Assembly (NCBI RefSeq): GCF_013403565.1
Contig: NZ_CP058627.1
Location: 2,852,001 to 2,916,000, forward strand
Direction of reading: 5' to 3'
From: Chitinibacter bivalviorum
Lineage (GTDB): Bacteria; Pseudomonadota; Gammaproteobacteria; Burkholderiales; Chitinibacteraceae
Length of the DNA stretch: 64,000 nucleotides
The notes under the pieces were generated by a model. The model did no database searches. It was not told where the DNA came from and saw nothing but the letters and a program-made list of their open reading frames with translations. This document shows positions 1-64,000 of this stretch, piece after piece (within the stretch, counting starts at the first letter, position 1; every line of letters begins with the position of its first letter). Made by a program: the position numbers and the translations under genes.

Positions 1-173
1 AAAATCAAATCAGGAATAGGCTCGCGTTCAGCCAGCTCCAGCGCCAGCCTGCCATGAGTAGCGATCCGCAATTTATATTGATCTTTCAATAACGCATTGA
101 GTACCGCCAAATTGGCAGGCGTGTCATCCACCAACAATATGGTACGTCGATAGGATTGGTAAAATTCAACCAT
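1..173 (-). CDS. Response regulator, N-terminal part (cut by window edge)
   Basis: The first 58 residues of a receiver-domain protein are visible; the rest lies beyond the left edge. It starts [20 protein letters not shown], with the paired Asp residues of a receiver acidic pocket (LLVDD) followed by ANLAVLNALL, the usual helix 1. The phospho-acceptor Asp is outside the window. The ATG overlaps the last 8 bases of the upstream kinase gene, so the two are almost certainly translationally coupled, and this is the likely phosphorelay target of that kinase. The 'DDTPANL' style is common in regulators that carry GGDEF or HD-GYP output domains, but the output domain cannot be seen. Confidence 0.85.
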   Translation of the reverse strand, partial: MVEFYQSYRRTILLVDDTPANLAVLNALLKDQYKLRIATHGRLALELAEREPIPDLI

Positions 174-2388
174 GCGCCACTCCCAATACTTTGCCCCTTA
201 GTTCGGTCAGGTAGCGTTGCGCCAGTGCAAAATTGAAATCATCATGAATGGCATGCCCTAATCGATCTAATAATTTTTGATCCGGCCATTGCGCCAAGAG
301 CGCACGGAGCTGCTCAAATTCATCGACGGCATCCCCATCGCAATTTTGAATCAACTTCTCTAATGCCTTAAATAAGACTTCGACACTGGCAGTATCGACC
401 GCCAAAATTTGATTTGATTGATCTTCAGACGGATACACCCTAGCCACAGCCTGCAACATCTGCTGTATTGCTTGCTCAAACTCACCCTCGAGTTGACCAC
501 GCTGAGCAGGATGTTGGTGCAATTGTATTTCCAGCCTAGCCGCCACATCGGCCAATTTACTCATCCCTAAGGTACTGGCAACGCCTTTGATCGAATGCAC
601 TAAGCGGACTGCCGAGCGATGGTCGCTCAGTAGTAATTGCTGAAACTGCGCATAGCTCGCTTGATAATCGTGCAAAAATTGCCGAAACAGTGCTTCATAT
701 AATTGAGCATCCCCCATCAATCGCACCAAGACATCGTGCGTATCAACCCCGTCAATCTGAGGCACCAAGCTGTCATCAAACGACCCAAAGCGCTGATCTA
801 CCACTTCGGGCGCGGTAATTTTATCGCCGACCCATTTGGCAATCGTCGCGAACAAGACATCGGGTTGGATGGGTTTGGTAACGTAATCGTTCATGCCATT
901 ATCGAGGCAACGCTGACGTTCATCCGACATGGCATGCGCCGTCATGGCAATAATCGGTAGCTGTTGCAAGCGTGGCTCGCAGCGTATCAGCCGCGTCGTA
1001 TCATGCCCATCGAGCACCGGCATCTGCAAATCCATCAACACCAAATCGCAGGGCAAAGGTTCAATCGACAACCAACCTAATGCTTCGCCGCCATGCTGGG
1101 CCATAATCACGCTCGCACCAACGCCGCTGAGTAATTCGCTGGCCACCTGCTGATTGAGCGGATTATCTTCCACCAGCAAAATCCGTAAGCCATGCAAGAA
1201 TTGGCTATCCTGATTGGCCAGCACATGCGACTCGACTGGCGGCTCGTCAGATTTTTCCAGCACCAGCGTGAAATGAAAGGTACTGCCTATATCGGGCTGA
1301 CTCACGACCCAGATATCGCCGCCCATCAACTCCACCAAACGCTTAGAAATCGACAATCCCAAACCAGTGCCGCCAAATTGCCGCGTCGTCGAGCCATCCG
1401 CTTGAATAAAAGGTCTAAATAAGCGCAGTGATTGTTCTGGGCTAAGCCCAATCCCAGTGTCTTGTACCGTGGTATGCAGGCGAATTTGCTTGCCAATTTC
1501 CGCAACGCGTTCGATATAGACCTTAACTTCTCCTTGCTGCGTAAATTTGATTGCATTGCCGACCAGATTATTCAAAATCTGCCCTAAACGCAGCGGATCC
1601 CCCAGCAGCACCGACGGGCAATCTGCGGCGATCTCTACTTTAAATCGCAGGCCTTTTTCTTCGGCTTTGACCTGATGCAGCGCATACAGCTGCTCCATCA
1701 CCGAAGCCAGCCGAAAGCTCGTGGCTTCAATCTGCAGTTTGTCAGCCTCGATTTTCGAAAAATCGAGAATATCATTCAGGATATGCAGTAAAGATTCCGC
1801 TGCCGCGCTGGTTTTTTGCAAATAATCGCGCTGCTTTTGCGATAAATCGGTTTTCAAGGTCAGATGCGTCATGCCCAGAATGGCATTCATTGGCGTGCGG
1901 ATTTCATGACTCATATTGGCGAGAAAATCGCTTTTGAGCCGATTAGCCTGATCAGCAGCCTCTTTGGCCGCCAGCAATTGCGCTTCGACTTGTTTTTTCT
2001 CCTGCACCAAGCCGCGCAATAAATTACTTAATTGCTCGAGATTGGTTTGATCTTGCACCAGCACTTTGTGCCCCAAATCTTGCAGCAAGACATTGGCGGT
2101 ATCCCATAAGGAATCTAATACGCGCTGACGGGCGATTGCCTCAAGGCGTAAATCTTGATTTGCCTGGGTTAATTCGGTCGAGCTTAATTCCAGGCTACGC
2201 GAGCGTAATTCCAAATCACGCTCACCCTGCTCATAGGCTTCGCCCACGGCCAGCAAAAAACCTCGCACTTTATCAGGCGACAAAACACTGAAATCACCCG
2301 CTTCGATCGCAGACAAAGCCATCTCGCAGGCGGCTTCATCGCCCCAGGCAAAATGTCGTTTTAATTGCCGTAACAGCAGGCGATTCAT
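166..2388 (-). CDS. Soluble hybrid histidine kinase (HisKA-HATPase-REC-HPt)
   Basis: A 740-residue hybrid sensor kinase with no obvious membrane segment. Order of domains: an N-terminal region with coiled-coil character (about 50-155); a HisKA box [11 protein letters not shown] with phospho-acceptor His161; a HATPase domain with N-box [10 protein letters not shown] (about 273-282), G1 DTGIGL (310) and G2 GGTGLGLSI (339-347); a receiver domain (about 400-520) with LVEDN and the acceptor Asp453 in LMDLQMP plus the conserved Lys in VTKPI; and a C-terminal HPt domain with His598 in [11 protein letters not shown]. All four phosphotransfer sites are intact, so it can run a complete internal phosphorelay. 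It sits 2 bases after the FIST gene and overlaps the response regulator gene by 8 bases. With no membrane sensor of its own, it probably takes its input from the FIST protein (inference). Confidence 0.92.
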
Positions 2389-2390
2389 AA

Positions 2391-3530
2391 TTAGACTTCG
2401 CGCAAGATGCTGATGGTCATCGTTTGATTGTGTAATTTACATTCGGTCGATTTAACGAAGGGACTGATTTCACCGTAGGAATAAAAACCAGTAATGGTCG
2501 CTCCTTGCCCCAATACATCAGCGACCGCTTCGACTTCTTCATCGACGCGTCCACCCATGACCAATTTGCGCCCGACACAGCTCACCAAGATAGCCAATGC
2601 ATGGTCACAACGACTGAGCATGTCATGGGCCGCGTTGGCAGCCACTTCAGCACCTTCGATTAAGGCATCATTGCTGGCATGCATCAGGCGCAAATAGCCA
2701 TCAGGTAAAATATCGCCGGCCAAGATCAATGAACCAGCCGTTTCATCCACGCCCAATATCGTTCGCACCAAACCAATCGCCGAATGATCTTGCCCCAGCA
2801 TTTCAAATGGAAATAACAGACCCGATGCCGGTAATTGCGCGGCATAATCGCCTAAATAGCGTTTATATATATCCAACGCTGACTCGCCATCCAGTTCATA
2901 CAGCACATTGCCTGCACTGCGCGTCACTTTGCGTGCGGGGCCAAATGGCTTCCAACCGCCAAATGAGCCGTGTCCTACCAAGATGCCTTTTGGTAGCCCC
3001 AGAGCCACAATCGTGTGTTGGCTGACGCCGTCATTATTGAGCACGCAGGTTTTTTTAAACTCACCCCCATCCCCCGCCAAACCACCAATAATGGGTAAAT
3101 CAGGGGTCAGGTGCCGAGCTAGCCCTTCAATCAAAGCACTGCCATTGATATTGACGCCTTGCCCTAGCAACAATACGGCAGATAATTCCAAATCGGCTAA
3201 TTGGCTGGCCAAACGCTCACCCGCTGCGGCGCTGTCTTCCATTTCGAGTAATTGCGTGCTGGCCAAATAGGGTTGACCGACGTTCCAGCTCACCGTAGTG
3301 ATAACCGCAGTATCATCATCGACGCCATGAGCGCTGATCTCGCCCGCCGTCGAACAACCAGCTAATACCGCGGCGGGAAATGCTTGCCGCAATTGCGCAT
3401 AAAAAACCGGATTTTCGAGTAGTGCGATGCTGGCAAAGACCAAAACCCAATCGGGGTTAGGATTGGCAAAACGATTCAGTGCCGCGTGTAGATCATTGAT
3501 AGTTCGGATGTGTTGTTGTTCGATCTGCAT
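2391..3530 (-). CDS. FIST domain sensory protein
   Basis: A 379-residue protein of the FIST family (F-box and intracellular signal transduction), with an N-terminal FIST half (about 25-210, including the AGCSTAGEI motif typical of the family) and a FIST-C half (about 220-365, with the YGEISPF motif near the end). FIST proteins are thought to bind small ligands, possibly amino acids, and to feed signalling proteins. No membrane segment or signal peptide is visible, so it should be cytoplasmic. The start is supported by a GGAGT ribosome site 7 bases upstream. It is the first gene of a three-gene minus-strand operon with the hybrid kinase and response regulator, which suggests that it is the sensory input of that relay. 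Confidence 0.9.
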   Translation of the reverse strand: MQIEQQHIRTINDLHAALNRFANPNPDWVLVFASIALLENPVFYAQLRQAFPAAVLAGCSTAGEISAHGVDDDTAVITTVSWNVGQPYLASTQLLEMEDSAAAGERLASQLADLELSAVLLLGQGVNINGSALIEGLARHLTPDLPIIGGLAGDGGEFKKTCVLNNDGVSQHTIVALGLPKGILVGHGSFGGWKPFGPARKVTRSAGNVLYELDGESALDIYKRYLGDYAAQLPASGLLFPFEMLGQDHSAIGLVRTILGVDETAGSLILAGDILPDGYLRLMHASNDALIEGAEVAANAAHDMLSRCDHALAILVSCVGRKLVMGGRVDEEVEAVADVLGQGATITGFYSYGEISPFVKSTECKLHNQTMTISILREV

Positions 3531-3745
3531 GAAAATACTCCATCAGCTGATGCTTTAGTCTAGTCAAGCAAATCACAGTTTTCATCTTAAAGAATACAAG
3601 CCTGAATTTCGATTTATACCCCCATACACCCACTCAAATGATGGGCTACAAAATTCAGTCTTTATTCAGCCAAATTCAATCACAATGGGCATACCATCAG
3701 CACCAGCGTCCTGTATTTAAAACTAAATATTGCGTAGGTATATAT

Positions 3746-4120
3746 ATGAAAATCAATTTATATTTGGCATTGATCGCTATACCCCAAGCAGTTATCTCAT
3801 TCGTGCTATTAGCAATGCTGGCTTTGACTAGCGCAAGCAGTCAGGCCGATACCAATATGCGCTGTGGCAACAAAATAATTGGCATCAATAGCAGCCAAAG
3901 TACGGTGCGCGCGCGCTGCGGCGAGCCAGCTGAAATGAACCAATACAGCGAGCCGGTGAAATACCGTAACCATCGCGGACTGTGGGTCGCTGATCCGAAT
4001 CAGCCTACTAAAACTGTCACAGAGTGGGTTTACAATTTTGGCCCTGACAAACTCATGATGCGCGTTAAATTCGTCAATGGCAGCCTCGTTGATGTTCAAA
4101 CTTTGGGTTACGGTGATTAG
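3746..4120 (+). CDS. DUF2845 family secreted protein
   Basis: A 124-residue protein starting at the internal ATG at 3746, because a typical signal peptide follows (MKINLYLALIAIPQAVISF onward, ending near ASSQA) and AGGT lies upstream; the frame is open further back but that extension looks non-coding. The mature part begins MRCGNKIIGINSSQSTVRARCGEPAE-like and ends with a WVYNFGP motif, MMRVKFVNG and a TLGYGD tail. This is the pattern I associate with DUF2845, small periplasmic proteins of unknown function. Two Cys residues (in MRCG and ARCG) could form a disulfide. It stands alone between the FIST operon, which is divergent, and a diguanylate cyclase gene. Confidence 0.75.
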   Translation: MKINLYLALIAIPQAVISFVLLAMLALTSASSQADTNMRCGNKIIGINSSQSTVRARCGEPAEMNQYSEPVKYRNHRGLWVADPNQPTKTVTEWVYNFGPDKLMMRVKFVNGSLVDVQTLGYGD

Positions 4121-4316
4121 TTTGAATGCATTGATCCAATGCGAACCCAAGCATGAGTCACATGCTGCAACGCAGCAATAAGTCCTTGATCTGTCGTCAT
4201 TTTGAACTAATACGCCGTCAAAATTGACGCTAGCAAGACTTCATGAAAAACTAGCAATAACATCCCTTCACGCTAATTCGACGTGAAGCAATCCACTATT
4301 CCTCGGCCCAGCTTTC

Positions 4317-5330
4317 ATGATCTCTACCGATCTGTTGCAAGCATTGTTTGAGATTTCCCCTTCTGGCATCGCCATTGCAGATGAGCAGGGCCGCTATCTG
4401 CAAGTGAATGATTCTTATTGCCGCCTGTTTGGCTATACGCGCGCAGAATTAATCGGCCAAACTTTTGGCCTGATTTTAAGCGATACCGAAAAAGTGCTTG
4501 AACCGATGATCTTGAATTTGGCACTCAGCCAAGATCAAGGCGCCCCAACTGAATGGAAAGTCAGGCACAAAGATGGCCGCACCCTGTTTGTGCACTCCGC
4601 GTTTCAAACCTTTATCAATGCCGATGGTAGCGCGCAAATTCTAACCATCCTGAGCGATGTGACCGCCTTGGTTTGCACGCTCAATGCCGTGCAAGATCAC
4701 GAAGCGCAGCTGATTAAAACCAATGAATCGCTCGAACAAATGGTTTTCCGCCGCACTCTGCAATTGGAGCAAGCCAATGAAGAGCTAGCCCGCCTTGCGA
4801 CACAAGATTCGCTAACTGGCATCTTAAATCGACGCGCCTTTGAATACGAAAGCAACAAAGCCATATACAGCGCAGATCGCCATCATCGACCGATCTCTTT
4901 CCTGTTTTTGGATATCGACCACTTTAAAGCCATCAACGATAACTATGGTCATGCCGTCGGTGACCATGTATTGCAAACCTTGGCCAGCACCATCCAAGCC
5001 TCGCTACGCACTTCCGATTTGCTCGCGCGCTGGGGTGGCGAAGAATTTGTTATTTGCCTACCCGATACGCTCTTATCTGATGCGATCGTGGTGGGTGAAA
5101 AAATTCTCGCCGCGTGTCGCCGACTCAAGATCAAACATCAGCAAACGAGTATCGCCATCACCATCAGTGGCGGCTTGGTCGAGCGCGAATTCAATTGCGC
5201 ACTGCAAGAAACGCTACAACAAGCGGATGTTTTACTCTATCAAGCCAAAAAAGCCGGTCGAGATTGTCTACTGTGGCCAACCGACAAACAACTTAATTCA
5301 GCACTGATATTTAGCGAAACTACCGCATAA
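4317..5330 (+). CDS. Diguanylate cyclase (PAS-GGDEF)
   Basis: A 337-residue protein that should make cyclic di-GMP from two GTP. An N-terminal PAS domain (about 5-118; FEISPSGIAIADEQG, then NDSYCRLFGYTRAELIG) is followed by a short coiled coil (about 128-160) and a GGDEF domain (about 161-325). The active-site motif is GGEEF at 240-244, and an RxxD inhibitory site (RTSD, 231-234) lies exactly five residues before it, so product feedback inhibition is expected. There is no membrane segment, so a cytoplasmic cue is likely sensed by PAS. No good ribosome site is visible before the ATG. A strong bidirectional terminator follows immediately. Confidence 0.93.
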   Translation: MISTDLLQALFEISPSGIAIADEQGRYLQVNDSYCRLFGYTRAELIGQTFGLILSDTEKVLEPMILNLALSQDQGAPTEWKVRHKDGRTLFVHSAFQTFINADGSAQILTILSDVTALVCTLNAVQDHEAQLIKTNESLEQMVFRRTLQLEQANEELARLATQDSLTGILNRRAFEYESNKAIYSADRHHRPISFLFLDIDHFKAINDNYGHAVGDHVLQTLASTIQASLRTSDLLARWGGEEFVICLPDTLLSDAIVVGEKILAACRRLKIKHQQTSIAITISGGLVEREFNCALQETLQQADVLLYQAKKAGRDCLLWPTDKQLNSALIFSETTA

Positions 5331-5357
5331 AAAAAGCCGCTTTTCAGCGGCTTTTTT
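5331..5357. terminator. Bidirectional intrinsic terminator
   Basis: A perfect 10-bp stem AAAAAGCCGC / GCGGCTTTTT with a six-base loop lies between the convergent diguanylate cyclase and DUF1993 genes. It carries an A-tract on one side and a T-tract on the other, so it can stop transcription in both directions. Confidence 0.9.
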
Positions 5358-5380
5358 GCTTTTAGTGCTTTGACTGCTCA

Positions 5381-5878
5381 TTAAATCGCACCCAAATAAT
5401 CGGCTTTGCCAACTTCAACCCCATTGCTGCGCAAGATGGCGTAGGCGGTGGTGAGGTGGAAATACAAATTGGGCGCAACAAAATTAAGCAAATACACTTC
5501 AGCGCTCATCGGGTTGGGCAAGAACGACAGCTTGATCGTTTTGCTGCCCGCATCGGCAAATGCCGCTTCTGGAATTGCCTCAATAAACGCCAAAGTTTCA
5601 TCAATACGCGTTTTGAGTTCGGCAAAGGTTTTTTCATTGTCATCGTGTTTGGGCGCTTCGGTGCCCGACAGGCGCGCGACGGCAAATTTCGCGGTGTCAC
5701 AGACGATCTGGATTTGCTTCACAAACGGCAGCATATCGGGCGCTAGGCGCAAGCCGAGCATCGTTTCATCGCTGACCTTTTTGTTCAAGGCAAATTCAAC
5801 GCCTTTATCGAGCAGATGAGAAAGCTGTGTCAAAGCGCGGGTATAAACCGGTACAGATAATTGGTAGTAGCTGAACAT
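5381..5878 (-). CDS. DUF1993 family protein
   Basis: A 165-residue protein. I start it at 5878 (MFSYYQLSVPVYTRAL) because a GGAGA ribosome site lies 7 bases upstream and DUF1993 proteins start with this kind of sequence; the frame extends 17 codons further but without support. DUF1993 proteins are predicted helical bundles related in outline to the DinB-like fold, of unknown function. Recognisable features are the SVPVYTRALTQLSHLLDKG opening, a middle PDMLPFVKQIQ and the late NFVAPNLYFHLTTAYAILR with YLGAI at the end. The gene is convergent with the diguanylate cyclase and 68 bases downstream of the phosphotransferase-like gene, possibly in the same transcript. Confidence 0.8.
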   Translation of the reverse strand: MFSYYQLSVPVYTRALTQLSHLLDKGVEFALNKKVSDETMLGLRLAPDMLPFVKQIQIVCDTAKFAVARLSGTEAPKHDDNEKTFAELKTRIDETLAFIEAIPEAAFADAGSKTIKLSFLPNPMSAEVYLLNFVAPNLYFHLTTAYAILRSNGVEVGKADYLGAI

Positions 5879-5946
5879 CAGGGTGTCTCCAGTTAATTTT
5901 CCAGCAAACTCATTCATCGCAATGAGCATCTCATCAGCATTGGCGC

Positions 5947-6525
5947 TTAGCCCAACATATTCAAGTGCTCTAAGCTATCGATTGCGCCATGCCAGATACG
6001 GTCACGATGTATCTCATCAAAGACCATATCAGCAATAGTCTCTGGCGATATACCCGTAGTATCAATTTCGAAATCGTACGTTAATTCTTGATGAACGCGC
6101 TCAAATTCCCACGCCGCCATCCCGATCGCGCGATCACCGCGCGCTTGTTCACGCCGATTTAATTCATCCAAATCGCAATGCACGCCGATTAGCGCAATGC
6201 GATAGCCTGCTAATTCCGTGAGCAATTCCCGCTTCTCAGCCCGCTCGCACCAGGCATTATCCAAAATCAAATGGCAACCGGCCTGCAGCAGACCCGGCAA
6301 AGCATAGTGATAGGCGCGCACCAGTTGGCCAAAATCATGGCCACGCCGCTGGATCGGCTCACCGCGTTGCATCGCCGCCAAGTCACTGCCTGGCAAGGCG
6401 TACAGCACGGCATCAATGCTGAAATTGAGATATTGCTGCGGCAGCTTTTCCTGCAAAGCTTTGGCCAAGCTGGTTTTGCCCGAGCTGCTACAGCCATTCA
6501 AAATAATGATTTGAGGGAGTTCCAT
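5947..6525 (-). CDS. Chloramphenicol phosphotransferase-like P-loop kinase
   Basis: A 192-residue P-loop protein resembling the CPT family. Walker A is GCSSSGKT (11-18); a DNAWCERAEKRELL segment and GVHCDLDELNRREQARGDRAIG follow, the latter an LID/arginine-rich region typical of CPT-like kinases. Streptomyces CPT phosphorylates chloramphenicol, but most relatives in other bacteria have unknown substrates, so antibiotic resistance should not be assumed. The ATG is preceded by no strong ribosome site. Upstream (on the minus strand) lie two terminator-like hairpins, so the gene probably has its own promoter in the spacer at 6526-6740. Confidence 0.8.
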   Translation of the reverse strand: MELPQIIILNGCSSSGKTSLAKALQEKLPQQYLNFSIDAVLYALPGSDLAAMQRGEPIQRRGHDFGQLVRAYHYALPGLLQAGCHLILDNAWCERAEKRELLTELAGYRIALIGVHCDLDELNRREQARGDRAIGMAAWEFERVHQELTYDFEIDTTGISPETIADMVFDEIHRDRIWHGAIDSLEHLNMLG

Positions 6526-6550
6526 AATTCACATCGGATGATTGGATGTT

Positions 6551-6740
6551 AAAAAACCCGAGGTGTTATGCTTCGGGAATGTTCAGCTTGATGACATGCC
6601 CCACTCGCGAAGCGAGGCACCCCTCAAGGAGGGGTCGGGAGGGGTGGGAATAGCACATCAAGGCTGCGCTCCAACACCTAATTTCTTAGGCTCGGCTTTG
6701 CCGAGACTTGGAAAACGTAATCTCTTAGCTTGTCAGCAGC
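6551..6740. repeat. Hairpin-rich intergenic spacer
   Basis: No gene is seen here. Within about 155 bases there are four inverted repeats: an imperfect terminator-like stem at 6556-6578 (minus-strand T-tract at 6551-6556), CTCGC-GAA-GCGAG at 6604-6616, ACCCCTC-AAG-GAGGGGT at 6619-6635, and CTCGGC-TTT-GCCGAG at 6691-6705. A GC-rich GGGGTCGGGAGGGGTGGG run at 6631-6648 follows the second small hairpin. The first stem resembles the thiD terminator at 6744-6772 in sequence. It could be a REP-like palindromic element, a small RNA or stacked terminators. Confidence 0.5.
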
Positions 6741-6743
6741 CTG

Positions 6744-6772
6744 AAAAATCCCGAGGTTTTACACTCGGGATT
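6744..6772 (-). terminator. Intrinsic terminator of thiD
   Basis: A perfect 9-bp stem AATCCCGAG / CTCGGGATT with an 8-base loop, followed on the minus strand by TTTTT, lies 7 bases after the thiD stop codon. Confidence 0.85.
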
Positions 6773-6779
6773 GCTAGAT

Positions 6780-7649
6780 TTACTGTACCGATTTGGGCTC
6801 GTCGCCGTCGATCTCGATCTCACTGACCGGCACTTCTTCGGCGGGCGGTCGCGCCCAGAACATGCGATCGGGAATCATCTGCCCCATGCCAGGGCGATAG
6901 GCATTGCTAATGGCTTGGAAGGTATATTCCTGCGCTTCCTGCATCGCGGTGGCAATGTCAGCGCCGTTGGCCAAAGCCCCCGCCATCGCCGAGGCCAATG
7001 TGGCACCCGCACCGTGGAAACTGCCCGGCAGGCGCTCCCATTTATCCGAACGCACGCGACCCATCGCGCTGTACAAGGTATTGACGACTTTCGGTGTTTT
7101 TTCGTGCGTACCGGCGATCAATACATACTCGCAACCACATTGCAGCATGCGCTGCGCGGCGGCATCGAGCGGCAAATCTTCTTGCTCGTCTGGATCATCC
7201 GTACCCAATTTTCGCGCATCATCGCTATTACATGTGACTAGAAAACTATGCGGCAACAACAGCTCGCGCATGGCGCTATATAAATCTTCATCCGATAATT
7301 CCTCGCCGCGGCCCATGCTAAACACGGGCTCCAGAATCAGCGGAATATCGGGGTAATCGGATGCAATCTCGGCGATCACCGCCAGATTTTCCACGCTGCC
7401 GACCATGCCGACTTTGATCGCATCGATTTTGATGTCTTCTAAGATAAAACGTGCTTGTTCATCGACAAACTCGCTATCAACCGCCTGAAAACTCTGTACG
7501 CCAGCGGTGTCTTGCACCGTCATCGCCGTGACGATCGGCAAGGCATGGCAACCCAATGAGGCCAAAGTCAGAATATCGGCCATTAAGCCTGCGCCGCCCG
7601 ATGGGTCGTTCGCGGCAAAAACCAGTACTGTGGGCGGGGTTGGAGTCAT
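6780..7649 (-). CDS. thiD: Hydroxymethylpyrimidine/phosphomethylpyrimidine kinase (ThiD), Cys-less active site
   Basis: A PfkB/ribokinase-fold kinase of thiamine synthesis that normally phosphorylates HMP and HMP-P. Recognisable: FAANDPSGGAGLMADI at the N-terminus, DAIKVGMVGS, LEPVFSMGRG and the C-terminal YRPGMGQMIPDRMFWARPP tail typical of betaproteobacterial ThiD. I start at ATG 7649 (289 residues); a TTG at 7667 would add six residues, with no clear ribosome site for either. Odd: the catalytic motif GxGC is GAGA (Ala216, codon at 7002-7004), so the usual active-site Cys is missing, and GGAGL-M replaces the usual Q. It may have reduced or different activity. It is divergent from rubredoxin across 70 bases, with no TPP riboswitch visible. 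Confidence 0.85.
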   Translation of the reverse strand: MTPTPPTVLVFAANDPSGGAGLMADILTLASLGCHALPIVTAMTVQDTAGVQSFQAVDSEFVDEQARFILEDIKIDAIKVGMVGSVENLAVIAEIASDYPDIPLILEPVFSMGRGEELSDEDLYSAMRELLLPHSFLVTCNSDDARKLGTDDPDEQEDLPLDAAAQRMLQCGCEYVLIAGTHEKTPKVVNTLYSAMGRVRSDKWERLPGSFHGAGATLASAMAGALANGADIATAMQEAQEYTFQAISNAYRPGMGQMIPDRMFWARPPAEEVPVSEIEIDGDEPKSVQ

Positions 7650-7719
7650 AGGTGGCGTCAATTTCAAGAATGATTCAGGTAGAATCTGAATTCTAAACTA
7701 CTCTGCCCCGGTAAAGCTG

Positions 7720-7884
7720 ATGAAAAAGTATATGTGCTTGATTTGTGCGTTTATTTACGACGAAGCGGCAGGTCGCCCGGAAGATAACATTCCACCCGGC
7801 ACCAAATGGGAAGATGTGCCCACCAACTGGACCTGTCCCGATTGCGGCGCGCGTAAAGACGATTTTGAAATGGTGCAAATCTAA
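7720..7884 (+). CDS. Rubredoxin
   Basis: A 54-residue one-electron carrier with a single Fe(Cys)4 site. The ligands are Cys6 and Cys9 (CLIC) and Cys39 and Cys42 (CPDC), with the family signature IYDEAAG and the [19 protein letters not shown] segment. Many rubredoxins begin MKKY, as here. It is divergent from thiD and only 13 bases upstream of the M48 lipoprotein gene, so both may be on one transcript. The pairing of rubredoxin with thiD and nearby hemL is common in betaproteobacteria. Its redox partner is not in the window. Confidence 0.95.
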
Positions 7885-7897
7885 CAAGTCGACTCCC

Positions 7898-8746
7898 ATG
7901 AAAAAAACACTTCTTCTTGCAAGCATGGCGCTGGCTTTACTCACCGCTTGCCAACAAGTGAACACCACCCAAGGCGGCGCAGTGGGTGCCAATCGCAAGC
8001 AAAGTATGAGTACGCTATTGTCGGCGAAAGACGTCGATCAAATGGCCGCTGCTGCCTACACCGATTCGCTCAAGCAAGCGCGGCAGAAAAATGCGCTCTT
8101 GCCCGCCAATGATCCCGTCGCCATTCGAGTGAAAAATATTGCGGCGCGCATCATTCCGCAAACAGCGGTGTTTCGCCCTGATGCGGCAAATTGGAAATGG
8201 GAAGTCAACGTCGAGAAAAGCCCCGAGCTCAATGCCTATTGCATGGCCGGCGGTAAAATCATGTTTTACACAGGCATTATTGATCAGCTCAAACTCACCG
8301 ATGATGAAATCGCCCAGATTATGGGCCATGAAATCAGCCATGCGCTGCGTGAACACAGTCGCGAACGCCTGAGCGAGCAATACAATAAACAGCTGGGCTT
8401 GCAAGGTATCTCGATTGCCGCATCGATTCTGGGCGGTGGCAAATACGATGGCCTCACCAATGCAGCACTGGGTGTAGGCAGTCAGGCCTATGACGTGGCT
8501 TTGGCGCTGCCCAATAGCCGCACACATGAATCGGAAGCCGATATGATGGGGCTGGAATTGGCGGCTCGCGCGGGTTACAACCCCAATGCAGCAGTCACCC
8601 TATGGCAAAAGATGGCTGCCGCTAGCAAGGGTGCGCCACCGCAATTTTTGTCGACTCACCCATCCAATCAAACGCGCATCGCCGAGCTACAGGCTAAGAT
8701 CCCAGCCGTGATGCCACTGTACGAAGCGGCGCGTAAAAATAAATAG
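7898..8746 (+). CDS. M48 family metalloprotease, lipoprotein
   Basis: A 282-residue Zn protease anchored as a lipoprotein. The start is ATG 7898, which gives a clean lipoprotein signal peptide MKKTLLLASMALALLTAC with lipid-modified Cys18; the frame runs upstream through the rubredoxin gene and should be ignored there. The HExxH zinc motif is HEISH (His144, Glu145, His148), and the third ligand is in the downstream ESEADMMGL segment. This is the layout of the LoiP/YcaL/BepA-like group, which helps outer membrane quality control. Residue Q19 after Cys suggests outer membrane sorting. The C-terminus has FLSTHPSNQTRI, typical for these proteases. It follows rubredoxin by 13 bases. Confidence 0.93.
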   Translation: MKKTLLLASMALALLTACQQVNTTQGGAVGANRKQSMSTLLSAKDVDQMAAAAYTDSLKQARQKNALLPANDPVAIRVKNIAARIIPQTAVFRPDAANWKWEVNVEKSPELNAYCMAGGKIMFYTGIIDQLKLTDDEIAQIMGHEISHALREHSRERLSEQYNKQLGLQGISIAASILGGGKYDGLTNAALGVGSQAYDVALALPNSRTHESEADMMGLELAARAGYNPNAAVTLWQKMAAASKGAPPQFLSTHPSNQTRIAELQAKIPAVMPLYEAARKNK

Positions 8747-8817
8747 TCTGCTTTAAGACAACGGACGCCTCGGCAGTTTCGCCGACAATCCGAGCTTCAA
8801 TCACTTGGAGTCGCTGC

Positions 8818-9240
8818 ATGTTATGGGTTAAAGCATTTCATATTATTTTTGTGATTAGCTGGTTTGCCGGGCTGTTTTATTTGCCACGCATTTTTGTGAA
8901 CCACGCAATGGCAACCGAGCCCGTCGAGATTGAACGCCTGAAATTAATGGAGCGAAAACTATTTCGCTTTATGACGCCCATCGCCGTTCTCGCGCTCGGC
9001 TTTGGTATCTGGATGTGGGGCTATTACGCCTTTTATATGGGCGCAGGCTGGTACTGGATGCACGCCAAACTGGCTTTGGTCGCGCTCTTAGTCGCCTATC
9101 ACCTCTGGTGTGGCAAAATCTATCGCGATTTCGCGGCCGATAAAAATCGTCGCAGCCATGTGTGGTATCGCGTATTTAACGAAATCCCTGTGCTGATTTT
9201 GATGGCCGTGGTGATTCTAGTCGTGGTTAAACCTTTCTAA
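8818..9240 (+). CDS. hemJ: HemJ-type protoporphyrinogen oxidase
   Basis: A 140-residue membrane protein of the UPF0093/HemJ family, which oxidises protoporphyrinogen IX to protoporphyrin IX in bacteria lacking HemG or HemY-type oxidases. Four hydrophobic segments are visible (about 3-25, 52-75, 82-100, 122-138). The family pattern MLWVKAFHIIFVISWFAGLF at the start, an early His8 (a likely haem ligand position) and WYWMHAKLALV in the middle support the call. GGAG lies 8 bases before the ATG. It is 71 bases after the M48 gene and 12 bases before a small lipoprotein gene. HemL, encoded about 1 kb downstream, acts at the other end of the same pathway. Confidence 0.88.
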   Translation: MLWVKAFHIIFVISWFAGLFYLPRIFVNHAMATEPVEIERLKLMERKLFRFMTPIAVLALGFGIWMWGYYAFYMGAGWYWMHAKLALVALLVAYHLWCGKIYRDFAADKNRRSHVWYRVFNEIPVLILMAVVILVVVKPF

Positions 9241-9252
9241 TCTGAGTATTCC

Positions 9253-9639
9253 ATGAAAAATATCGTCCTGATCGCTGCGCTGGCAGCCTTGCTTAGCGCC
9301 TGTGGTGAGCCCAAATCGAGCTGCGGCGTTTACGCCATTGGCCCCGATCAAATTCGCGAGCTGATCAAAGAAAACAAAGCCGAGCCAGCGCCAGGACGTA
9401 CCGAAAAAGCCAAACTACCGCCGAATTTCCCCACGGAATTACTCGATAAAGACGGTTTTTATCGCGGCATGGCGGTATTTTGCAAAATAGATGAAGCCAA
9501 AGCAGCGCTCACCGCGCAAGGCCATCAAGGCTGGAGCGTGTATGAGCTCAATACCGATTGGGATAAAAACGTCTATCAAGCCGACGATCAGGCTTTCCAT
9601 TTAAAAGACATCGCAACCATCAAACAGGCGATTGAATAA
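9253..9639 (+). CDS. Small lipoprotein of unknown function
   Basis: A 128-residue predicted lipoprotein: MKNIVLIAALAALLSAC is a standard type II signal with the lipobox LSAC, then GEPKSSCGVYAIGP. I do not recognise the mature domain; it is hydrophilic, with two further Cys residues (in SSCGV and FCKID) that could pair. The stop codon shares one base with the CYTH gene start (TAATG), so the two are tightly coupled. Position between hemJ and the CYTH gene suggests a small shared transcript with hemJ, but gives no function. Confidence 0.75.
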   Translation: MKNIVLIAALAALLSACGEPKSSCGVYAIGPDQIRELIKENKAEPAPGRTEKAKLPPNFPTELLDKDGFYRGMAVFCKIDEAKAALTAQGHQGWSVYELNTDWDKNVYQADDQAFHLKDIATIKQAIE

Positions 9640-10100
9640 TGGCCATCGAAATCGAGCGCAAATTCCTACTCAATAATCAACATTGGCGCGAGCAAGTTTC
9701 ACGCAGCACCCGCATTGCGCAAGGCTATCTGAATGCCGAGCCAAGCCGCACCGTGCGCGTGCGCGTCAAAGGTGATAGCGGCTTTATCACCATCAAAGGC
9801 AAAAACGAAGGCATTAGCCGCGTCGAATTTGAATATGAGATACCCGCCGCAGATGCGTTGGAACTGCTCAAGCTCTGCCCCAATGTGCTCGACAAAACAC
9901 GCCACTTGGTCAACATCGACGGCCATACGTTTGAAATCGACGAATTTCACGGCTTAAACAATGGGCTTATCGTCGCTGAAATCGAGCTTGCCAGCGAAAA
10001 CGCCAGCTACCCGCAACCCGATTGGCTAGGGCCCGAAGTCTCGGGCGATGTGCGTTATTACAATAGTGCGCTGTCGGAAAAACCGTTTTCAAGCTGGTAA
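9639..10100 (+). CDS. CYTH domain protein (probable inorganic triphosphatase)
   Basis: A 153-residue single-domain CYTH protein. The diagnostic ExExK motif is EIERK at residues 4-8, and the tunnel-fold basic/acidic strands follow (VRVRVKGDSGFITIKGKN, EFEYEIP, EIDEFHG, IVAEIEL). Related small bacterial proteins such as the one from Nitrosomonas hydrolyse tripolyphosphate, and this is the most probable activity; adenylate cyclase of class IV is the alternative. It starts on the last base of the preceding stop codon. A polyphosphate kinase gene lies elsewhere in the window (47.1 kb), which would fit a polyphosphate-linked metabolism but is not a direct link. Confidence 0.9.
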   Translation: MAIEIERKFLLNNQHWREQVSRSTRIAQGYLNAEPSRTVRVRVKGDSGFITIKGKNEGISRVEFEYEIPAADALELLKLCPNVLDKTRHLVNIDGHTFEIDEFHGLNNGLIVAEIELASENASYPQPDWLGPEVSGDVRYYNSALSEKPFSSW

Positions 10101-10117
10101 AATAGCCGTACACATCA

Positions 10118-10145
10118 GGGTCGACTTAGTCGGCCCCTTATTTTA
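10118..10145 (+). terminator. Probable intrinsic terminator after CYTH gene
   Basis: GGGTCGAC-TTA-GTCGGCCC forms an 8-bp stem with one G-U pair, followed by the T-rich CTTATTTTATC. It would end the rubredoxin-to-CYTH transcript ahead of hemL. The T-tract is interrupted, so efficiency is uncertain. Confidence 0.6.
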
Positions 10146-10211
10146 TCTGGGGTATAGCTCTGAAAATAAATCAGAATATAAACTTCAGATAAATACCATA
10201 TAGAGGTATTT

Positions 10212-11495
10212 ATGAATCGCAATGAACAACTCTTCGCCGCCGCCCAGCAACACATCCCCGGTGGCGTCAATTCTCCCGTGCGTGCATTCGGCTCGGTTGG
10301 CGGTACACCGCGCTTTTTTGCCAAAGGTGAAGGCGCTTATGTGTGGGACGCTGACGGTAAAAAATACATCGATTATGTTGGCTCTTGGGGCCCGCTCATT
10401 CTTGGCCACGCGCATCCTGCCGTGATCGAAGCCGTGACACGCACCGCGCAAAACGGCATGAGCTTTGGTGCACCCACCGAAGGCGAAGTCCATATCGCCG
10501 ATTTGCTATGCCAGATGTTGCCCTCGCTCGAGCAAGTTCGCCTTGTTTCGAGCGGCACCGAAGCCACGATGAGCGCCATCCGCCTCGCGCGTGGCTTTAC
10601 CGGCCGCGATAAGTTGATCAAATTTGAAGGCTGCTACCACGGCCATGCTGATAGTTTGCTGGTGAAAGCAGGCTCGGGCTTGCTGACGTTTGGGAATCCA
10701 TCATCTGCTGGTGTCCCTGCTGCCGTGGCCGCCGATACCATCGTACTGCCGTATAACGATGTCGCCGCACTCGAAGCGCTGTTTGCTGAACAAGGCGACA
10801 AAATCGCCGCGCTAATTGTTGAGCCAATCGCCGGCAATATGAATCTGGTGCAACCCAGCAAAGAATTCGTCGCGGCCATGAGGAAATTAACGCAAGATCA
10901 CGGCGCAGTATTGATTTACGATGAAGTGATGACAGGGTTTCGCGTTGGACTCCAATGTGCACAAGGCCTGCACGGCATTACCCCCGATCTGACCTGCTTG
11001 GGTAAAGTCGTCGGCGGTGGCCTGCCACTGGCCGCATTTGGCGGTCGCGCCGACATTATGGCCAAACTCGCCCCCCTCGGCCCCGTTTATCAAGCCGGTA
11101 CGCTCTCAGGCAATCCGCTCGCCGTCGCTGCGGGTATGGTCACCTTGCAAGAGATCAGCAAACCGGGTTTCTTTGAAGCATTAAGCGCCAAAACCCAAGC
11201 TTTCGCCGACGGCCTGAACGCCATTGGCCAGCAATTAGCCAATACCAAAACCATCAGCGCCCAATCGGTCGGCGGTATGTTCGGCATTTATTGCAGCCCA
11301 AATATTCCGCACAGCTACAGCGATGTGATGAATAGCGACCGAGTGCGCTTTAACGCCTTCTTCCACGCCATGCTCGATGAAGGCATTTACCTTGCCCCAT
11401 CGGCATTTGAGGCGGGGTTTGTTAGCGCTGCACATACAAATACTGAGATCCAAATCACTCTGGACATTGCCAAGGCAGTTTTGCATAAAATTTAA
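10212..11495 (+). CDS. hemL: Glutamate-1-semialdehyde 2,1-aminomutase
   Basis: A 427-residue PLP enzyme that converts glutamate-1-semialdehyde to 5-aminolevulinate in the C5 route of tetrapyrrole synthesis. The opening [23 protein letters not shown] is characteristic; the PLP Schiff-base lysine is Lys265 in [11 protein letters not shown], and DEVMTGFRV carries the Asp that contacts the pyridine nitrogen. Length matches the family. The gene stands alone between two terminators, with an AGAGG-like site (TAGAGGTATTT) 8 bases before the ATG. HemJ is about 1 kb upstream, and hemC-hemD-hemX-hemY is 40 kb downstream. Confidence 0.97.
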
Positions 11496-11520
11496 GCAAA
11501 ATCGTCTGATTAATACAACT

Positions 11521-11547
11521 AAGCCCCTAATTATTAGGGGCTTTTTT
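11521..11547 (+). terminator. Intrinsic terminator of hemL
   Basis: A perfect 10-bp stem AAGCCCCTAA / TTAGGGGCTT with loop TTA and a following T-tract lies 25 bases after hemL. Confidence 0.92.
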
Positions 11548-11848
11548 ATTGCCATCCCAAAATCGAAAGCAACCACTCATACGGATTCTCACCGCGTTCG
11601 TCAAGCTAACAAGACAAAGCTAAGGTCTTGTTCTAATTTGAAAATCAACACAAGCAATTTATAAACTGATCCGAAGCTTAAGCAATGCAAAACATACTAG
11701 ATCAGCACCGTTCAGCTTGGAAAAAGCTACGTTGAATTTTTGTACGGCTAGGTCACATACAGATCCATATAAATTAGTATATTCTAATATTACCATTGTA
11801 AAAATTTCCTGATGTGCGCAAAAACGTCAGTTCTTAGGAGTACCGGAC
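11548..11848 (+). promoter_or_regulatory. Upstream region of the pilus operon
   Basis: About 300 bases without a gene. Base composition drops to AT-rich here, as in the pilus genes that follow. GGAG at about 11837-11840 is a good ribosome site for pilY1. I see no convincing sigma-70 or sigma-54 box, although an AT-rich TTAGTATATTCTAA palindromic stretch lies at about 11776-11789. Confidence 0.4.
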
Positions 11849-14800
11849 ATGAGTAATACTTTTAAAGTAAACACCATCGCAGCTTGGCTCTACCTTGCGT
11901 TCCCCATGGTCGTTATTCCACTTTATGCAGCGGAACCCTATCCTGCCTTGCCACCGACACTTTCCACATCAGTCGATCCAAATGTAATGCTGTTGATAGA
12001 TAACTCGGGGAGTATGTTGCAAGACGGTAGCAATAATTGGATTACTCAATCAAGCAATTCAAGCTGTAATCAAACCAACGAAATTTGGACTGGTTGTATT
12101 GGAAATTCGACCTACCGCAATTGGATCGACAGCGAATCAAGCAATCCAAATACCAAAATGAATATTGCAAAAAAGGTTGCTAGGTCTTTAATTACCAATA
12201 ATCCAAAATTACGTTGGGGACTTGCATCATTTAGGGTGAATGACACTACAACTGTAGGCGGCTCAGAACGCGGTGAATCTGCAAAAATAGTAACACCGAT
12301 TGGCAGTTCAATTGGCACCTCAACTGATAGCAGTACTGCGACTGTACTGGGAGGTATTAATAGTTTGCGAGCAAGGACTGCAACACCACTAGGTGAAGCA
12401 TTGCTGGAAATTACTCAATATTATCAAGGCAAAGCCTCTTTATATGGGCTGATTTCAGAGAATTACACCAGTCCAATTCAATATCGCTGCCAAAAAAACT
12501 TCACGATTGTGATTACCGATGGAGATGCAACAAACGATGACAATTTACCAGGCAGTGGAAAAAGTGCAATTAGCTATACCTCTATCGATGCTGCGAATAA
12601 TTCAGTTAATAAAAGTTTTAGTGTTTGTACCGCAGTTTCAAGCCCAGATTGCCCTGCAGCCTTAGAAGGAAGTTCAGGAACACCTGGCTTTGGTGATACA
12701 ACAAATCGCCCACGTGCAATTCGCGATGTCGCGAAATATGCCAATGATTTAGATATGCGAACTTCTGGAAATGATCTGGATGGAAAATCATTTGATGATA
12801 CCAAATTTAAAAAACAAAATATGCAAACCTATACCGTCGGATTTAGTGTATTGAATGATGTTTTACCTGCAACAGCAAGTGTGGGTGGAGGTAAATATTA
12901 TACTGCCACAGATGAAACAACTTTATCGACTGCGCTAACAAATGCAGTCAATGAAATTATTGCTTCTATTTCAAATGCCGGCGGGGTAGCAACACAAACA
13001 GAAACTTATACAGCAGGCAATAAAGTATTCCAACCAGTATTCAATCCAAAAGGTTGGTATGGTGAATTACGTTGTTATAACCTAGATTCATATGGCAATT
13101 TTGATCCAGTTACTTCCAAATGTACACCAAATGCGAAAGCAGTATTTCCAGCTGTAGCTAGCAGAAAAATATACTCATCAACCAATCCAACTAGCACAAG
13201 TACCTCCACTTCAAGCGGTACAACTGCCTTTAGTTTTGATACCAGCACTGGTTTAACAGCAATGAGCACAACTCAGAAAACAGCATTAGGTGCTACTGCT
13301 ACAGATCAACAAAATATCATTAATTATATCCGTGGTACCGATGGGACATTTAGATCACGAACAAATGGACTATTGGGAGATATTGTAGATAGCCAACCTA
13401 TTGTCGTTTCGAAACCGGCAGGAGAATCTACAGATACCGATTATGCAACATTCAAAACGGCGAATGCATCGCGAAGTATGGTCTTTATAGGTGCGAATGA
13501 TGGCATGATGCATGGATTTGATATTAATAATATGACGGAAATTTTAGGGTATATACCCGCCACACTGTATTCAAAATTACCAAATTTAAGTAAAACAGAT
13601 TATGGTGAAAATACAACTCCACATAATTTTTATGTGAATGGTAGTATGCGCCAAGCAGATATTAAAGCAGGTGGTAGCTGGAAAACAATATTAGTAGGTG
13701 GACTAGGCCAAGGTGGTAAAGCCTATTATGCAATTGATGCGACTCAAGCAAGTAATTTTTCATCAGCATCAGCAACAGTCAAATGGGAACGCAATAATTT
13801 AAATTCACCATCAATTGGCTATACTTTACCAGCACCAATAATTTACAACGTACGAACTTCATCTTCAACTGTTGTCCCTGCCGTAATTTTAGCTAATGGT
13901 TATGAAAATAATTGGGGTGTAACTCCTGTAACGGCAAACACATCTTCCTTACTCATAGTTAATGCCAACACGGGCGATCTTATTAAAGAAATCACCGTGC
14001 CAAATAGCACGGGGCTATCTTCACCAGCTGGTGCTGATTTTGGACAAGATGGAATATTGGACTATGTTTATGCCGGTGATATGAGCGGAAAATTATGGCG
14101 TTTTGATTTAACTGATAACAATCCAAATAATTTTAAAGTTGCACCTAACCCTATTTATGATGCCGGTACTACAAAACCAATTGCAATGCGGCCAGCAGTT
14201 ATGGCACTCAACAAAACAAATGGTGATGCAATTGGGAATTTAATATTTTTTGGCACTGGTAAATTATTAACCGATACAGATAGAACAAATACAGATCAAC
14301 AAACATTCTATGCTGTCATTGATAAGATGGTTGATACACCAGTTACGGTAACACAATCTGATTTACAAGTACAAACAGTGATAGACACAAAATCAACAAC
14401 AAGTAATCGTATTGGAAATTATCGAAAAGTATCAAATAACAGTTTAGACCTCCAATCTGCTACAAATACCAAATTAGGATGGTATATAGATTTTCCAATA
14501 TCCAGCGAAAAATTAGTTACATCACCGATGCTTTATGACGACAAATTAATTTTCGGTACGGGTGTACCTTTAGCAACAGAAAAATGTATTCCTGGGGGTA
14601 AGGGCTGGATTATGGGTTTGAATCCATTAACAGGATCAGTAACTACTAATAAAAAAGGTAATAAATACAGTTTTATTGATATAAATAGTGATAATAAAGC
14701 AACAGCAGCAGACCAAATTTCATTTACGACTGGTGCGGAATATATGAGTGGATATGAAAAATCAGGTATTCCAACCGAATTATCGTATGTATCTTCTGAG

Positions 14801-15070
14801 AATAAAATTATAACCCCGACTAATTCAGACACTAGTTTAGGCGCAATAGGTAGTGTTATTGCGCAACGCGAGTCAAATTACGCGGCCGTCTATATTGGCA
14901 ATGCAAAAGCAGGTGTGAAATCAGGGGTTCCTCAACCTAAACCAGCTTCAACAGGTAAAGGATCTCTATATGGTGGAACAATTGGTAGTGATACAGTCGA
15001 TAAAGAAACATTATTATCTCCATCAACAGGTGTAAAAGTTGAAATTAGTACTTGGCGGGAGATCAAATAA
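11849..15070 (+). CDS. pilY1: Type IV pilus tip adhesin / biogenesis protein PilY1
   Basis: A 1073-residue secreted protein of the PilY1/PilC family, the tip-associated factor of type IV pili that controls retraction and adhesion. Signal peptide at 1-28 (ends LYAAEP). A von Willebrand A-like domain (about 45-380) has the MIDAS motif DNSGS (51-55). The C-terminal beta-propeller (from about 490) has the family segments GLLGDIVDSQP, FIGANDGMMHGFD and GGLGQGGKAYYAID, and a calcium-binding loop DFGQDGILDYVYAGD near 729-743. A second Ca-loop-like stretch, DINSDNKATAAD, is near 943. It leads the minor pilin genes rather than following pilX as in Pseudomonas. Composition is markedly AT-rich compared with flanking genes. 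Confidence 0.93.
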   Translation: MSNTFKVNTIAAWLYLAFPMVVIPLYAAEPYPALPPTLSTSVDPNVMLLIDNSGSMLQDGSNNWITQSSNSSCNQTNEIWTGCIGNSTYRNWIDSESSNPNTKMNIAKKVARSLITNNPKLRWGLASFRVNDTTTVGGSERGESAKIVTPIGSSIGTSTDSSTATVLGGINSLRARTATPLGEALLEITQYYQGKASLYGLISENYTSPIQYRCQKNFTIVITDGDATNDDNLPGSGKSAISYTSIDAANNSVNKSFSVCTAVSSPDCPAALEGSSGTPGFGDTTNRPRAIRDVAKYANDLDMRTSGNDLDGKSFDDTKFKKQNMQTYTVGFSVLNDVLPATASVGGGKYYTATDETTLSTALTNAVNEIIASISNAGGVATQTETYTAGNKVFQPVFNPKGWYGELRCYNLDSYGNFDPVTSKCTPNAKAVFPAVASRKIYSSTNPTSTSTSTSSGTTAFSFDTSTGLTAMSTTQKTALGATATDQQNIINYIRGTDGTFRSRTNGLLGDIVDSQPIVVSKPAGESTDTDYATFKTANASRSMVFIGANDGMMHGFDINNMTEILGYIPATLYSKLPNLSKTDYGENTTPHNFYVNGSMRQADIKAGGSWKTILVGGLGQGGKAYYAIDATQASNFSSASATVKWERNNLNSPSIGYTLPAPIIYNVRTSSSTVVPAVILANGYENNWGVTPVTANTSSLLIVNANTGDLIKEITVPNSTGLSSPAGADFGQDGILDYVYAGDMSGKLWRFDLTDNNPNNFKVAPNPIYDAGTTKPIAMRPAVMALNKTNGDAIGNLIFFGTGKLLTDTDRTNTDQQTFYAVIDKMVDTPVTVTQSDLQVQTVIDTKSTTSNRIGNYRKVSNNSLDLQSATNTKLGWYIDFPISSEKLVTSPMLYDDKLIFGTGVPLATEKCIPGGKGWIMGLNPLTGSVTTNKKGNKYSFIDINSDNKATAADQISFTTGAEYMSGYEKSGIPTELSYVSSENKIITPTNSDTSLGAIGSVIAQRESNYAAVYIGNAKAGVKSGVPQPKPASTGKGSLYGGTIGSDTVDKETLLSPSTGVKVEISTWREIK

Positions 15071-15591
15071 TGAGTATATATTCCCGAAAGAAAATGCATG
15101 GTATGACCTTAATTGAAATGATGATTACCATTTCTATACTGGGGATTTTATCTGCTATTGCAATTCCCAATATGATGGATTGGGTAAGAGATGCTCGATT
15201 AGCAAGTCAAAGTGATCTATTAGTAACAGGTCTTAGCTCAGCACGATTAGAAGCAGTGAAACGTAGAAGTGATGTTGTCTTTTGTCCAGCTAATGATGCA
15301 AACACAGCTACGGCCTGTTCTGGAACTGCAGCTGATTGGTCCAAAGGCTGGCTAATAATGACAGGGACAGAAATCATTCAAAGATTCGTGGTTCAAAAAG
15401 GGATCACAATTAGTCCAACAGTTGCAGGAGCGGCAATTACATCTACAACATTTAATGCCACATTGGGAAGCTCTCAAGCTGCTGGTTTAGTCAACTTTAG
15501 TGCTTGTATTACAGGCCGAAAAGGACATTCGGTAGCAATTTATCAATCAGGTCATATAAGTAAAAGTATCACTAGCACAACTTGTTCATAG
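15070..15591 (+). CDS. Minor pilin FimT/FimU-like (GspH family)
   Basis: A 173-residue prepilin-like protein. The start is the ATG at 15070, sharing one base with the pilY1 stop (TAATG); a TTG further upstream is less likely. The leader MSIYSRKKMHG is followed by the prepilin peptidase site G-MTLIEMM with Glu5, then a hydrophobic helix (ISILGILSAIAIPNMMDW). The C-terminal part, with two Cys pairs possible, resembles FimT/FimU/GspH minor pseudopilins that prime pilus assembly. It is the second gene of the pilus block. Residue +1 is Met rather than Phe. Confidence 0.85.
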   Translation: MSIYSRKKMHGMTLIEMMITISILGILSAIAIPNMMDWVRDARLASQSDLLVTGLSSARLEAVKRRSDVVFCPANDANTATACSGTAADWSKGWLIMTGTEIIQRFVVQKGITISPTVAGAAITSTTFNATLGSSQAAGLVNFSACITGRKGHSVAIYQSGHISKSITSTTCS

Positions 15592-15613
15592 TTGATGAAT
15601 TAAAGGCATAAAT

Positions 15614-16117
15614 ATGAAACGCCAACGTGGTTTATCACTAATTGAAGTCATGGTTTCAATTTTAATACTTGCTTTAGGCCTTTTAGGTTTAGCAGGTTTA
15701 CAGACCCGCGCCGTAATTATGAATCAAAGTAGCTATTATCGAAGTATTGCAGCGGATATTGGTGCAGAGCTAGGCGATCGAATCCGCGCAAATAGAACGC
15801 CATTTCTTGCAAGCAGCGACGCATTGCCCGTGCGATTACCACCTGACTTTTCAAAATGTACTCAAAATTCTGGAGATGAAGATCATATTACTTGTCAGGC
15901 ACAAGATACGGGTCATGATGTATATTTGGTTTCAACAGAAATGACAGAGTGGAATTCATTTTTAAGATCGCAATTACCAAATGCAACATATACATTAACA
16001 AGTGGAGCTGGACAATCAACTGGGTTTTATCGTTATACATTAACAATTACTTGGAATGATAATCGAGCAGCAGCGACGGGCTCACAGTCAACAAGTTATA
16101 GTACGGTGCTCGAATAA
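15614..16117 (+). CDS. pilV: Minor pilin PilV
   Basis: A 167-residue minor pilin. Short leader MKRQRG, cleavage before LSLIEVMV with Glu5, then the PilV-typical ILILALGLLGLAGLQTRA helix and NQSSYYRSIAADI...ELGDRIRANR. PilV joins FimU/FimT, PilW, PilX and PilE in the initiation complex that starts type IV pilus assembly. It lies 22 bases after the fimT-like gene and overlaps pilW by one base (TAATG). Confidence 0.92.
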   Translation: MKRQRGLSLIEVMVSILILALGLLGLAGLQTRAVIMNQSSYYRSIAADIGAELGDRIRANRTPFLASSDALPVRLPPDFSKCTQNSGDEDHITCQAQDTGHDVYLVSTEMTEWNSFLRSQLPNATYTLTSGAGQSTGFYRYTLTITWNDNRAAATGSQSTSYSTVLE

Positions 16118-16887
16118 TGAAAAAAAATACCGGTTTTACTTTAATTGAGTTAATGGTTGCAATGGGAATTGCAATGGTAACTTTATTGGCTGTTTCAACC
16201 TTGTATATCAATACAAAACAAACTTTCAATTTGCAAGGAATGCAAAATAGATTATCAGAAGATGGACGCTTTGCTATATCAATGTTACAACGTGTAATTA
16301 GCCAAGCCGGTTTTCGCCCCAATCCAAATGCATTAATTACTTCCGATCGAATTTCAGCTATTTCAAACAGTTCATTATCAGTACGATTTAATTCTGATGG
16401 AACAAATCAAATAGGTTGTAACGGGACATCTACTGCTGCAGGAGATACAACATTAACAATTTCATCAGCCAGTAATAAACTGCAATGTGACACCATCGAT
16501 TGGATTACACCTAGCACAACCGGAACGGGTAATGCTACCGAAGTAGTTGATTTTAAAGTGCAATATGGTATTGATGAAGCTGACACTGATGCAGGTCTGC
16601 CAAATACGCCTGCAGACTATGGGTGTGGAGCGCTTGCAACAGATACTTCATTCAGAGTACGAAATTGTATTCCGAATAGATATGTAAATACATTACCTGG
16701 TGGTGTAAACGCTGATCAAATTGTGGCAGTTAAAGTTTGTTTAGTATTAAGAACAGAAAAAACTGATAATTCATTAGTAAAATCAGCAGCAATCAATGAT
16801 TGTAGTGGTACTGCAATTACCAATTCTCAAAATGATAAAAAATTATATAGAACTTTCAGATCGACAATTATGATTAAAAATAGGTAA
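16117..16887 (+). CDS. pilW: Minor pilin PilW
   Basis: A 256-residue minor pilin starting on the last base of the pilV stop codon. Leader MKKNTG, cleavage before FTLIELMV with Glu5, then a hydrophobic helix and the PilW segment NLQGMQNRLSEDGRFAISMLQRVISQAGFR. The C-terminal region contains several Cys residues. It belongs to the minor pilin initiation complex. Codons 2-4 form an A8 run, as also in the last pilin gene of the block. Confidence 0.92.
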   Translation: MKKNTGFTLIELMVAMGIAMVTLLAVSTLYINTKQTFNLQGMQNRLSEDGRFAISMLQRVISQAGFRPNPNALITSDRISAISNSSLSVRFNSDGTNQIGCNGTSTAAGDTTLTISSASNKLQCDTIDWITPSTTGTGNATEVVDFKVQYGIDEADTDAGLPNTPADYGCGALATDTSFRVRNCIPNRYVNTLPGGVNADQIVAVKVCLVLRTEKTDNSLVKSAAINDCSGTAITNSQNDKKLYRTFRSTIMIKNR

Positions 16888-16895
16888 GGCTTAAT

Positions 16896-17381
16896 ATGAG
16901 AAAAAATCAGGAAGGTTTTATTTTAATTGTAGCCCTAATGCTGTTGGTAATTGTAACTATTCTAGTAGTAAATGGTATGCGTAGTACAACTATGAACGAA
17001 AAAATGGCTGGCAATTATATGGATAGAAATAGAGCTTTTCAAGCCGCTGAACAAGGAATCAGGCAAGCATCGGCTTTTTTACAAAGTAATGCGGATGCTT
17101 GCCTATCTGGTTGTACCAATAGCAATACTTCAGGATCAGGACCCTTAGTCACTTCAATACCTGCAACTTGGAGTAATACATATGCGAGAGATGTTTCACT
17201 TGGTACTGGTCAATTGTCATCAGCAAAATACCTTATCAATCAATTACCAACTACTTTTTTACCTACTGATGGATCAAAAGCAAGTTGTATCCCTTATAGC
17301 ATTATGAGTCGAGGACAAGGTATAGATTCACGTTCTGTAGTTATTCTTCAATCAACTGCATTTGTTTGCCCTACAAGTTAA
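16896..17381 (+). CDS. pilX: Minor pilin PilX
   Basis: A 161-residue PilX-family protein. The leader MRKNQEG is followed by [20 protein letters not shown], where position 5 is Val rather than Glu, as is common in this GspK-like group, and then [29 protein letters not shown], the PilX signature. Four Cys residues in the C-terminal half may form disulfides. It lies 8 bases after pilW and 23 bases before pilE. Confidence 0.9.
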
Positions 17382-17404
17382 TCATAACTAATTGGATATA
17401 TAAC

Positions 17405-17782
17405 ATGAAAAAAAATAATGATGGTTTTACTTTGATTGAATTAATGATTGTAATTGCAATTATTGGCATTCTTTCAGCAATAGCGTTACCTGCATACCAA
17501 CAATATATTATTAAAACACGTAGGGCTGATGTTCAGCGACAATTGACATCACAAGCACAATCATTGGAAAGATATTTTACGTCTAATGGGACCTACGTTT
17601 CTTCTGGTACAACTTGTGCAGTGAATAATGAAACCAATACCTACTATACGATTACAAGTGTATGTAATACTCCAACTACATTTACTATTACTGCAACTGC
17701 AATAACTACAAAATCTCAGGCAAGTGATGGTGATCTTACACTTGATAATACAGGTGCAAGAACAGGGAAGTGGGCAAATTAA
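17405..17782 (+). CDS. pilE: Type IV pilin-like protein PilE (minor pilin)
   Basis: A 125-residue pilin. I start at ATG 17405, which gives the leader MKKNNDG, cleavage before [20 protein letters not shown] and Glu5; the frame extends 13 codons upstream into pilX without support. The mature protein has a Cys pair (TTCAV and SVCNT) that probably closes a D-region-like loop, and the tail [16 protein letters not shown] typical of PilE-type minor pilins next to pilX/pilY1. It is the last gene of the block. Whether it is the major pilin cannot be told from sequence; its location with minor pilins argues that it is not. Confidence 0.88.
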
Positions 17783-17790
17783 TTACTTAC

Positions 17791-18270
17791 TTATAATTTA
17801 CTAATAATTTCAGTATAGTCTGGAATTCCTATATATTTTTTTAATAATTTTCCATCTTTTCCTATCAAAAAATTGGTTGGCGTTAATGTTACTCCGCCAA
17901 AACTTTGCGCAATTTTCCCATCTGCATCATAAATAATTTTGAATGGTATTTTTTCTTTATTTTTATAGTTTTTAATATATTCAATATTGTCATAACTCAT
18001 TGCGATGGCAACTGTTTGAAAACGATCAGCACCATATTTGAGCTGTAATTTTTTCAATTCAGGCATTTCTTGCATACAGCCCGTACAGCTGGTGGCCCAG
18101 AAGTTGACCAATACAACTTTACCTTGGTAGTCAGATAATTTGATCTGTTGTCCATCTAAGGTCGTCATTGGTGCTTGAGTTGGTAGCTGTTCTTGCTGTG
18201 AGTACAGCAAATAGCCACCAAGTACTACTGCAAGTAGGCTAACACTGATCACTTGTAGACGGGTTTTCAT
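17791..18270 (-). CDS. TlpA/ResA-like thioredoxin-fold protein
   Basis: A 159-residue membrane-anchored thioredoxin-like protein facing the periplasm: a short N-terminal hydrophobic helix (about 6-23), then a TlpA domain with LVNFWATSCTGCMQEMPEL, whose CTGC active site is Cys62 and Cys65. The later FGGVTLTPTNFLIG holds the cis-Pro region, and the C-terminal strand KKYIGIPDY completes the fold. Such proteins reduce or exchange disulfides during cytochrome c maturation or protein folding. It is convergent with pilE only 8 bases apart and shares the AT-rich composition of the pilus genes, so it may have travelled with them and could act on the Cys-containing pilins (inference). Confidence 0.88.
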   Translation of the reverse strand: MKTRLQVISVSLLAVVLGGYLLYSQQEQLPTQAPMTTLDGQQIKLSDYQGKVVLVNFWATSCTGCMQEMPELKKLQLKYGADRFQTVAIAMSYDNIEYIKNYKNKEKIPFKIIYDADGKIAQSFGGVTLTPTNFLIGKDGKLLKKYIGIPDYTEIISKL

Positions 18271-18368
18271 ACGTATTCCTTCTGTTGCTGTTTATTTTAT
18301 GCGAAGTATGCTGTTCTGAGTGCGTGTTGGAGTGATGTTTTCTCAGAAAGTTTTCTTTACATATATAT

Positions 18369-18565
18369 TGATAAGAAGAAGATAGTAATAATAGATAAGG
18401 GCAAGCTAGGTCTGTGGATAAGTCATTTTCCACAATTAAAACAATATTTTACGTTATCCACAACCCAGTCTAGGGTTTTGGTATTGCCTGTGGGTAATTT
18501 GGTGGGGGTTTTGTCCACATCCGGGTTTGCCTATTTATCCACAACGCCAGATTTGTTTCTCCACA
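18369..18565. other. Cluster of DnaA-box-like 9-mers with adjacent trinucleotide tract (origin-like)
   Basis: The non-coding stretch between the TlpA-like gene and ylqF holds three perfect DnaA boxes: TGTGGATAA at 18413-18421, TTATCCACA at 18454-18462 and TTATCCACA at 18535-18543. Four more 9-mers have one mismatch: TTTTCCACA 18426-18434, TGTGGGTAA 18489-18497, TTGTCCACA 18511-18519 and TTCTCCACA 18557-18565. Left of the first box, after 18 bases, is TAGTAATAATAG at 18383-18394, matching the DnaA-trio pattern (3'-GAT/AAT-5' read away from the box), in a strongly AT-rich stretch. This is the architecture of a bacterial origin or of a DnaA-titrating/regulatory locus. No dnaA, dnaN, rpmH or mnmG gene lies beside it. 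Confidence 0.6.
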
Positions 18566-18606
18566 TGCCAAGTGGCTGATTTGATAAGACGTTTGTGAAT
18601 AAAGCG

Positions 18607-18612
18607 TATAAT
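18607..18612 (+). promoter_or_regulatory. Candidate -10 box of ylqF within an inverted repeat
   Basis: A perfect TATAAT lies 24 bases before the ylqF ATG and is flanked by AAAGCG (18601-18606) and CGCTTT (18615-18620), an inverted repeat that could be an operator. TTGATA at 18581-18586 could be the -35, but the 20-base spacing is longer than usual. Confidence 0.5.
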
Positions 18613-18636
18613 CGCGCTTTTTCTTGGGGGTGCATA

Positions 18637-19548
18637 ATGGCGATTCAGTGGTTTCCGGGGCATATGCATGTGGCTCGCAAGAAAGTGGCTGAGACTTTGG
18701 CCATCGTTGATGTCGTGATCGAGATCGTTGATGCGCGTATGCCTTTGTCGAGTAGCAATCCTATGATTGAAAAGCTACGTCAGCATCGTCAGCGGCCAGC
18801 TTTGAAAATTTTGAATAAAGCCGACTTGGCTGACCCTGCGCTCAATAAGGTGTGGTTGGAGTGGTTTCGAGCCCAACCGGGTACCGAAGCGATTTTGCTG
18901 GGTGAAGATAATAAGAAAGAAGCGCTCAAAAAAATCCCGCAACTGTGTTTGCGTTTAGCTCCGTTTCGCACTGGGGTGGAAAAACCTTTGCGTGCGATGA
19001 TTATGGGTATTCCGAATGTCGGTAAATCGACGCTGCTTAATACTCTGGCGCAGCGTAAAGTGGCCAAGGTGGCCGATACGCCGGGTGTGACCAAATCTCA
19101 GCAGCGGATTGAAACGCTGGGTGGGGTGATTTTGTACGATACGCCAGGTTTGATGTGGCCAAAAGTGGAGCACGAGCCATCTGGATTTCGATTGGCGCTG
19201 GGCGGCTCAATTGGTCGCAATGCCTACGATGAAGTTGAAGTGGCTTACTTTGCAATCGAGCAACTGAAAGAGCGTTATCCAGCGGCTTTGATGGCACGCT
19301 ATAAATTGCCTGATCTGAATGGTGAAGTGGAAGAGTTATTCCAGCGTATTGGCCGCAAGCGGGGCGCGGTCATGAGCGGTGGTGTGATTGATGAGCAAAA
19401 AACTGCGGATTTGATCATTACCGATTACCGAACCAAAGCGATTGGCCGGATGACGCTGGAAACGCCTGATGATTTTATCGGGGTGGATTTGGGTTCGGGT
19501 GAAGATGTACCGCCTGAAGCGGTTGAAAACGAAGAAGATGCAAATTAA
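18637..19548 (+). CDS. ylqF: Ribosome biogenesis GTPase YlqF/RbgA
   Basis: A 303-residue circularly permuted GTPase that helps late 50S subunit assembly. Starting at ATG 18637 (GGGGG ribosome site 7 bases upstream) gives the family opening MAIQWFPGHMHVARKKV; the frame is open for 14 more codons upstream, but that part is non-conserved and would cover the promoter. G motifs appear in permuted order: G4 NKAD (60-63), G1 GIPNVGKST (124-132), G3 DTPG. It is followed 172 bases downstream by the ZapB-like/ZapA genes. The upstream origin-like region sits directly before its promoter, which may place ylqF under DnaA influence (inference). Confidence 0.95.
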   Translation: MAIQWFPGHMHVARKKVAETLAIVDVVIEIVDARMPLSSSNPMIEKLRQHRQRPALKILNKADLADPALNKVWLEWFRAQPGTEAILLGEDNKKEALKKIPQLCLRLAPFRTGVEKPLRAMIMGIPNVGKSTLLNTLAQRKVAKVADTPGVTKSQQRIETLGGVILYDTPGLMWPKVEHEPSGFRLALGGSIGRNAYDEVEVAYFAIEQLKERYPAALMARYKLPDLNGEVEELFQRIGRKRGAVMSGGVIDEQKTADLIITDYRTKAIGRMTLETPDDFIGVDLGSGEDVPPEAVENEEDAN

Positions 19549-19720
19549 GGCGGCTATCGATATTTTGATGGGTATGGCTTTGAAATGCTTTTATGGATTG
19601 CTTCTTGTTTAAATACCTAGGGTATGTATTTTTGCTGATTAGCAAGTCTCGGTGCATGAGCGTGTTTTCACGAGAAAATAGCTTAATATTGCAGGGGTAC
19701 TTTGCAGATGGATGGTCGTT

Positions 19721-19921
19721 ATGGAAGCAGAATTGGGTAATTTGGAAGAAAAAGTGCGGCAGCTCGCTGACCTTTGTCGCCATTTACGCGATGAAAATCG
19801 CACCTTGCGGCAAGAGTTGCTGCAAACACAGCATGAAAATCAGCACTTAACGACCAAATTAGCCGGCACCAAAGAACGTGTCGCGACGATTTTGGCCAAG
19901 TTGCCGGAGGACATGGTATGA
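19721..19921 (+). CDS. ZapB-like coiled-coil protein (TIGR02449-type)
   Basis: A 66-residue, almost entirely coiled-coil protein (MEAELGNLEEKVRQLADLC onward; heptads of Leu and charged residues to about 55), matching in length and position the small proteins found just before zapA in many proteobacteria. These are thought to take part in FtsZ-ring organisation. Two in-frame ATGs exist, at 19712 and 19721; I prefer 19721 because GGATGG precedes it and the family usually starts near the acidic segment. It overlaps zapA by 4 bases (ATGG-TATGA region), which indicates coupled translation. Confidence 0.78.
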   Translation: MEAELGNLEEKVRQLADLCRHLRDENRTLRQELLQTQHENQHLTTKLAGTKERVATILAKLPEDMV

Positions 19922-20229
19922 GCGATGCGATCAAGCAGTTGGATATTTCGATTATGGGGCGCGAGTTTCGCGTCGCTTGCCCTGAAAGTGAAGAGGCCAC
20001 TTTATTGCAAGCGGTGCAGTTGCTCGATAATCGAATGCATGAGATTCGCGGCAATGGCAAAGTGATCGGTTTGGAGAAGATTGCGATCATGGCGGCACTC
20101 AATATGACGCATGAGTTTCTGCAGACCAAAGTCCCCGGTGGAATTGACATTGGTGCGTTTCAGCGTAGAATCGATGGCATGAATTCAACGATTGATGCGG
20201 TGTTGCAAGAGCAAACCGAGCTCTTCTAA
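19918..20229 (+). CDS. zapA: Cell division protein ZapA
   Basis: A 103-residue FtsZ-ring associated protein. The N-terminal globular part (KQLDISIMGREFRVACPESEEATLLQAVQLLDNRMHEI, broken here for length) and the following helix with IAIMAALNMTHEFL are typical of ZapA, which binds and bundles FtsZ and recruits ZapB. It overlaps the ZapB-like gene by 4 bases and is followed directly by the 6S RNA and fau, the conserved order in many gamma- and betaproteobacteria. Confidence 0.93.
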   Translation: MSDAIKQLDISIMGREFRVACPESEEATLLQAVQLLDNRMHEIRGNGKVIGLEKIAIMAALNMTHEFLQTKVPGGIDIGAFQRRIDGMNSTIDAVLQEQTELF

Positions 20230-20246
20230 GCATCAGTTGTACGCTT

Positions 20247-20441
20247 GCTTTCCTGCGGTGTTCGTGACGGCTCAGATTCTTTGAACCGATAAGCTGTATA
20301 GCATGTTTGCCGGGTCTCCCGACGCCTGTTGTGAGCATTCCCCAGTTTCGACTCGGATGAATGCACCTGATGGCATCGACTTGGCAGCGACTTGAACCAT
20401 TGGGTTCAAGATGCGAGTCGGAACGACATTCGCGGGAAGCC
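20247..20441 (+). ncRNA. ssrS: 6S RNA (SsrS)
   Basis: The region between zapA and fau fits 6S RNA, the promoter-mimic RNA that binds sigma-70 RNA polymerase. The ends can pair: GCTTTCCTGCGGTGTTCGT at about 20247-20265 against ACGACATTCGCGGGAAGC at 20423-20440. The hallmark CTTGAACC-ATTG-GGTTCAAG hairpin lies at about 20391-20410, and an open central bubble lies between the arms. Location (zapA-ssrS-fau) is the conserved one in Escherichia coli and relatives. A CCCCCCTCTTTTTT tract right after the RNA runs up to the fau start codon, so 6S 3' processing and fau expression are intertwined. End points are approximate (a few bases). Confidence 0.88.
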
Positions 20442-20453
20442 CCCCTCTTTTTT

Positions 20454-21062
20454 ATGCTTCAATCAAACCCCCCCACAAATCCTGAGCTAAGACGGCAACT
20501 ACGTCAGGCTCGTTTAGCGATTTCTCCAGTAGATCGACTTGCATCAGCTTGGTCCATTACGCGATCACAACCTATACTCAATCGCCTACGTCGCGGCAAA
20601 AAAATTGCGCTGTATGTTCCCGTGGGTGGTGAATTTCCAACTTGGCCTTTGATCTTGACCGCGCTGCATCGCGGGTGCCAGGTTTTCCTGCCGCAAACGC
20701 CGCAGCGAGGACGACAATTGCGCTTTGTTCGGCTGGATGCGCGTTCAAGCTGGAGTTTGGGCAAATTTAATATTCCAGTCCCCAACCACACTGAACAATG
20801 CAGGCCAAAAGATTTGGATACCGTATTTGTGCCTTTATTGGGGTTTGATCATCAATTGGCGCGAATGGGGCAGGGCGGCGGTTACTACGACAGCACTTTT
20901 GCGTTTCGCCGTCTGCGGCGAACTTGGCAACAGCCCAAATTAATTGGCCTTGCATTTCAGATTCAGCAGGTCGCTAATTTGCCCGTAAATACTTGGGATT
21001 TACGACTCGATGCGCTGCAAACTGAGTGCAACTATTTACACCCTGCTTTGCATCAAACTTAA
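20454..21062 (+). CDS. fau: 5-formyltetrahydrofolate cyclo-ligase
   Basis: A 202-residue enzyme that converts 5-formyl-THF to 5,10-methenyl-THF with ATP. The start is ATG 20454 (MLQSNPPTNPELRRQLRQAR); the frame continues upstream but lies inside the 6S RNA. Diagnostic parts are LRRQLRQARLAIS, the middle YVPVGGEFPTWPL and the ATP/folate-binding VPLLGFDHQLARMGQGGGYYD. No ribosome site is evident except the C/T-rich tract before the ATG, consistent with expression from the 6S transcript as in E. coli ygfA. Confidence 0.92.
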   Translation: MLQSNPPTNPELRRQLRQARLAISPVDRLASAWSITRSQPILNRLRRGKKIALYVPVGGEFPTWPLILTALHRGCQVFLPQTPQRGRQLRFVRLDARSSWSLGKFNIPVPNHTEQCRPKDLDTVFVPLLGFDHQLARMGQGGGYYDSTFAFRRLRRTWQQPKLIGLAFQIQQVANLPVNTWDLRLDALQTECNYLHPALHQT

Positions 21063-21177
21063 TCTCAATACTGGTTATTCCGCAGGTACAGGTGTCAGAA
21101 AGTTGGCTATGATGATCACATAGTTTTTGTTTTTAGCTGTGAACCGATTTACATACCAATTTTTAGAAGAGGTCAAA

Positions 21178-21453
21178 ATGGCTGCCATTGTTTCTTCCCC
21201 AGTGAGTATCGTTAACGCCACCGGTCTGCACGCTCGTCCAGCTGCGAATGTAGTGAATGTAGCGAAACAATATCAATCGGATATCAAATTGGTGTTTAAG
21301 GCGATTGAAGCTAACGCCAAATCAGTGGTGTCGGTGATGGGTTTGGACGTTAGCCTAGGTGACAAAATCCAGATCAAGGCCGATGGCCCCGATGCTCAGG
21401 CAGCGATTACTGCCCTGACTCAGGTTATTTCTTCTGGCTGCGGCGAAAAGTAA
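21178..21453 (+). CDS. ptsH: HPr phosphocarrier protein
   Basis: A 91-residue HPr. I start at ATG 21178 with an AGAGG ribosome site upstream; the open frame further 5' lacks conservation. The phosphorylatable His is in NATGLHARPAANVV; the region around the regulatory Ser is NAKSVVSVMGL. It is very similar to the HPr domain inside the fusion protein encoded next (shared QSDIKLV, EANAKSVV and GPDA segments), which points to duplication. It has its own terminator, so it can be made apart from the downstream PTS genes. Confidence 0.95.
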   Translation: MAAIVSSPVSIVNATGLHARPAANVVNVAKQYQSDIKLVFKAIEANAKSVVSVMGLDVSLGDKIQIKADGPDAQAAITALTQVISSGCGEK

Positions 21454-21466
21454 TCGTCGGCCAATC

Positions 21467-21494
21467 AAAAAAGGGTAGCTTGCTGCCCTTTTTT
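21467..21494 (+). terminator. Intrinsic terminator of ptsH
   Basis: AAAAAAGGGTAGC and GCTGCCCTTTTTT pair with one G-U, giving a stem followed by a T-tract 13 bases after the HPr stop codon. Confidence 0.9.
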
Positions 21495-21769
21495 GTTTAT
21501 CAGCGCTTCTGTAAATCAAAATAATGAATTGTAAATTTAAGTAATAAGCCTGCCATTACATGTATTTAATCTGATAACAGACAATTTTTCGCCTGTTTGA
21601 TTCACGCACAATGCAGTCCTTTCGAAGAGCAAATGCAGCTATTGTGTAATTGTTGGCAGTAAATATCGCTACAATTTACGTCATGCCGCTGGAATATCCT
21701 ATTAAACTAGGTTCCATAGAATATCGAACACGCTATTAGCCAGATATCGCACAAAAAACGAGGTAAATT
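21495..21769 (+). promoter_or_regulatory. Upstream region of the PTS fusion gene
   Basis: About 275 bases with no gene. It must hold the promoter of the IIA-HPr-EI gene. TACAAT at 21670-21675 is a possible -10 without a convincing -35. GAATATC occurs twice (about 21692 and 21719) around an imperfect CCTA-TTAAAC-TAGG palindrome, a possible operator. CGAGG (21761 area) is the ribosome site. Confidence 0.35.
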
Positions 21770-24313
21770 ATGTCGAGCAACCCTGTGACCCAGATTGAAC
21801 TTAAAGCACCCTTATCAGGGGTGATGGTGCCTTTGGAAAAAGTGCCTGATCCTGTTTTTGCCCAAAAAATGGTTGGCGATGGGATCTCGATTGATCCAAC
21901 CAGCAATGTTTTGCTGGCACCATTAACAGGTAAAGTAACTCAGCTGCACTCGGCAAAACACGCGGTTACGATTACTGCACCCTGCGGGATCGAAGTATTA
22001 ATGCACATCGGTCTGGATACGGTGATGCTGAAAGGGCATGGTTTTACGGCCAAAGTAAAAGAGGGTGACATCGTGGATGTCGGCCAGCCCTTGATTGAAT
22101 TTGATATGGATTTGGTTGCTCGCAAGGCAGTTTCTTTGCTCACGCAAATTGTTATCACCAACAGTGATCAAGTTAGCCAATTTACGCCAGCCACCGGTTT
22201 GGTGCAGGCGGGAAAAAACACTGCGCTGACTTTGCAATTAGCGGCGGGTGCCGCAGCGGCCACGGCCACAACTGGCCCGTCGGGCGAAGCTTATTCTGAC
22301 CCCATCAAAGTACCAAACCACACAGGTTTGCATGCTCGTCCTTCAGCGGTGTTGGTCAACGCTGCAAAAACTTATCAATCAGATATTAAATTGGTCCGTG
22401 CTGGTAGTGAGGCCAATGCCAAATCCGTGGTAGCCATCATGGGCTTGGAAGTACAACACGGTGACGAAATTCGCGTCCGTGCTGCTGGCCCAGATGCGGC
22501 GGCGGCTGTGAAAGCATTGTCAGAATTAATTCAAACAGGTTGCGGTGAAGACATTGGTGGCCCAGTGCCCAAAAATAAACCTGCACCGTTGAATATTAAA
22601 ACGGCAAAACCACAGCCAAAATCGACAGATCCTAATGTATTGAGCGGTGTGTCAGCTTCACCGGGTTTGGCGGTCGGTAATGTGTTTCATGTGAAACAAG
22701 AAGAAATATCTGTCGTTGAAAAAGGTGAAGATCAGCACGTTGAAAAACGTCGCCTCGATAAAGCGTTGAAAGACGCTCACCTGCAATTGGAAAGCCTAAA
22801 AGCTGAAATCTCTGATGCCAGCAAAGCCGAGATTTTTGCGGCTCACCAAGAATTGCTGGAAGACCCAGACTTGCTGGCGATTGCGATTGCCAATATCGGC
22901 AAGGACAAGAGCGCTGCCTTTGCGTGGAAAGTGGCATTCAATACCTATGCAGACAAATTGGCCGGCTTGAAAAATGAAGTCTTGGCGGGTCGCGCGAATG
23001 ACATCCGTGACGTGGGTCGTCGTGTGCTGCGTTTAATAGCAGGGATCGAAGAAGCGGCAATGGTGGTGCCAGAAAACGCCATCTTGATCGCCGAAGAACT
23101 CACGCCATCTGATACGGCGAGTATGGATCGCACCAAAGTATTGGGTTTCTGCACCACCGGTGGTGGTGCAACCAGCCACGTCGCTATTTTGGCACGCTCA
23201 CTTAATATCCCTGCAATCTGCGGTATTGACGAAGATGTCATGCAATTGGCCAATGGCACGCCTGTGATCTTGGATGGTACACGCGGCACATTGCGCAAAA
23301 ACCCATCGACCGCTGAAGTGGCTGCGATTCGCGAAAAACAAGCGACGCAAGCGACCAAGCGTGCGGCCGAAATGGCGGCAGCGTTTGAGCCTGCGGTGAC
23401 CAAAGATGGTACGCATGTGGAAGTCGTTGCCAATATCGGTGGTTTGGACGACGCAGTTGAAGGGGTGAAATTGGGCAGTGAAGGTGTGGGTCTGCTGCGC
23501 AGTGAGTTCCTGTACCTAGAGCGTACCGACGCGCCAACGGAAGAAGAACAAAGCCAGATTTATATCGACATCGCTAAAGCCTTGGGCAATGACAAAACGT
23601 TTGTCGTACGTACCCTCGATGTGGGCGGTGATAAACCATTGGCTTACTTGCCAATGCCAGTCGAAGAAAATCCATTCCTCGGTATCCGTGGTGTGCGTTT
23701 GTGCTTGGCTGAGCCAGAAATTCTGCATACCCAAGTTCGTGCGGTATTGCGTTCAGCACCGTATTCAAAATTGGCCATCATGTTCCCCATGATTACCAGC
23801 TTGGAAGAAGTGCGGGAAGTAAAACGCGTGGTCGCCGAAGAAAAAGCGGCGTTGGGTATTACGCAAGACGTGCAAGTCGGCATTATGGTTGAAGTGCCTG
23901 CCACTGCCGTGATGGCCGAGCAATTTGCGCGCGAAGTCGATTTCTTCTCGATCGGTACCAACGATTTAACGCAATACACTTTGGCGATGGATCGCGGTCA
24001 CCCGAAACTGGCTAAGCAAGCCGACGTGATGCATCCAGGCGTATTGAATCTGATCAATATGACGGTGCAAGGCGCGCATAAACACGGCAAGTGGGTAGGT
24101 GTATGCGGTGGTATCGCGTCTGATCCAATGGCAATTCCATTATTGCTGGGTATCGGTGTGGATGAATTGTCGGCCAGCGTGCCAACGATTCCTGCGATCA
24201 AAGCTTTGGTTCGCACTTTGGATAAAGCTGAATGCCAGAAATTGGCGGCTGAAGTATTGCAGCTAGGCACTGCCGCTGAAGTTCGTGCGCGCTTGTCGCA
24301 ATTGGTTGATTAA
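21770..24313 (+). CDS. nagF: PTS multiphosphoryl transfer protein, IIA(Glc type)-HPr-EI fusion
   Basis: An 847-residue fusion that carries a phosphate from PEP to a sugar permease. Domains: IIA of the glucose/GlcNAc class (about 1-155) with phospho-His79 in VLMHIGLD; HPr (about 172-262) with His188 in TGLHARPS; a Pro/Lys-rich linker; and Enzyme I (about 288-845) with phospho-His470 in GGGATSHVAILA and the PEP-binding tail containing GVCGGIASDP. The same architecture is known as NagF in Pseudomonas aeruginosa, acting with NagE on N-acetylglucosamine. Co-location with the IIBC gene here supports this. GlcNAc is my preferred substrate; glucose is the alternative. It is followed after 11 bases by the Cys-less IIB-like gene. 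Confidence 0.92.
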   Translation: MSSNPVTQIELKAPLSGVMVPLEKVPDPVFAQKMVGDGISIDPTSNVLLAPLTGKVTQLHSAKHAVTITAPCGIEVLMHIGLDTVMLKGHGFTAKVKEGDIVDVGQPLIEFDMDLVARKAVSLLTQIVITNSDQVSQFTPATGLVQAGKNTALTLQLAAGAAAATATTGPSGEAYSDPIKVPNHTGLHARPSAVLVNAAKTYQSDIKLVRAGSEANAKSVVAIMGLEVQHGDEIRVRAAGPDAAAAVKALSELIQTGCGEDIGGPVPKNKPAPLNIKTAKPQPKSTDPNVLSGVSASPGLAVGNVFHVKQEEISVVEKGEDQHVEKRRLDKALKDAHLQLESLKAEISDASKAEIFAAHQELLEDPDLLAIAIANIGKDKSAAFAWKVAFNTYADKLAGLKNEVLAGRANDIRDVGRRVLRLIAGIEEAAMVVPENAILIAEELTPSDTASMDRTKVLGFCTTGGGATSHVAILARSLNIPAICGIDEDVMQLANGTPVILDGTRGTLRKNPSTAEVAAIREKQATQATKRAAEMAAAFEPAVTKDGTHVEVVANIGGLDDAVEGVKLGSEGVGLLRSEFLYLERTDAPTEEEQSQIYIDIAKALGNDKTFVVRTLDVGGDKPLAYLPMPVEENPFLGIRGVRLCLAEPEILHTQVRAVLRSAPYSKLAIMFPMITSLEEVREVKRVVAEEKAALGITQDVQVGIMVEVPATAVMAEQFAREVDFFSIGTNDLTQYTLAMDRGHPKLAKQADVMHPGVLNLINMTVQGAHKHGKWVGVCGGIASDPMAIPLLLGIGVDELSASVPTIPAIKALVRTLDKAECQKLAAEVLQLGTAAEVRARLSQLVD

Positions 24314-24324
24314 GGAAAATTCAA

Positions 24325-24672
24325 ATGGTAATGATGGTCATTGTGTTTCTGGCGGGCTTGATTATTGGTGTGGGTGTCGGTATGTCGATGCGTAAAGCCC
24401 CCGCTGCTCAGCCCGTTGTGCAGCAAGCGCCGGTGAAAGCGGTCGCACAAACAGCTACCTCAGACAGTGCGGTGCAGGCAGCATGGTTGCCAGCGCTGGG
24501 TGGTGCTGGCAATGTGAAAGAAGCTGAGGCTATTGCTGCAACTCGGGTGCGCGTGACATTGCTCGATGGCGCCAAGCTCAATGAGTCGGCTCTAAAGCAG
24601 GCCGGGGTGCAAGCCGTTGCGGCAATTAATGCGCAAGTGTTTCATTTGATTGTGGGTCCAAAAGTAGCCTGA
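24325..24672 (+). CDS. Membrane-anchored IIB-like protein without the catalytic Cys
   Basis: A 115-residue protein: an N-terminal membrane helix (about 2-20, MVMMVIVFLAGLIIGVGVG), an Ala/Pro/Gln-rich linker (25-50) and a C-terminal domain (52-115) resembling the PTS IIB domain of the glucose class (WLPALGGAGNVKEAEAIAATRVRVTLLD). Where IIB has the phosphorylated Cys (DACITRLR in the neighbour permease) this protein has Ala71 (AIAATRVR), so it cannot be phosphorylated in the usual way. A very similar Cys-less domain is fused to the end of the permease. It may be a regulatory or decoy partner. It is 11 bases after nagF and ended by a strong terminator. Confidence 0.8.
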   Translation: MVMMVIVFLAGLIIGVGVGMSMRKAPAAQPVVQQAPVKAVAQTATSDSAVQAAWLPALGGAGNVKEAEAIAATRVRVTLLDGAKLNESALKQAGVQAVAAINAQVFHLIVGPKVA

Positions 24673-24677
24673 TCAGG

Positions 24678-24709
24678 AAAAAACCCACTCATTGCAGTGG
24701 GTTTTTTTT
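24678..24709 (+). terminator. Intrinsic terminator after the IIB-like gene
   Basis: A perfect 12-bp stem AAAAAACCCACT / AGTGGGTTTTTT with a six-base loop and T-tract separates nagF and the IIB-like gene from the permease gene. Confidence 0.93.
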
Positions 24710-24859
24710 GATCTAGATCAAAATACCCATATGGGGTAAATCCCGCTAATCCTTTTACCTTATTGTTTGTAGTTACATACCCAAGATAGATTATTGGCAT
24801 TGTTTTAAGAAATTCATAAGTTGGCCAATTGGTTCGACCGGAAACTCAGGAGAAAGTCG

Positions 24860-26596
24860 ATGTTTAAAAATGCTTTTGCAGTGTTACAGCAAATTGGTAA
24901 AGCACTGATGCTGCCCGTTGCCGTCCTACCGGTGGCAGGTTTGTTATTGGGGATCGGTGCTTCTCATTTCTCATTCATTCCAACCATCGTCTCGCAATTG
25001 ATGGAGGCGGGCGGGGGCGCAATTTTCGGGCATCTGCCTTTGATTTTTGCCATTGGTGTGGCATTGGGTTTAACTGAAAACGACGGTGTGGCGGCAATTG
25101 CTGCCAGTGTGGGCTTTGTAGTGCTCTTGGCCACGATGGGCGTGATGGCGCCGGTCATGGGTGTTGAGCCTGCGACCGTGATGGGCATGAAATCAATGGA
25201 AACCGGCGTATTCGGCGGCATTATCATTGGTGGCGTGGCTGCGACCTTATTCAATAAATACTACCGCATTGAATTGCCACCTTATCTGGGCTTCTTTGCT
25301 GGTAAACGTTTCGTGCCAATTGCCACGGGCGTGGTGGCGATTTTTGTCGGTGTGATCATGTCTTTGATCTGGCCTCCGATCCAAGGCGCGATTAACACCT
25401 TCTCGCAATGGGCTGCGCATTCTGATCCACGGATGGCGGCAACGGTTTACGGCTTTGTGGAACGGATGTTGATTCCTTTTGGTTTGCACCATATCTGGAA
25501 TGTACCGTTCTTCTTTGAAATCGGCTCTTTCACCAATACAGCTGGCAAAGTAGTCCACGGTGATATTGCCCGCTTCTTTGCTGGCGACCCTACGGCAGGT
25601 ATTTTGTCGGGCGCATTTTTCTTCAAAATGTTTGGTTTGCCAGCGGCCGCTATTGCGATTTGGCATACGGCCAAGCCTGAAAATAAAGTCATGGTCGGCG
25701 GGATTATGATTTCAGCGGCGCTGACGTCATTTCTGACTGGGATTACCGAGCCAATTGAATTTGCGTTTATGTTTGTAGCGCCAGTGTTATACGTTATCCA
25801 TGCATTCTTGGCTGCGTCTGGGCAATTTATCGCCAATACGCTGGATATGCACATGGGCTTTACCTTCTCGCAAGGTGGGATCGACTTCCTGATCTTTAAT
25901 GCCTTTGGTGTGTACGCTAAAAACTGGTGGTATGTACTGATCATTGGCCCAATCTATGCCGCGATTTACTACAGCGTATTCCGTTTTGTAATTACCAAAT
26001 GGAATCTGAAAACCCCTGGTCGCGAAGATGAAAGCGCTGAAGATGCTATTGCTGGTGTGAGTGGCTCAGGCATGGCGCATGATTTAGTCTTGGCATTTGG
26101 TGGCGCTGGCAATATCAAATCACTGGATGCATGTATCACTCGTCTGCGCATTTCGGTTGAAGATGTTGCGAAAGTCGACCAAGCCAAACTGAAAGCCTTG
26201 GGTGCAGCTGGTGTGATGCAAGTGGGTAACAATATGCAGGCAATTTTTGGTACTCGCTCAGAAAATCTGAAAACGGATATGTCTGAATACATCAAAGCTG
26301 GCGGCGGCCATACCGCGGTTGCGGCAGCAACTTCACCAGCAAGCAAACCTGCTGCAGTGGCCAAACAGGCGAGCAACCCCGCTTTATTGGCAGCTCTCGG
26401 CGGTAAAGCCAATATTCGCAATGTGTCGCCACTGGCGGTAACTCGGGTGCGCGTTGAATTAGTTGATTCGAAATTGCTCAATGTCGATGCTTTAAAAGCA
26501 CAAGGCGTAGAAGGTGTTGCACCTTTGGCCGATGGCGTGGTGCATTTGATTGTGGGGGCGGATCAGGCTGAACAAGTGGCGGGTTCCTTGCTCTGA
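24860..26596 (+). CDS. nagE: PTS IIBC permease, GlcNAc/glucose class, with an extra Cys-less IIB domain
   Basis: A 578-residue sugar permease. ATG 24860 has an AGGAG ribosome site; the frame upstream to 24821 is not needed. A IIC membrane domain (about 1-375; [32 protein letters not shown]) is followed by a IIB domain (about 400-475) with phospho-Cys425 in [12 protein letters not shown], then an Ala-rich linker and a second IIB-like domain (about 505-575) in which the Cys position is Ala526 ([11 protein letters not shown]). The extra domain closely resembles the neighbouring membrane-anchored protein, including the shared nucleotide stretch ACTCGGGTGCGCGT. With NagF it should import and phosphorylate GlcNAc, or glucose. 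Confidence 0.9.
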
Positions 26597-26618
26597 GTCG
26601 TATTCGCGAGATAAAACG

Positions 26619-26647
26619 AAGCCCATTGCTTTGCAATGGGCTTTTTT
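26619..26647 (+). terminator. Intrinsic terminator of nagE
   Basis: A perfect 11-bp stem AAGCCCATTGC / GCAATGGGCTT, loop TTT and a T-tract follow the permease gene. Confidence 0.93.
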
Positions 26648-26713
26648 ACGCGCGTATCGAATGAACTGACAATTTTGCTGGATAGTCGATCCGGTTTCAG
26701 CCACACTTTCATC

Positions 26714-27712
26714 ATGGCACGCGAAAAACATTTAGATCTTCCATCCTATATCGCCCCAGCTTGGCTGCCGGGTGGGCATGCGCAAACGATTTATCCCGCA
26801 TTGCTGCTGTGGCAGCGGCAAATTAAATACAAGCGCGAGCACTGGATTACGCCGGATATGGATTCGATCGGACTCGATTGGACGCAAGGTCGTGCCGGTA
26901 CACCATTGATCGTGTTATTTCATGGTCTAGAAGGCAGCTCACGCAGTCATTACGCCATCTCACTATTTCATCAAGCGTATCGACAAGGCTGGCGTGGGGT
27001 TGTGCCGCATTTTCGTACTTGTGGCAATGTTCCTAATCGCTTGCCACGCAGCTATCACGCTGGAGATTCGGCGGAAATTGACTGGATTTTACGTAGGCTC
27101 AAAAAACATCTACCCGATACACCGATGTTTGCGGTGGGTTATTCACTGGGTGGAAATGCTTTGCTGAAATGGCTGGGTGAACAGGGGGATGCAGCGCAGG
27201 AGCTGATTCATGCCGCAGCGGCGATTTCTGCGCCGATGGATTTAGCCGCGTGTGGCAACGTGTTGGATTCGGGAATTAATCGCCATCTGTATACACGCGA
27301 GTTTCTTGGCACAATGCGCAAGAAAGCACAGTTCAAATTAAAACTGAGCGAAAATCCGTTTATTGATTGGGAGCAGGTCAAAAAAGTGCGGACTTTGCGC
27401 GAATTTGATGATCTGGTGACGGCCCCACTACATGGTTTTTTTGGGGTGGAAGATTATTGGACTCGTGCCAGTAGTAAAGCGGTGCTGAAGCAGATTAGCC
27501 TACCTACGCTGATCATCAATGCCTTGAATGATCCCTTTATGCCCGCTCATAGTCTGCCGACGGTTCATGATGTCTCAGCGCAAATTCGCTTGATTCAGCC
27601 GCGCGAAGGCGGGCATGTTGGCTTTGTGTCTGGTGCGCCACCGGGTCGCTTCGCTTGGTTGCCCGACACCCTGTTAAAATTCTTCCAATACCATCTGCCC
27701 TTGGTGAAATAG
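26714..27712 (+). CDS. YheT-family alpha/beta hydrolase
   Basis: A 332-residue hydrolase. I start at ATG 26714 (MAREKHLDLPSYIAP); the frame runs upstream through the nagE terminator, which is not coding. Key parts are WLPGGHAQTIYPAL, the oxyanion-region FHGLEGSSRSHY, the nucleophile elbow GYSLGGNALLKWLG with its Ser, and the late REGGHVGFVSG with the catalytic His; these are the landmarks of the YheT/ABHD family of esterases. The physiological substrate is unknown. Its TAG stop is directly followed by the ATG of the next gene, so they are probably one operon with nadC. Confidence 0.9.
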   Translation: MAREKHLDLPSYIAPAWLPGGHAQTIYPALLLWQRQIKYKREHWITPDMDSIGLDWTQGRAGTPLIVLFHGLEGSSRSHYAISLFHQAYRQGWRGVVPHFRTCGNVPNRLPRSYHAGDSAEIDWILRRLKKHLPDTPMFAVGYSLGGNALLKWLGEQGDAAQELIHAAAAISAPMDLAACGNVLDSGINRHLYTREFLGTMRKKAQFKLKLSENPFIDWEQVKKVRTLREFDDLVTAPLHGFFGVEDYWTRASSKAVLKQISLPTLIINALNDPFMPAHSLPTVHDVSAQIRLIQPREGGHVGFVSGAPPGRFAWLPDTLLKFFQYHLPLVK

Positions 27713-29080
27713 ATGAGCCGCGTTCCTGCTGCAATTTTCAAAGCCTACGATATTCGCGGCCCTGTTTCTTTATTGACGAGCGATGTCGCCTATTGGGTGG
27801 GTCGTGCAATTGGCGCCCAAGCCAAATCGCGTCATATTCAATCGATTGCCTTGGCGGGGGATGGCCGGCTTTCGACCCCTGATTTGTTGCAGGCTACTGA
27901 GCGAGGCTTGATCGAGGCCGGTATTCAAGTGCAAAACCTTGGCATGGCTTGTACGCCTTTGCTGTACTTTGCGGCTAAATATCATGCCGATGCTTCGGGC
28001 GTGATGATTACTGGCAGCCATAATCCGCCCGAATACAATGGCATTAAAATCGTTTTGGGCGGGGAAACGATCGATGGCGCTGCATTGCAGGCTTTGCGTG
28101 AGCAAATTGAAGCCGAGCAATTGCCTGTCGCGCAGGGGGCTGAGGTAAATCATCACGATGTCTATGCTGATTATCTTGCTCACATGCAGCAAACGATAGC
28201 GCTCAAGAAAAAACTAAACATTGTGATCGATTGCGGCAATGGCGCGCCTGGTGCGGTTGCTCCGAGCTTATTTCGAGATTTAGGCTGCAATGTAACCGAG
28301 CTGTATTGTGAAGTGGATGGCCACTTCCCGAATCATCATCCAGATCCTCAGGTGGTTGAAAATCTGCGCGAGTTACGCGCGAAAGTCCTCGAAATAAAGG
28401 CCGATGTCGGCATTGCTTTTGATGGCGATGGCGATCGGCTGGGTGTGGTGACCGCGCAAGGGCAGATTATTCCTGGCGATCGCTTATTAATGATTTTTGC
28501 CAGTATCATTTTGCAGCAGCAAACTGGCCATGTTTTATATGATGTGAAATCTAGCCGCGCGGTAGCGCAGTGGGTCAAACAATTGGGCGGCACCTCAGAA
28601 GCGATTCCAACGGGGCATTCGCATATGAAGCGCAAACTCAAACAAAGCAAAGCACTCCTCGCGGGGGAGCTATCTGGGCATTTTGCCTTTGCTGGCTGGG
28701 ATGTCGATGACGCTTTATTTGCAGCTGCCAAATTATTACAGGCCATTGCCGACGGTCTAGATTTAGATAGCGAATTAGCCCGCTTACCGCAGTGCTTGGC
28801 TACGCATGAATTGCAAATACCGCTTTCAGGGGCGGGTCATTTACTAGTGAAAGACATTGCCGCTAAAGCCCAATTTCCAACCGCAAGTAGCATTAGCTTT
28901 GTCGATGGCCTCCGTATCGAATACGCAGATGGTTTTGGCCTGATTCGTGCATCCAACACGACCCCCGTACTGACATTGCGCATCGAGGCGGATGAGGCCC
29001 AAGCACTTCATCGCATCGAACAAGAACTGGCGGCTGCGATCGCTCCGCTTCCTTTTCCTCAATACAGTTTAAGCAAATGA
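27713..29080 (+). CDS. Phosphomannomutase/phosphoglucomutase (AlgC/ManB type)
   Basis: A 455-residue alpha-D-phosphohexomutase that interconverts hexose 1- and 6-phosphates for polysaccharide and LPS precursors. Conserved loops: FKAYDIRGPVS at the N-terminus, the phosphoserine loop TGSHNPPEYNG (Ser102), the metal loop DGDGDR, the sugar-binding GELSGH and the C-terminal phosphate loop RASNTTPVLTLR. Length and motifs match Pseudomonas AlgC, which uses both mannose and glucose phosphates. It starts right after the yheT stop codon and overlaps nadC by 4 bases (ATGA). Confidence 0.93.
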   Translation: MSRVPAAIFKAYDIRGPVSLLTSDVAYWVGRAIGAQAKSRHIQSIALAGDGRLSTPDLLQATERGLIEAGIQVQNLGMACTPLLYFAAKYHADASGVMITGSHNPPEYNGIKIVLGGETIDGAALQALREQIEAEQLPVAQGAEVNHHDVYADYLAHMQQTIALKKKLNIVIDCGNGAPGAVAPSLFRDLGCNVTELYCEVDGHFPNHHPDPQVVENLRELRAKVLEIKADVGIAFDGDGDRLGVVTAQGQIIPGDRLLMIFASIILQQQTGHVLYDVKSSRAVAQWVKQLGGTSEAIPTGHSHMKRKLKQSKALLAGELSGHFAFAGWDVDDALFAAAKLLQAIADGLDLDSELARLPQCLATHELQIPLSGAGHLLVKDIAAKAQFPTASSISFVDGLRIEYADGFGLIRASNTTPVLTLRIEADEAQALHRIEQELAAAIAPLPFPQYSLSK

Positions 29081-29916
29081 TCAATTTACCCCCTCAATAT
29101 ATTATTGCTGCCAATGTAGCAGCCGCTTTGGCCGAAGACATTAGCGAGCGTGATTGGACGGCGCAACTCATTCCTGCAGAGCAAACTGCCACCGCTCACA
29201 TCATCGTGCGCCAAGCCGCCGTCATTTGTGGTTTACCGTGGGCCAATGAGGTCATTCGGCAAGTCGATGAAACCATTCAAATCGATTGGAAAATTACGGA
29301 GGGGGAGTATGTCGCTGAAGATCAGTTACTTTGTATTCTTCAGGGCAATGCCCGCTCTTTGCTCACTGCAGAACGCAGTATTCTCAATTTCATCCAGACC
29401 TTATCAGCGGTAGCGACCGAAACCCATCGCTACGCAGCAGTGATTAAAGGCACCAATGCCGTTGTCCATGACACGCGTAAAACCATTCCTGGTCTACGTC
29501 GCGCGCAAAAATATGCGGTCACGGTCGGTGGTGGAGCTAATCAACGCATCGCTTTGTATGACGGCATTTTGATCAAAGAAAATCACATCGTTGCTGCAGG
29601 TAGTATTTCAAATGCACTGGCAGCCGCTCAGTCGATTGCGCCTAAACACGTCACAATCCAGATCGAAGTAGAAAACCTCGACGAACTTGCCCAAGCTTTA
29701 GCCGCAGGCGCGGAATCAGTCTTGCTCGACAATATGAGCTTGGATGAAATGCGTACCGCCGTTGAGATGTCAAAAGGCAAAGCCATCTTGGAAGCATCTG
29801 GTGGCGTTGACCTCACCACCATCAGAGCGATTGCCGAAACGGGTGTTGACCGAATTTCAGTGGGTAAGCTCACTAAGGATATTCAAGCCGTCGATCTATC
29901 AATGCGGTTTAGCTAA
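29077..29916 (+). CDS. nadC: Nicotinate-nucleotide pyrophosphorylase (carboxylating)
   Basis: A 279-residue quinolinate phosphoribosyltransferase of NAD synthesis that converts quinolinate and PRPP to nicotinate mononucleotide. Landmarks are ALAEDISERDWTAQLI near the start, TAERSILNFIQTLSAVAT, HDTRKTIPGLRRAQKYAV with the conserved substrate-binding Arg/Lys, and the EASGGVDLTTIRAIAETGVD barrel end. It overlaps the mutase gene by 4 bases and is closed by a strong terminator, so it ends a yheT-mutase-nadC operon. Confidence 0.96.
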   Translation: MINLPPQYIIAANVAAALAEDISERDWTAQLIPAEQTATAHIIVRQAAVICGLPWANEVIRQVDETIQIDWKITEGEYVAEDQLLCILQGNARSLLTAERSILNFIQTLSAVATETHRYAAVIKGTNAVVHDTRKTIPGLRRAQKYAVTVGGGANQRIALYDGILIKENHIVAAGSISNALAAAQSIAPKHVTIQIEVENLDELAQALAAGAESVLLDNMSLDEMRTAVEMSKGKAILEASGGVDLTTIRAIAETGVDRISVGKLTKDIQAVDLSMRFS

Positions 29917-29943
29917 CGCAATAAAGTGAGCATGTTGCCTTTA

Positions 29944-29975
29944 ACACAGCCCGCGCCAGCGGGCTGTGTGCTTTT
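29944..29975 (+). terminator. Intrinsic terminator of nadC
   Basis: A perfect 11-bp GC-rich stem ACACAGCCCGC / GCGGGCTGTGT with loop GCCA, followed by GCTTTT. Confidence 0.88.
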
Positions 29976-30170
29976 CGGGGTGTTGATTTCGCTGTTTTCA
30001 TGCCTTTCGTGCTTTTTCTACCGCGCCGTTGATTCTTTTTCACTCTTTTCGCCTGAATTCGCTGGTGCTGCGAACGTGCTTTTTGCGTTTGCTGCAAAAA
30101 TGTCTCAAATCTCGTTCCTATTCAGATCAACCACTTAGCGCCTTTCTTTGCTTTTCTTTACCGATAGGTG

Positions 30171-30199
30171 TTGACGGGCTTCGAGGCGGTGGGTATAGT
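30171..30199 (+). promoter_or_regulatory. rRNA operon promoter
   Basis: TTGACG at 30171-30176 and TATAGT at 30194-30199 are spaced by exactly 17 bases, with a T-rich run upstream (CTTTCTTTGCTTTTCTTTA) that could act as an UP-type element. The gene-free stretch 29976-30425 (450 bases) otherwise holds only the rRNA leader with boxA and a processing stem. Confidence 0.8.
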
Positions 30200-30255
30200 T
30201 CGGCCTCTCTGCTGATGACGCAGCGAAACGAAGTGATGTTTCTGCAGTCTCAGAT

Positions 30256-30267
30256 CGATCTTTAACA
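30256..30267 (+). promoter_or_regulatory. boxA antitermination site in the rRNA leader
   Basis: CGATCTTTAACA resembles the bacterial boxA consensus TGCTCTTTAACA. NusB/S10 binding here would protect the rRNA transcript from Rho. A second copy (CGTTCTTTAACA) lies before the 23S gene at about 32498-32509. Confidence 0.75.
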
Positions 30268-30270
30268 ATA

Positions 30271-30290
30271 TACAGCCGATGAGTGTGAGT
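30271..30290 (+). other. 16S processing stem, 5' strand
   Basis: These 20 bases are perfectly complementary to 31985-32004 beyond the 16S 3' end. The pair would form the long helix that RNase III cuts to release pre-16S rRNA. Confidence 0.85.
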
Positions 30291-30425
30291 GCTTGATTCG
30301 TAAGTCGAAACAAGTGCTTGCACTCAATTGAAAAAGTAATATTTGTAGTCTGAACTTCGGTTCAAACTCGGATGTTCTTTTGAGTATTGAAGTACAAGCC
30401 AAGTAGTAAAAATAGCATAGCGATT

Positions 30426-31960
<1,535 letters not shown>

Positions 31961-31984
31961 AAGAGAAAGACCTGCGGGTCAAGT

Positions 31985-32004
31985 ACTCACACTCATCGGC
32001 TGTA
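31985..32004 (+). other. 16S processing stem, 3' strand
   Basis: Perfect 20-base complement of 30271-30290, closing the pre-16S RNase III stem. Confidence 0.85.
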
Positions 32005-32153
32005 GAATTTGAAGATACAGAGAAAGTAACTGCGAGATGAAGCAATTGATCTCAGGGTTACGGACTTGGTTGGAAGCTGGGTCAGTCGCTCTGGCGGCGT
32101 AGATTATCTAAGGTAATCTCGAAGTTAGGGTTGATCTAGTGAAGACAAAAGCT

Positions 32154-32230
32154 GGGTCAGTAGCTCAGTCGGTTAGAGCACCGTCTTGATAAGGCGGGGG
32201 TCGCTGGTTCGATTCCAGCTTGACCCACCA
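32154..32230 (+). tRNA. tRNA-Ile (GAT)
   Basis: A 77-base tRNA including an encoded CCA. Acceptor GGGTCAG pairs with TTGACCC, the anticodon loop CTTGATAAG has GAT at 32188-32190, and the T-arm is GGTTCGATTCC. It is in the 16S-23S spacer, its usual place. A partial look-alike of its 5' end is found upstream at 32075-32091. Confidence 0.97.
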
Positions 32231-32269
32231 CTTACCTAGTAAGTGGAAACAGCTTAGTAATGCCAGATT

Positions 32270-32345
32270 GGGGGATTAGCTCAGTTGGGAGAGCACCTGC
32301 TTTGCAAGCAGGGGGTCGTCGGTTCGATCCCGTCATCCTCCACCA
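32270..32345 (+). tRNA. tRNA-Ala (TGC)
   Basis: A 76-base tRNA with encoded CCA. Acceptor GGGGGAT pairs with ATCCTCC, the anticodon loop TTTGCAA has TGC at 32303-32305, and the T-arm is GGTTCGATCCC. It follows tRNA-Ile after 39 bases in the rRNA spacer. Confidence 0.97.
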
Positions 32346-32698
32346 CACCTTGCGGCGAGCACTGTGCAAACAGTGGTGCAGCAAAAAAGTCACTGTCAAG
32401 AATTTAGAATTCAGTCAATAGACGGATCAGTAGTTGGGATTCGGGTTGTTGATTTTGTTCTGGTTTCTTAAATCGGAATGTCGAAAGACATCTGTATCGT
32501 TCTTTAACAAAATAGAAGAAGTAATATCTCCTAATTAAACAATGTGAAAACAGGGTGACTTGTTTTTACAGTAATAAATTGGGTTGATTGTATCTGCTGA
32601 TGTAAAAGTCAGCCGTTGAATAGCGTGAGAAACTATTCAACAAGTCGTAAATACGAAACTCTGACCAAGAGTACGGTAAAACGTGTTTGAGGTTATAG
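32346..32698 (+). other. rRNA internal spacer between tRNA-Ala and 23S
   Basis: About 350 bases with no gene. It holds the second boxA-like site (TTCTTTAACA, near 32500-32509) and the 5' strand of the 23S processing stem: GGTTATAGGATCAAGC (32691-32706) is complementary to GCTTGATCCTATAACC (35576-35591) after the 23S 3' end. A hairpin GTTGAATAG/CTATTCAAC lies around 32614-32641. Confidence 0.75.
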
Positions 32699-35585
<2,887 letters not shown>

Positions 35586-35739
35586 ATAACCTGAGACGCG
35601 TTAAGCGGCTGATGGTATAATCGACCCAATACAAGTTAAGAGATATGAGATCAGTTGATGAGTGTAGCGAATCAACTGATTGTTAAGACTTCTTCTATTT
35701 CGAGTGATTGTTTGAAAGAACAGTGACTCACCCAGTTTT

Positions 35740-35854
35740 GTCTGGTGACCATAGCGAGGTGGTCCCACTCCTTCCCATCCCGAACAGGACAGTGAAACGC
35801 CTCAGCGCCGATGATAGTGCGGATAGCCCGTGTGAAAGTAGGTCATTGCCAGAC
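35740..35854 (+). rRNA. rrf: 5S ribosomal RNA
   Basis: A roughly 115-base 5S rRNA: GTCTGGTGACCATAGCGAGG at the 5' end pairs with CATTGCCAGAC at the 3' end, and the conserved TCCCATCCCGAACAGGACAG and GAAACGCCTCAGCGCCGATG are present. It is the last RNA of the operon. Confidence 0.95.
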
Positions 35855-35867
35855 TCCCCTAAGTATA

Positions 35868-35897
35868 AAAGCCCAGTGTGAAAACACTGGGCTTTTT
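35868..35897 (+). terminator. rRNA operon terminator
   Basis: A GC-rich stem GCCCAGTGT / ACACTGGGC with GAAA loop, A-tract before and TTTTT after, ends the rRNA operon 13 bases after 5S. Confidence 0.94.
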
Positions 35898-36122
35898 GCT
35901 TTGCGCTGAGGAAATAGAATACCTTGGGGTATGGCGCCCTAATTATTATGTTTGTTGCTCTTCAGAGGCATACCAAGTGTCATTGCTTCGGACGTTGAGC
36001 ATCTGGGATGGATGCTCACTCCAATTCTGATTTAACGCCAAATACAGCTTTTGCCGTGCTGTTTTGTCATCCACTTCCAGTTAAAATAGTGGCAATTCTT
36101 TCGATTGCATGGATTTTTGCTG

Positions 36123-37487
36123 ATGAACTCTGTACTGAATGTTGTGATTTTGGCCGCAGGTAAGGGCACGCGCATGTATTCTAGCTTGCCCAAGGTCTTG
36201 CATAAGCTGGCAGGAAAGCCATTAGTTCAGCATGTCATTGATACCGCGAAAGGCTTAAATCCCGCCAAACTCGTGGTTGTGTATGGATTTGGTGGTGAAA
36301 AATTGCAAGAGGCTTTAGCTGGCCAAGAATTAGGTTTTGCATTGCAGGCTGAGCAATTGGGAACGGGTCACGCGTTGGCGCAGGCCGTGCCGCAACTGAA
36401 TGGTGATACCACGCTGATGTTGTATGGCGATGTACCGCTGACGCGCTTGGCGACGTTGCAGAAATTGCTGGCTGCCTGTGAAGGCGACAAGTTAGGTATT
36501 TTGACTGACATCTTGGATGACGCAACTGGATATGGACGTATTGTGCGCAATGGACAGGCGCAAGTGACCCATATTGTTGAGCAAAAAGACTGCACGCCCG
36601 AAGAAGCGGCGATTCGCGAGATGAACACGGGCATTTTGGTGTTGCCAACTGCCAAACTCACGGGCTGGTTGTCTGAGTTGAAAAATGACAATGCGCAAGG
36701 TGAGTACTATGCAACCGATCTGATTGCGCTGGCCGTCCGTGATGGCGTTGAGATTGCGACTGTGCATCCTGCAGATCACTGGGAAGCGGAAGGCATTAAC
36801 AACAAACTTCAGCTGGCCACCTTGGAGCGTATTCATCAGCTAGAAATTGCGAAATCCTTGCTCACTGCCGGTGTGGGTTTGGCCGACCCTGCCCGTATCG
36901 ATGTGCGTGGTGCGATTGAACATGGTCAGGATGTCTTGATTGATGTGAATTGCGTGTTTGAGGGCAAAGTAGTCTTGGGTAAAGGGGTGAGTATTGGCGC
37001 CAATTGCTACCTGAAAAATGTGACGATTGCGGATGGCGCGGTGATTCATCCATTCTCACATCTGGAAGATGCGGTGGTCGGCGCAGGCAGTCTAATCGGC
37101 CCCTACGCACGTTTGCGCCCTGGTGCCGAATTGGCTGAAGAAGTGCATATCGGCAATTTCGTTGAGGTCAAAAAAGCGACGATTGCCAAAGGTAGTAAAG
37201 TCAATCACCTGACTTACATTGGCGATACGACGATGGGCTCGGGCGTGAATGTCGGCGCAGGTACGATTACCGCCAATTACGATGGGGTGAATAAATTTCG
37301 CACCGTGATTGAAGACAATGTTCGCATCGGTTCGAATAATGTATTGGTCGCGCCGGTGACAATTGGCGCGGGCGCTACCACTGGCGCTGGCTCGGTCATC
37401 AGCAAAAATGCACCAGCTGGCGAATTGACAGTAGCTCGCGCCAAACAGGTGACGATTACTGGTTGGCAGCGCCCAACTAAAAAATAA
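36123..37487 (+). CDS. glmU: Bifunctional GlmU (GlcN-1-P acetyltransferase / UDP-GlcNAc pyrophosphorylase)
   Basis: A 454-residue enzyme that acetylates glucosamine-1-phosphate and then couples it to UTP, giving UDP-GlcNAc for peptidoglycan and LPS. The N-terminal pyrophosphorylase domain has LAAGKGTRMYSSLPKVLH with the catalytic Arg/Lys; the C-terminal left-handed beta-helix has repeated hexapeptides and the motifs RPGAELAEEVHIGNFVEVKK and NHLTYIGD, then ITANYDGVNK with the acetyl-CoA site. ATG 36123 is chosen because the conserved protein begins MNSVLNVVILAAG; the ATG at 36105 adds six residues without support. It is monocistronic, with its own UUCG-loop terminator. Confidence 0.97.
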   Translation: MNSVLNVVILAAGKGTRMYSSLPKVLHKLAGKPLVQHVIDTAKGLNPAKLVVVYGFGGEKLQEALAGQELGFALQAEQLGTGHALAQAVPQLNGDTTLMLYGDVPLTRLATLQKLLAACEGDKLGILTDILDDATGYGRIVRNGQAQVTHIVEQKDCTPEEAAIREMNTGILVLPTAKLTGWLSELKNDNAQGEYYATDLIALAVRDGVEIATVHPADHWEAEGINNKLQLATLERIHQLEIAKSLLTAGVGLADPARIDVRGAIEHGQDVLIDVNCVFEGKVVLGKGVSIGANCYLKNVTIADGAVIHPFSHLEDAVVGAGSLIGPYARLRPGAELAEEVHIGNFVEVKKATIAKGSKVNHLTYIGDTTMGSGVNVGAGTITANYDGVNKFRTVIEDNVRIGSNNVLVAPVTIGAGATTGAGSVISKNAPAGELTVARAKQVTITGWQRPTKK

Positions 37488-37535
37488 GGTATTGCTCGCT
37501 ATTCATATTAAATACTGCTTTACAAGCGTATACCT

Positions 37536-37562
37536 AGCCCGATGTTCGCATCGGGCTTTTTT
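37536..37562 (+). terminator. Intrinsic terminator of glmU
   Basis: A 9-bp stem AGCCCGATG / CATCGGGCT closed by a stable TTCG tetraloop and followed by a T6 tract. Confidence 0.93.
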
Positions 37563-37670
37563 ATTGCGAGCTATCTTACGTTGCTGGATATGGATTCAGC
37601 TTTTAGAAAGCTATAGCTTTGTTGCAAATCGCTGTATGATAAAAATCTAATTTATTGTGAGCGTTGGATC

Positions 37671-39497
37671 ATGAACAAGTCCTCTTTATTCTTGGCAACT
37701 TTGGCGACAACAGCTCTATTGAGTGCTTGTGGTGGTGGAGGTGGCGGTTCATCTACATCGATTACAACCCCTGCGCCAACTATGCCGAGTATTACGCCGC
37801 AACCTGCTGATCCGATCTCGACCACACCAATTATTCCTGCTCCTGTGGCGATTCCGATGGCGGCGGGTGCGTTGCGTATTAGTGAGATTTCGAGCAGTGG
37901 CTGGATCGAAATTTATAATCCGAATACTGATCCAGTCGATGTGAGTCGCGTTAAGTTGCGCACTTATGATAACGCCAGCCGAATCATTGAATTTGATATC
38001 CCTGCGGCCACTATTCTGCCTAAGGGTTACCTCGTCGTGGCGAAAAAACCAACTGCGAGTGCGGTATCAAGCCAGCAAGTCGTTTTTGTCGGTAATTTAA
38101 GCCAGTATCCTGATTTTTGGTCGTCTGGTTTTGTCGAGTTGATTACCGATACGCAAAGCATTGATTTTGTTCGCTATGGTTCGGATTCGACTGCGTCCAA
38201 ATTTGCCGCGCAAAGCCCTGCGCCCTGGAGCGGTAGTGCTGCTCCCGCATTGGCTTCTGCGAGCTATGGCAATAGCCTAGTTCGTCCTGCTAGTAGCATT
38301 AATAGCGATACCAATACCAACGCAGACTGGTCAACGAGCAATTTTAGTACGCCATTTGGCGCCAACGATGTACCCGCCAATGCGGTGGATGCCGATAACG
38401 ATGGTATTCCCGATTCGGCCGAAATTGCTGGCGGCACTTTCGCTGGCCTTGATTTGTATGGCATGGGGGCGCGGACGGGGCAGCGCGATATCTTTGTTGA
38501 AATTGACTATATGTCGAGTACCGATGTCGGCGTTAAACCACGCCCAGAAGCATTGAAAAAAATCGTCGATGTTTTTGCACGTCAAGGGATTGCGTTGCAC
38601 TTTGACGCTGGTCCGAATGTCCCAGAATATAACCTCGGCAATGCACAATCCGTCCTGCCATTCAATCGCTGCCTTGATTTGGGCTATCCTGCTTTCGGTT
38701 GTGCTGATGTGTATGACCTAAAAACGAAATATTTCGATTTACGTCGTAATCCGATTTTCCATTACGCAGTTATGGGTTATGAGTCGGGCTCTAGCAGTGG
38801 CGCTGCGGGTCTTGGTGAAGTTTCAGGGAATGATTTCAATATCACGCTGGGAAATCAAGGCTACAGTGTGCAGTCCGTCCAGCAGAAACAATTTTTGATC
38901 AATATTCAAGCGGCTACCATCATGCATGAGCTTGGGCATAACCTTGGCTTGCGACACGGTGGTTTTGAAGATCATAACTACAAACCCAACTACATCAGTA
39001 CGATGAACTATACCTACGCCAATGCAGGCTTACCGCTCAATGCGGCTGGGGCGAATGCGGGTCAGCGCTGGTATTTGCAAAATGGCCTGCGTGGTTTGAG
39101 TATTTGCTCTAGCGCACTCGAAGCAAATGCTTGCTCGGATTCATTCATCATCGATTATTCCAATGGCGTGTCGCAAGACTTGGATGAAGTTCGCTTATCA
39201 GAAAGTAATTTGCTGGGACGAGGAACAAGTTCAGGTGCTTATATCGATTGGAATGCAGATAATAGACTCACCGCTACACTGTTGAGCTTGAACATTGATT
39301 CGCCTGATTCATCCGTTTCGCTGGATGTCTTGCGTGATTACAATGATTGGGCCAATTTAGTGTTGCCATTTGCACGGCAGTATCAAGGATCAATGCTCAG
39401 AAGCGTCAATGATCAACGCCCTGTGCATGAAGTGCATTTCCTGAACGACAAACAGCCAGTGGCCAAAGAATGGCCAATCTTGCGAAAAATGCCATGA
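37671..39497 (+). CDS. Secreted metzincin-type metalloprotease lipoprotein with lamin-tail-like domain
   Basis: A 608-residue predicted lipoprotein (lipobox LLSAC, Cys20) followed by a Gly6 run and a Pro/Thr/Ser-rich linker. An N-terminal domain (about 65-215) resembles a lamin-tail domain: LRISEISSSGWIEIYNP, then VDVSRVKLRTYDN and SIDFVRYG. A DADNDGIPD calcium-loop precedes a protease domain whose zinc site is HELGHNLGLRHGG (His419, His423, His429) with a Met-turn in STMNYTY, the metzincin pattern. It probably acts at the cell surface or outside. It overlaps the next gene by 4 bases, so the two are coupled. I cannot name the substrate. Confidence 0.85.
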   Translation: MNKSSLFLATLATTALLSACGGGGGGSSTSITTPAPTMPSITPQPADPISTTPIIPAPVAIPMAAGALRISEISSSGWIEIYNPNTDPVDVSRVKLRTYDNASRIIEFDIPAATILPKGYLVVAKKPTASAVSSQQVVFVGNLSQYPDFWSSGFVELITDTQSIDFVRYGSDSTASKFAAQSPAPWSGSAAPALASASYGNSLVRPASSINSDTNTNADWSTSNFSTPFGANDVPANAVDADNDGIPDSAEIAGGTFAGLDLYGMGARTGQRDIFVEIDYMSSTDVGVKPRPEALKKIVDVFARQGIALHFDAGPNVPEYNLGNAQSVLPFNRCLDLGYPAFGCADVYDLKTKYFDLRRNPIFHYAVMGYESGSSSGAAGLGEVSGNDFNITLGNQGYSVQSVQQKQFLINIQAATIMHELGHNLGLRHGGFEDHNYKPNYISTMNYTYANAGLPLNAAGANAGQRWYLQNGLRGLSICSSALEANACSDSFIIDYSNGVSQDLDEVRLSESNLLGRGTSSGAYIDWNADNRLTATLLSLNIDSPDSSVSLDVLRDYNDWANLVLPFARQYQGSMLRSVNDQRPVHEVHFLNDKQPVAKEWPILRKMP

Positions 39498-40033
39498 AAA
39501 TGATCGCGATTGCTGCTTTGCTTGGCCTAAATAGCGTCGCTTTTTCCGCTCAAACCCAGGTGATGGGGGTTTGGACGGAAAAGCAGCGCATCGAGTCGAT
39601 TAAGGCTGATGAAGCGAGTTGGCAATGGCAGGGCGGCGGACAATCACTGAACTTGGCGACGCCGCCGCATCAGTTTTCGCCTCCTCAAGTGGGCGACTGG
39701 TTTGAGCTCAATATGCGCCACAACCCGGCGGGGGTGATGCGCAAGCTGATGTGGTCGCATGAACAGCAAGAGGCGCCGTGGTTGATCGTGGGACTTAATT
39801 TACCCCTCGCAGGCGAGGCAATGCCTGGTTGGCGCTGGGAAGCTGGCCCTGTCTTGGTCAAAGGCAAGCTGCGGATTCAGGTCCCCGTTGGTAAGTTGAC
39901 TCAGGTTCGCGGTTGGTGTGTGCTCATTTCTGATTTTCGCGGTGCCAAACCCAGCACGCCTGGTGTTGCCAATGAAACTGAGACGCGGCTCGATTGGTGG
40001 GCTCAGCAAACGAAAAAGCCCTGTATTTACTAA
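39494..40033 (+). CDS. Secreted protein of unknown function coupled to the metalloprotease
   Basis: A 179-residue protein with a signal peptide. I start at ATG 39494, which overlaps the protease stop codon (ATGA) and gives MKMIAIAALLGLNSVAFSA as a clean signal; an ATG at 39470 would hide it behind eight extra residues. The mature part is rich in Trp and Gln (EASWQWQGGGQ, PGWRWEAGP) and ends with two Cys-containing segments (RGWCVLIS and KKPCIY). I do not recognise a family. Translational coupling to the metalloprotease suggests a chaperone, inhibitor or processing partner, which is only inference. Confidence 0.75.
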   Translation: MKMIAIAALLGLNSVAFSAQTQVMGVWTEKQRIESIKADEASWQWQGGGQSLNLATPPHQFSPPQVGDWFELNMRHNPAGVMRKLMWSHEQQEAPWLIVGLNLPLAGEAMPGWRWEAGPVLVKGKLRIQVPVGKLTQVRGWCVLISDFRGAKPSTPGVANETETRLDWWAQQTKKPCIY

Positions 40034-40057
40034 TCAAATCAATATTATTTCTTGTTC

Positions 40058-40083
40058 AAGGCAGCCCAAGGGCTGCCTTTTTC
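40058..40083 (+). terminator. Intrinsic terminator of the metalloprotease operon
   Basis: A 9-bp stem AAGGCAGCC / GGCTGCCTT with loop CAAG and a T5 tract lies 24 bases after the second gene. Confidence 0.92.
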
Positions 40084-40114
40084 TTTGCGTGTGTGTCCTT
40101 ATTTTACCGCCTGT

Positions 40115-40148
40115 CTACTGACTAGTAGACAATGCTACTGATGAGTAG
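40115..40148. promoter_or_regulatory. Tandem palindromes upstream of the DUF4397 gene (operator candidate)
   Basis: Two palindromes of the form CTACT-N4-AGTAG lie at 40115-40128 (CTACTGACTAGTAG) and 40135-40148 (CTACTGATGAGTAG). Their centres are 20 bases apart, close to two turns of DNA, so two dimers could bind the same face. They sit about 90 bases before the DUF4397 start. The regulator is unknown. Confidence 0.6.
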
Positions 40149-40239
40149 TATATTGAACTGGTCGGTTTTGATGCCGCGGATGTCGTTACAGTTGTTTGTG
40201 CGCTTTAAAAAAATGAAATCAAATCATTAGGAGAAAGTC

Positions 40240-41574
40240 ATGAATACCATCAGCAAATGGCTCGTTATTTTAGCCGCAGGAACAGGTCTAACCGCCTGTG
40301 GCGGCGGTAGTGGTTCAACCCCCGCAGCTAGTACTGCGCAAATTCGGGTGGTACACCTATCGCCTGATGCACCCAATGTCGATGTTTATGCTAATGGGGC
40401 TAAAGCACTCAGCAATGTGCCCTACAAAGCCGCCAGCGGTTTGTTAACCGTACCGGCGGGTGATTTGGCCGTGAAAGTAACACCGACTGGCTCAACGACG
40501 TCTGTGATTTCGGCCACATTGCCATTGGCGAAAGACACCCTGACTACTGTGCTGGCCGTAAATGAAGTCGCCAAAATTGAGCCCTTGGTTATCTCTGAAT
40601 TAACAACGTTACCTACTGCGGGTAAAGCACGCTTACGTGTTGTCCACGCTGCTGCTGCCGCGCCTGCTGTGGATGTGTATGTGACTGCGCCAACCGCAGA
40701 TTTAAGCACTACGGCAGCTACATTAAGCGCAGTGCCATTTAAAGGCGTGTCAGGCAATCTGGAAGTCCCTCCCGCCGATTACCGTGTCCGCGTAACTGCT
40801 GCGGGTACAAAAACCGTGGTGTATGACTCTGGCACATTACCTGTTCCAGCAGGTGCTGATTTGCTGGCCGTCGCCGTTCCACAATCAAATGGCGCAGCAC
40901 CGATTAGCCTTTTGCTGGTCAATCGCAATGCGAGCAATAACGTCACCGAAGTGGCTGATGTGAATGCCAAACTGCGCGTGGTGCATGCTTCTCCCGATGC
41001 CCCTGCGGTTGATGTATTGGCCAATGGCGCGGCAGTCTTGAGCAATGTGCCGTTTTTTACTGCATCTAATTATCTGACAGTAGCGGCGCAAAAATACACG
41101 GTCAATTTAAATTTGGCTGGTACCGCGACCACCGCATTGAGCCAAGATATAACCCTTGATCGTGCGAATAACTACACAGTATTTGCCGTAGGGCTAGCTG
41201 CTGGAACGCCTGCATTGCAATACCTCGTCGCCAAAGATGATGCCAGCTTGCCAGCGACCGGCCAAATCAAAGTGCGTGTTGTGCATGCTTCACCTGATGC
41301 GCCTGCCGTTGATGTATATGCCAACGATGCCTTGGTCATGAGCAATGTGCCTTTCCCTGCGGTCGGCGATTACTTGAAAGTACCTGCGGGTGATTATGTC
41401 TTTAAATTGCGTGCAGCCGGCGCAGCCGCAAGCTCGGCGCCAGCCTTTACTTCCGGCACGGTGAGCACGACTGCGGGTAAAATCTACACGGTTGTTGCAC
41501 GTGGCTTATTTGCTAAAGCCGCCACGCCAGCCGATCCACAAGCATTCACTTTGAGTGTATTGGCTGATAATTAA
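40240..41574 (+). CDS. Lipoprotein with four DUF4397 repeats
   Basis: A 444-residue predicted lipoprotein: the signal MNTISKWLVILAAGTGLTAC ends in a lipobox with Cys20, then a Gly/Ser-rich linker. Four repeats follow, each opening with a variant of RVVHxSPDAPAVDVYANG: they begin near residues 35, 132, 245 and 345. Repeats 1, 3 and 4 are close to each other (SPDAP), while repeat 2 is divergent (AAAAAPAVDVYVTAP). DUF4397 domains are beta-rich, often in cell-surface proteins of unknown role. An AGGAG ribosome site precedes the ATG, and tandem palindromes lie upstream. Surface exposure or adhesion is a plausible but unproven role. Confidence 0.9.
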   Translation: MNTISKWLVILAAGTGLTACGGGSGSTPAASTAQIRVVHLSPDAPNVDVYANGAKALSNVPYKAASGLLTVPAGDLAVKVTPTGSTTSVISATLPLAKDTLTTVLAVNEVAKIEPLVISELTTLPTAGKARLRVVHAAAAAPAVDVYVTAPTADLSTTAATLSAVPFKGVSGNLEVPPADYRVRVTAAGTKTVVYDSGTLPVPAGADLLAVAVPQSNGAAPISLLLVNRNASNNVTEVADVNAKLRVVHASPDAPAVDVLANGAAVLSNVPFFTASNYLTVAAQKYTVNLNLAGTATTALSQDITLDRANNYTVFAVGLAAGTPALQYLVAKDDASLPATGQIKVRVVHASPDAPAVDVYANDALVMSNVPFPAVGDYLKVPAGDYVFKLRAAGAAASSAPAFTSGTVSTTAGKIYTVVARGLFAKAATPADPQAFTLSVLADN

Positions 41575-41590
41575 GCCAAGTGAAATGTGA

Positions 41591-41620
41591 AAATGCCGCT
41601 CAAATTGAGCGGCATTTTTT
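41591..41620. terminator. Bidirectional terminator between DUF4397 and aas genes
   Basis: AAATGCCGCTCA and TGAGCGGCATTT form a 12-bp stem with loop AAT, flanked by A and T tracts, between two convergent genes. Confidence 0.92.
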
Positions 41621-41647
41621 ATGCTTGGTCGTAGCTAAAGCGAGGCA

Positions 41648-43792
41648 TTAACTGTCACTGGCCCACGATTTCAGCGTTAAATAATCGGTTTTTCCTGTGC
41701 CCAATAAGGGAATTGCTGCCACGTGGCGTATATCACGCGGCACGGCCAATTCGGCGGCGCCTAATTCGCGGGCGGCGGCGAGCAGGTTGTCGCGGCTTAG
41801 CTCGGCGTGCGTGGTAAAGAGCACCAATGCTTCACCCTTTGCATCGTCAGCGCGAGCGCTACTGGCGTGCATAAAATCGGGCGCTGCTTGCCGGGCAATT
41901 TGCTCGACGACTTCCAGCGACACCATTTCGCCGGCGATTTTGGCAAAGCGTTTAGCTCGACCCTGAATGCTGATAAATCCATCGGCATCCAGCTTAACGA
42001 TATCGCCCGTGTCATACCAAGTGATGCCGTCTTCGCTGGGCAAGACTTCCAATTGCCCGGGGTTTTCGTAGCGTAAATAGCCTTTCATGACATTGGGGCC
42101 GCTGACCCATAATTGGCCGCCTTCTGGCACACCTGCTACGGGTATCAGCTTGAGCTTCATACCTGGCGCGAGTTGACCGACAGTACCTATCTTGCTGGCC
42201 ATGGGCACATTCACTGCCACAACGGGGGCGCACTCGGTGACGCCGTAGCCTTCCAAAATACGAATGCCAAATTGCTCGATGTAATTGCGACGTACCGTTT
42301 CATTGAGCTTTTCCGCGCCTGCGACCACATAGCGCAGGCGGCCAAAATCATAGGGATGCGCAAACTTGGCGTAGTTGCCCAAAAAGGTGCTGGTGCCAAA
42401 TAGCACCGAGCAGCCTCGGTCGTAAACAATTTCGGGAATGATGCGATAGTGCAGTGGGCTAGGGTATAAAAAGACCGGAATACCCGTCACCAGCGGCAGC
42501 AGCGCGCAGGCCGTTAAGCCAAATGAGTGGAATAGCGGTAGCGCCACCATAAATTTATCGCGCGGCGTAAAGTCGGCCAAGGCGCGGATTTGCGCCACAT
42601 TGGCCAGCAGCGAATTATGGCTGTGAACTACGCCTTTCGGTTTGCCTTCCGAACCCGAGGTAAACAAGATCACCGCTGCGTCGTTGGGCGCTTGTTCGAT
42701 GGCAATACTACTGGGTAGTAGTTGGGCTAAAACAATCATCAATTTGTCGCCCAAGCCTAGGCGTGAGCGCAAATCTTCGAGGTATAGCACTTCGATGCCG
42801 GGCAATTGCTCAATCAAAGCGTCGAGCTTGCCTTTGGCAATAAAGGCGCGCGAAGTGACGATGGTTTTGATCTGCGCGGCAATACATGCCGCCAGTATGC
42901 CGTCGCGGCCCGCGCTGTAATTGAGCATCGCGGGGATACGTGCCCGAGCGCTGAGCGCAAACAGCAAAGCCAAGGTCGGCGTGGTATTGGGCAATAACAC
43001 GCCGATGGTGTCTTTGGCTTGCGAAATTTGATTCACAATTCGCGCCAAGCCGATGATTTTTTGCGTCAGGCTGCCGTAGCTTTCCTCGTTTTGCGAAATA
43101 TCTTCCACCACGCTAAATTGCCGGCCAAATGCTTGTTGTGCATCGAGGTAGGCGCGATACAAGGTGCGCTCTGGCCGAGTGGCGACGAGCATTTCCAGCA
43201 AAATATCGCGCATCAATTGCCCCGCTTTGCGCCGACGCGCTTTGGCGGACGGTAACTCAGGCATGGCGATCGCGCGGCGTCCTAGCACTTGCAAGCTGAT
43301 TTTGGGGAAGAGCGTGCGCGGATAAATGCCACCAAGCCGACTAAAAAAGGTGCGTGAGGCGCCACTGATCCGCACCGGCACGATGGTCGCGCCAGTGCGC
43401 GCCGCGGCAAACGCCGCGCCATCATAGACTTTCATCAAGGAGCCCGTCGTCGTGATGCGACCTTCGGGGAAAATCACCACCGGTTTGCCCGCTTCAAGCA
43501 GGCGCACGACGGCTTTAATGGCCAGCGGATTGGTCGGGTCGACGGCGAGATAATCGGTGAGGCTGAGAAACAGGCGGAAAAACCAGTTGTTGGCGACGGT
43601 CGTGTGAACGACAAACGTCGCATCAATCGGCAGGTGCGCCGCCAGCAAAATGCCGTCGATAAATGACTCATGATTGGCGACAATCAGAGTGCGCGGATTG
43701 TGAAAAACGCTGAAATCACCTTTGATACGCAGGCGGAAAAACACGCCACAGAGCAATTTCATACTATTGCGAAATAATGCCTTTAACATCAT
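41648..43792 (-). CDS. aas: Bifunctional acyltransferase / acyl-ACP synthetase (Aas-like)
   Basis: A 714-residue fusion. The N-terminal PlsC-type acyltransferase (about 1-200) has the HX4D motif NHESFID and the substrate motif FPEGR. The C-terminal half (about 240-714) is an AMP-forming ligase with LFTSGSEGKPKGVVHSHN, the GYGVTE core (EGYGVTECAP) and the WYDTGDIVKLD hinge region. E. coli Aas re-acylates 2-acyl-glycerophosphoethanolamine with fatty acids activated on ACP, so recycling of lysophospholipid at the inner membrane is the likely role. No MFS domain is fused here. It stands alone on the minus strand. Confidence 0.82.
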   Translation of the reverse strand: MMLKALFRNSMKLLCGVFFRLRIKGDFSVFHNPRTLIVANHESFIDGILLAAHLPIDATFVVHTTVANNWFFRLFLSLTDYLAVDPTNPLAIKAVVRLLEAGKPVVIFPEGRITTTGSLMKVYDGAAFAAARTGATIVPVRISGASRTFFSRLGGIYPRTLFPKISLQVLGRRAIAMPELPSAKARRRKAGQLMRDILLEMLVATRPERTLYRAYLDAQQAFGRQFSVVEDISQNEESYGSLTQKIIGLARIVNQISQAKDTIGVLLPNTTPTLALLFALSARARIPAMLNYSAGRDGILAACIAAQIKTIVTSRAFIAKGKLDALIEQLPGIEVLYLEDLRSRLGLGDKLMIVLAQLLPSSIAIEQAPNDAAVILFTSGSEGKPKGVVHSHNSLLANVAQIRALADFTPRDKFMVALPLFHSFGLTACALLPLVTGIPVFLYPSPLHYRIIPEIVYDRGCSVLFGTSTFLGNYAKFAHPYDFGRLRYVVAGAEKLNETVRRNYIEQFGIRILEGYGVTECAPVVAVNVPMASKIGTVGQLAPGMKLKLIPVAGVPEGGQLWVSGPNVMKGYLRYENPGQLEVLPSEDGITWYDTGDIVKLDADGFISIQGRAKRFAKIAGEMVSLEVVEQIARQAAPDFMHASSARADDAKGEALVLFTTHAELSRDNLLAAARELGAAELAVPRDIRHVAAIPLLGTGKTDYLTLKSWASDS

Positions 43793-43913
43793 GGCGCGGC
43801 CTGTAGCGGTTTTTTTGACATCCTATCTTAGCAATAAATCGCTGTGGCTGGTTTGAAGCGGGGCTTTGGCGACAAAAATGCCGTGAATACAGCGCGGCGT
43901 GGCTGGGGATAGG

Positions 43914-43962
43914 TATAATGTCGTCTATACTGCTATTAGCAAAATACCCTGATCGGGTATTT
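43914..43962 (+). promoter_or_regulatory. Candidate -10 box and hairpin before the YecA-like gene
   Basis: TATAAT at 43914-43919 lies about 85 bases upstream of the YecA/UPF0149 ATG. An 8-bp inverted repeat AAATACCC-TGATC-GGGTATTT lies at 43942-43962 in the likely leader. No good -35 is visible, so both roles are tentative. Confidence 0.4.
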
Positions 43963-44004
43963 GTTTGAAAACCTTAATAATCATTACTTCCAGGTAAATA
44001 CATC

Positions 44005-44616
44005 ATGGCAAAAATGCTAGACCAAGCACTGACCGACGAAGAATTGGATCTGCTGGATCAATTCTTGTATTCAGATGCGGTGGGCAAAGACGCAATGTCA
44101 TTGTCGATGTTGCATGGTTATCTCACTGCGATTTTGGTGGGGCCTGCGCAAGTAATGCCGACTGAATGGCTAGGCCAAATTTGGGATAAACCTGAAGCGG
44201 TGATTTTTGCCTTGCCCGAAGCTGATGCGATCATTGATTTGGTGATGCGCCTCTATAACCAAATCGCCGACGAGTTAGCGCAAGAACCCCCGATTTACGA
44301 GCCGATGCTGTATTGGGAAGACGATACACAGCAAAACTCGAGCATCGAAGAATGGAGCTTGGGCTTCTGCTTTGGTGCCGGTTTGGCCGAAGAAGAATGG
44401 CAGCCGCTGCTCGATGAAGAAGAAGGTCAATTTATGTTTATGGCCATCATGAGTGGCTCGGATGATGAGATGCGCGCCGATATGGAGCGCGAAGGCATTA
44501 ATCTGGTTCAACATGATAATGAGATTGCCGAGCAACTGCCCGAGATGGTGCTGGAGATTCGCGATTTCTTCCGTAATCGCCAGATTAGCGAAGGTGGAAA
44601 GCACCGCCTGCATTGA
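44005..44616 (+). CDS. UPF0149/YecA-family protein
   Basis: A 203-residue acidic protein of the YgfB/YecA (UPF0149) group: ALTDEELDLLDQFLYSD at the start, the conserved SLSMLHGYLTAILVGPAQVMP with the HGY motif, and WSLGFCFGAGLAEEEWQPLLD in the middle. Here the zinc-binding SEC-C-like tail of some YecA proteins is absent. The function of this family is not established. AGGTAAA lies before the ATG, and a strong terminator follows, so it is monocistronic. Confidence 0.87.
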   Translation: MAKMLDQALTDEELDLLDQFLYSDAVGKDAMSLSMLHGYLTAILVGPAQVMPTEWLGQIWDKPEAVIFALPEADAIIDLVMRLYNQIADELAQEPPIYEPMLYWEDDTQQNSSIEEWSLGFCFGAGLAEEEWQPLLDEEEGQFMFMAIMSGSDDEMRADMEREGINLVQHDNEIAEQLPEMVLEIRDFFRNRQISEGGKHRLH

Positions 44617-44640
44617 GATCAGCGCGAATTTGCTAGCCAG

Positions 44641-44663
44641 AGCCCACGAGAGTGGGCTTTTTT
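44641..44663 (+). terminator. Intrinsic terminator of the YecA-like gene
   Basis: A 7-bp stem AGCCCAC / GTGGGCT with GAGA loop and a T6 tract lies 25 bases after the stop codon. Confidence 0.9.
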
Positions 44664-44828
44664 CATTTTTAAGCTAATACCTGTCGCCGTCTTACATCAG
44701 CAAATTAGTATTTTCTTGCACTGCAGCATCGATATTCTTACAATTGCCCTCATAAAAATAAGTACGGGTTAATACCTATGCGCATTAGGTATTTGATTCC
44801 ATTCGAACAATAACAGGGGCAAGGAAAA

Positions 44829-45401
44829 ATGAAAGTCTCAATTAAGACGCTAGGCTTTACCGCAGTCGCATTGATTGTCGCCGTGGCGATTGGCAATAAA
44901 TGGGTCATGGCAGGTAGCCAGGATGCTGAAAAAGCACCTGCAAAGCGTAAAAATAATCCATGCGAATACACCGCCGATTTCAAAGACAACGGTAATGGCA
45001 CGCTGACAGATCCAAGCACTGGCCTCGTATGGCAAACCTGTGCTTTGGGGCAAACCTGGCATGGTGGTTGCAGCGGTAATGCCACCTTGATGAATCAAGC
45101 GGAAGCGATGAAAGCCGCTGAAAATAGTAGCTATCAAAATGCCAGTGGCTGGCGCTTACCGACGAAAAATGAATTGGCTGGCATTATGGTGACAGCCGAA
45201 TGTAAAGATGCCAAGAAATGGATCGATCCGCGCCTAGCCACGCCGATTGATGGTAAAGACGATTTGGGCTCGTACTGGACATCGACCGAATATGGTACCG
45301 ATGGTTATCTGGTTTGGTATGCCAATCTGAACACTGGCTATATGGGTGGCATTAATAACGTTAATTTTAATGCGGTACGTCTCGTTCGTTCGGGTAGCTA
45401 A
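44829..45401 (+). CDS. DUF1566 (Lcl C-terminal) domain protein, exported
   Basis: A 190-residue protein with an N-terminal membrane helix or uncleaved signal (about 8-28), then a DUF1566 domain: DNGNGTLTDPSTGLVWQTCALGQTW, GWRLPTKNELAGIM and the C-terminal YWTSTEYGTD with VRLVRSG. The domain has a C-type-lectin-like, FGE-sulfatase-like look and is often found in exported bacterial proteins of unknown role, including Legionella collagen-like protein Lcl. AAGGAAAA is a good ribosome site before the ATG. It stands alone. Surface attachment is a reasonable guess, not a demonstrated role. Confidence 0.88.
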   Translation: MKVSIKTLGFTAVALIVAVAIGNKWVMAGSQDAEKAPAKRKNNPCEYTADFKDNGNGTLTDPSTGLVWQTCALGQTWHGGCSGNATLMNQAEAMKAAENSSYQNASGWRLPTKNELAGIMVTAECKDAKKWIDPRLATPIDGKDDLGSYWTSTEYGTDGYLVWYANLNTGYMGGINNVNFNAVRLVRSGS

Positions 45402-45489
45402 TAACGTTTAGTCTGCGCACGGCGCTGTCATCGGGTAAAATGTCGTTTTGATTTGAAAAACGGCGATTGACCGCCGTGCAAGGATATTT

Positions 45490-46581
45490 ATGAGCCTCAA
45501 GTGCGGCATTGTCGGCTTGCCGAATGTGGGTAAATCCACACTGTTTAACGCTTTGACCAAGGCTGGCATCGAAGCGTCAAATTATCCCTTCTGTACCATC
45601 GAGCCTAATGTCGGCATCGTTGAAGTACCAGATCATCGTTTGGCTGAATTATCGGCCATTATCAATCCGCAAAAAATCCAACCTGCGATCGTTGAATTTG
45701 TCGATATCGCTGGTCTAGTGGCTGGCGCATCGAAAGGTGAAGGCTTGGGCAATCAGTTCCTCGCCAATATCCGCGAAACCGATGCCATCGTGAACGTGGT
45801 ACGTTGTTTTGAAAACGACAACATTATTCACGTCGCAGGCCGCGTAGACCCGATCGACGACATTATCGTGATCGGCACCGAGCTGGCTTTGGCGGATATG
45901 AATACCGTAGAAAAAGCCATCCAGCGCGAAGGCAAAAAAGCGCGTTCGGGTGATAAAGAAGCGCTGGCGCAAATCGCCGTGCTGGAAAAATTGCTGCCGC
46001 ATTTGAATGAAGGCAAACCAGCGCGTTCATTCAAAATGAGCGACGACGAAAAACAAGCCATTAAATCTTTGTGCCTGCTGACGATTAAGCCTGCGATGTA
46101 CGTCGCGAACGTGGCCGAAGACGGTTTTGAAAATAACCCATTGCTCGATAAAGTAACGGCACATGCCGCGGCCGAAGGCGCACCTGTGGTTGCCGTTTGT
46201 GCTGCAATCGAATCTGAAATCGCCGAATTGGATGATGCTGATAAAGCTGAGTTTTTGTCGTCAATCGGCCAAGATGAGCCAGGCTTGAATCGCCTGATTC
46301 GCGTCGGCTACGATCTACTCGGCCTGCAAACCTACTTCACTGCTGGTGTGAAAGAAGTACGTGCTTGGACAATCCACAAAGGCGATACTGCCCCACAAGC
46401 TGCGGGTGTGATCCACACGGATTTCGAGCGCGGATTTATTCGTGCCCAAACGATTGCCTATGCCGATTTCATCCAGTACAAGGGTGAGCAAGGCGCCAAA
46501 GAAGCGGGCAAAATGCGCGCTGAGGGCAAGGAATATGTCGTGAAAGATGGTGATGTTTTGAATTTCTTGTTTAACGTCTAA
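45490..46581 (+). CDS. ychF: Redox-regulated ATPase YchF
   Basis: A 363-residue Obg-family P-loop protein that hydrolyses ATP rather than GTP. Walker [10 protein letters not shown] (9-17), switch motif [18 protein letters not shown] (G3) and a non-canonical G4 NVAE instead of NKxD, which explains its ATP preference. The C-terminal TGS domain has [16 protein letters not shown] sequence and RGFIRAQ, ending [10 protein letters not shown]. It is universally conserved and linked to oxidative stress responses and ribosomes. AAGGATATTT precedes the ATG. YggX follows 53 bases downstream, and may be co-expressed. Confidence 0.97.
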
Positions 46582-46634
46582 GTTGACTTGTCACGCTGAT
46601 GTAACATTAACGTCATAATATGAAGGACTGAGCA

Positions 46635-46901
46635 ATGAGTCGCACTGTAAATTGTGTCAAACTAGGTCGTGAAGCTGAGGGTTTGGATTTTCCACCCGTT
46701 CCTGGCGAATTGGGCAAAAAGCTCTACGACAACGTTTCCAAAGAAGCATGGCAAGCTTGGGTGAAACACCAAACCATGCTGATTAATGAAAACCGCCTCA
46801 GCCTTGCTGATCCAAGCGCACGCAAATACTTGCAACAGCAATTGGAAAACTACTTCTGGGGTTCAGGTGCAGATGCCATTCAAGGCTTTGTTCCACAGTA
46901 A
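46635..46901 (+). CDS. yggX: Fe(2+)-trafficking protein YggX
   Basis: An 88-residue protein that protects iron-sulfur clusters from oxidants. The motif [20 protein letters not shown] with conserved Cys7, then [21 protein letters not shown] and the C-terminal helical part ending [16 protein letters not shown], is characteristic. It has AAGGA before the ATG. It lies between ychF, a redox-responsive ATPase, and ppk1. Confidence 0.95.
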
Positions 46902-46914
46902 TCTCGTAATGATT

Positions 46915-47090
46915 CAGGCCGCATAATGCGGCCTGATGTGCTTCATGAGCACGTCTTGTTATGCGGGTAATTCCCTAGAGTAGGTGTAGGAATAATTTTT
47001 GCAGCAGTGAGATTTGCGCCTGCCAAATGGGTGGTTAGCCAGAGGCAAGAAGCTGCTACTGCTGCAATGCAGCGCAGGCCGCACGGCCTG
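46915..47090. repeat. Two related hairpins between yggX and ppk1
   Basis: CAGGCCGCA-TAA-TGCGGCCTG at 46915-46935 and CAGGCC-GCAC-GGCCTG at 47075-47090 share the arm CAGGCC. Neither has a strong T-tract, so they are not clear terminators. The second sits just before the ppk1 ribosome site and could influence its leader. No gene is seen in between. Confidence 0.45.
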
Positions 47091-47124
47091 TAGTGTCTAA
47101 AGCAGCCAAAATAAGAGCGATGTT

Positions 47125-49203
47125 ATGACGTATAAACCTGCCGACAATCAACTCATGCTCAATCGTGAATTGGGCTTATTGGAATTTAATCGCCGTGTGC
47201 TGGCGCAAGCCGAAGACGCACGCAATCCGCTGTTGGAGCGATTAAAGTTTCTGTGCATTGTGTCGAGCAACCTCGATGAATTTTTCGAAGTACGCATTGC
47301 GTGGTTGAAAGAAAATATGCGTCATAACCCGACGCGCTTGCTGCCAGAAGGGCTGACACCGCATCAGGCTTTTGATCTGGTTTGCATCGAAGCGCATGAT
47401 CTGGTTGAACGCCAATATCGTATTTTGCGCGAAACGATTTTCCCGGCAATGGAAGAAGAAGGCATTTATTTCTTCCGCCGTAGCTTGTGGACCGACGCGC
47501 AGCGCGCGTGGGTTAAAGATTATTTTTTCCGCGAATTGATGCCGATTTTGACGCCGATCGGGCTCGATCCTTCGCATCCATTCCCGCGCTTGTCGAACAA
47601 AATCCTGAACTTTGTGGTTGAACTCGAAGGCCGTGATGCCTTTGGTCGCAATTCAGGGATCGCGATTGTGCAAGCGCCACGCATTTTGCCGCGTTTTGTC
47701 AAAATGCCACCTGAAATCGCCGGTACCGAGCATGGCTTTGTGTTCCTGTCGTCGATTATGCACGCACACATTGATGAGCTGTTTGCTGGCATGCATGTGC
47801 TGGGTTGCTACCAATTCCGCGTTACACGCGATTCGGATGTGTCGGTTGATGATGAAGACATCAAAGACTTGCGCGCGGCGATTGAAGGCGAATTGTCGCA
47901 GCGCCCATTCGGCGATGCGGTTCGCTTGGAAGTGGCCGACAATTGCCCGAAACACGTGCAAGACTTCTTGTCGCAGCAGTTTGGTCTGACCGATGCTGAT
48001 GTGTACCGCGTCAATGGCCCGGTCAATATGGTGCGCTTGATGCAAGTGCCTGATCAGGTCGAGCGCCCAGATTTGAAATACCAGCCTTTTATGCCGGGTA
48101 TTCCACCCGAATTGCGCAACCAAAGCGATTATTTCGCCGCGATTCGCCATGGCGACATTTTGTTGCACCATCCGTACCAGAGCTTTACGCCGGTGGTTGA
48201 CTTCCTGCAGCAAGCAGCACGTGATCCCGCGGTCGTCGCCATTAAAATGACAATTTACCGCACGGGTGCAGAGTCCATTTTGATGGATGCACTACAAGAA
48301 GCGGCGGTGCGCGGTAAAGAAGTGACCGTGGTCGTTGAGTTGATGGCGCGCTTTGACGAAGAAGCCAATATCAATTGGGCGGCTAAACTCGAACGCGCAG
48401 GCGCACACGTCGTGTATGGCGTGTACGGCTATAAAACACACGCGAAAATGCTATTGGTGGTCCGCCGTGAAGAAGGTCTGCTCAAGCGCTATGCGCATGT
48501 GGGGACGGGTAATTACCACCCACGCACTGCTAAGCTTTATACCGACTTTGGTTTGTTCACCGCTAATCGCGAAGTGACCAGCGATGTGAATGATGTGTTT
48601 ATGCAGCTGACCGGCTTGGGTCTGGCTGGCGATCACCACCAGCTCTGGCAAGCGCCGTTCACATTGCATAGCAATTTTATTGCGGCGATTGAGCGCGAAA
48701 TCGTGCACGCGAAAGCAGGCAAAAAAGCCGTGATTATCGCCAAGATGAATGCGCTGCTGGAGCCGACGATTATCGATAAACTGTACGAAGCCTCCGGCGC
48801 GGGCGTGACGATCCATCTTATCGTGCGTGGCGTCTGCGCGCTGCGCCCAGGTTTGCCAGGAATTTCGGAAAATATCCGGGTGCGCTCGATTGTCGGCCGC
48901 TTCCTTGAGCATCACCGCGTGTATTACTTCCTCAATGATGGCGCTGAAGATGTTTATTTATCCAGCGCTGATTGGATGGGCCGCAATTTATTCCGCCGGA
49001 TCGAGATTGCCTTCCCTGTACTCAGCCCGAAAGTAAAACGTCGTGTTATCCGCGAAAGCTTAAGACCATTCTTGGTGGACAATACGCAGGCTTGGGAAAT
49101 GTTGTCTGATGGTCGTTATCGCCGCAAAGTGGCGCGTGGCGATAAAATCCGCTCAGCTCAAGGTTTGATGTTGGGTGATTTGACTGCCGGTACTCGCACT
49201 TAA
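47125..49203 (+). CDS. ppk1: Polyphosphate kinase 1
   Basis: A 692-residue enzyme that makes and uses inorganic polyphosphate. The N-terminal domain has LNRELGLLEFNRRVLAQAED and SSNLDEFFEVRI, the middle holds the HKD-type catalytic half with HVGTGNYHPRTAKLYTDFG (candidate phospho-His458), and the C-terminal part ends with SSADWMGRNLFRRIE and a second His motif nearby. Length matches the family. The gene follows two small hairpins and is followed by a terminator. It lies 0.5 kb before the hem gene cluster. Confidence 0.96.
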   Translation: MTYKPADNQLMLNRELGLLEFNRRVLAQAEDARNPLLERLKFLCIVSSNLDEFFEVRIAWLKENMRHNPTRLLPEGLTPHQAFDLVCIEAHDLVERQYRILRETIFPAMEEEGIYFFRRSLWTDAQRAWVKDYFFRELMPILTPIGLDPSHPFPRLSNKILNFVVELEGRDAFGRNSGIAIVQAPRILPRFVKMPPEIAGTEHGFVFLSSIMHAHIDELFAGMHVLGCYQFRVTRDSDVSVDDEDIKDLRAAIEGELSQRPFGDAVRLEVADNCPKHVQDFLSQQFGLTDADVYRVNGPVNMVRLMQVPDQVERPDLKYQPFMPGIPPELRNQSDYFAAIRHGDILLHHPYQSFTPVVDFLQQAARDPAVVAIKMTIYRTGAESILMDALQEAAVRGKEVTVVVELMARFDEEANINWAAKLERAGAHVVYGVYGYKTHAKMLLVVRREEGLLKRYAHVGTGNYHPRTAKLYTDFGLFTANREVTSDVNDVFMQLTGLGLAGDHHQLWQAPFTLHSNFIAAIEREIVHAKAGKKAVIIAKMNALLEPTIIDKLYEASGAGVTIHLIVRGVCALRPGLPGISENIRVRSIVGRFLEHHRVYYFLNDGAEDVYLSSADWMGRNLFRRIEIAFPVLSPKVKRRVIRESLRPFLVDNTQAWEMLSDGRYRRKVARGDKIRSAQGLMLGDLTAGTRT

Positions 49204-49270
49204 TTGAACGCAGTTGGCCTCACTTTTTAGGTGGGGTATTCTGCTGAGAGCTCTATTTTCAATAATCTTT

Positions 49271-49307
49271 GGCCGTATACATTGCAAATGTATGCGGCCT
49301 TTGTTTT
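49271..49307 (+). terminator. Intrinsic terminator of ppk1
   Basis: A 13-bp stem GGCCGTATACATT / AATGTATGCGGCC with one G-U pair and loop GCA, followed by TTTGTTTTG, lies 67 bases after ppk1. Confidence 0.85.
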
Positions 49308-49468
49308 GTTTGCTGCAAGATTGGTGTTAATCAAATCAGTGTTGGGTTAGCAATAGATGTAGCAAATCTGTAATCAAAGCATGGTAATTTAATGGCGGGA
49401 GATTGGGATTTTTTGCCGAATTGCCAAGTCAATTGCGGCTATCACCTATACTTTTCAGTCTTTTAAGT

Positions 49469-49483
49469 GACCATAATGTGGTC
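49469..49483. promoter_or_regulatory. Small palindrome in the leader of the 47-residue ORF
   Basis: GACCA-TAATG-TGGTC is an inverted repeat 25 bases before the ORF start, in the otherwise gene-free stretch 49308-49508. It could be an operator or a leader hairpin. Confidence 0.4.
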
Positions 49484-49508
49484 TTAGTATCAATTGGAGG
49501 TAATACCA

Positions 49509-49652
49509 ATGTCAGAGACTATGGAAGTGAAGAGAGATAAAACGACTCCAAGTGAGCAAAAAAAGAAAGAGCAAAAACCGTTGGCAGAGCGTTTGGAAGG
49601 CTCAAATCCATTTGATTGGATTAAGGTTTCTCCAAAAGTCGAGACCAAATAA
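49509..49652 (+). CDS. Small charged protein of unknown function (47 residues)
   Basis: A short ORF encoding MSETMEVKRDKTTPSEQKKK and onward, ending DWIKVSPKVETK, 47 residues in all. The peptide is rich in Lys and Glu, with a single Trp and a Pro-rich middle; no signal or membrane segment. The gene is supported by a strong GGAGGT ribosome site 7 bases before the ATG, an intrinsic terminator immediately after the stop codon, and placement in its own space between ppk1 and hemY. I recognise no family. It is most likely a real small protein, but homologues were not searched. Confidence 0.7.
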   Translation: MSETMEVKRDKTTPSEQKKKEQKPLAERLEGSNPFDWIKVSPKVETK

Positions 49653-49677
49653 AAAAGGCTGCCTAGGCAGCCTTTTT
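49652..49677. terminator. Bidirectional terminator after the 47-residue ORF and hemY
   Basis: AAAAGGCTGCC-TA-GGCAGCCTTTTT forms a long stem with A/T tracts on both sides, between the small ORF and the convergent hemY. Confidence 0.92.
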
Positions 49678-49692
49678 GCATGGGGTAACGCT

Positions 49693-50883
49693 TTAGCTCA
49701 GCGCCAAACTCAAGCTGGCACGGTAATGTTGCGCCGCTTCTTCACTGCGTTCCAGTTGTGTCAGCAATTCCGCCAGTTCGGCATGGGCAATCGCACTTGG
49801 ATTAACGGCAATACTCGCTTCGAAATAACTTTGTGCCTTACCCCAGAGTTCACGCTTACGACATAAACGACCGAGTGTCAGTAATAGCAACTCATCGCGT
49901 GGGTGTGATTTGAGCCAAGTTTCAGCTTGCTGCAATTGCGCCATTTGCTGTGGTAAATCGAGCTTGAGCTGACTATAGGCCGGCAGCAATTCATTATTCC
50001 AATTCGCTTCCAGCGCTCTCTCGATGGTTTCTTTTGCTAGCAGTGGTGCTTCTTGGGCGATGTAATTGGCCGCAGCAGCGTGAGCCAATTGCGGATGTTG
50101 CTGCTCTTCACTGCTGAGTTTTTTCCACCATTCTTTGAGCTCAACTGCTGTCATCGGGTGCTGCTTGAGCAGTTGCAGCTGGGCTGCAATCCGAATATGC
50201 CCTGCTTGCTCTTCATCGAGCGCGTCGCTTTTGGTCAATTGCTCAACCAGTTTTAACACTGCTTCCGGATTTTGCTCACGCTGACGCAGGCGTAGTTCCA
50301 GTTTCATCGCATTGGTGAGCTTAGGCGCCAATTCGCGCACGGCGCTAATCGCTTGTCCTGCCTCAACGTAGCGACGCTCGTCCATCCATAGCTCGCCACT
50401 GGTCATCAAGGTGGCCAGATGCTCGTGACCGAGGCGCTCGGTGAGTTGCTGCAAAACTTCATCGCGCTTGGCAAAGTCGCGCATGGCGTGGGCGGCGCGG
50501 GCGGCGAGCAGTCCATTGACGGCGAAGGCGTCGTTTTCGACGCTCGCGGCCATGGCTTCGCACGCGAGACGGGTCGCGCGCTGGAAACGACCTTCAAAGA
50601 AGGCCAGTCGTGCATCGCGTTCCAATTTCACCGAAGCTTCTTTGGCTTGTTCCGCTTGATAGCGGCGAACGCGACGTGGCAAGCCCGATAGTTCGGCAAA
50701 CATTTTGAGCAGTAAATACAGCGCAATGACACTCAAAATCAGCTGCACAATAAAGACATTCAGCGAGATTTCCATGCGCCAAGGCGGCAGGAAAATCAGC
50801 GCGTAGCCAGTGTTGAGCTGGGCAAATAAGGTCATGCCCACCGCGATGGAAAAGAGTGCAATAGTCCACAACAAAAGCTTCAT
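49693..50883 (-). CDS. hemY: HemY (TPR-containing haem biosynthesis-associated protein)
   Basis: A 396-residue inner membrane protein with two N-terminal hydrophobic segments (about 3-22 and 40-60) and a periplasmic or cytoplasmic tail of TPR-like helices (from about 85 to the end). The start MKLLLWTIALFSIAVGMTLF and the LPRRVRRYQAEQ segment match the proteobacterial HemY_N family. It should not be confused with the unrelated protoporphyrinogen oxidase HemY of Bacillus. Its role in haem synthesis is not biochemically settled. It overlaps hemX by 4 bases and ends the hemC-hemD-hemX-hemY operon. Confidence 0.9.
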   Translation of the reverse strand: MKLLLWTIALFSIAVGMTLFAQLNTGYALIFLPPWRMEISLNVFIVQLILSVIALYLLLKMFAELSGLPRRVRRYQAEQAKEASVKLERDARLAFFEGRFQRATRLACEAMAASVENDAFAVNGLLAARAAHAMRDFAKRDEVLQQLTERLGHEHLATLMTSGELWMDERRYVEAGQAISAVRELAPKLTNAMKLELRLRQREQNPEAVLKLVEQLTKSDALDEEQAGHIRIAAQLQLLKQHPMTAVELKEWWKKLSSEEQQHPQLAHAAAANYIAQEAPLLAKETIERALEANWNNELLPAYSQLKLDLPQQMAQLQQAETWLKSHPRDELLLLTLGRLCRKRELWGKAQSYFEASIAVNPSAIAHAELAELLTQLERSEEAAQHYRASLSLALS

Positions 50884-51923
50884 GGTTTAACCCTTTCTGC
50901 GGTGGTGCGGGCATTGCGCACGGCGGTCAGGCTGGCGCTCAGGTCGGGAATCGCCACGGTGAGCTGCTGATCTTCCAGTTGCTTCAAGATAATGATGGCG
51001 CTTTGGGTTGCAGGCATTTTGGTATCGAAGTAATCATGGATATAGCGGCTAGTCGCGGCAATATCAGTGCGGAACGCCGTTTCATTGCGTTGCAGTAGCG
51101 CCGAGCGGGCGTTGAGCAGACGCAGTTTGATATTTTCACGCAGGAAGAATTTCTGATCGGGCGTGAGCAAGGCGGCGTCAGGCTTATCCATGCGGCGAAT
51201 TTGGATCAATTGTTTGAATTCGTGCCAAATCTCACTGAGCAATTGATTGGCCTTGCTCGTGTCGGTCGTGCTCGGCGTGTGTTTGATCGGCTGATCGTGG
51301 CCGGCATCGATTTGCAGTGGCCAGTTATCCACTTTGTCGATCAGGCTATCGAGCTTGGCGGTAATGCCAACGACATCCAGATAAGGCGTGGCTTTGAGTG
51401 CGTCCATATCGCGAGTAATCGCCTGACGTACCGTAATGAGCTCGGGCCGGTTGAGACGCGCCAATTGCTGATCAATATTTGATAAGCCCGTCAAAGCGAT
51501 ATTCACGTCGCCCGCCAGTTGTAATTGCTGGCTGGCAAAGGTGAGCACTTGCTCCAATTCGGCCAAGGTATGGATCGATTCGCTGCGCGTGAGCGTGTCA
51601 TACATGGTCGTGAGCGACTCTTGACGACTTTCAGCTTCGGCCAATTTGCCCGCATGTGTTTGCACTTGAACCTGCAATTGCTGCTGAATCTGCTGCATTT
51701 GCGTTTGATTGCTGCGGATTTCCTGCTGCAACTTCTGATTGCTCGCCAATTGGCTGGCTAAATCGGTTTTCAGTTGCTCCATCGCACTTTGCTGGTAGAG
51801 CCAAACGCCACCACTGGATAGTATTGCCACCAAAGCCAATACCAATGCTGGTTGCGGCAAGGTACGGCGTGGAGGTACTTGCAAAGCGGCGGATAATGAA
51901 TCTGCGTTATTTTCTTGGGTCAT
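50880..51923 (-). CDS. hemX: HemX (uroporphyrinogen-III synthase-associated membrane protein)
   Basis: A 347-residue protein with one membrane helix (about 26-45, LALVAILSSGGVWLYQQ) and a long coiled coil rich in Gln (about 50-115, QLASNQKLQQEIRSNQ-type heptads), followed by a helical domain. This is the HemX family found next to hemD in beta- and gammaproteobacteria. I start at ATG 51923 (MTQENNADS), because the frame upstream lies in hemD and is not conserved. The hemD stop codon is 13 bases upstream. It was once thought to be a methyltransferase; its function is unproven. Coupling with hemY suggests they act together. Confidence 0.88.
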   Translation of the reverse strand: MTQENNADSLSAALQVPPRRTLPQPALVLALVAILSSGGVWLYQQSAMEQLKTDLASQLASNQKLQQEIRSNQTQMQQIQQQLQVQVQTHAGKLAEAESRQESLTTMYDTLTRSESIHTLAELEQVLTFASQQLQLAGDVNIALTGLSNIDQQLARLNRPELITVRQAITRDMDALKATPYLDVVGITAKLDSLIDKVDNWPLQIDAGHDQPIKHTPSTTDTSKANQLLSEIWHEFKQLIQIRRMDKPDAALLTPDQKFFLRENIKLRLLNARSALLQRNETAFRTDIAATSRYIHDYFDTKMPATQSAIIILKQLEDQQLTVAIPDLSASLTAVRNARTTAERVKP

Positions 51924-51936
51924 GGGCTTTACACGT

Positions 51937-52716
51937 CTATAGATGAGGCTGGCCAAAATGCTGGCAAATCGAACGGGTGATGCCAAGATCGCCCGCATCA
52001 GTGAGCACGGTATGCAGAGCCCCTTTGGCCTGTAGCGCGCTGATAATTCGCGGATGCGGAGCGAAGTACTGTACTGATTGTAGCTTGAGCTGCGCTTGCT
52101 CTCCACCTAAGTGAAATAAGTGTTGTGCAGCTTCCGAGCTAGAGACAATTAAACCATCACAACCGTGCGCTAATTGTGTCAATAATTCACTTGCATTCCA
52201 TGACGGAGCGAGGCGTTGATAAGCACTGATCAACTGGACTTGAGCCCCGGCTGCGGTCAAGGCATGGGGTAAGAGCTCACGCCCCCCTTGGCCACGGAAG
52301 ATCACCACGCGTTGGCCTGCCAATTGCTGCATTTGCGGCATTGCCAGCAAGCCTTCGCTATCAAACTGGCTGGCGGGGTAAATCAATTGTTGGATACCAA
52401 GCTCAGCAGCTCGCTTGGCGCTGCCAGGGCCGATGACGGCCGCGGCGAGTGAATTGGGCCATGGCTCAGTCATGACCGCAAATACGGCTTCAATGGCGGA
52501 AGGGCTGATAAATATCGCTAAATCGTAGTCGCTCAGTCGCGCAAGCGCTTGCTGTAGTGGCAGAGGATCGAGTGGCGGGGCAATGTCCAGCAATGGAAAC
52601 GCCACAACATCGGCGCCTTGTTCGGCCAAGGCCAGGCTCAAATCGGCGGCCTGCGCTGCGGGTCGGGTGACCCACAGACGGAGACCGTGTAATGGCAGAT
52701 CGTGTCGCTTAATCAT
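51937..52716 (-). CDS. hemD: Uroporphyrinogen-III synthase
   Basis: A 259-residue enzyme that closes and rearranges hydroxymethylbilane into uroporphyrinogen III. Sequence conservation in this family is low; the identification rests on [20 protein letters not shown] at the start, [11 protein letters not shown] in the middle, [10 protein letters not shown] and the C-terminal [10 protein letters not shown] with the FAPHPRI ending, together with its place after hemC. It overlaps hemC by 8 bases and lies 13 bases before hemX. Confidence 0.9.
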
Positions 52717-53641
52717 GCGCCAGTTGTTTCAAAATCTCGCGCGCGCCTTCGGTGCACAGCAAGTCGGCGACCGTACGACCCAGACCGTCGGCCGCAGCAA
52801 ATGAGCCGTTGGATTCGGCGGTCACCACTTGCGAGCCATCAGGCATGGCGATTAAGCCGCGCAAGCGCAAGAAGCCTTCTTCATTGGTGGCGTAGGCGGC
52901 GAGTGGAATTTGGCACGAGCCGTTGAGACGGCGCGATAAGGCGCGCTCTGCGGTGACTGCCGCGGCGGTGGATTCATGGTTAAACGGCGCAAGTAGTGCG
53001 GCCAGATCAGTGCGATCACTACGGATTTCCAAGCCCAATGCGCCTTGCCCAGGGGCAGGTAGACTGATTTCAGGCGAGAGCTCACAACGAATGCGATCGC
53101 CCATACCCAGTCGTTTCAATCCGGCGGCAGCCAGAATAATCGCGTCAAATTCACCATCGTCGAGTTTGCGCAAACGGGTGTTCACATTGCCACGCAAAGG
53201 CTTGATCGTCAGGTGAGGGTAGCGCAGACGCAGCTGGCTTTCACGGCGCAAGCTGGCGGTGCCGACAATTGCGCCTTCGGGTAGCTCATCCAGATGGGCA
53301 TATTTGCCTGATACAAACGCATCGCGTGGGTCTTCTCGCTCGCCAATCGCGGCAATGGCAAAGCCTTCGGGCAATACCATCGGCACATCTTTCATCGAGT
53401 GCACGGCCAGATCAGCGCGACCATCTTGCAGCGCTTGTTCGAGCTCTTTAACGAATAGCCCTTTGCCACCGATTTTATTGAGCGTGACATCCAAAATGCG
53501 ATCGCCCTGCGTCGTCATGCCGAGTAGCTCTACTTGCAGTGTGGGGTAGGTTTGCTCCAGCCAAGCTTTGACATAGTTTGCTTGCCAAAGTGCGAGTGGG
53601 CTTTCCCGTGTGGCAATAACAACGCGCTGTAATTCGGACAT
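52709..53641 (-). CDS. hemC: Porphobilinogen deaminase (hydroxymethylbilane synthase)
   Basis: A 310-residue enzyme that polymerises four porphobilinogens on a covalently bound dipyrromethane cofactor. ATG 53641 gives [20 protein letters not shown]; a longer frame is not conserved. Landmarks: [28 protein letters not shown] with the catalytic Asp, and [13 protein letters not shown], whose Cys anchors the cofactor. First gene of the hemC-hemD-hemX-hemY operon (8-base overlap with hemD). The fimV-like gene upstream ends in its own terminator, so the operon has its own promoter, which I cannot see clearly. Confidence 0.97.
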
Positions 53642-53734
53642 GGGAAAACCTCTATGCTTGGGCAAAAGAGCAAGTCTAACATGCCCCCTTCGCCGGATGA
53701 AAAGCAGCCGCCTGAATCGGGGCCTTATGGATGC

Positions 53735-53763
53735 GAAAAAGCCCAACTCTAAGAGTTGGGCTT
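53735..53763 (-). terminator. Intrinsic terminator of the fimV-like gene
   Basis: AAGCCCAACTC / GAGTTGGGCTT with loop TAA (11-bp stem) is followed on the minus strand by a T5 run. It separates fimV from hemC. Confidence 0.92.
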
Positions 53764-53814
53764 GGGGATCGATTGCGCTTCTGACGCAAGGGTTTTACTG
53801 CGGCAGAAAACCGA

Positions 53815-55737
53815 TTAGGCGTTCGGTTTTTTGACGTCGGTCTCTGCGCTATCGAGCGGCGTAAAATCGATGCTGTTGTCACTTTGCTCATCGAGGGCGC
53901 TCAGATCAAGTTCCTCGATTTCAAATGAAGCTATTGCATCCTCAGTGCCTGCTGGATCAGCAGGTAAATCGAGCGATGGCAGCTCGATGGCGTAATCCAT
54001 CTCGACAGTTTCAGGTTTGAGCAAAGCACTGTATTGCGGCGGAATTGGGCTTGCTTGGCTCATCATTTCCAACATCGACGCTTCAGGGCTCAGTGGCGGT
54101 GCCAAATCCATTTCGATTTCAGGTTCGCCTGCTGCGGCTAAATTGATTTCCAAGCTCTTTGATTTTGGCGTTGGTGGATAAAGCGGAGCAGGCGTGCGGG
54201 CATAGAGCGGATTTTCTGGGTCAAATTTGGCGCCGATATTGCGCACCAATTCCCAATCTGCTTCATCATGTGCAATGATTTTCAGGCTTTGCGCCAGATT
54301 CGCGTATTCGCTTTTCATCCCTTGCTGGCGGAATAGTCGGAACAGCATCAACCAGCGCTCGATGTCCTCGGGGTCTTCATCAATGCAGTGGTACAAAACG
54401 TCGATCGCCTGCATGGTTTCGCCTTGCGCAATCAACATTTGCGCCCGACCCATTTCATTGCCGACAAATTCATCCACTTCAATGCCCTGCGGCGTGCCAG
54501 AGCCACCCAGATGCAGCATCGACATCATGGTGTTTTGCGTTGCATGTGGAAAGCGAGTCTGGGGTGCATCGTAGCTAGGTGCGATACGGGACTGGAGCTG
54601 GGTCAGGTCTTCTTCTTGCCAGTTTTGTGTTTGGCGCCGACGTAATACGTACCACCCACCAAGGAGCGATGCGGCAATCGCTGCAATTGCGCCAGCCCAA
54701 AGGCTGATATTGCGATCGTCTGGATGGGCGGTAATCACGTCGCTCGCGACTGGTGCTGCAGTGATTGCGGCCGAGGCCGGCGCAGTGATGACTTTAGGCG
54801 CGATCTCAGATGCGACTTGCGAAACTGTACTTGCCTGCGCCAACGGGGCACTGGCGGGCAAGTTGGCATCCAGATTATTGAGCTGAGAAAGTCGCAAATT
54901 GAGTTGGCTGATTTCCAGCTGCATTTTTTGCTGTATTTCATTGAGCTCAGCCACTTTTTGCTCAAGTGCCCGAGTGTATTCTGGGCTATTGGGTTCTATC
55001 GGCTTAGGTTTCTTCGCCGCTAATGGTTCGCCGTCTAGACGTAATAGGCCGCTCTCAAGGCGTGGCGTTGGTGGGGGCGCCTTTTTAGTTGAACGTAAGC
55101 GATCAGGAATCGAAATCGGCGTACCTGCGGCAATTGCTGTTTCTGCGGTGTAATCGGGATTTACGCTGATCAGTTTATTTAAATAACGCGGATATTGCGG
55201 CGTATGGGCTGGATAATATTTTTTGGCGATTTCGGCCAGCGTGGTCGGCTGTTTTGGGGTTAATAACTGCGGATCACGATTGGGCAAATCGGCGGTTTTC
55301 GGTGTAAAGCTGGGTAATTCTTTATTGCTCGGCGCTTTGACTTCGTTGGCTGGTGCAATATTCAAAAACGCGGTGTAAGTACGCGATAACTGCAAATGAT
55401 TGCAATTGATTTGCACGCCAAATCCCACGGTAGGCTCGCCGATGGCATGCTCGGACGTCACATACAGTATGCCGTGCTGTTCATTGCGAACGCTCAGGCT
55501 GATGCTGGCGCGCCCCAAGCTAGGCAGATCGTTATTGGGTAAGCTCAGACTCAAACACTCAGGCGTCAATGTTTCACCCGCATTGAGTTTGTACGCAATC
55601 GCCGCTTTAAAAGGCTGGCCGACGTAGGACTGTAATTCCACCTCGCTCAGTGTGAGCGCATAGGCATTGGAAATCAGCAGTCCTAGTAAGCTGGTGCTGA
55701 TGACAAAACGGCTTGGATTGATTCGATTTGCGCGCAT
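53815..55737 (-). CDS. fimV: FimV-like peptidoglycan-binding pilus/polarity protein
   Basis: A 640-residue protein of the FimV/HubP group. ATG 55737 (MRANRINPSRFVISTSLLGL) starts a signal peptide ending near NAYA; the frame extends 7 codons to a TTG. Domain order: FimV N-terminal beta-rich region (LTLSEVELQSYVGQPFKAAIAY), LysM-like domain (about 175-225, TLAEIAKKYYP with TPISIPDR), coiled coil (about 265-300), membrane helix (about 360-380, AIAASLLGGWYV) and a long acidic cytoplasmic tail (to the end) with TPR-like sequence (AQMLIAQGETMQAIDVLYHCIDED, abbreviated). FimV assists type IV pilus machinery and polar localisation and could work with the pilus genes at 11.8-17.8 kb. It has its own terminator. 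Confidence 0.85.
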   Translation of the reverse strand: MRANRINPSRFVISTSLLGLLISNAYALTLSEVELQSYVGQPFKAAIAYKLNAGETLTPECLSLSLPNNDLPSLGRASISLSVRNEQHGILYVTSEHAIGEPTVGFGVQINCNHLQLSRTYTAFLNIAPANEVKAPSNKELPSFTPKTADLPNRDPQLLTPKQPTTLAEIAKKYYPAHTPQYPRYLNKLISVNPDYTAETAIAAGTPISIPDRLRSTKKAPPPTPRLESGLLRLDGEPLAAKKPKPIEPNSPEYTRALEQKVAELNEIQQKMQLEISQLNLRLSQLNNLDANLPASAPLAQASTVSQVASEIAPKVITAPASAAITAAPVASDVITAHPDDRNISLWAGAIAAIAASLLGGWYVLRRRQTQNWQEEDLTQLQSRIAPSYDAPQTRFPHATQNTMMSMLHLGGSGTPQGIEVDEFVGNEMGRAQMLIAQGETMQAIDVLYHCIDEDPEDIERWLMLFRLFRQQGMKSEYANLAQSLKIIAHDEADWELVRNIGAKFDPENPLYARTPAPLYPPTPKSKSLEINLAAAGEPEIEMDLAPPLSPEASMLEMMSQASPIPPQYSALLKPETVEMDYAIELPSLDLPADPAGTEDAIASFEIEELDLSALDEQSDNSIDFTPLDSAETDVKKPNA

Positions 55738-55972
55738 TTTTTTCGCTGTAATTCGCAATTTGCTGTATAGCGGGTTTATACCAGAATTAAGTATTTATGA
55801 CACATAAAACCCATATAACTGAAAGGCTTGTGCAATTGTTCATCATTAAACAATAAAGCACTAATTTGCGCAGTGCGCCATTTTTTCTATTGATTTTGAT
55901 TAATTTATAGGCGAATTAGTGCGAGACGCCAATTCGATATCACAGGCACTTGGTAATTTCTTGTGCTTTTGC

Positions 55973-56284
55973 TTAGCTGAGCGCCTGAAAGGGTGCGTTG
56001 CGGCGCAGGCGGTAATAGCCCACGGGGGTGCGCATAGATTGGGTTGGGCCACTCAATGGTGCGCGGGTCACACTGCACAAAATCAGCCATTCACTATTGG
56101 CTTCTTTCAGGCGCACGTTAATGGCTTCGATTAGGGCATGCGGATTTTGAATGCGACATTGCTTGATGAGCTCGGTACTGGTGCATTGGCGGCGTGAGCA
56201 AAGCTGACGATACACCGCCGCCTCTTCAGCATTCAGACCTAGGGCTGCGGCGTCAATATCAGGGCTAATCAGAAAAGTGGCCAT
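55973..56284 (-). CDS. Small protein with possible winged-helix look
   Basis: A 103-residue protein I do not recognise. The middle (about 15-75) has helical stretches that look like a winged helix or helix-turn-helix: LNAEEAAVYRQLCSRRQCTS, ELIKQCRIQNPHALIEA and INVRLKEANSEWLIL, and it ends in an aromatic-basic tail (VGYYRLRR). Such an arrangement would fit a small DNA-binding protein, but I cannot assign a family. A GGAG ribosome site lies 4 bases before the ATG. It is 57 bases upstream of the acyltransferase gene on the same strand, possibly co-transcribed. Confidence 0.6.
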   Translation of the reverse strand: MATFLISPDIDAAALGLNAEEAAVYRQLCSRRQCTSTELIKQCRIQNPHALIEAINVRLKEANSEWLILCSVTRAPLSGPTQSMRTPVGYYRLRRNAPFQALS

Positions 56285-56341
56285 GGTGCTCCAGTGTGGG
56301 TTGGGCTCAATGAAGAAGCGTGTATCAATCGATGGCGCGAA

Positions 56342-57490
56342 TTAAATTTTGACGCCTGCCAAGACCAAAGCGGGCTGGGGCGTTTGATTTTGCCAGTATT
56401 TCCCTAGTCGCATGCCGGGGCGTTCTATCCATTGGTAGCTGGCCCGGGCGCAAAGTAATACGGTAGCCATTATGGTCAGCAGTAGCACATTATTGGCCAA
56501 AGCATTTCCCGTATTAATAAACTGCAATTCGCCGATCTGCTCCAGCCATTGTGGGTGAAATTTGCTCAGCAGGATATTGAGCAGATGCAATATAAAATAA
56601 TGCACCAGATAAATCGAAAACGACCATTCGCCCAGTTGGATGAGGCTAGGGTGTTTCAAAGCCCGTGAAACCAGCCCTCGCTCTTGAGCGAACACCAGTA
56701 TCGCCGCAGCAAAGCCCCACGTTGCCCAATAGCTTTTTAGCGGGTAGTTGAGCGTGATCATTGCGTACAGCCCGAGCAGCGTCAGTATTTCCAGCGCGCT
56801 CATCCAGTGTTGCTTGAGCTGGAGGTGACGAAGGCGTAAATACCCGCTATACGTTGCAGCGCCCATAAAAAAACACGTCAAGCCGCGCAAGCCCGGGCTA
56901 TGCGCGATTTGTGGGGCGAATAGCAAGGTGGCAAGCGAGCAAAGCGCGACGAGGGCGACAAAGACGCGCGAACTGTGACGCTGCGCCAGCAATAACACGA
57001 TCGCAAAAGCGATATACAGATAAAACTCGACGCTAATGCTCCACGCTGGGCCATTAAAATCAAACATCTCCGCCGCTGGCAGCCAGCCCTGCAGTAGCAA
57101 GGCATGGTAGAGCCATTGCTGGGCAAAATCGCGATCGAGCACTTGCTCGGGCAAGGCCGTGAGCGGTGCGTGATGCAGTAGCCAAGGCTGGAGCAAGATC
57201 AATCCGCACATCAGCAGCAAGGTTGCCCAGTGCAAAGGCAAAATGCGGCAACAACGGCTAATCATAAATTGGCGCAGCGCCGCGCCATCCATCGGGCGAT
57301 GGAGGTAGCGATGCGCCATCACAAAGCCGCTGAGCACAAAGAAAAATTCGACCAACACCCCAGCGGAGCGGAAAAAAGGCCATTGCGCGATGCTTTGCGC
57401 GAGATGCAGGTGAAACAGTACCACCGATACGGCACAGAGGCCGCGAAAACTATCGAGGACCAGAAAACGTTGGGAAGCGACAGGACTCAT
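56342..57490 (-). CDS. Acyltransferase-3 family membrane protein
   Basis: A 382-residue polytopic protein with about ten hydrophobic helices. The opening RFLVLDSFRGLCAVSVVLFH with Arg16 and a following His, and FFFVLSGFVMAHRY, are the conserved entry of the AT3 (OafA/YrhL/NodX) family, which O-acetylates or otherwise acylates surface polysaccharides. The middle has the typical FNGPAWSISVEFYLY motif. Its target cannot be predicted. It is downstream of the GST gene on the same strand with a 330-base gap. Confidence 0.92.
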   Translation of the reverse strand: MSPVASQRFLVLDSFRGLCAVSVVLFHLHLAQSIAQWPFFRSAGVLVEFFFVLSGFVMAHRYLHRPMDGAALRQFMISRCCRILPLHWATLLLMCGLILLQPWLLHHAPLTALPEQVLDRDFAQQWLYHALLLQGWLPAAEMFDFNGPAWSISVEFYLYIAFAIVLLLAQRHSSRVFVALVALCSLATLLFAPQIAHSPGLRGLTCFFMGAATYSGYLRLRHLQLKQHWMSALEILTLLGLYAMITLNYPLKSYWATWGFAAAILVFAQERGLVSRALKHPSLIQLGEWSFSIYLVHYFILHLLNILLSKFHPQWLEQIGELQFINTGNALANNVLLLTIMATVLLCARASYQWIERPGMRLGKYWQNQTPQPALVLAGVKI

Positions 57491-57822
57491 TGCAAACAGC
57501 TATTCAGATCAGTAAAGCAGCCGATTTCGGCCAAAGGCGGCATTTTAGGCGTAAGCCGCATCGGATGGGGAAATCAATTGCATTGTGAATGATATTGCTG
57601 ACCGATGGCGACGCGGTGAGCATCGAGTGCCTTGATCGCTCAGGGTGATAACCCACACCATCCTTGCCGATCGTATTTTGAACATCAGCCCAATCGGTGA
57701 TGTGGATTGATGGGGTATGGCTATAAAATTAAATATTAATAAGGTTTCTGCAGAAATACCCTGGCATGTATCAGCCTGCCCGATGAATCTCTACCCATCG
57801 GGCGCCGCGGGAGTGAGCGAAA
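57491..57822. other. Intergenic region between acyltransferase and GST genes
   Basis: About 330 bases without a gene. An inverted repeat, GCCCGATG / CATCGGGC, lies at about 57778-57803. It has no T-tract. The right part (57720-57760) is AT-rich. I see no other signals. Confidence 0.4.
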
Positions 57823-58506
57823 TTAAGGCTGGCGCAGGTCTTGCACTAAGCGCCCGGCCGCGAGGATTTCGGTTTCGTGGCTTGGCTCAAGCCAAGGCTC
57901 AGCTAGTGCTTCGTTGAGCCATTGCTGCATGGCGGGTAAATTGAGTAGGCGCTGCGCATATTCTGCGGCCGGTGTTGGCAAAGGTAACTGATAAGCGCGA
58001 ACGCGGATCGCCACCGGCGCAAAGAAGGCATCAACAGCGCTAAATCTCGCGCCCGCCAAAAATGGCCCGCCAAAGCGGCTCAAGCCTTCTTGCCACAAGG
58101 CCGCCACGCGATCGAGATCGCGCTGCAAGGCGGCATCGATTTGCGCCATTTCAATCAGCACACCGCAATGCATCCCGCATTGCTGACGCAGGGCAAAAAA
58201 GCCCGAATGCATCTCCGCCGCCGCACACCGCGCCCAGGCGCGAGCATCGTCATCTTGTGGCCATACCCCAGTATGACGCTCGGCCAGATATTCGGTAATC
58301 GCCAGCGAATCCCAAATCGTGCGTTCAGCATCATGTAGGCAAGGCACTTTACCGGTAGGGGAAAACTGCAAAAAATGCGGCTGTGTTGCGCCCTCGCCAA
58401 ATGGAACGAGCTGTTCGGTAAACGGAATCGCCAATTGTTTCAATAGCAACCACGGGCGTAATGACCAAGAAGAATAGAGTTTATTAGCAATATAGAGCTG
58501 ATACAT
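57823..58506 (-). CDS. Glutathione S-transferase
   Basis: A 227-residue GST. The start ATG 58506 has an AAGGGT ribosome site 7 bases upstream; the frame extends 17 codons further without support. The N-terminal thioredoxin-like part has YIANKLYSSWSLRPWLLLKQL, with the active-site Ser/Tyr region, GKVPCLHD and the glutathione-binding DSLAITEYLAERH; the all-helical C-terminal part follows. It resembles the group with YSSWSLRPW seen in maleylacetoacetate isomerase-like and other bacterial GSTs. Substrate unknown. It is divergent from the CC0125-like lipoprotein gene. Confidence 0.93.
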   Translation of the reverse strand: MYQLYIANKLYSSWSLRPWLLLKQLAIPFTEQLVPFGEGATQPHFLQFSPTGKVPCLHDAERTIWDSLAITEYLAERHTGVWPQDDDARAWARCAAAEMHSGFFALRQQCGMHCGVLIEMAQIDAALQRDLDRVAALWQEGLSRFGGPFLAGARFSAVDAFFAPVAIRVRAYQLPLPTPAAEYAQRLLNLPAMQQWLNEALAEPWLEPSHETEILAAGRLVQDLRQP

Positions 58507-58718
58507 GACGATACCCTTGTAGTTGGCGATGAGTGATTCTTTCCTGTCTTTTTTCATGGTGCAAGCGTCAGTGCGGTGAAACTTGATTTTGATTCAATTC
58601 AAATAAGTGTGGGGATGCAGATGCAAAATGCGCCACACTGGTTTAGTATTACACCCCGCTGTATTTCCCCAAAAAATAATAAATACAGTGATTAATAATA
58701 AAGTCAGAAGGAGCTGAT

Positions 58719-59333
58719 ATGCGTTATTTGATTTTGATGGTTTTAGTATTGTGCGGCTGTACGACGCCTTATACGCCAGATGGTTTAACAGGTGGCTTTA
58801 AAGAGCGAAAAATTAGTGACGATCGATATATTGTTTCGTTTTTTGGCAATGCCAATACCAAAGAGGCGATTGTCTGGAATTTCTGGATTTACCGCTGCGC
58901 TGAATTAACCGTCAGCAAAGGGTACGATCTTTTTACTATTGAGCCTTCTAAAGAGCATGCGCTTTTATCTGATCCAGAACGTGAGAAACTGGTTTCATTT
59001 TCTATGCTGGCCGCCAATAATGACGTCCCACGACGAGTGCCTGCTTATTTTATCTATATACCAGGCGGCACAATTTCGACTTATTCATCAAAAGGCGTGG
59101 TGAATATGTTTAAACTGCCATTGGCAGACAATGTGAATGCCGACCGCCTATTAGACGCGCGTACCCTCATGAAGAATTTAAAACCATATGTCGATTCAAA
59201 TGGCACTATCGAGCCTATCGATCGCAAAGCGCTTTTGATTCGATCTGCTGTCGAGGCAAAAATTAAAGCCAATATGTTAAGTGACGAAGACGCAAAACAG
59301 CTGAGGCAGAAAGCAGGGATTAGCGATATTTAA
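58719..59333 (+). CDS. Lipoprotein, CC0125/CC1285-like
   Basis: A 204-residue predicted lipoprotein: MRYLILMVLVLCGCTTPYTP has a lipobox LCGC. The mature domain with YTPDGLTGGFKERKISDDRY, IVSFFGNANTKEA, RCAELTVSKGYDLFTIE resembles the CC0125/CC1285 family of small lipoproteins whose function is unknown. The C-terminal half (about 130-204) is an extra, mostly helical part not seen in short members, ending KQLRQKAGISDI. GGAG precedes the ATG. It is divergent from the GST gene. Confidence 0.8.
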   Translation: MRYLILMVLVLCGCTTPYTPDGLTGGFKERKISDDRYIVSFFGNANTKEAIVWNFWIYRCAELTVSKGYDLFTIEPSKEHALLSDPEREKLVSFSMLAANNDVPRRVPAYFIYIPGGTISTYSSKGVVNMFKLPLADNVNADRLLDARTLMKNLKPYVDSNGTIEPIDRKALLIRSAVEAKIKANMLSDEDAKQLRQKAGISDI

Positions 59334-59563
59334 TAATTTGCGGCAGAGGCAAAATTAAAAATCGCCCTGATTTTCTGCTGCTGATGATCGCGCCACGGTG
59401 TGATTGCTGCGCTAGATTCAAACACCGTGGCGGAGAACGCTGAAATTAATGCAGTCATCGCGAATGCCATGCCCCGAACTTTCTGCAAGCGAGCTAGCAA
59501 GTTTGTTGCATTTGCAATGCGGGAAGCATAGATTGATGGCATGGGTAGCAAAGGGGGAAGGCG

Positions 59564-60331
59564 ATGAAAAATGGTGTAATCGGTGGGCTCTGTGTAATGG
59601 CTCTGTTGTTGAGCACATCTGCTACCGCCTGCAGCAGACCGATGAGAATGGCGATCGAGCAATGGCCGCCGTATATTTATTCCGACGCCAAAGGCCAGCC
59701 TGCCGGGGTAGATATCGAGCTGGCGCGGGCGATTTTTGCCGAAGCGGGTTGCTCCTTGCAAATTGGCCTCGAATTACCGCGTAAACGGCGGATCGATCAA
59801 TTCATGAAAGGCGAGATCGACCTGATGCTCGCCGCGTCGGATACGCCAGAGCGGCAGGCATTTAGCCGTTTTAGCAGCGCTTACCGCACCGAATCGATCA
59901 GCCTATTTACCTTGAACAGCAAACTCGATAAATATCGCGAGATCTCCGAGTTTGGCACGGTGTTGCAGCAAAAGATCACGCTCCTCGCCCCAAATGCGGG
60001 CTGGTATGGCGATGATTATAAAAAACACTATTTCTGGCTCAACGAAGCTCGGCTACTCTCCCCGTATGAAACATCGACCCAGGCGATCAAAATGCTGTCA
60101 GGCAACCGCGCCGAGTTGCTAATGGGCGATACGGGGGCGCTGATTTATGAAGCCAAATTGCAAAGCGTTCCGCTTGAGCAAATCGGCAAACCGATCCACA
60201 GCGATAAAGTCAGCCTGATGCTGAGCAAGAAAACCACCACCGAGAAAGACGTACAAATCCTCAATGCTGCGATTGAGCGGCTGGAAAAAAACGGCGCCTT
60301 AAAGAAAATCCGCGCGGCATATGGTTTGTAA
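59564..60331 (+). CDS. Periplasmic substrate-binding protein (family 3, amino acid type)
   Basis: A 255-residue exported protein: signal peptide 1-23 (ends ATACS), then the family-3 solute-binding fold starting RMAIEQWPPYIYSDAKGQPAGVDIELARAIFAEAGC, with FMKGEIDLMLAASDTPERQAF and a C-terminal ALKKIRAAYGL. No ABC transporter genes are adjacent, so it may be an orphan binding protein that senses rather than transports, or it may serve a transporter elsewhere. AAGG lies just upstream of the ATG. Confidence 0.9.
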   Translation: MKNGVIGGLCVMALLLSTSATACSRPMRMAIEQWPPYIYSDAKGQPAGVDIELARAIFAEAGCSLQIGLELPRKRRIDQFMKGEIDLMLAASDTPERQAFSRFSSAYRTESISLFTLNSKLDKYREISEFGTVLQQKITLLAPNAGWYGDDYKKHYFWLNEARLLSPYETSTQAIKMLSGNRAELLMGDTGALIYEAKLQSVPLEQIGKPIHSDKVSLMLSKKTTTEKDVQILNAAIERLEKNGALKKIRAAYGL

Positions 60332-60597
60332 CGGAAATGCAAAAGTGCGCTCAACTGCGCTTGTAGTTTCCAAATCGGCGAATCTGCACTGCCAATTGTT
60401 AGCTGCGTCTCAATTTTAATCTGTAGTGTCATTTATATTTTCATATTCATTTATTCCTGTGGCATAGTCAAAGGCAATGGCCCGCGACGAGGTCATAACT
60501 ATGGATGGATGAGAAACTATATGCATAATTCAATTCTGGGCATTACTTGCCACAGCTTCATTGCGCCTGCCTGTTACCCTGTGCGAAGGGGCGTAAA

Positions 60598-61806
60598 ATG
60601 AAAACGATTAATCAAAATTTCAATCGTATTTTATTATTGGGCCTGGTTTTTATCGGTTGGTATTATTTTAAATCTGATCCACTTCGGGTTGATGAAAATA
60701 CCAATTTCTCGCAAATCATAACTTATTCCTCTGGTAAGTTGGTGCATGACCCATTTCTAACCAGTGTTTCTGGTTATCATTATTTGATGTCCTGGATAGT
60801 GCGCGCTTTTCATTCGGAATCAACCGCTTTACTGCGAGGCATGAGTGCATTGCTGGGTTTGGGCAGTATTGCCGCCTTGCATTACTCGAATCGCTTGTTA
60901 AATCAGCATCAGCATTTTGAACGGGTGGTTCAATTCGCTGTTTTTCCAACGATTTTTCCATTTTTCTTTTTAATTTACAATGATATCGCTTCATTGTGTT
61001 TTGTGCTGGCCGGGATGTATTTTTGCCTGCGACAGCGTTATTCGCTCGGTATTTCTATTCTGATTTTGAGTATGGGAATGCGGCAAAATAATGTGCTTTG
61101 GCTGCTTGCAATTCCCGCACTGTGCTGGTTAATGCAAACTGATTTTGTATTCAATAAACAAAATATATTGGCCTTCATGCGCCGTTGCTGGCTAATTGGG
61201 GTGGGTTTAATTGGCTTTGCAATTTTTGTGGTGCTCAATCATGGCGTGGCCATGGGCGATCGCAGCATGCATCCGCCATTTGCACTGAATAGTGGTAATG
61301 CATTCTTCTTTCTATTTTGCTATTGCGTTATTTTATTACCGCTGGTGCTGTCACGCACCAAAGAGAATATCCGCTTTGCGATGGCGCAACGCCATATCGG
61401 GCTGATGGTGGCATTATTCTTTGCGCTGTATTTATTTGCTTTTAGTAATACTCACCCGTATAACAATTTGAGCGAAGACTTGTTCATTCGCAATTGGATT
61501 TTAATGAAAGTTTTTGCGAGCTTCTGGCTCAAAATGCTGTTCTTTATTCCGATTGCGCTGGCCGCGCTGGATCTGGCGCGCAGCATGCAACAACGCCCAC
61601 CGTTGCGTATCGTTGTGTTGGCCAGTTTGCTATTTTTAATGTTGTCTTGGTTGATTGAACCACGATATTACATGATTAGCTTTGCTTTAATCATGCTATT
61701 TCGCCCCGATGGCAGCCCAAATGCAGAGAAAATGACCAGTATGTATTGTGCTTTGCTTTCAATCTTGGTGATTTACGTTACCCATCAAAACATGTTGTTT
61801 TTGTAA
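60598..61806 (+). CDS. ALG10/DIE2-like polytopic membrane protein (GT-C-like)
   Basis: A 402-residue protein with about 10-11 hydrophobic helices. I start at ATG 60598 because AAGGGG lies 8 bases upstream and a hydrophobic segment follows at once. The N-terminus has an acidic loop (RVDENTNFSQII) after the first helix, the place where GT-C glycosyltransferases keep a catalytic Asp/Glu. FPTIFPFFFLIYNDIASLCF, followed by RQRYSLGIS and MGMRQNNVLWLL, strongly recalls the eukaryotic alpha-1,2-glucosyltransferase ALG10 (DIE2 family, motif FxxFLYYTDxxS and RQTNIIW). If so it would transfer a sugar from a lipid donor. It could also be an unrelated flippase-type protein. Confidence 0.6.
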   Translation: MKTINQNFNRILLLGLVFIGWYYFKSDPLRVDENTNFSQIITYSSGKLVHDPFLTSVSGYHYLMSWIVRAFHSESTALLRGMSALLGLGSIAALHYSNRLLNQHQHFERVVQFAVFPTIFPFFFLIYNDIASLCFVLAGMYFCLRQRYSLGISILILSMGMRQNNVLWLLAIPALCWLMQTDFVFNKQNILAFMRRCWLIGVGLIGFAIFVVLNHGVAMGDRSMHPPFALNSGNAFFFLFCYCVILLPLVLSRTKENIRFAMAQRHIGLMVALFFALYLFAFSNTHPYNNLSEDLFIRNWILMKVFASFWLKMLFFIPIALAALDLARSMQQRPPLRIVVLASLLFLMLSWLIEPRYYMISFALIMLFRPDGSPNAEKMTSMYCALLSILVIYVTHQNMLFL

Positions 61807-61827
61807 GGCCTGATGCTTCACCTTGTC

Positions 61828-61861
61828 GCGCTAGGGGCGAGTCTTGCTTTGCACCTAGCGC
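61828..61861 (+). terminator. Hairpin after the ALG10-like gene (possible weak terminator)
   Basis: GCGCTAGGGGC and GCACCTAGCGC pair with one mismatch around a 12-base loop. The following CTCCTCTTGTT is only weakly T-rich, so termination is uncertain. Confidence 0.4.
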
Positions 61862-62052
61862 CTCCTCTTGTTGGGCAGATTTGGAATCGTTGCTTCAAAC
61901 TCGTCTGCGCAAGGGGGGGCGGGTCGGTTTTTGCGATTCTGTAACGGATTTACGGCTAAAAGCTGAATTATTTTCTTGTTTATTATTTCTTTCGTAGTAA
62001 GATTGGCGGTATAAATTTTGCCCAATCAGCTGAAATAGCATAAGGAACTGTC

Positions 62053-62334
62053 ATGCGTATCGTCCAAATTCTCATCGCTAGTGTCTGCGCCATTGCCTTA
62101 AGCCAACCCGCGTTGGCAGGATGTAAAAAAGAAATCAAAGAAACGCGCGAATTGATCGAGCGTGATAAAGACCAATACACCTTGGTTGCCAGAAATAAAG
62201 CCTCGGCTGACTTACTCAGCGCCGAAGCTAAATTGATTGACTTGAATCCAATGCTCGATTTGGATTGCCTCAAAATGGTTCGCAAGGCGAAAGCAGAGTT
62301 ACGTAAAGGCAAGAAAAAAGAGAATAAGGATTAA
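62053..62334 (+). CDS. Small exported protein of unknown function
   Basis: A 93-residue protein: signal peptide MRIVQILIASVCAIALSQPA cleaved after ALA, then a lysine/glutamate-rich helical domain with two Cys (AGCKK and LDCLK) that may pair. AAGGA lies before the ATG. I do not recognise it. The mature part resembles a short helical hairpin (KEIKETRELIERDKDQYTL). Confidence 0.7.
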   Translation: MRIVQILIASVCAIALSQPALAGCKKEIKETRELIERDKDQYTLVARNKASADLLSAEAKLIDLNPMLDLDCLKMVRKAKAELRKGKKKENKD

Positions 62335-62420
62335 TTGAGTACTAGCTACCCGTTAGATTGAGCAGCCTTGCGTTACAAGACTACTCAACTCAGGTGTTCG
62401 TGCACTGCATTGTCGGTGGT

Positions 62421-63101
62421 TTAGATTTTTCCCATCGCCCGCGCCAATTGAGCTGCGCTTTTCTTGGTGAGCTTGTCGATTTCTTTTTGCAAATAGGCCA
62501 AGGTGATTTCTTGATCTTTTACCTTGGTTTTGCTCGTCTCCTTCAAGCTCACGACCCCCGCCAGTAGCTCGCCGCTAGTGGCGTCCTCGACCTGCGCCAT
62601 CGTGCTTACCATCAGCAAATACGGCTCTTTGCCCATGACCCGTTTGGCCAGATTAATTTTGGCCTTGGTTGGCGCGAAATCTGTCAATTTACGATCCGGC
62701 CGCGTTTGCCCCATGCCCGTGACGGCTGAGCGCAGTCGCAAGGTATTCGCATCGGGCTGCGTCACCACGGTAATGCCCAGATTTTGTAGCTCCGCGCTCA
62801 ATTTAGCTTGGAAATACTGCGCAATTTTATTGGCCTCGCTCGGCTGCAACAGCTCCCACTCATTGATGTGGTTTTGCTGCAAAAACAGCGGCGGCTCAAC
62901 GATAACTTGTTGGTACTGATTCAGCGTCGCGCCGGGTTTCAGGTACAGCCGTTGATTCGGGTTATTGGGGTCGGCTTGGTAGGCCGTCAGCGGAATCGTA
63001 AACAAGTTGTCACGCACCATTTCAGCATCCGTCGTCGCCCACGCGGACTGGCCCATCAGCAAGCTTGCGCCGAGCAAGGTCGCGCTAATCAGTTTTTTCA
63101 T
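62421..63101 (-). CDS. DUF3313 family exported protein
   Basis: A 226-residue protein with signal peptide MKKLISATLLGASLLMGQSA ending AWA. The start is ATG 63101 (AAGGAT upstream); two upstream in-frame ATGs (63125, 63191) only add non-conserved residues. The mature part resembles DUF3313 proteins (QANPNN..., VVEPPLFLQ, SANKIAQYFQAKLSAELQNLG-like segments, and TSGELLAGVVS near the C-terminus). These are small outer membrane or periplasmic proteins of unknown role. It is convergent with the 93-residue gene and divergent from the next operon. Confidence 0.75.
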   Translation of the reverse strand: MKKLISATLLGASLLMGQSAWATTDAEMVRDNLFTIPLTAYQADPNNPNQRLYLKPGATLNQYQQVIVEPPLFLQQNHINEWELLQPSEANKIAQYFQAKLSAELQNLGITVVTQPDANTLRLRSAVTGMGQTRPDRKLTDFAPTKAKINLAKRVMGKEPYLLMVSTMAQVEDATSGELLAGVVSLKETSKTKVKDQEITLAYLQKEIDKLTKKSAAQLARAMGKI

Positions 63102-63452
63102 TACAAATCCTTGAGTGAGTACGCGCATGGGTCTGACATGCGGGGGAAGAATGGTGATCTTCGGGGAATTTGTGGGGAAATTCAATGCCAAGATTACCGA
63201 GCGTCACCATGGACGATTTGTTTTTATTTTGTATTGGGGTATGTCTTCCAAGATAAGTCGTTATATGGCTTTTATGGCAATACATTGCGGTGTATGTGTT
63301 GTGCGGCGAGTGACCGCGCGCGCAGGCTCAATCTCGTTCGTCATGTTTAGCTCCAAAGGTACGTCTGTCGCGGCTTTGTCATCAAAGTGTACTGCGCACC
63401 ACCTATGCTAGTGGCTATATTTAATCGTCCAAACCGAGCTAGGAGCGCCAAG
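63102..63452. other. Divergent promoter region
   Basis: About 350 bases separate the divergent DUF3313 and downstream genes. Open frames across this stretch in both directions lack signals or ribosome sites. Promoters for both operons must lie here, but I cannot identify them. AGGAG at 63441-63445 is the ribosome site of the next gene. Confidence 0.45.
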
Positions 63453-63863
63453 ATGAATGCCAAGTATCTGTTAGCCCATTGTGTTGTTATTCTGGCTTGT
63501 AGCATGCACGTACAAGCAGAAACCAAATCGGCCACCAAGACCACACCAGATTTGGAGGTGATTATGGCCGCGCAGGAAAAAGCCGAAGAGCAGGTGGACG
63601 AAGGTCTCAAGCGATTTGGCTATCTCTCTGGTTTGAGCCACGGTTGTGTCGATGCGAGCCAGAAAACCATGCTGGAGCGTGAAGTGATGGATATCAATAG
63701 TGAAATCGCCCGCACGCTGGGCATTGATCGCGCCTTTTTGTACAGCGCCGCTTTTGGCTATGGCACCAAAATGGAAATCAAAACCAGCGACTGCAAAGCG
63801 GTTTTGGACAACTATGAAAAACGCGTCGCCAAATTCCGCGCCAGCAAAGGAGGCCAAAAGTGA
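63453..63863 (+). CDS. Exported protein of unknown function
   Basis: A 136-residue protein with signal peptide MNAKYLLAHCVVILACSMHV ending VQA. ATG 63453 is preceded by AGGAG (9 bases). The frame upstream to 63387 lacks a signal. The mature domain is helical and charged, with two Cys (HGCVD and SDCKA). No family recognised. The stop codon overlaps the next gene's GTG start (GTGA), so both are coupled. Confidence 0.75.
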   Translation: MNAKYLLAHCVVILACSMHVQAETKSATKTTPDLEVIMAAQEKAEEQVDEGLKRFGYLSGLSHGCVDASQKTMLEREVMDINSEIARTLGIDRAFLYSAAFGYGTKMEIKTSDCKAVLDNYEKRVAKFRASKGGQK

Positions 63864-64000
63864 GTAAATCCACCACTTTGGCGCTAGCCGCCATCAGCTT
63901 GAGCATCCTCACTTGGTCGAACCTAGCACTGGCCAGTCGTTATGAAGTTCGGCGCGAAGTGCGCGAAGGCATCCGCTCGGTTGAGCGCGAAAAACGCGAA
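63860..64000 (+). CDS. Exported protein, N-terminal part (cut by window edge)
   Basis: The first 47 codons of a gene with a GTG start, preceded by a strong AGGAGG ribosome site and overlapping the preceding stop by 4 bases. The N-terminus is a signal peptide (MSKSTTLALAAISLSILTWS, cleaved near ALA) followed by SRYEVRREVREGIRSVEREK, an alternating basic-acidic helix. Its continuation and function lie beyond the right edge. Confidence 0.75.
   Translation, partial: MSKSTTLALAAISLSILTWSNLALASRYEVRREVREGIRSVEREKRE

Follow-up and report, generated by a model that had tools for sequence, protein, structure and literature searches.

Chromosomal origins that lie apart from dnaA are well known, as the accessible part of one account sets out (PMC4285127), and for Laribacter hongkongensis the available part of another source gives an Ori-Finder oriC with eight DnaA boxes and no stated position (PMC3135505). 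The oriC of E. coli, between mnmG and mioC, is itself apart from dnaA and has an unwinding segment to the left of an exact R1 box (TGTGGATAA); taking its IHF site as given in the accessible part of PMC4285127, we computed the position of that site on E. coli oriC as +27 from R1. In the basal unwinding system of B. subtilis, as far as the available part of PMC8287927 describes it, an A-rich strand with trinucleotides of middle A lies 5' of TGTGGATAA, and the DnaA-trio rule given there calls for at least three trios (NAN) at a spacer of 0-16 from the box. Separation from dnaA has precedents; the titles and abstract openings of the literature searched yielded no published report of an origin at ylqF (DoriC, possibly with automatic predictions, lay outside the search).

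Here we describe a cluster of DnaA boxes beside ylqF in Chitinibacter bivalviorum that is very probably the chromosomal oriC. The window, that is, the whole stretch of 64,000 nucleotides that was analysed, corresponds to C1:2,852,001-2,916,000 of the 3.68-Mb genome, and coordinates without a prefix are window positions. A motif scan of the window found eight DnaA boxes with at most one mismatch in a span of 190 bp upstream of ylqF. Three are exact copies of TTATCCACA (18413 on the minus strand, 18454 and 18535 on the plus strand) and four have one mismatch (18426, 18511 and 18557 on the plus strand, 18489 on the minus strand); these seven, spread over 18413-18565, are the ones that the preliminary description had reported, and the eighth, with one mismatch, is absent from that earlier list. 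The locus was compared across a sample of 43 Chitinibacteraceae genomes from 11 genera, in all of which both ylqF and dnaA were found; counts out of 41 omit G170 and G171, both of genus g95, which have no clear R1 (three mismatches). The features are as follows.

17791 to 18270, minus strand: TlpA/ResA-like thiol-disulfide oxidoreductase gene (Redoxin and AhpC-TSA above the Pfam cut-offs)
18354 to 18399, plus strand: putative DNA unwinding element, AT-rich and A-rich, containing TAGTAATAATAG and a conserved ATAAG edge
18413 to 18421, minus strand: R1-like DnaA box, exact, reading TGTGGATAA on the plus strand and adjoining the unwinding element
18426 to 18434, plus strand: DnaA box with one mismatch, TTTTCCACA; of the 43 genomes, G156 also has it in the same register
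18439 to 18451, plus strand: IHF-like site AAACAATATTTTA, 26 bases from the start of R1, called with one mismatch to WATCAANNNNTTR, which we take to be the IHF consensus
18454 to 18462, plus strand: DnaA box, exact, +41 from R1; at most one mismatch in 20 of 41 genomes
18489 to 18497, minus strand: DnaA box with one mismatch, TTACCCACA, offset +76; at most one mismatch in 36 of 41 genomes, at most two in 41 of 41
18511 to 18519, plus strand: DnaA box with one mismatch, TTGTCCACA; shared, in register, by the other five g1 genomes
18535 to 18543, plus strand: DnaA box, exact, offset +122, distal and inverted to R1; at most one mismatch in 29 of 41 genomes
18557 to 18565, plus strand: DnaA box with one mismatch, TTCTCCACA, offset +144; at most one mismatch in 25 of 41 genomes
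18594 to 18602, minus strand: eighth DnaA box, TTATTCACA, directly upstream of the TATAAT that precedes ylqF
18607 to 18612, plus strand: putative -10 of ylqF, TATAAT, conserved in the alignment as gTATAATcg
18637 to 19548, plus strand: ylqF, ribosome biogenesis GTPase (TIGR03596, 308.6 bits, cut-off 208.2)

The TlpA/ResA-like gene, which scores below the cut-offs of the named NCBIfam models, is transcribed away from the cluster, and a sigma-70 scan reported no promoter pair at the TATAAT before ylqF. Among named sequences the closest to this ylqF is that of Chitinibacter tainanensis, at 86%. The rRNA operon (30426-35854) runs rightward from the cluster, as had been noted from the sequence at the outset, and the remark that dnaA and dnaN are not adjacent also holds: dnaA starts at C1:3,197,643, 327 kb to the right of the cluster, with one box upstream, in the gene order mnmE-yidC-rnpA-dnaA-dnaN-gyrB that places dnaN downstream of it. 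A 6S RNA is encoded at 20247-20442, 1.6 kb to the right of where ylqF starts. An AT-rich run of type IV pilus genes (11849-17782) adjoins the cluster on the left and includes one for a protein with a partial PilC tip adhesin match below the cut-off and pilin-like genes, the last of which matches the ComP DNA-uptake-sequence receptor. Five 278-aa frames at other loci (L002-L006) have a partial match to the DnaA-type ATPase with almost equal scores; these we presume to be, perhaps, transposon helper ATPases.

The window holds 18 matches to the box with at most one mismatch against 12.86 expected from shuffling, a total that is unremarkable because 8 of 100 shuffles reach it; what is remarkable is the clustering, with 8 of the 18 in 190 bp. 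The densest 200 bp contains eight boxes, compared with a maximum of two in 60 first-order Markov copies of the window, and 200 permuted motifs reach at most three per 200 bp in the real window. The density of the cluster is hence beyond chance. Counting exact boxes only, there are 29 in the genome, and nowhere else do three of them fall within 200 bp. At C1:2819874-2819894 (L029:3875-3895), 50 kb left of the cluster and near genes for an AraC-type regulator and an ABC-2 transporter, two exact boxes lie 12 bp apart with a third 0.8 kb further, and this group is possibly a DnaA-modulating site.

The boxes are not absent from relatives, which the preliminary description had proposed to compare, and they are kept at ylqF. 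An R1-like box with at most one mismatch precedes ylqF by 222-235 bp in 41 of the 43 genomes and is exact in 36. Relative to R1, boxes with at most two mismatches are found at +76 in 41 of 41 genomes, at +122 in 37 and at +144 in 36, where random offsets give fewer than one, and a box at -42 to -53 of ylqF recurs in members of g1, g2, g3, g92, g95 and g97. Under a stricter criterion, which admits at most one mismatch and a distance of up to 300 bp, each of the 43 genomes has from 1 to 8 boxes, the low values being those of G151, G152 and G171 (one) and of G182 and G183 (two), 5 of the 43. The 300 bp upstream of dnaA hold exactly one box, an exact one, in all 36 regions tested, out of 43. Where one contig carries both genes, as in 21 genomes, the distance from the start of dnaA to that of ylqF is 27-453 kb, and this spread indicates that dnaA and the cluster have shifted relative to each other, with the cluster staying at ylqF.

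To the left of R1, the segment 18354-18399 is 80% AT, a composition reached by 0.3% of the 46-mers of the window, and it forms a conserved block in the family alignment. On the R1 strand A exceeds T in 41 of 41 genomes, and in 35 of 41 the distance from the end of the ATAAG edge to R1 is 12 or 13 bases, so that at the level of sequence an AT-rich segment, whose opening is predicted, lies beside the cluster at a conserved distance. The TAGTAATAATAG tract (18383-18394) is where it had been described, in this AT-rich stretch 18 bases from the first exact box; its description as DnaA-trio-like is weak, however, as the window falls short of the published rule, with two trios at a spacer of 13 and four at a spacer of 18 (the limit being 16), and differs in this from the B. 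subtilis system. Across the family 32 of 41 genomes pass the rule compared with 25 expected from shuffled composition, a rate barely above that of base composition, and we rejected the rule as evidence for an origin. The A-rich polarity of the strand resembles B. subtilis and not E. coli, where the R1 strand is T-rich, without being proof of a trio mechanism.

In 40 of the 41 genomes WATCAANNNNTTR is matched best at +26 from R1, the exception being G156 with +21; 7 of the 41 matches are perfect, 24 have one and 10 have two mismatches, compared with 0.1, 0.7 and 5.8 in shuffles. R1 is thus followed by an IHF-like site as in E. coli oriC, at +26 here and +27 there, and the unwinding segment left of an exact R1 and the position apart from dnaA are further points of likeness. 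We built a profile from the conserved 76-bp core, comprising the A-rich unwinding segment, the R1 box and the IHF-like site at +26. In 850 kb of stretches from the C. bivalviorum genome this profile finds the window locus with E 1.3e-10, the next best match having 0.18 and the reversed control giving none; on E. coli oriC it matches partially, over R1, with E 2.6e-4 in 1.3 kb. The two loci differ in their neighbours, which are ylqF and the TlpA-like gene here, and in their GATC sites, through which Dam and SeqA exert control: E. coli oriC has 11 in 232 bp, whereas the 252 bp of 18354-18605 contain none, and SeqA-type sequestration at this origin is therefore unlikely.

GC skew was sampled in 40 stretches of the C. 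bivalviorum genome (786,002 bases, 21%). All samples between 1.08 and 2.82 Mb are negative, and all those running from 2.88 Mb past the end of the contig and on to 1.01 Mb are positive. One switch is inside the window and the other is close to 1.0-1.1 Mb; should C1 be circular, the cluster would have its opposite point at 1.083 Mb. Within the window the skew is -0.074 over 1-11848, +0.034 over 11,849-18,369, where the AT-rich type IV pilus genes lie, and +0.080 to the right of the cluster, which puts the cumulative minimum at 11,979, 6.4 kb left of the boxes. In three relatives from other genera the sampled stretches also switch at or near the ylqF locus. G175 is negative up to 3,950,000 and positive from 3,953,001 (ylqF 3,952,288, dnaA 4,192,371); G159 is negative to 390,000 and positive from 394,001 (ylqF 392,273, dnaA base 13); and G162 stays negative as far as 260 kb, has a skew near zero at 268-311 kb and is positive from 350 kb (ylqF 289 kb, dnaA base 98). 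Neighbouring samples bracket the switch within ∼3 kb in G175 and ∼4 kb in G159, while the skew of G162 is shallow, with the switch between 260 and 350 kb, and that of G159 is also shallow. No switch at dnaA was seen in the samples of the four genomes. The skew test suggested in the preliminary description, made here on sampled stretches, places the switch at or near the cluster and not beside dnaA. Three single-contig relatives have dnaA within the first 100 bases of the record, and family records that begin at dnaA are probably not numbered from the origin; a correct origin is needed both for arguments on gene dosage and for estimating growth rate from read depth.

With the pattern that we take to be that of parS, we found six sites (one exact, five with one mismatch), all at 2,768,571-2,874,683 and all within 102 kb of the cluster, and none in the control. 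The parB gene, at C1:3,023,972, is 153 kb from the cluster and near neither dnaA nor the parS-like sites. The pattern assumed for dif gave a single one-mismatch match, at 1,011,688, near the second skew switch, which we regard as suggestive only because the count at up to two mismatches equals that of the control (five matches versus six).

The sampled skew in four genomes, the placement of the parS-like sites and the conservation in the family strongly support the view, raised as one of several in the preliminary description, that this is the real oriC of the lineage, away from dnaA. Known loci of the datA and DARS type likewise combine DnaA boxes with an IHF site, and a DnaA-titrating or -modulating locus of this kind, lying by chance near the true origin, would be compatible with that composition and with the distance to the cumulative skew minimum. 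Such a coincidence is very unlikely given that exact boxes are nowhere else so packed, that the skew switch accompanies the locus in three other genera, that the unwinding segment is conserved at a near-fixed spacing to R1, and that matches to the core occur in dnaA-dnaN spacers of other families. The locus might instead be a ylqF promoter region controlled by DnaA and devoid of origin function, as the box just upstream of the conserved TATAAT would suggest; yet the boxes reach back 224 bp from the start codon and flank the unwinding segment, and in other families the 400 bp upstream of ylqF are box-free in 24 of 24 regions (a 25th locus starts at a contig edge). This explanation, which also leaves the skew and the parS-like sites unaccounted for, we hold to be extremely improbable. 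Neither titration nor control of ylqF alone, both proposed earlier, is needed to explain the locus, although the promoter-proximal box may act on ylqF as well.

We give almost no credence to the idea that the cluster is a second or former origin and that the dnaA-dnaN region is the one in use today. The gene order rnpA-dnaA-dnaN-gyrB, often a marker of the origin, is present, but no box with at most one mismatch occurs within 700 bp after dnaA in 23 of 28 family genomes (the remaining five, all of genus g96, have one or two one-mismatch matches there), the core profile gives one weak match (E 0.037) in 38 family dnaA loci, and the skew samples of four genomes do not switch at dnaA.

Taking the locus beside ylqF as the chromosomal oriC, we propose that DnaA would bind the R1-like box together with those at distances of 76, 122 and 144 bp from it, whose presence and fixed spacing are observed, and that IHF would bend the DNA 26 bp from R1, as the sequence and the parallel with E. 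coli suggest. A DnaA filament would then extend leftward and open the A-rich 18354-18399, and two forks would depart bidirectionally, in keeping with the skew switch. As the ylqF promoter lies at the right edge of the origin, DnaA may also tune ylqF, and the box at 18594-18602 beside the TATAAT could couple transcription of the gene to DnaA.

The origin core appears to be akin to one that other families of the order retain in the spacer from dnaA to dnaN. Of 25 outgroup dnaA loci, drawn from 13 families, nine match the core profile just after dnaA (three from f13, three from f21, and a single locus from each of f46, f39 and f50; E from 2.8e-10 to 0.0029), with none in the reversed control; four weaker matches (E 0.0031 to 0.4) lie upstream of dnaA in two loci and after it in two. 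At 25 outgroup ylqF loci the profile finds no match. By the profile, the dnaA-dnaN spacers of these five families, which we take as putative origins from their sequence, hold the same core, and they differ from the present locus, which is 327 kb from dnaA, in that the core follows dnaA and has R1 read from the side of dnaN. The boxes on the dnaN side carry an IHF site in f13, f21 and f46, and those on the dnaA side of the outgroups have no consistent one. In eight loci belonging to f27, f32 and f51, the 700 bp that follow dnaA are free of boxes.

Given that the core is present at some outgroup dnaA-dnaN spacers and absent from outgroup ylqF loci, the ancestral core probably left dnaA; in the ancestry of the Chitinibacteraceae it would have come to sit upstream of ylqF, with dnaA retaining one box, presumably autoregulatory. 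In a DnaA tree, rooted at the midpoint for drawing, f27, f32, f51, f21 and the Chitinibacteraceae form one supported group (100/98), in which f21 alone has kept boxes after dnaA, and hence the core probably left the spacer within this group, once or several times; the branch order among f21, f27+f51 and the Chitinibacteraceae is not separated in this tree. As the core is recognisable at ylqF in one family as well as after dnaA in families that have retained it there, the relocation of the origin can be dated and tested. Of 399 genomes of the order, 80 contain the pattern of R1 followed by the IHF site (reversed control, 4 of 399), including 11 of the 13 family genomes in the sample, each time once and just upstream of ylqF; the C. 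bivalviorum genome is missed because its IHF-like site has A for T, and G154 because its R1 has a mismatch.

Dense DnaA-box clusters that match the core with E 4.6e-7 to 6e-4 are also present in f27 and f51 genomes, at L305 (G117:C7), L306 (G027:C9), L303 (G134:C7) and L304 (G094:C77), and these are candidate relocated origins. They are on a contig other than that of dnaA in G117, G134 and G094 and ∼15 kb from dnaA in G027, and kdtA/waaA or other sugar genes are near L303, L305 and L306. We lean slightly towards a model in which the origin core of the order is a portable module that moved out of the dnaA-dnaN spacer on more than one occasion, reaching ylqF in the Chitinibacteraceae and, in f27, f51 and perhaps f32, other places, partly beside lipopolysaccharide genes, with the dnaA genes staying together. 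In G007, a single-contig genome of f7, dnaA occupies C1:4-1425 with an exact box just after it at 1472, and two R1-IHF modules lie at the far end of the record (C1:5138163 and 5138554; L318).
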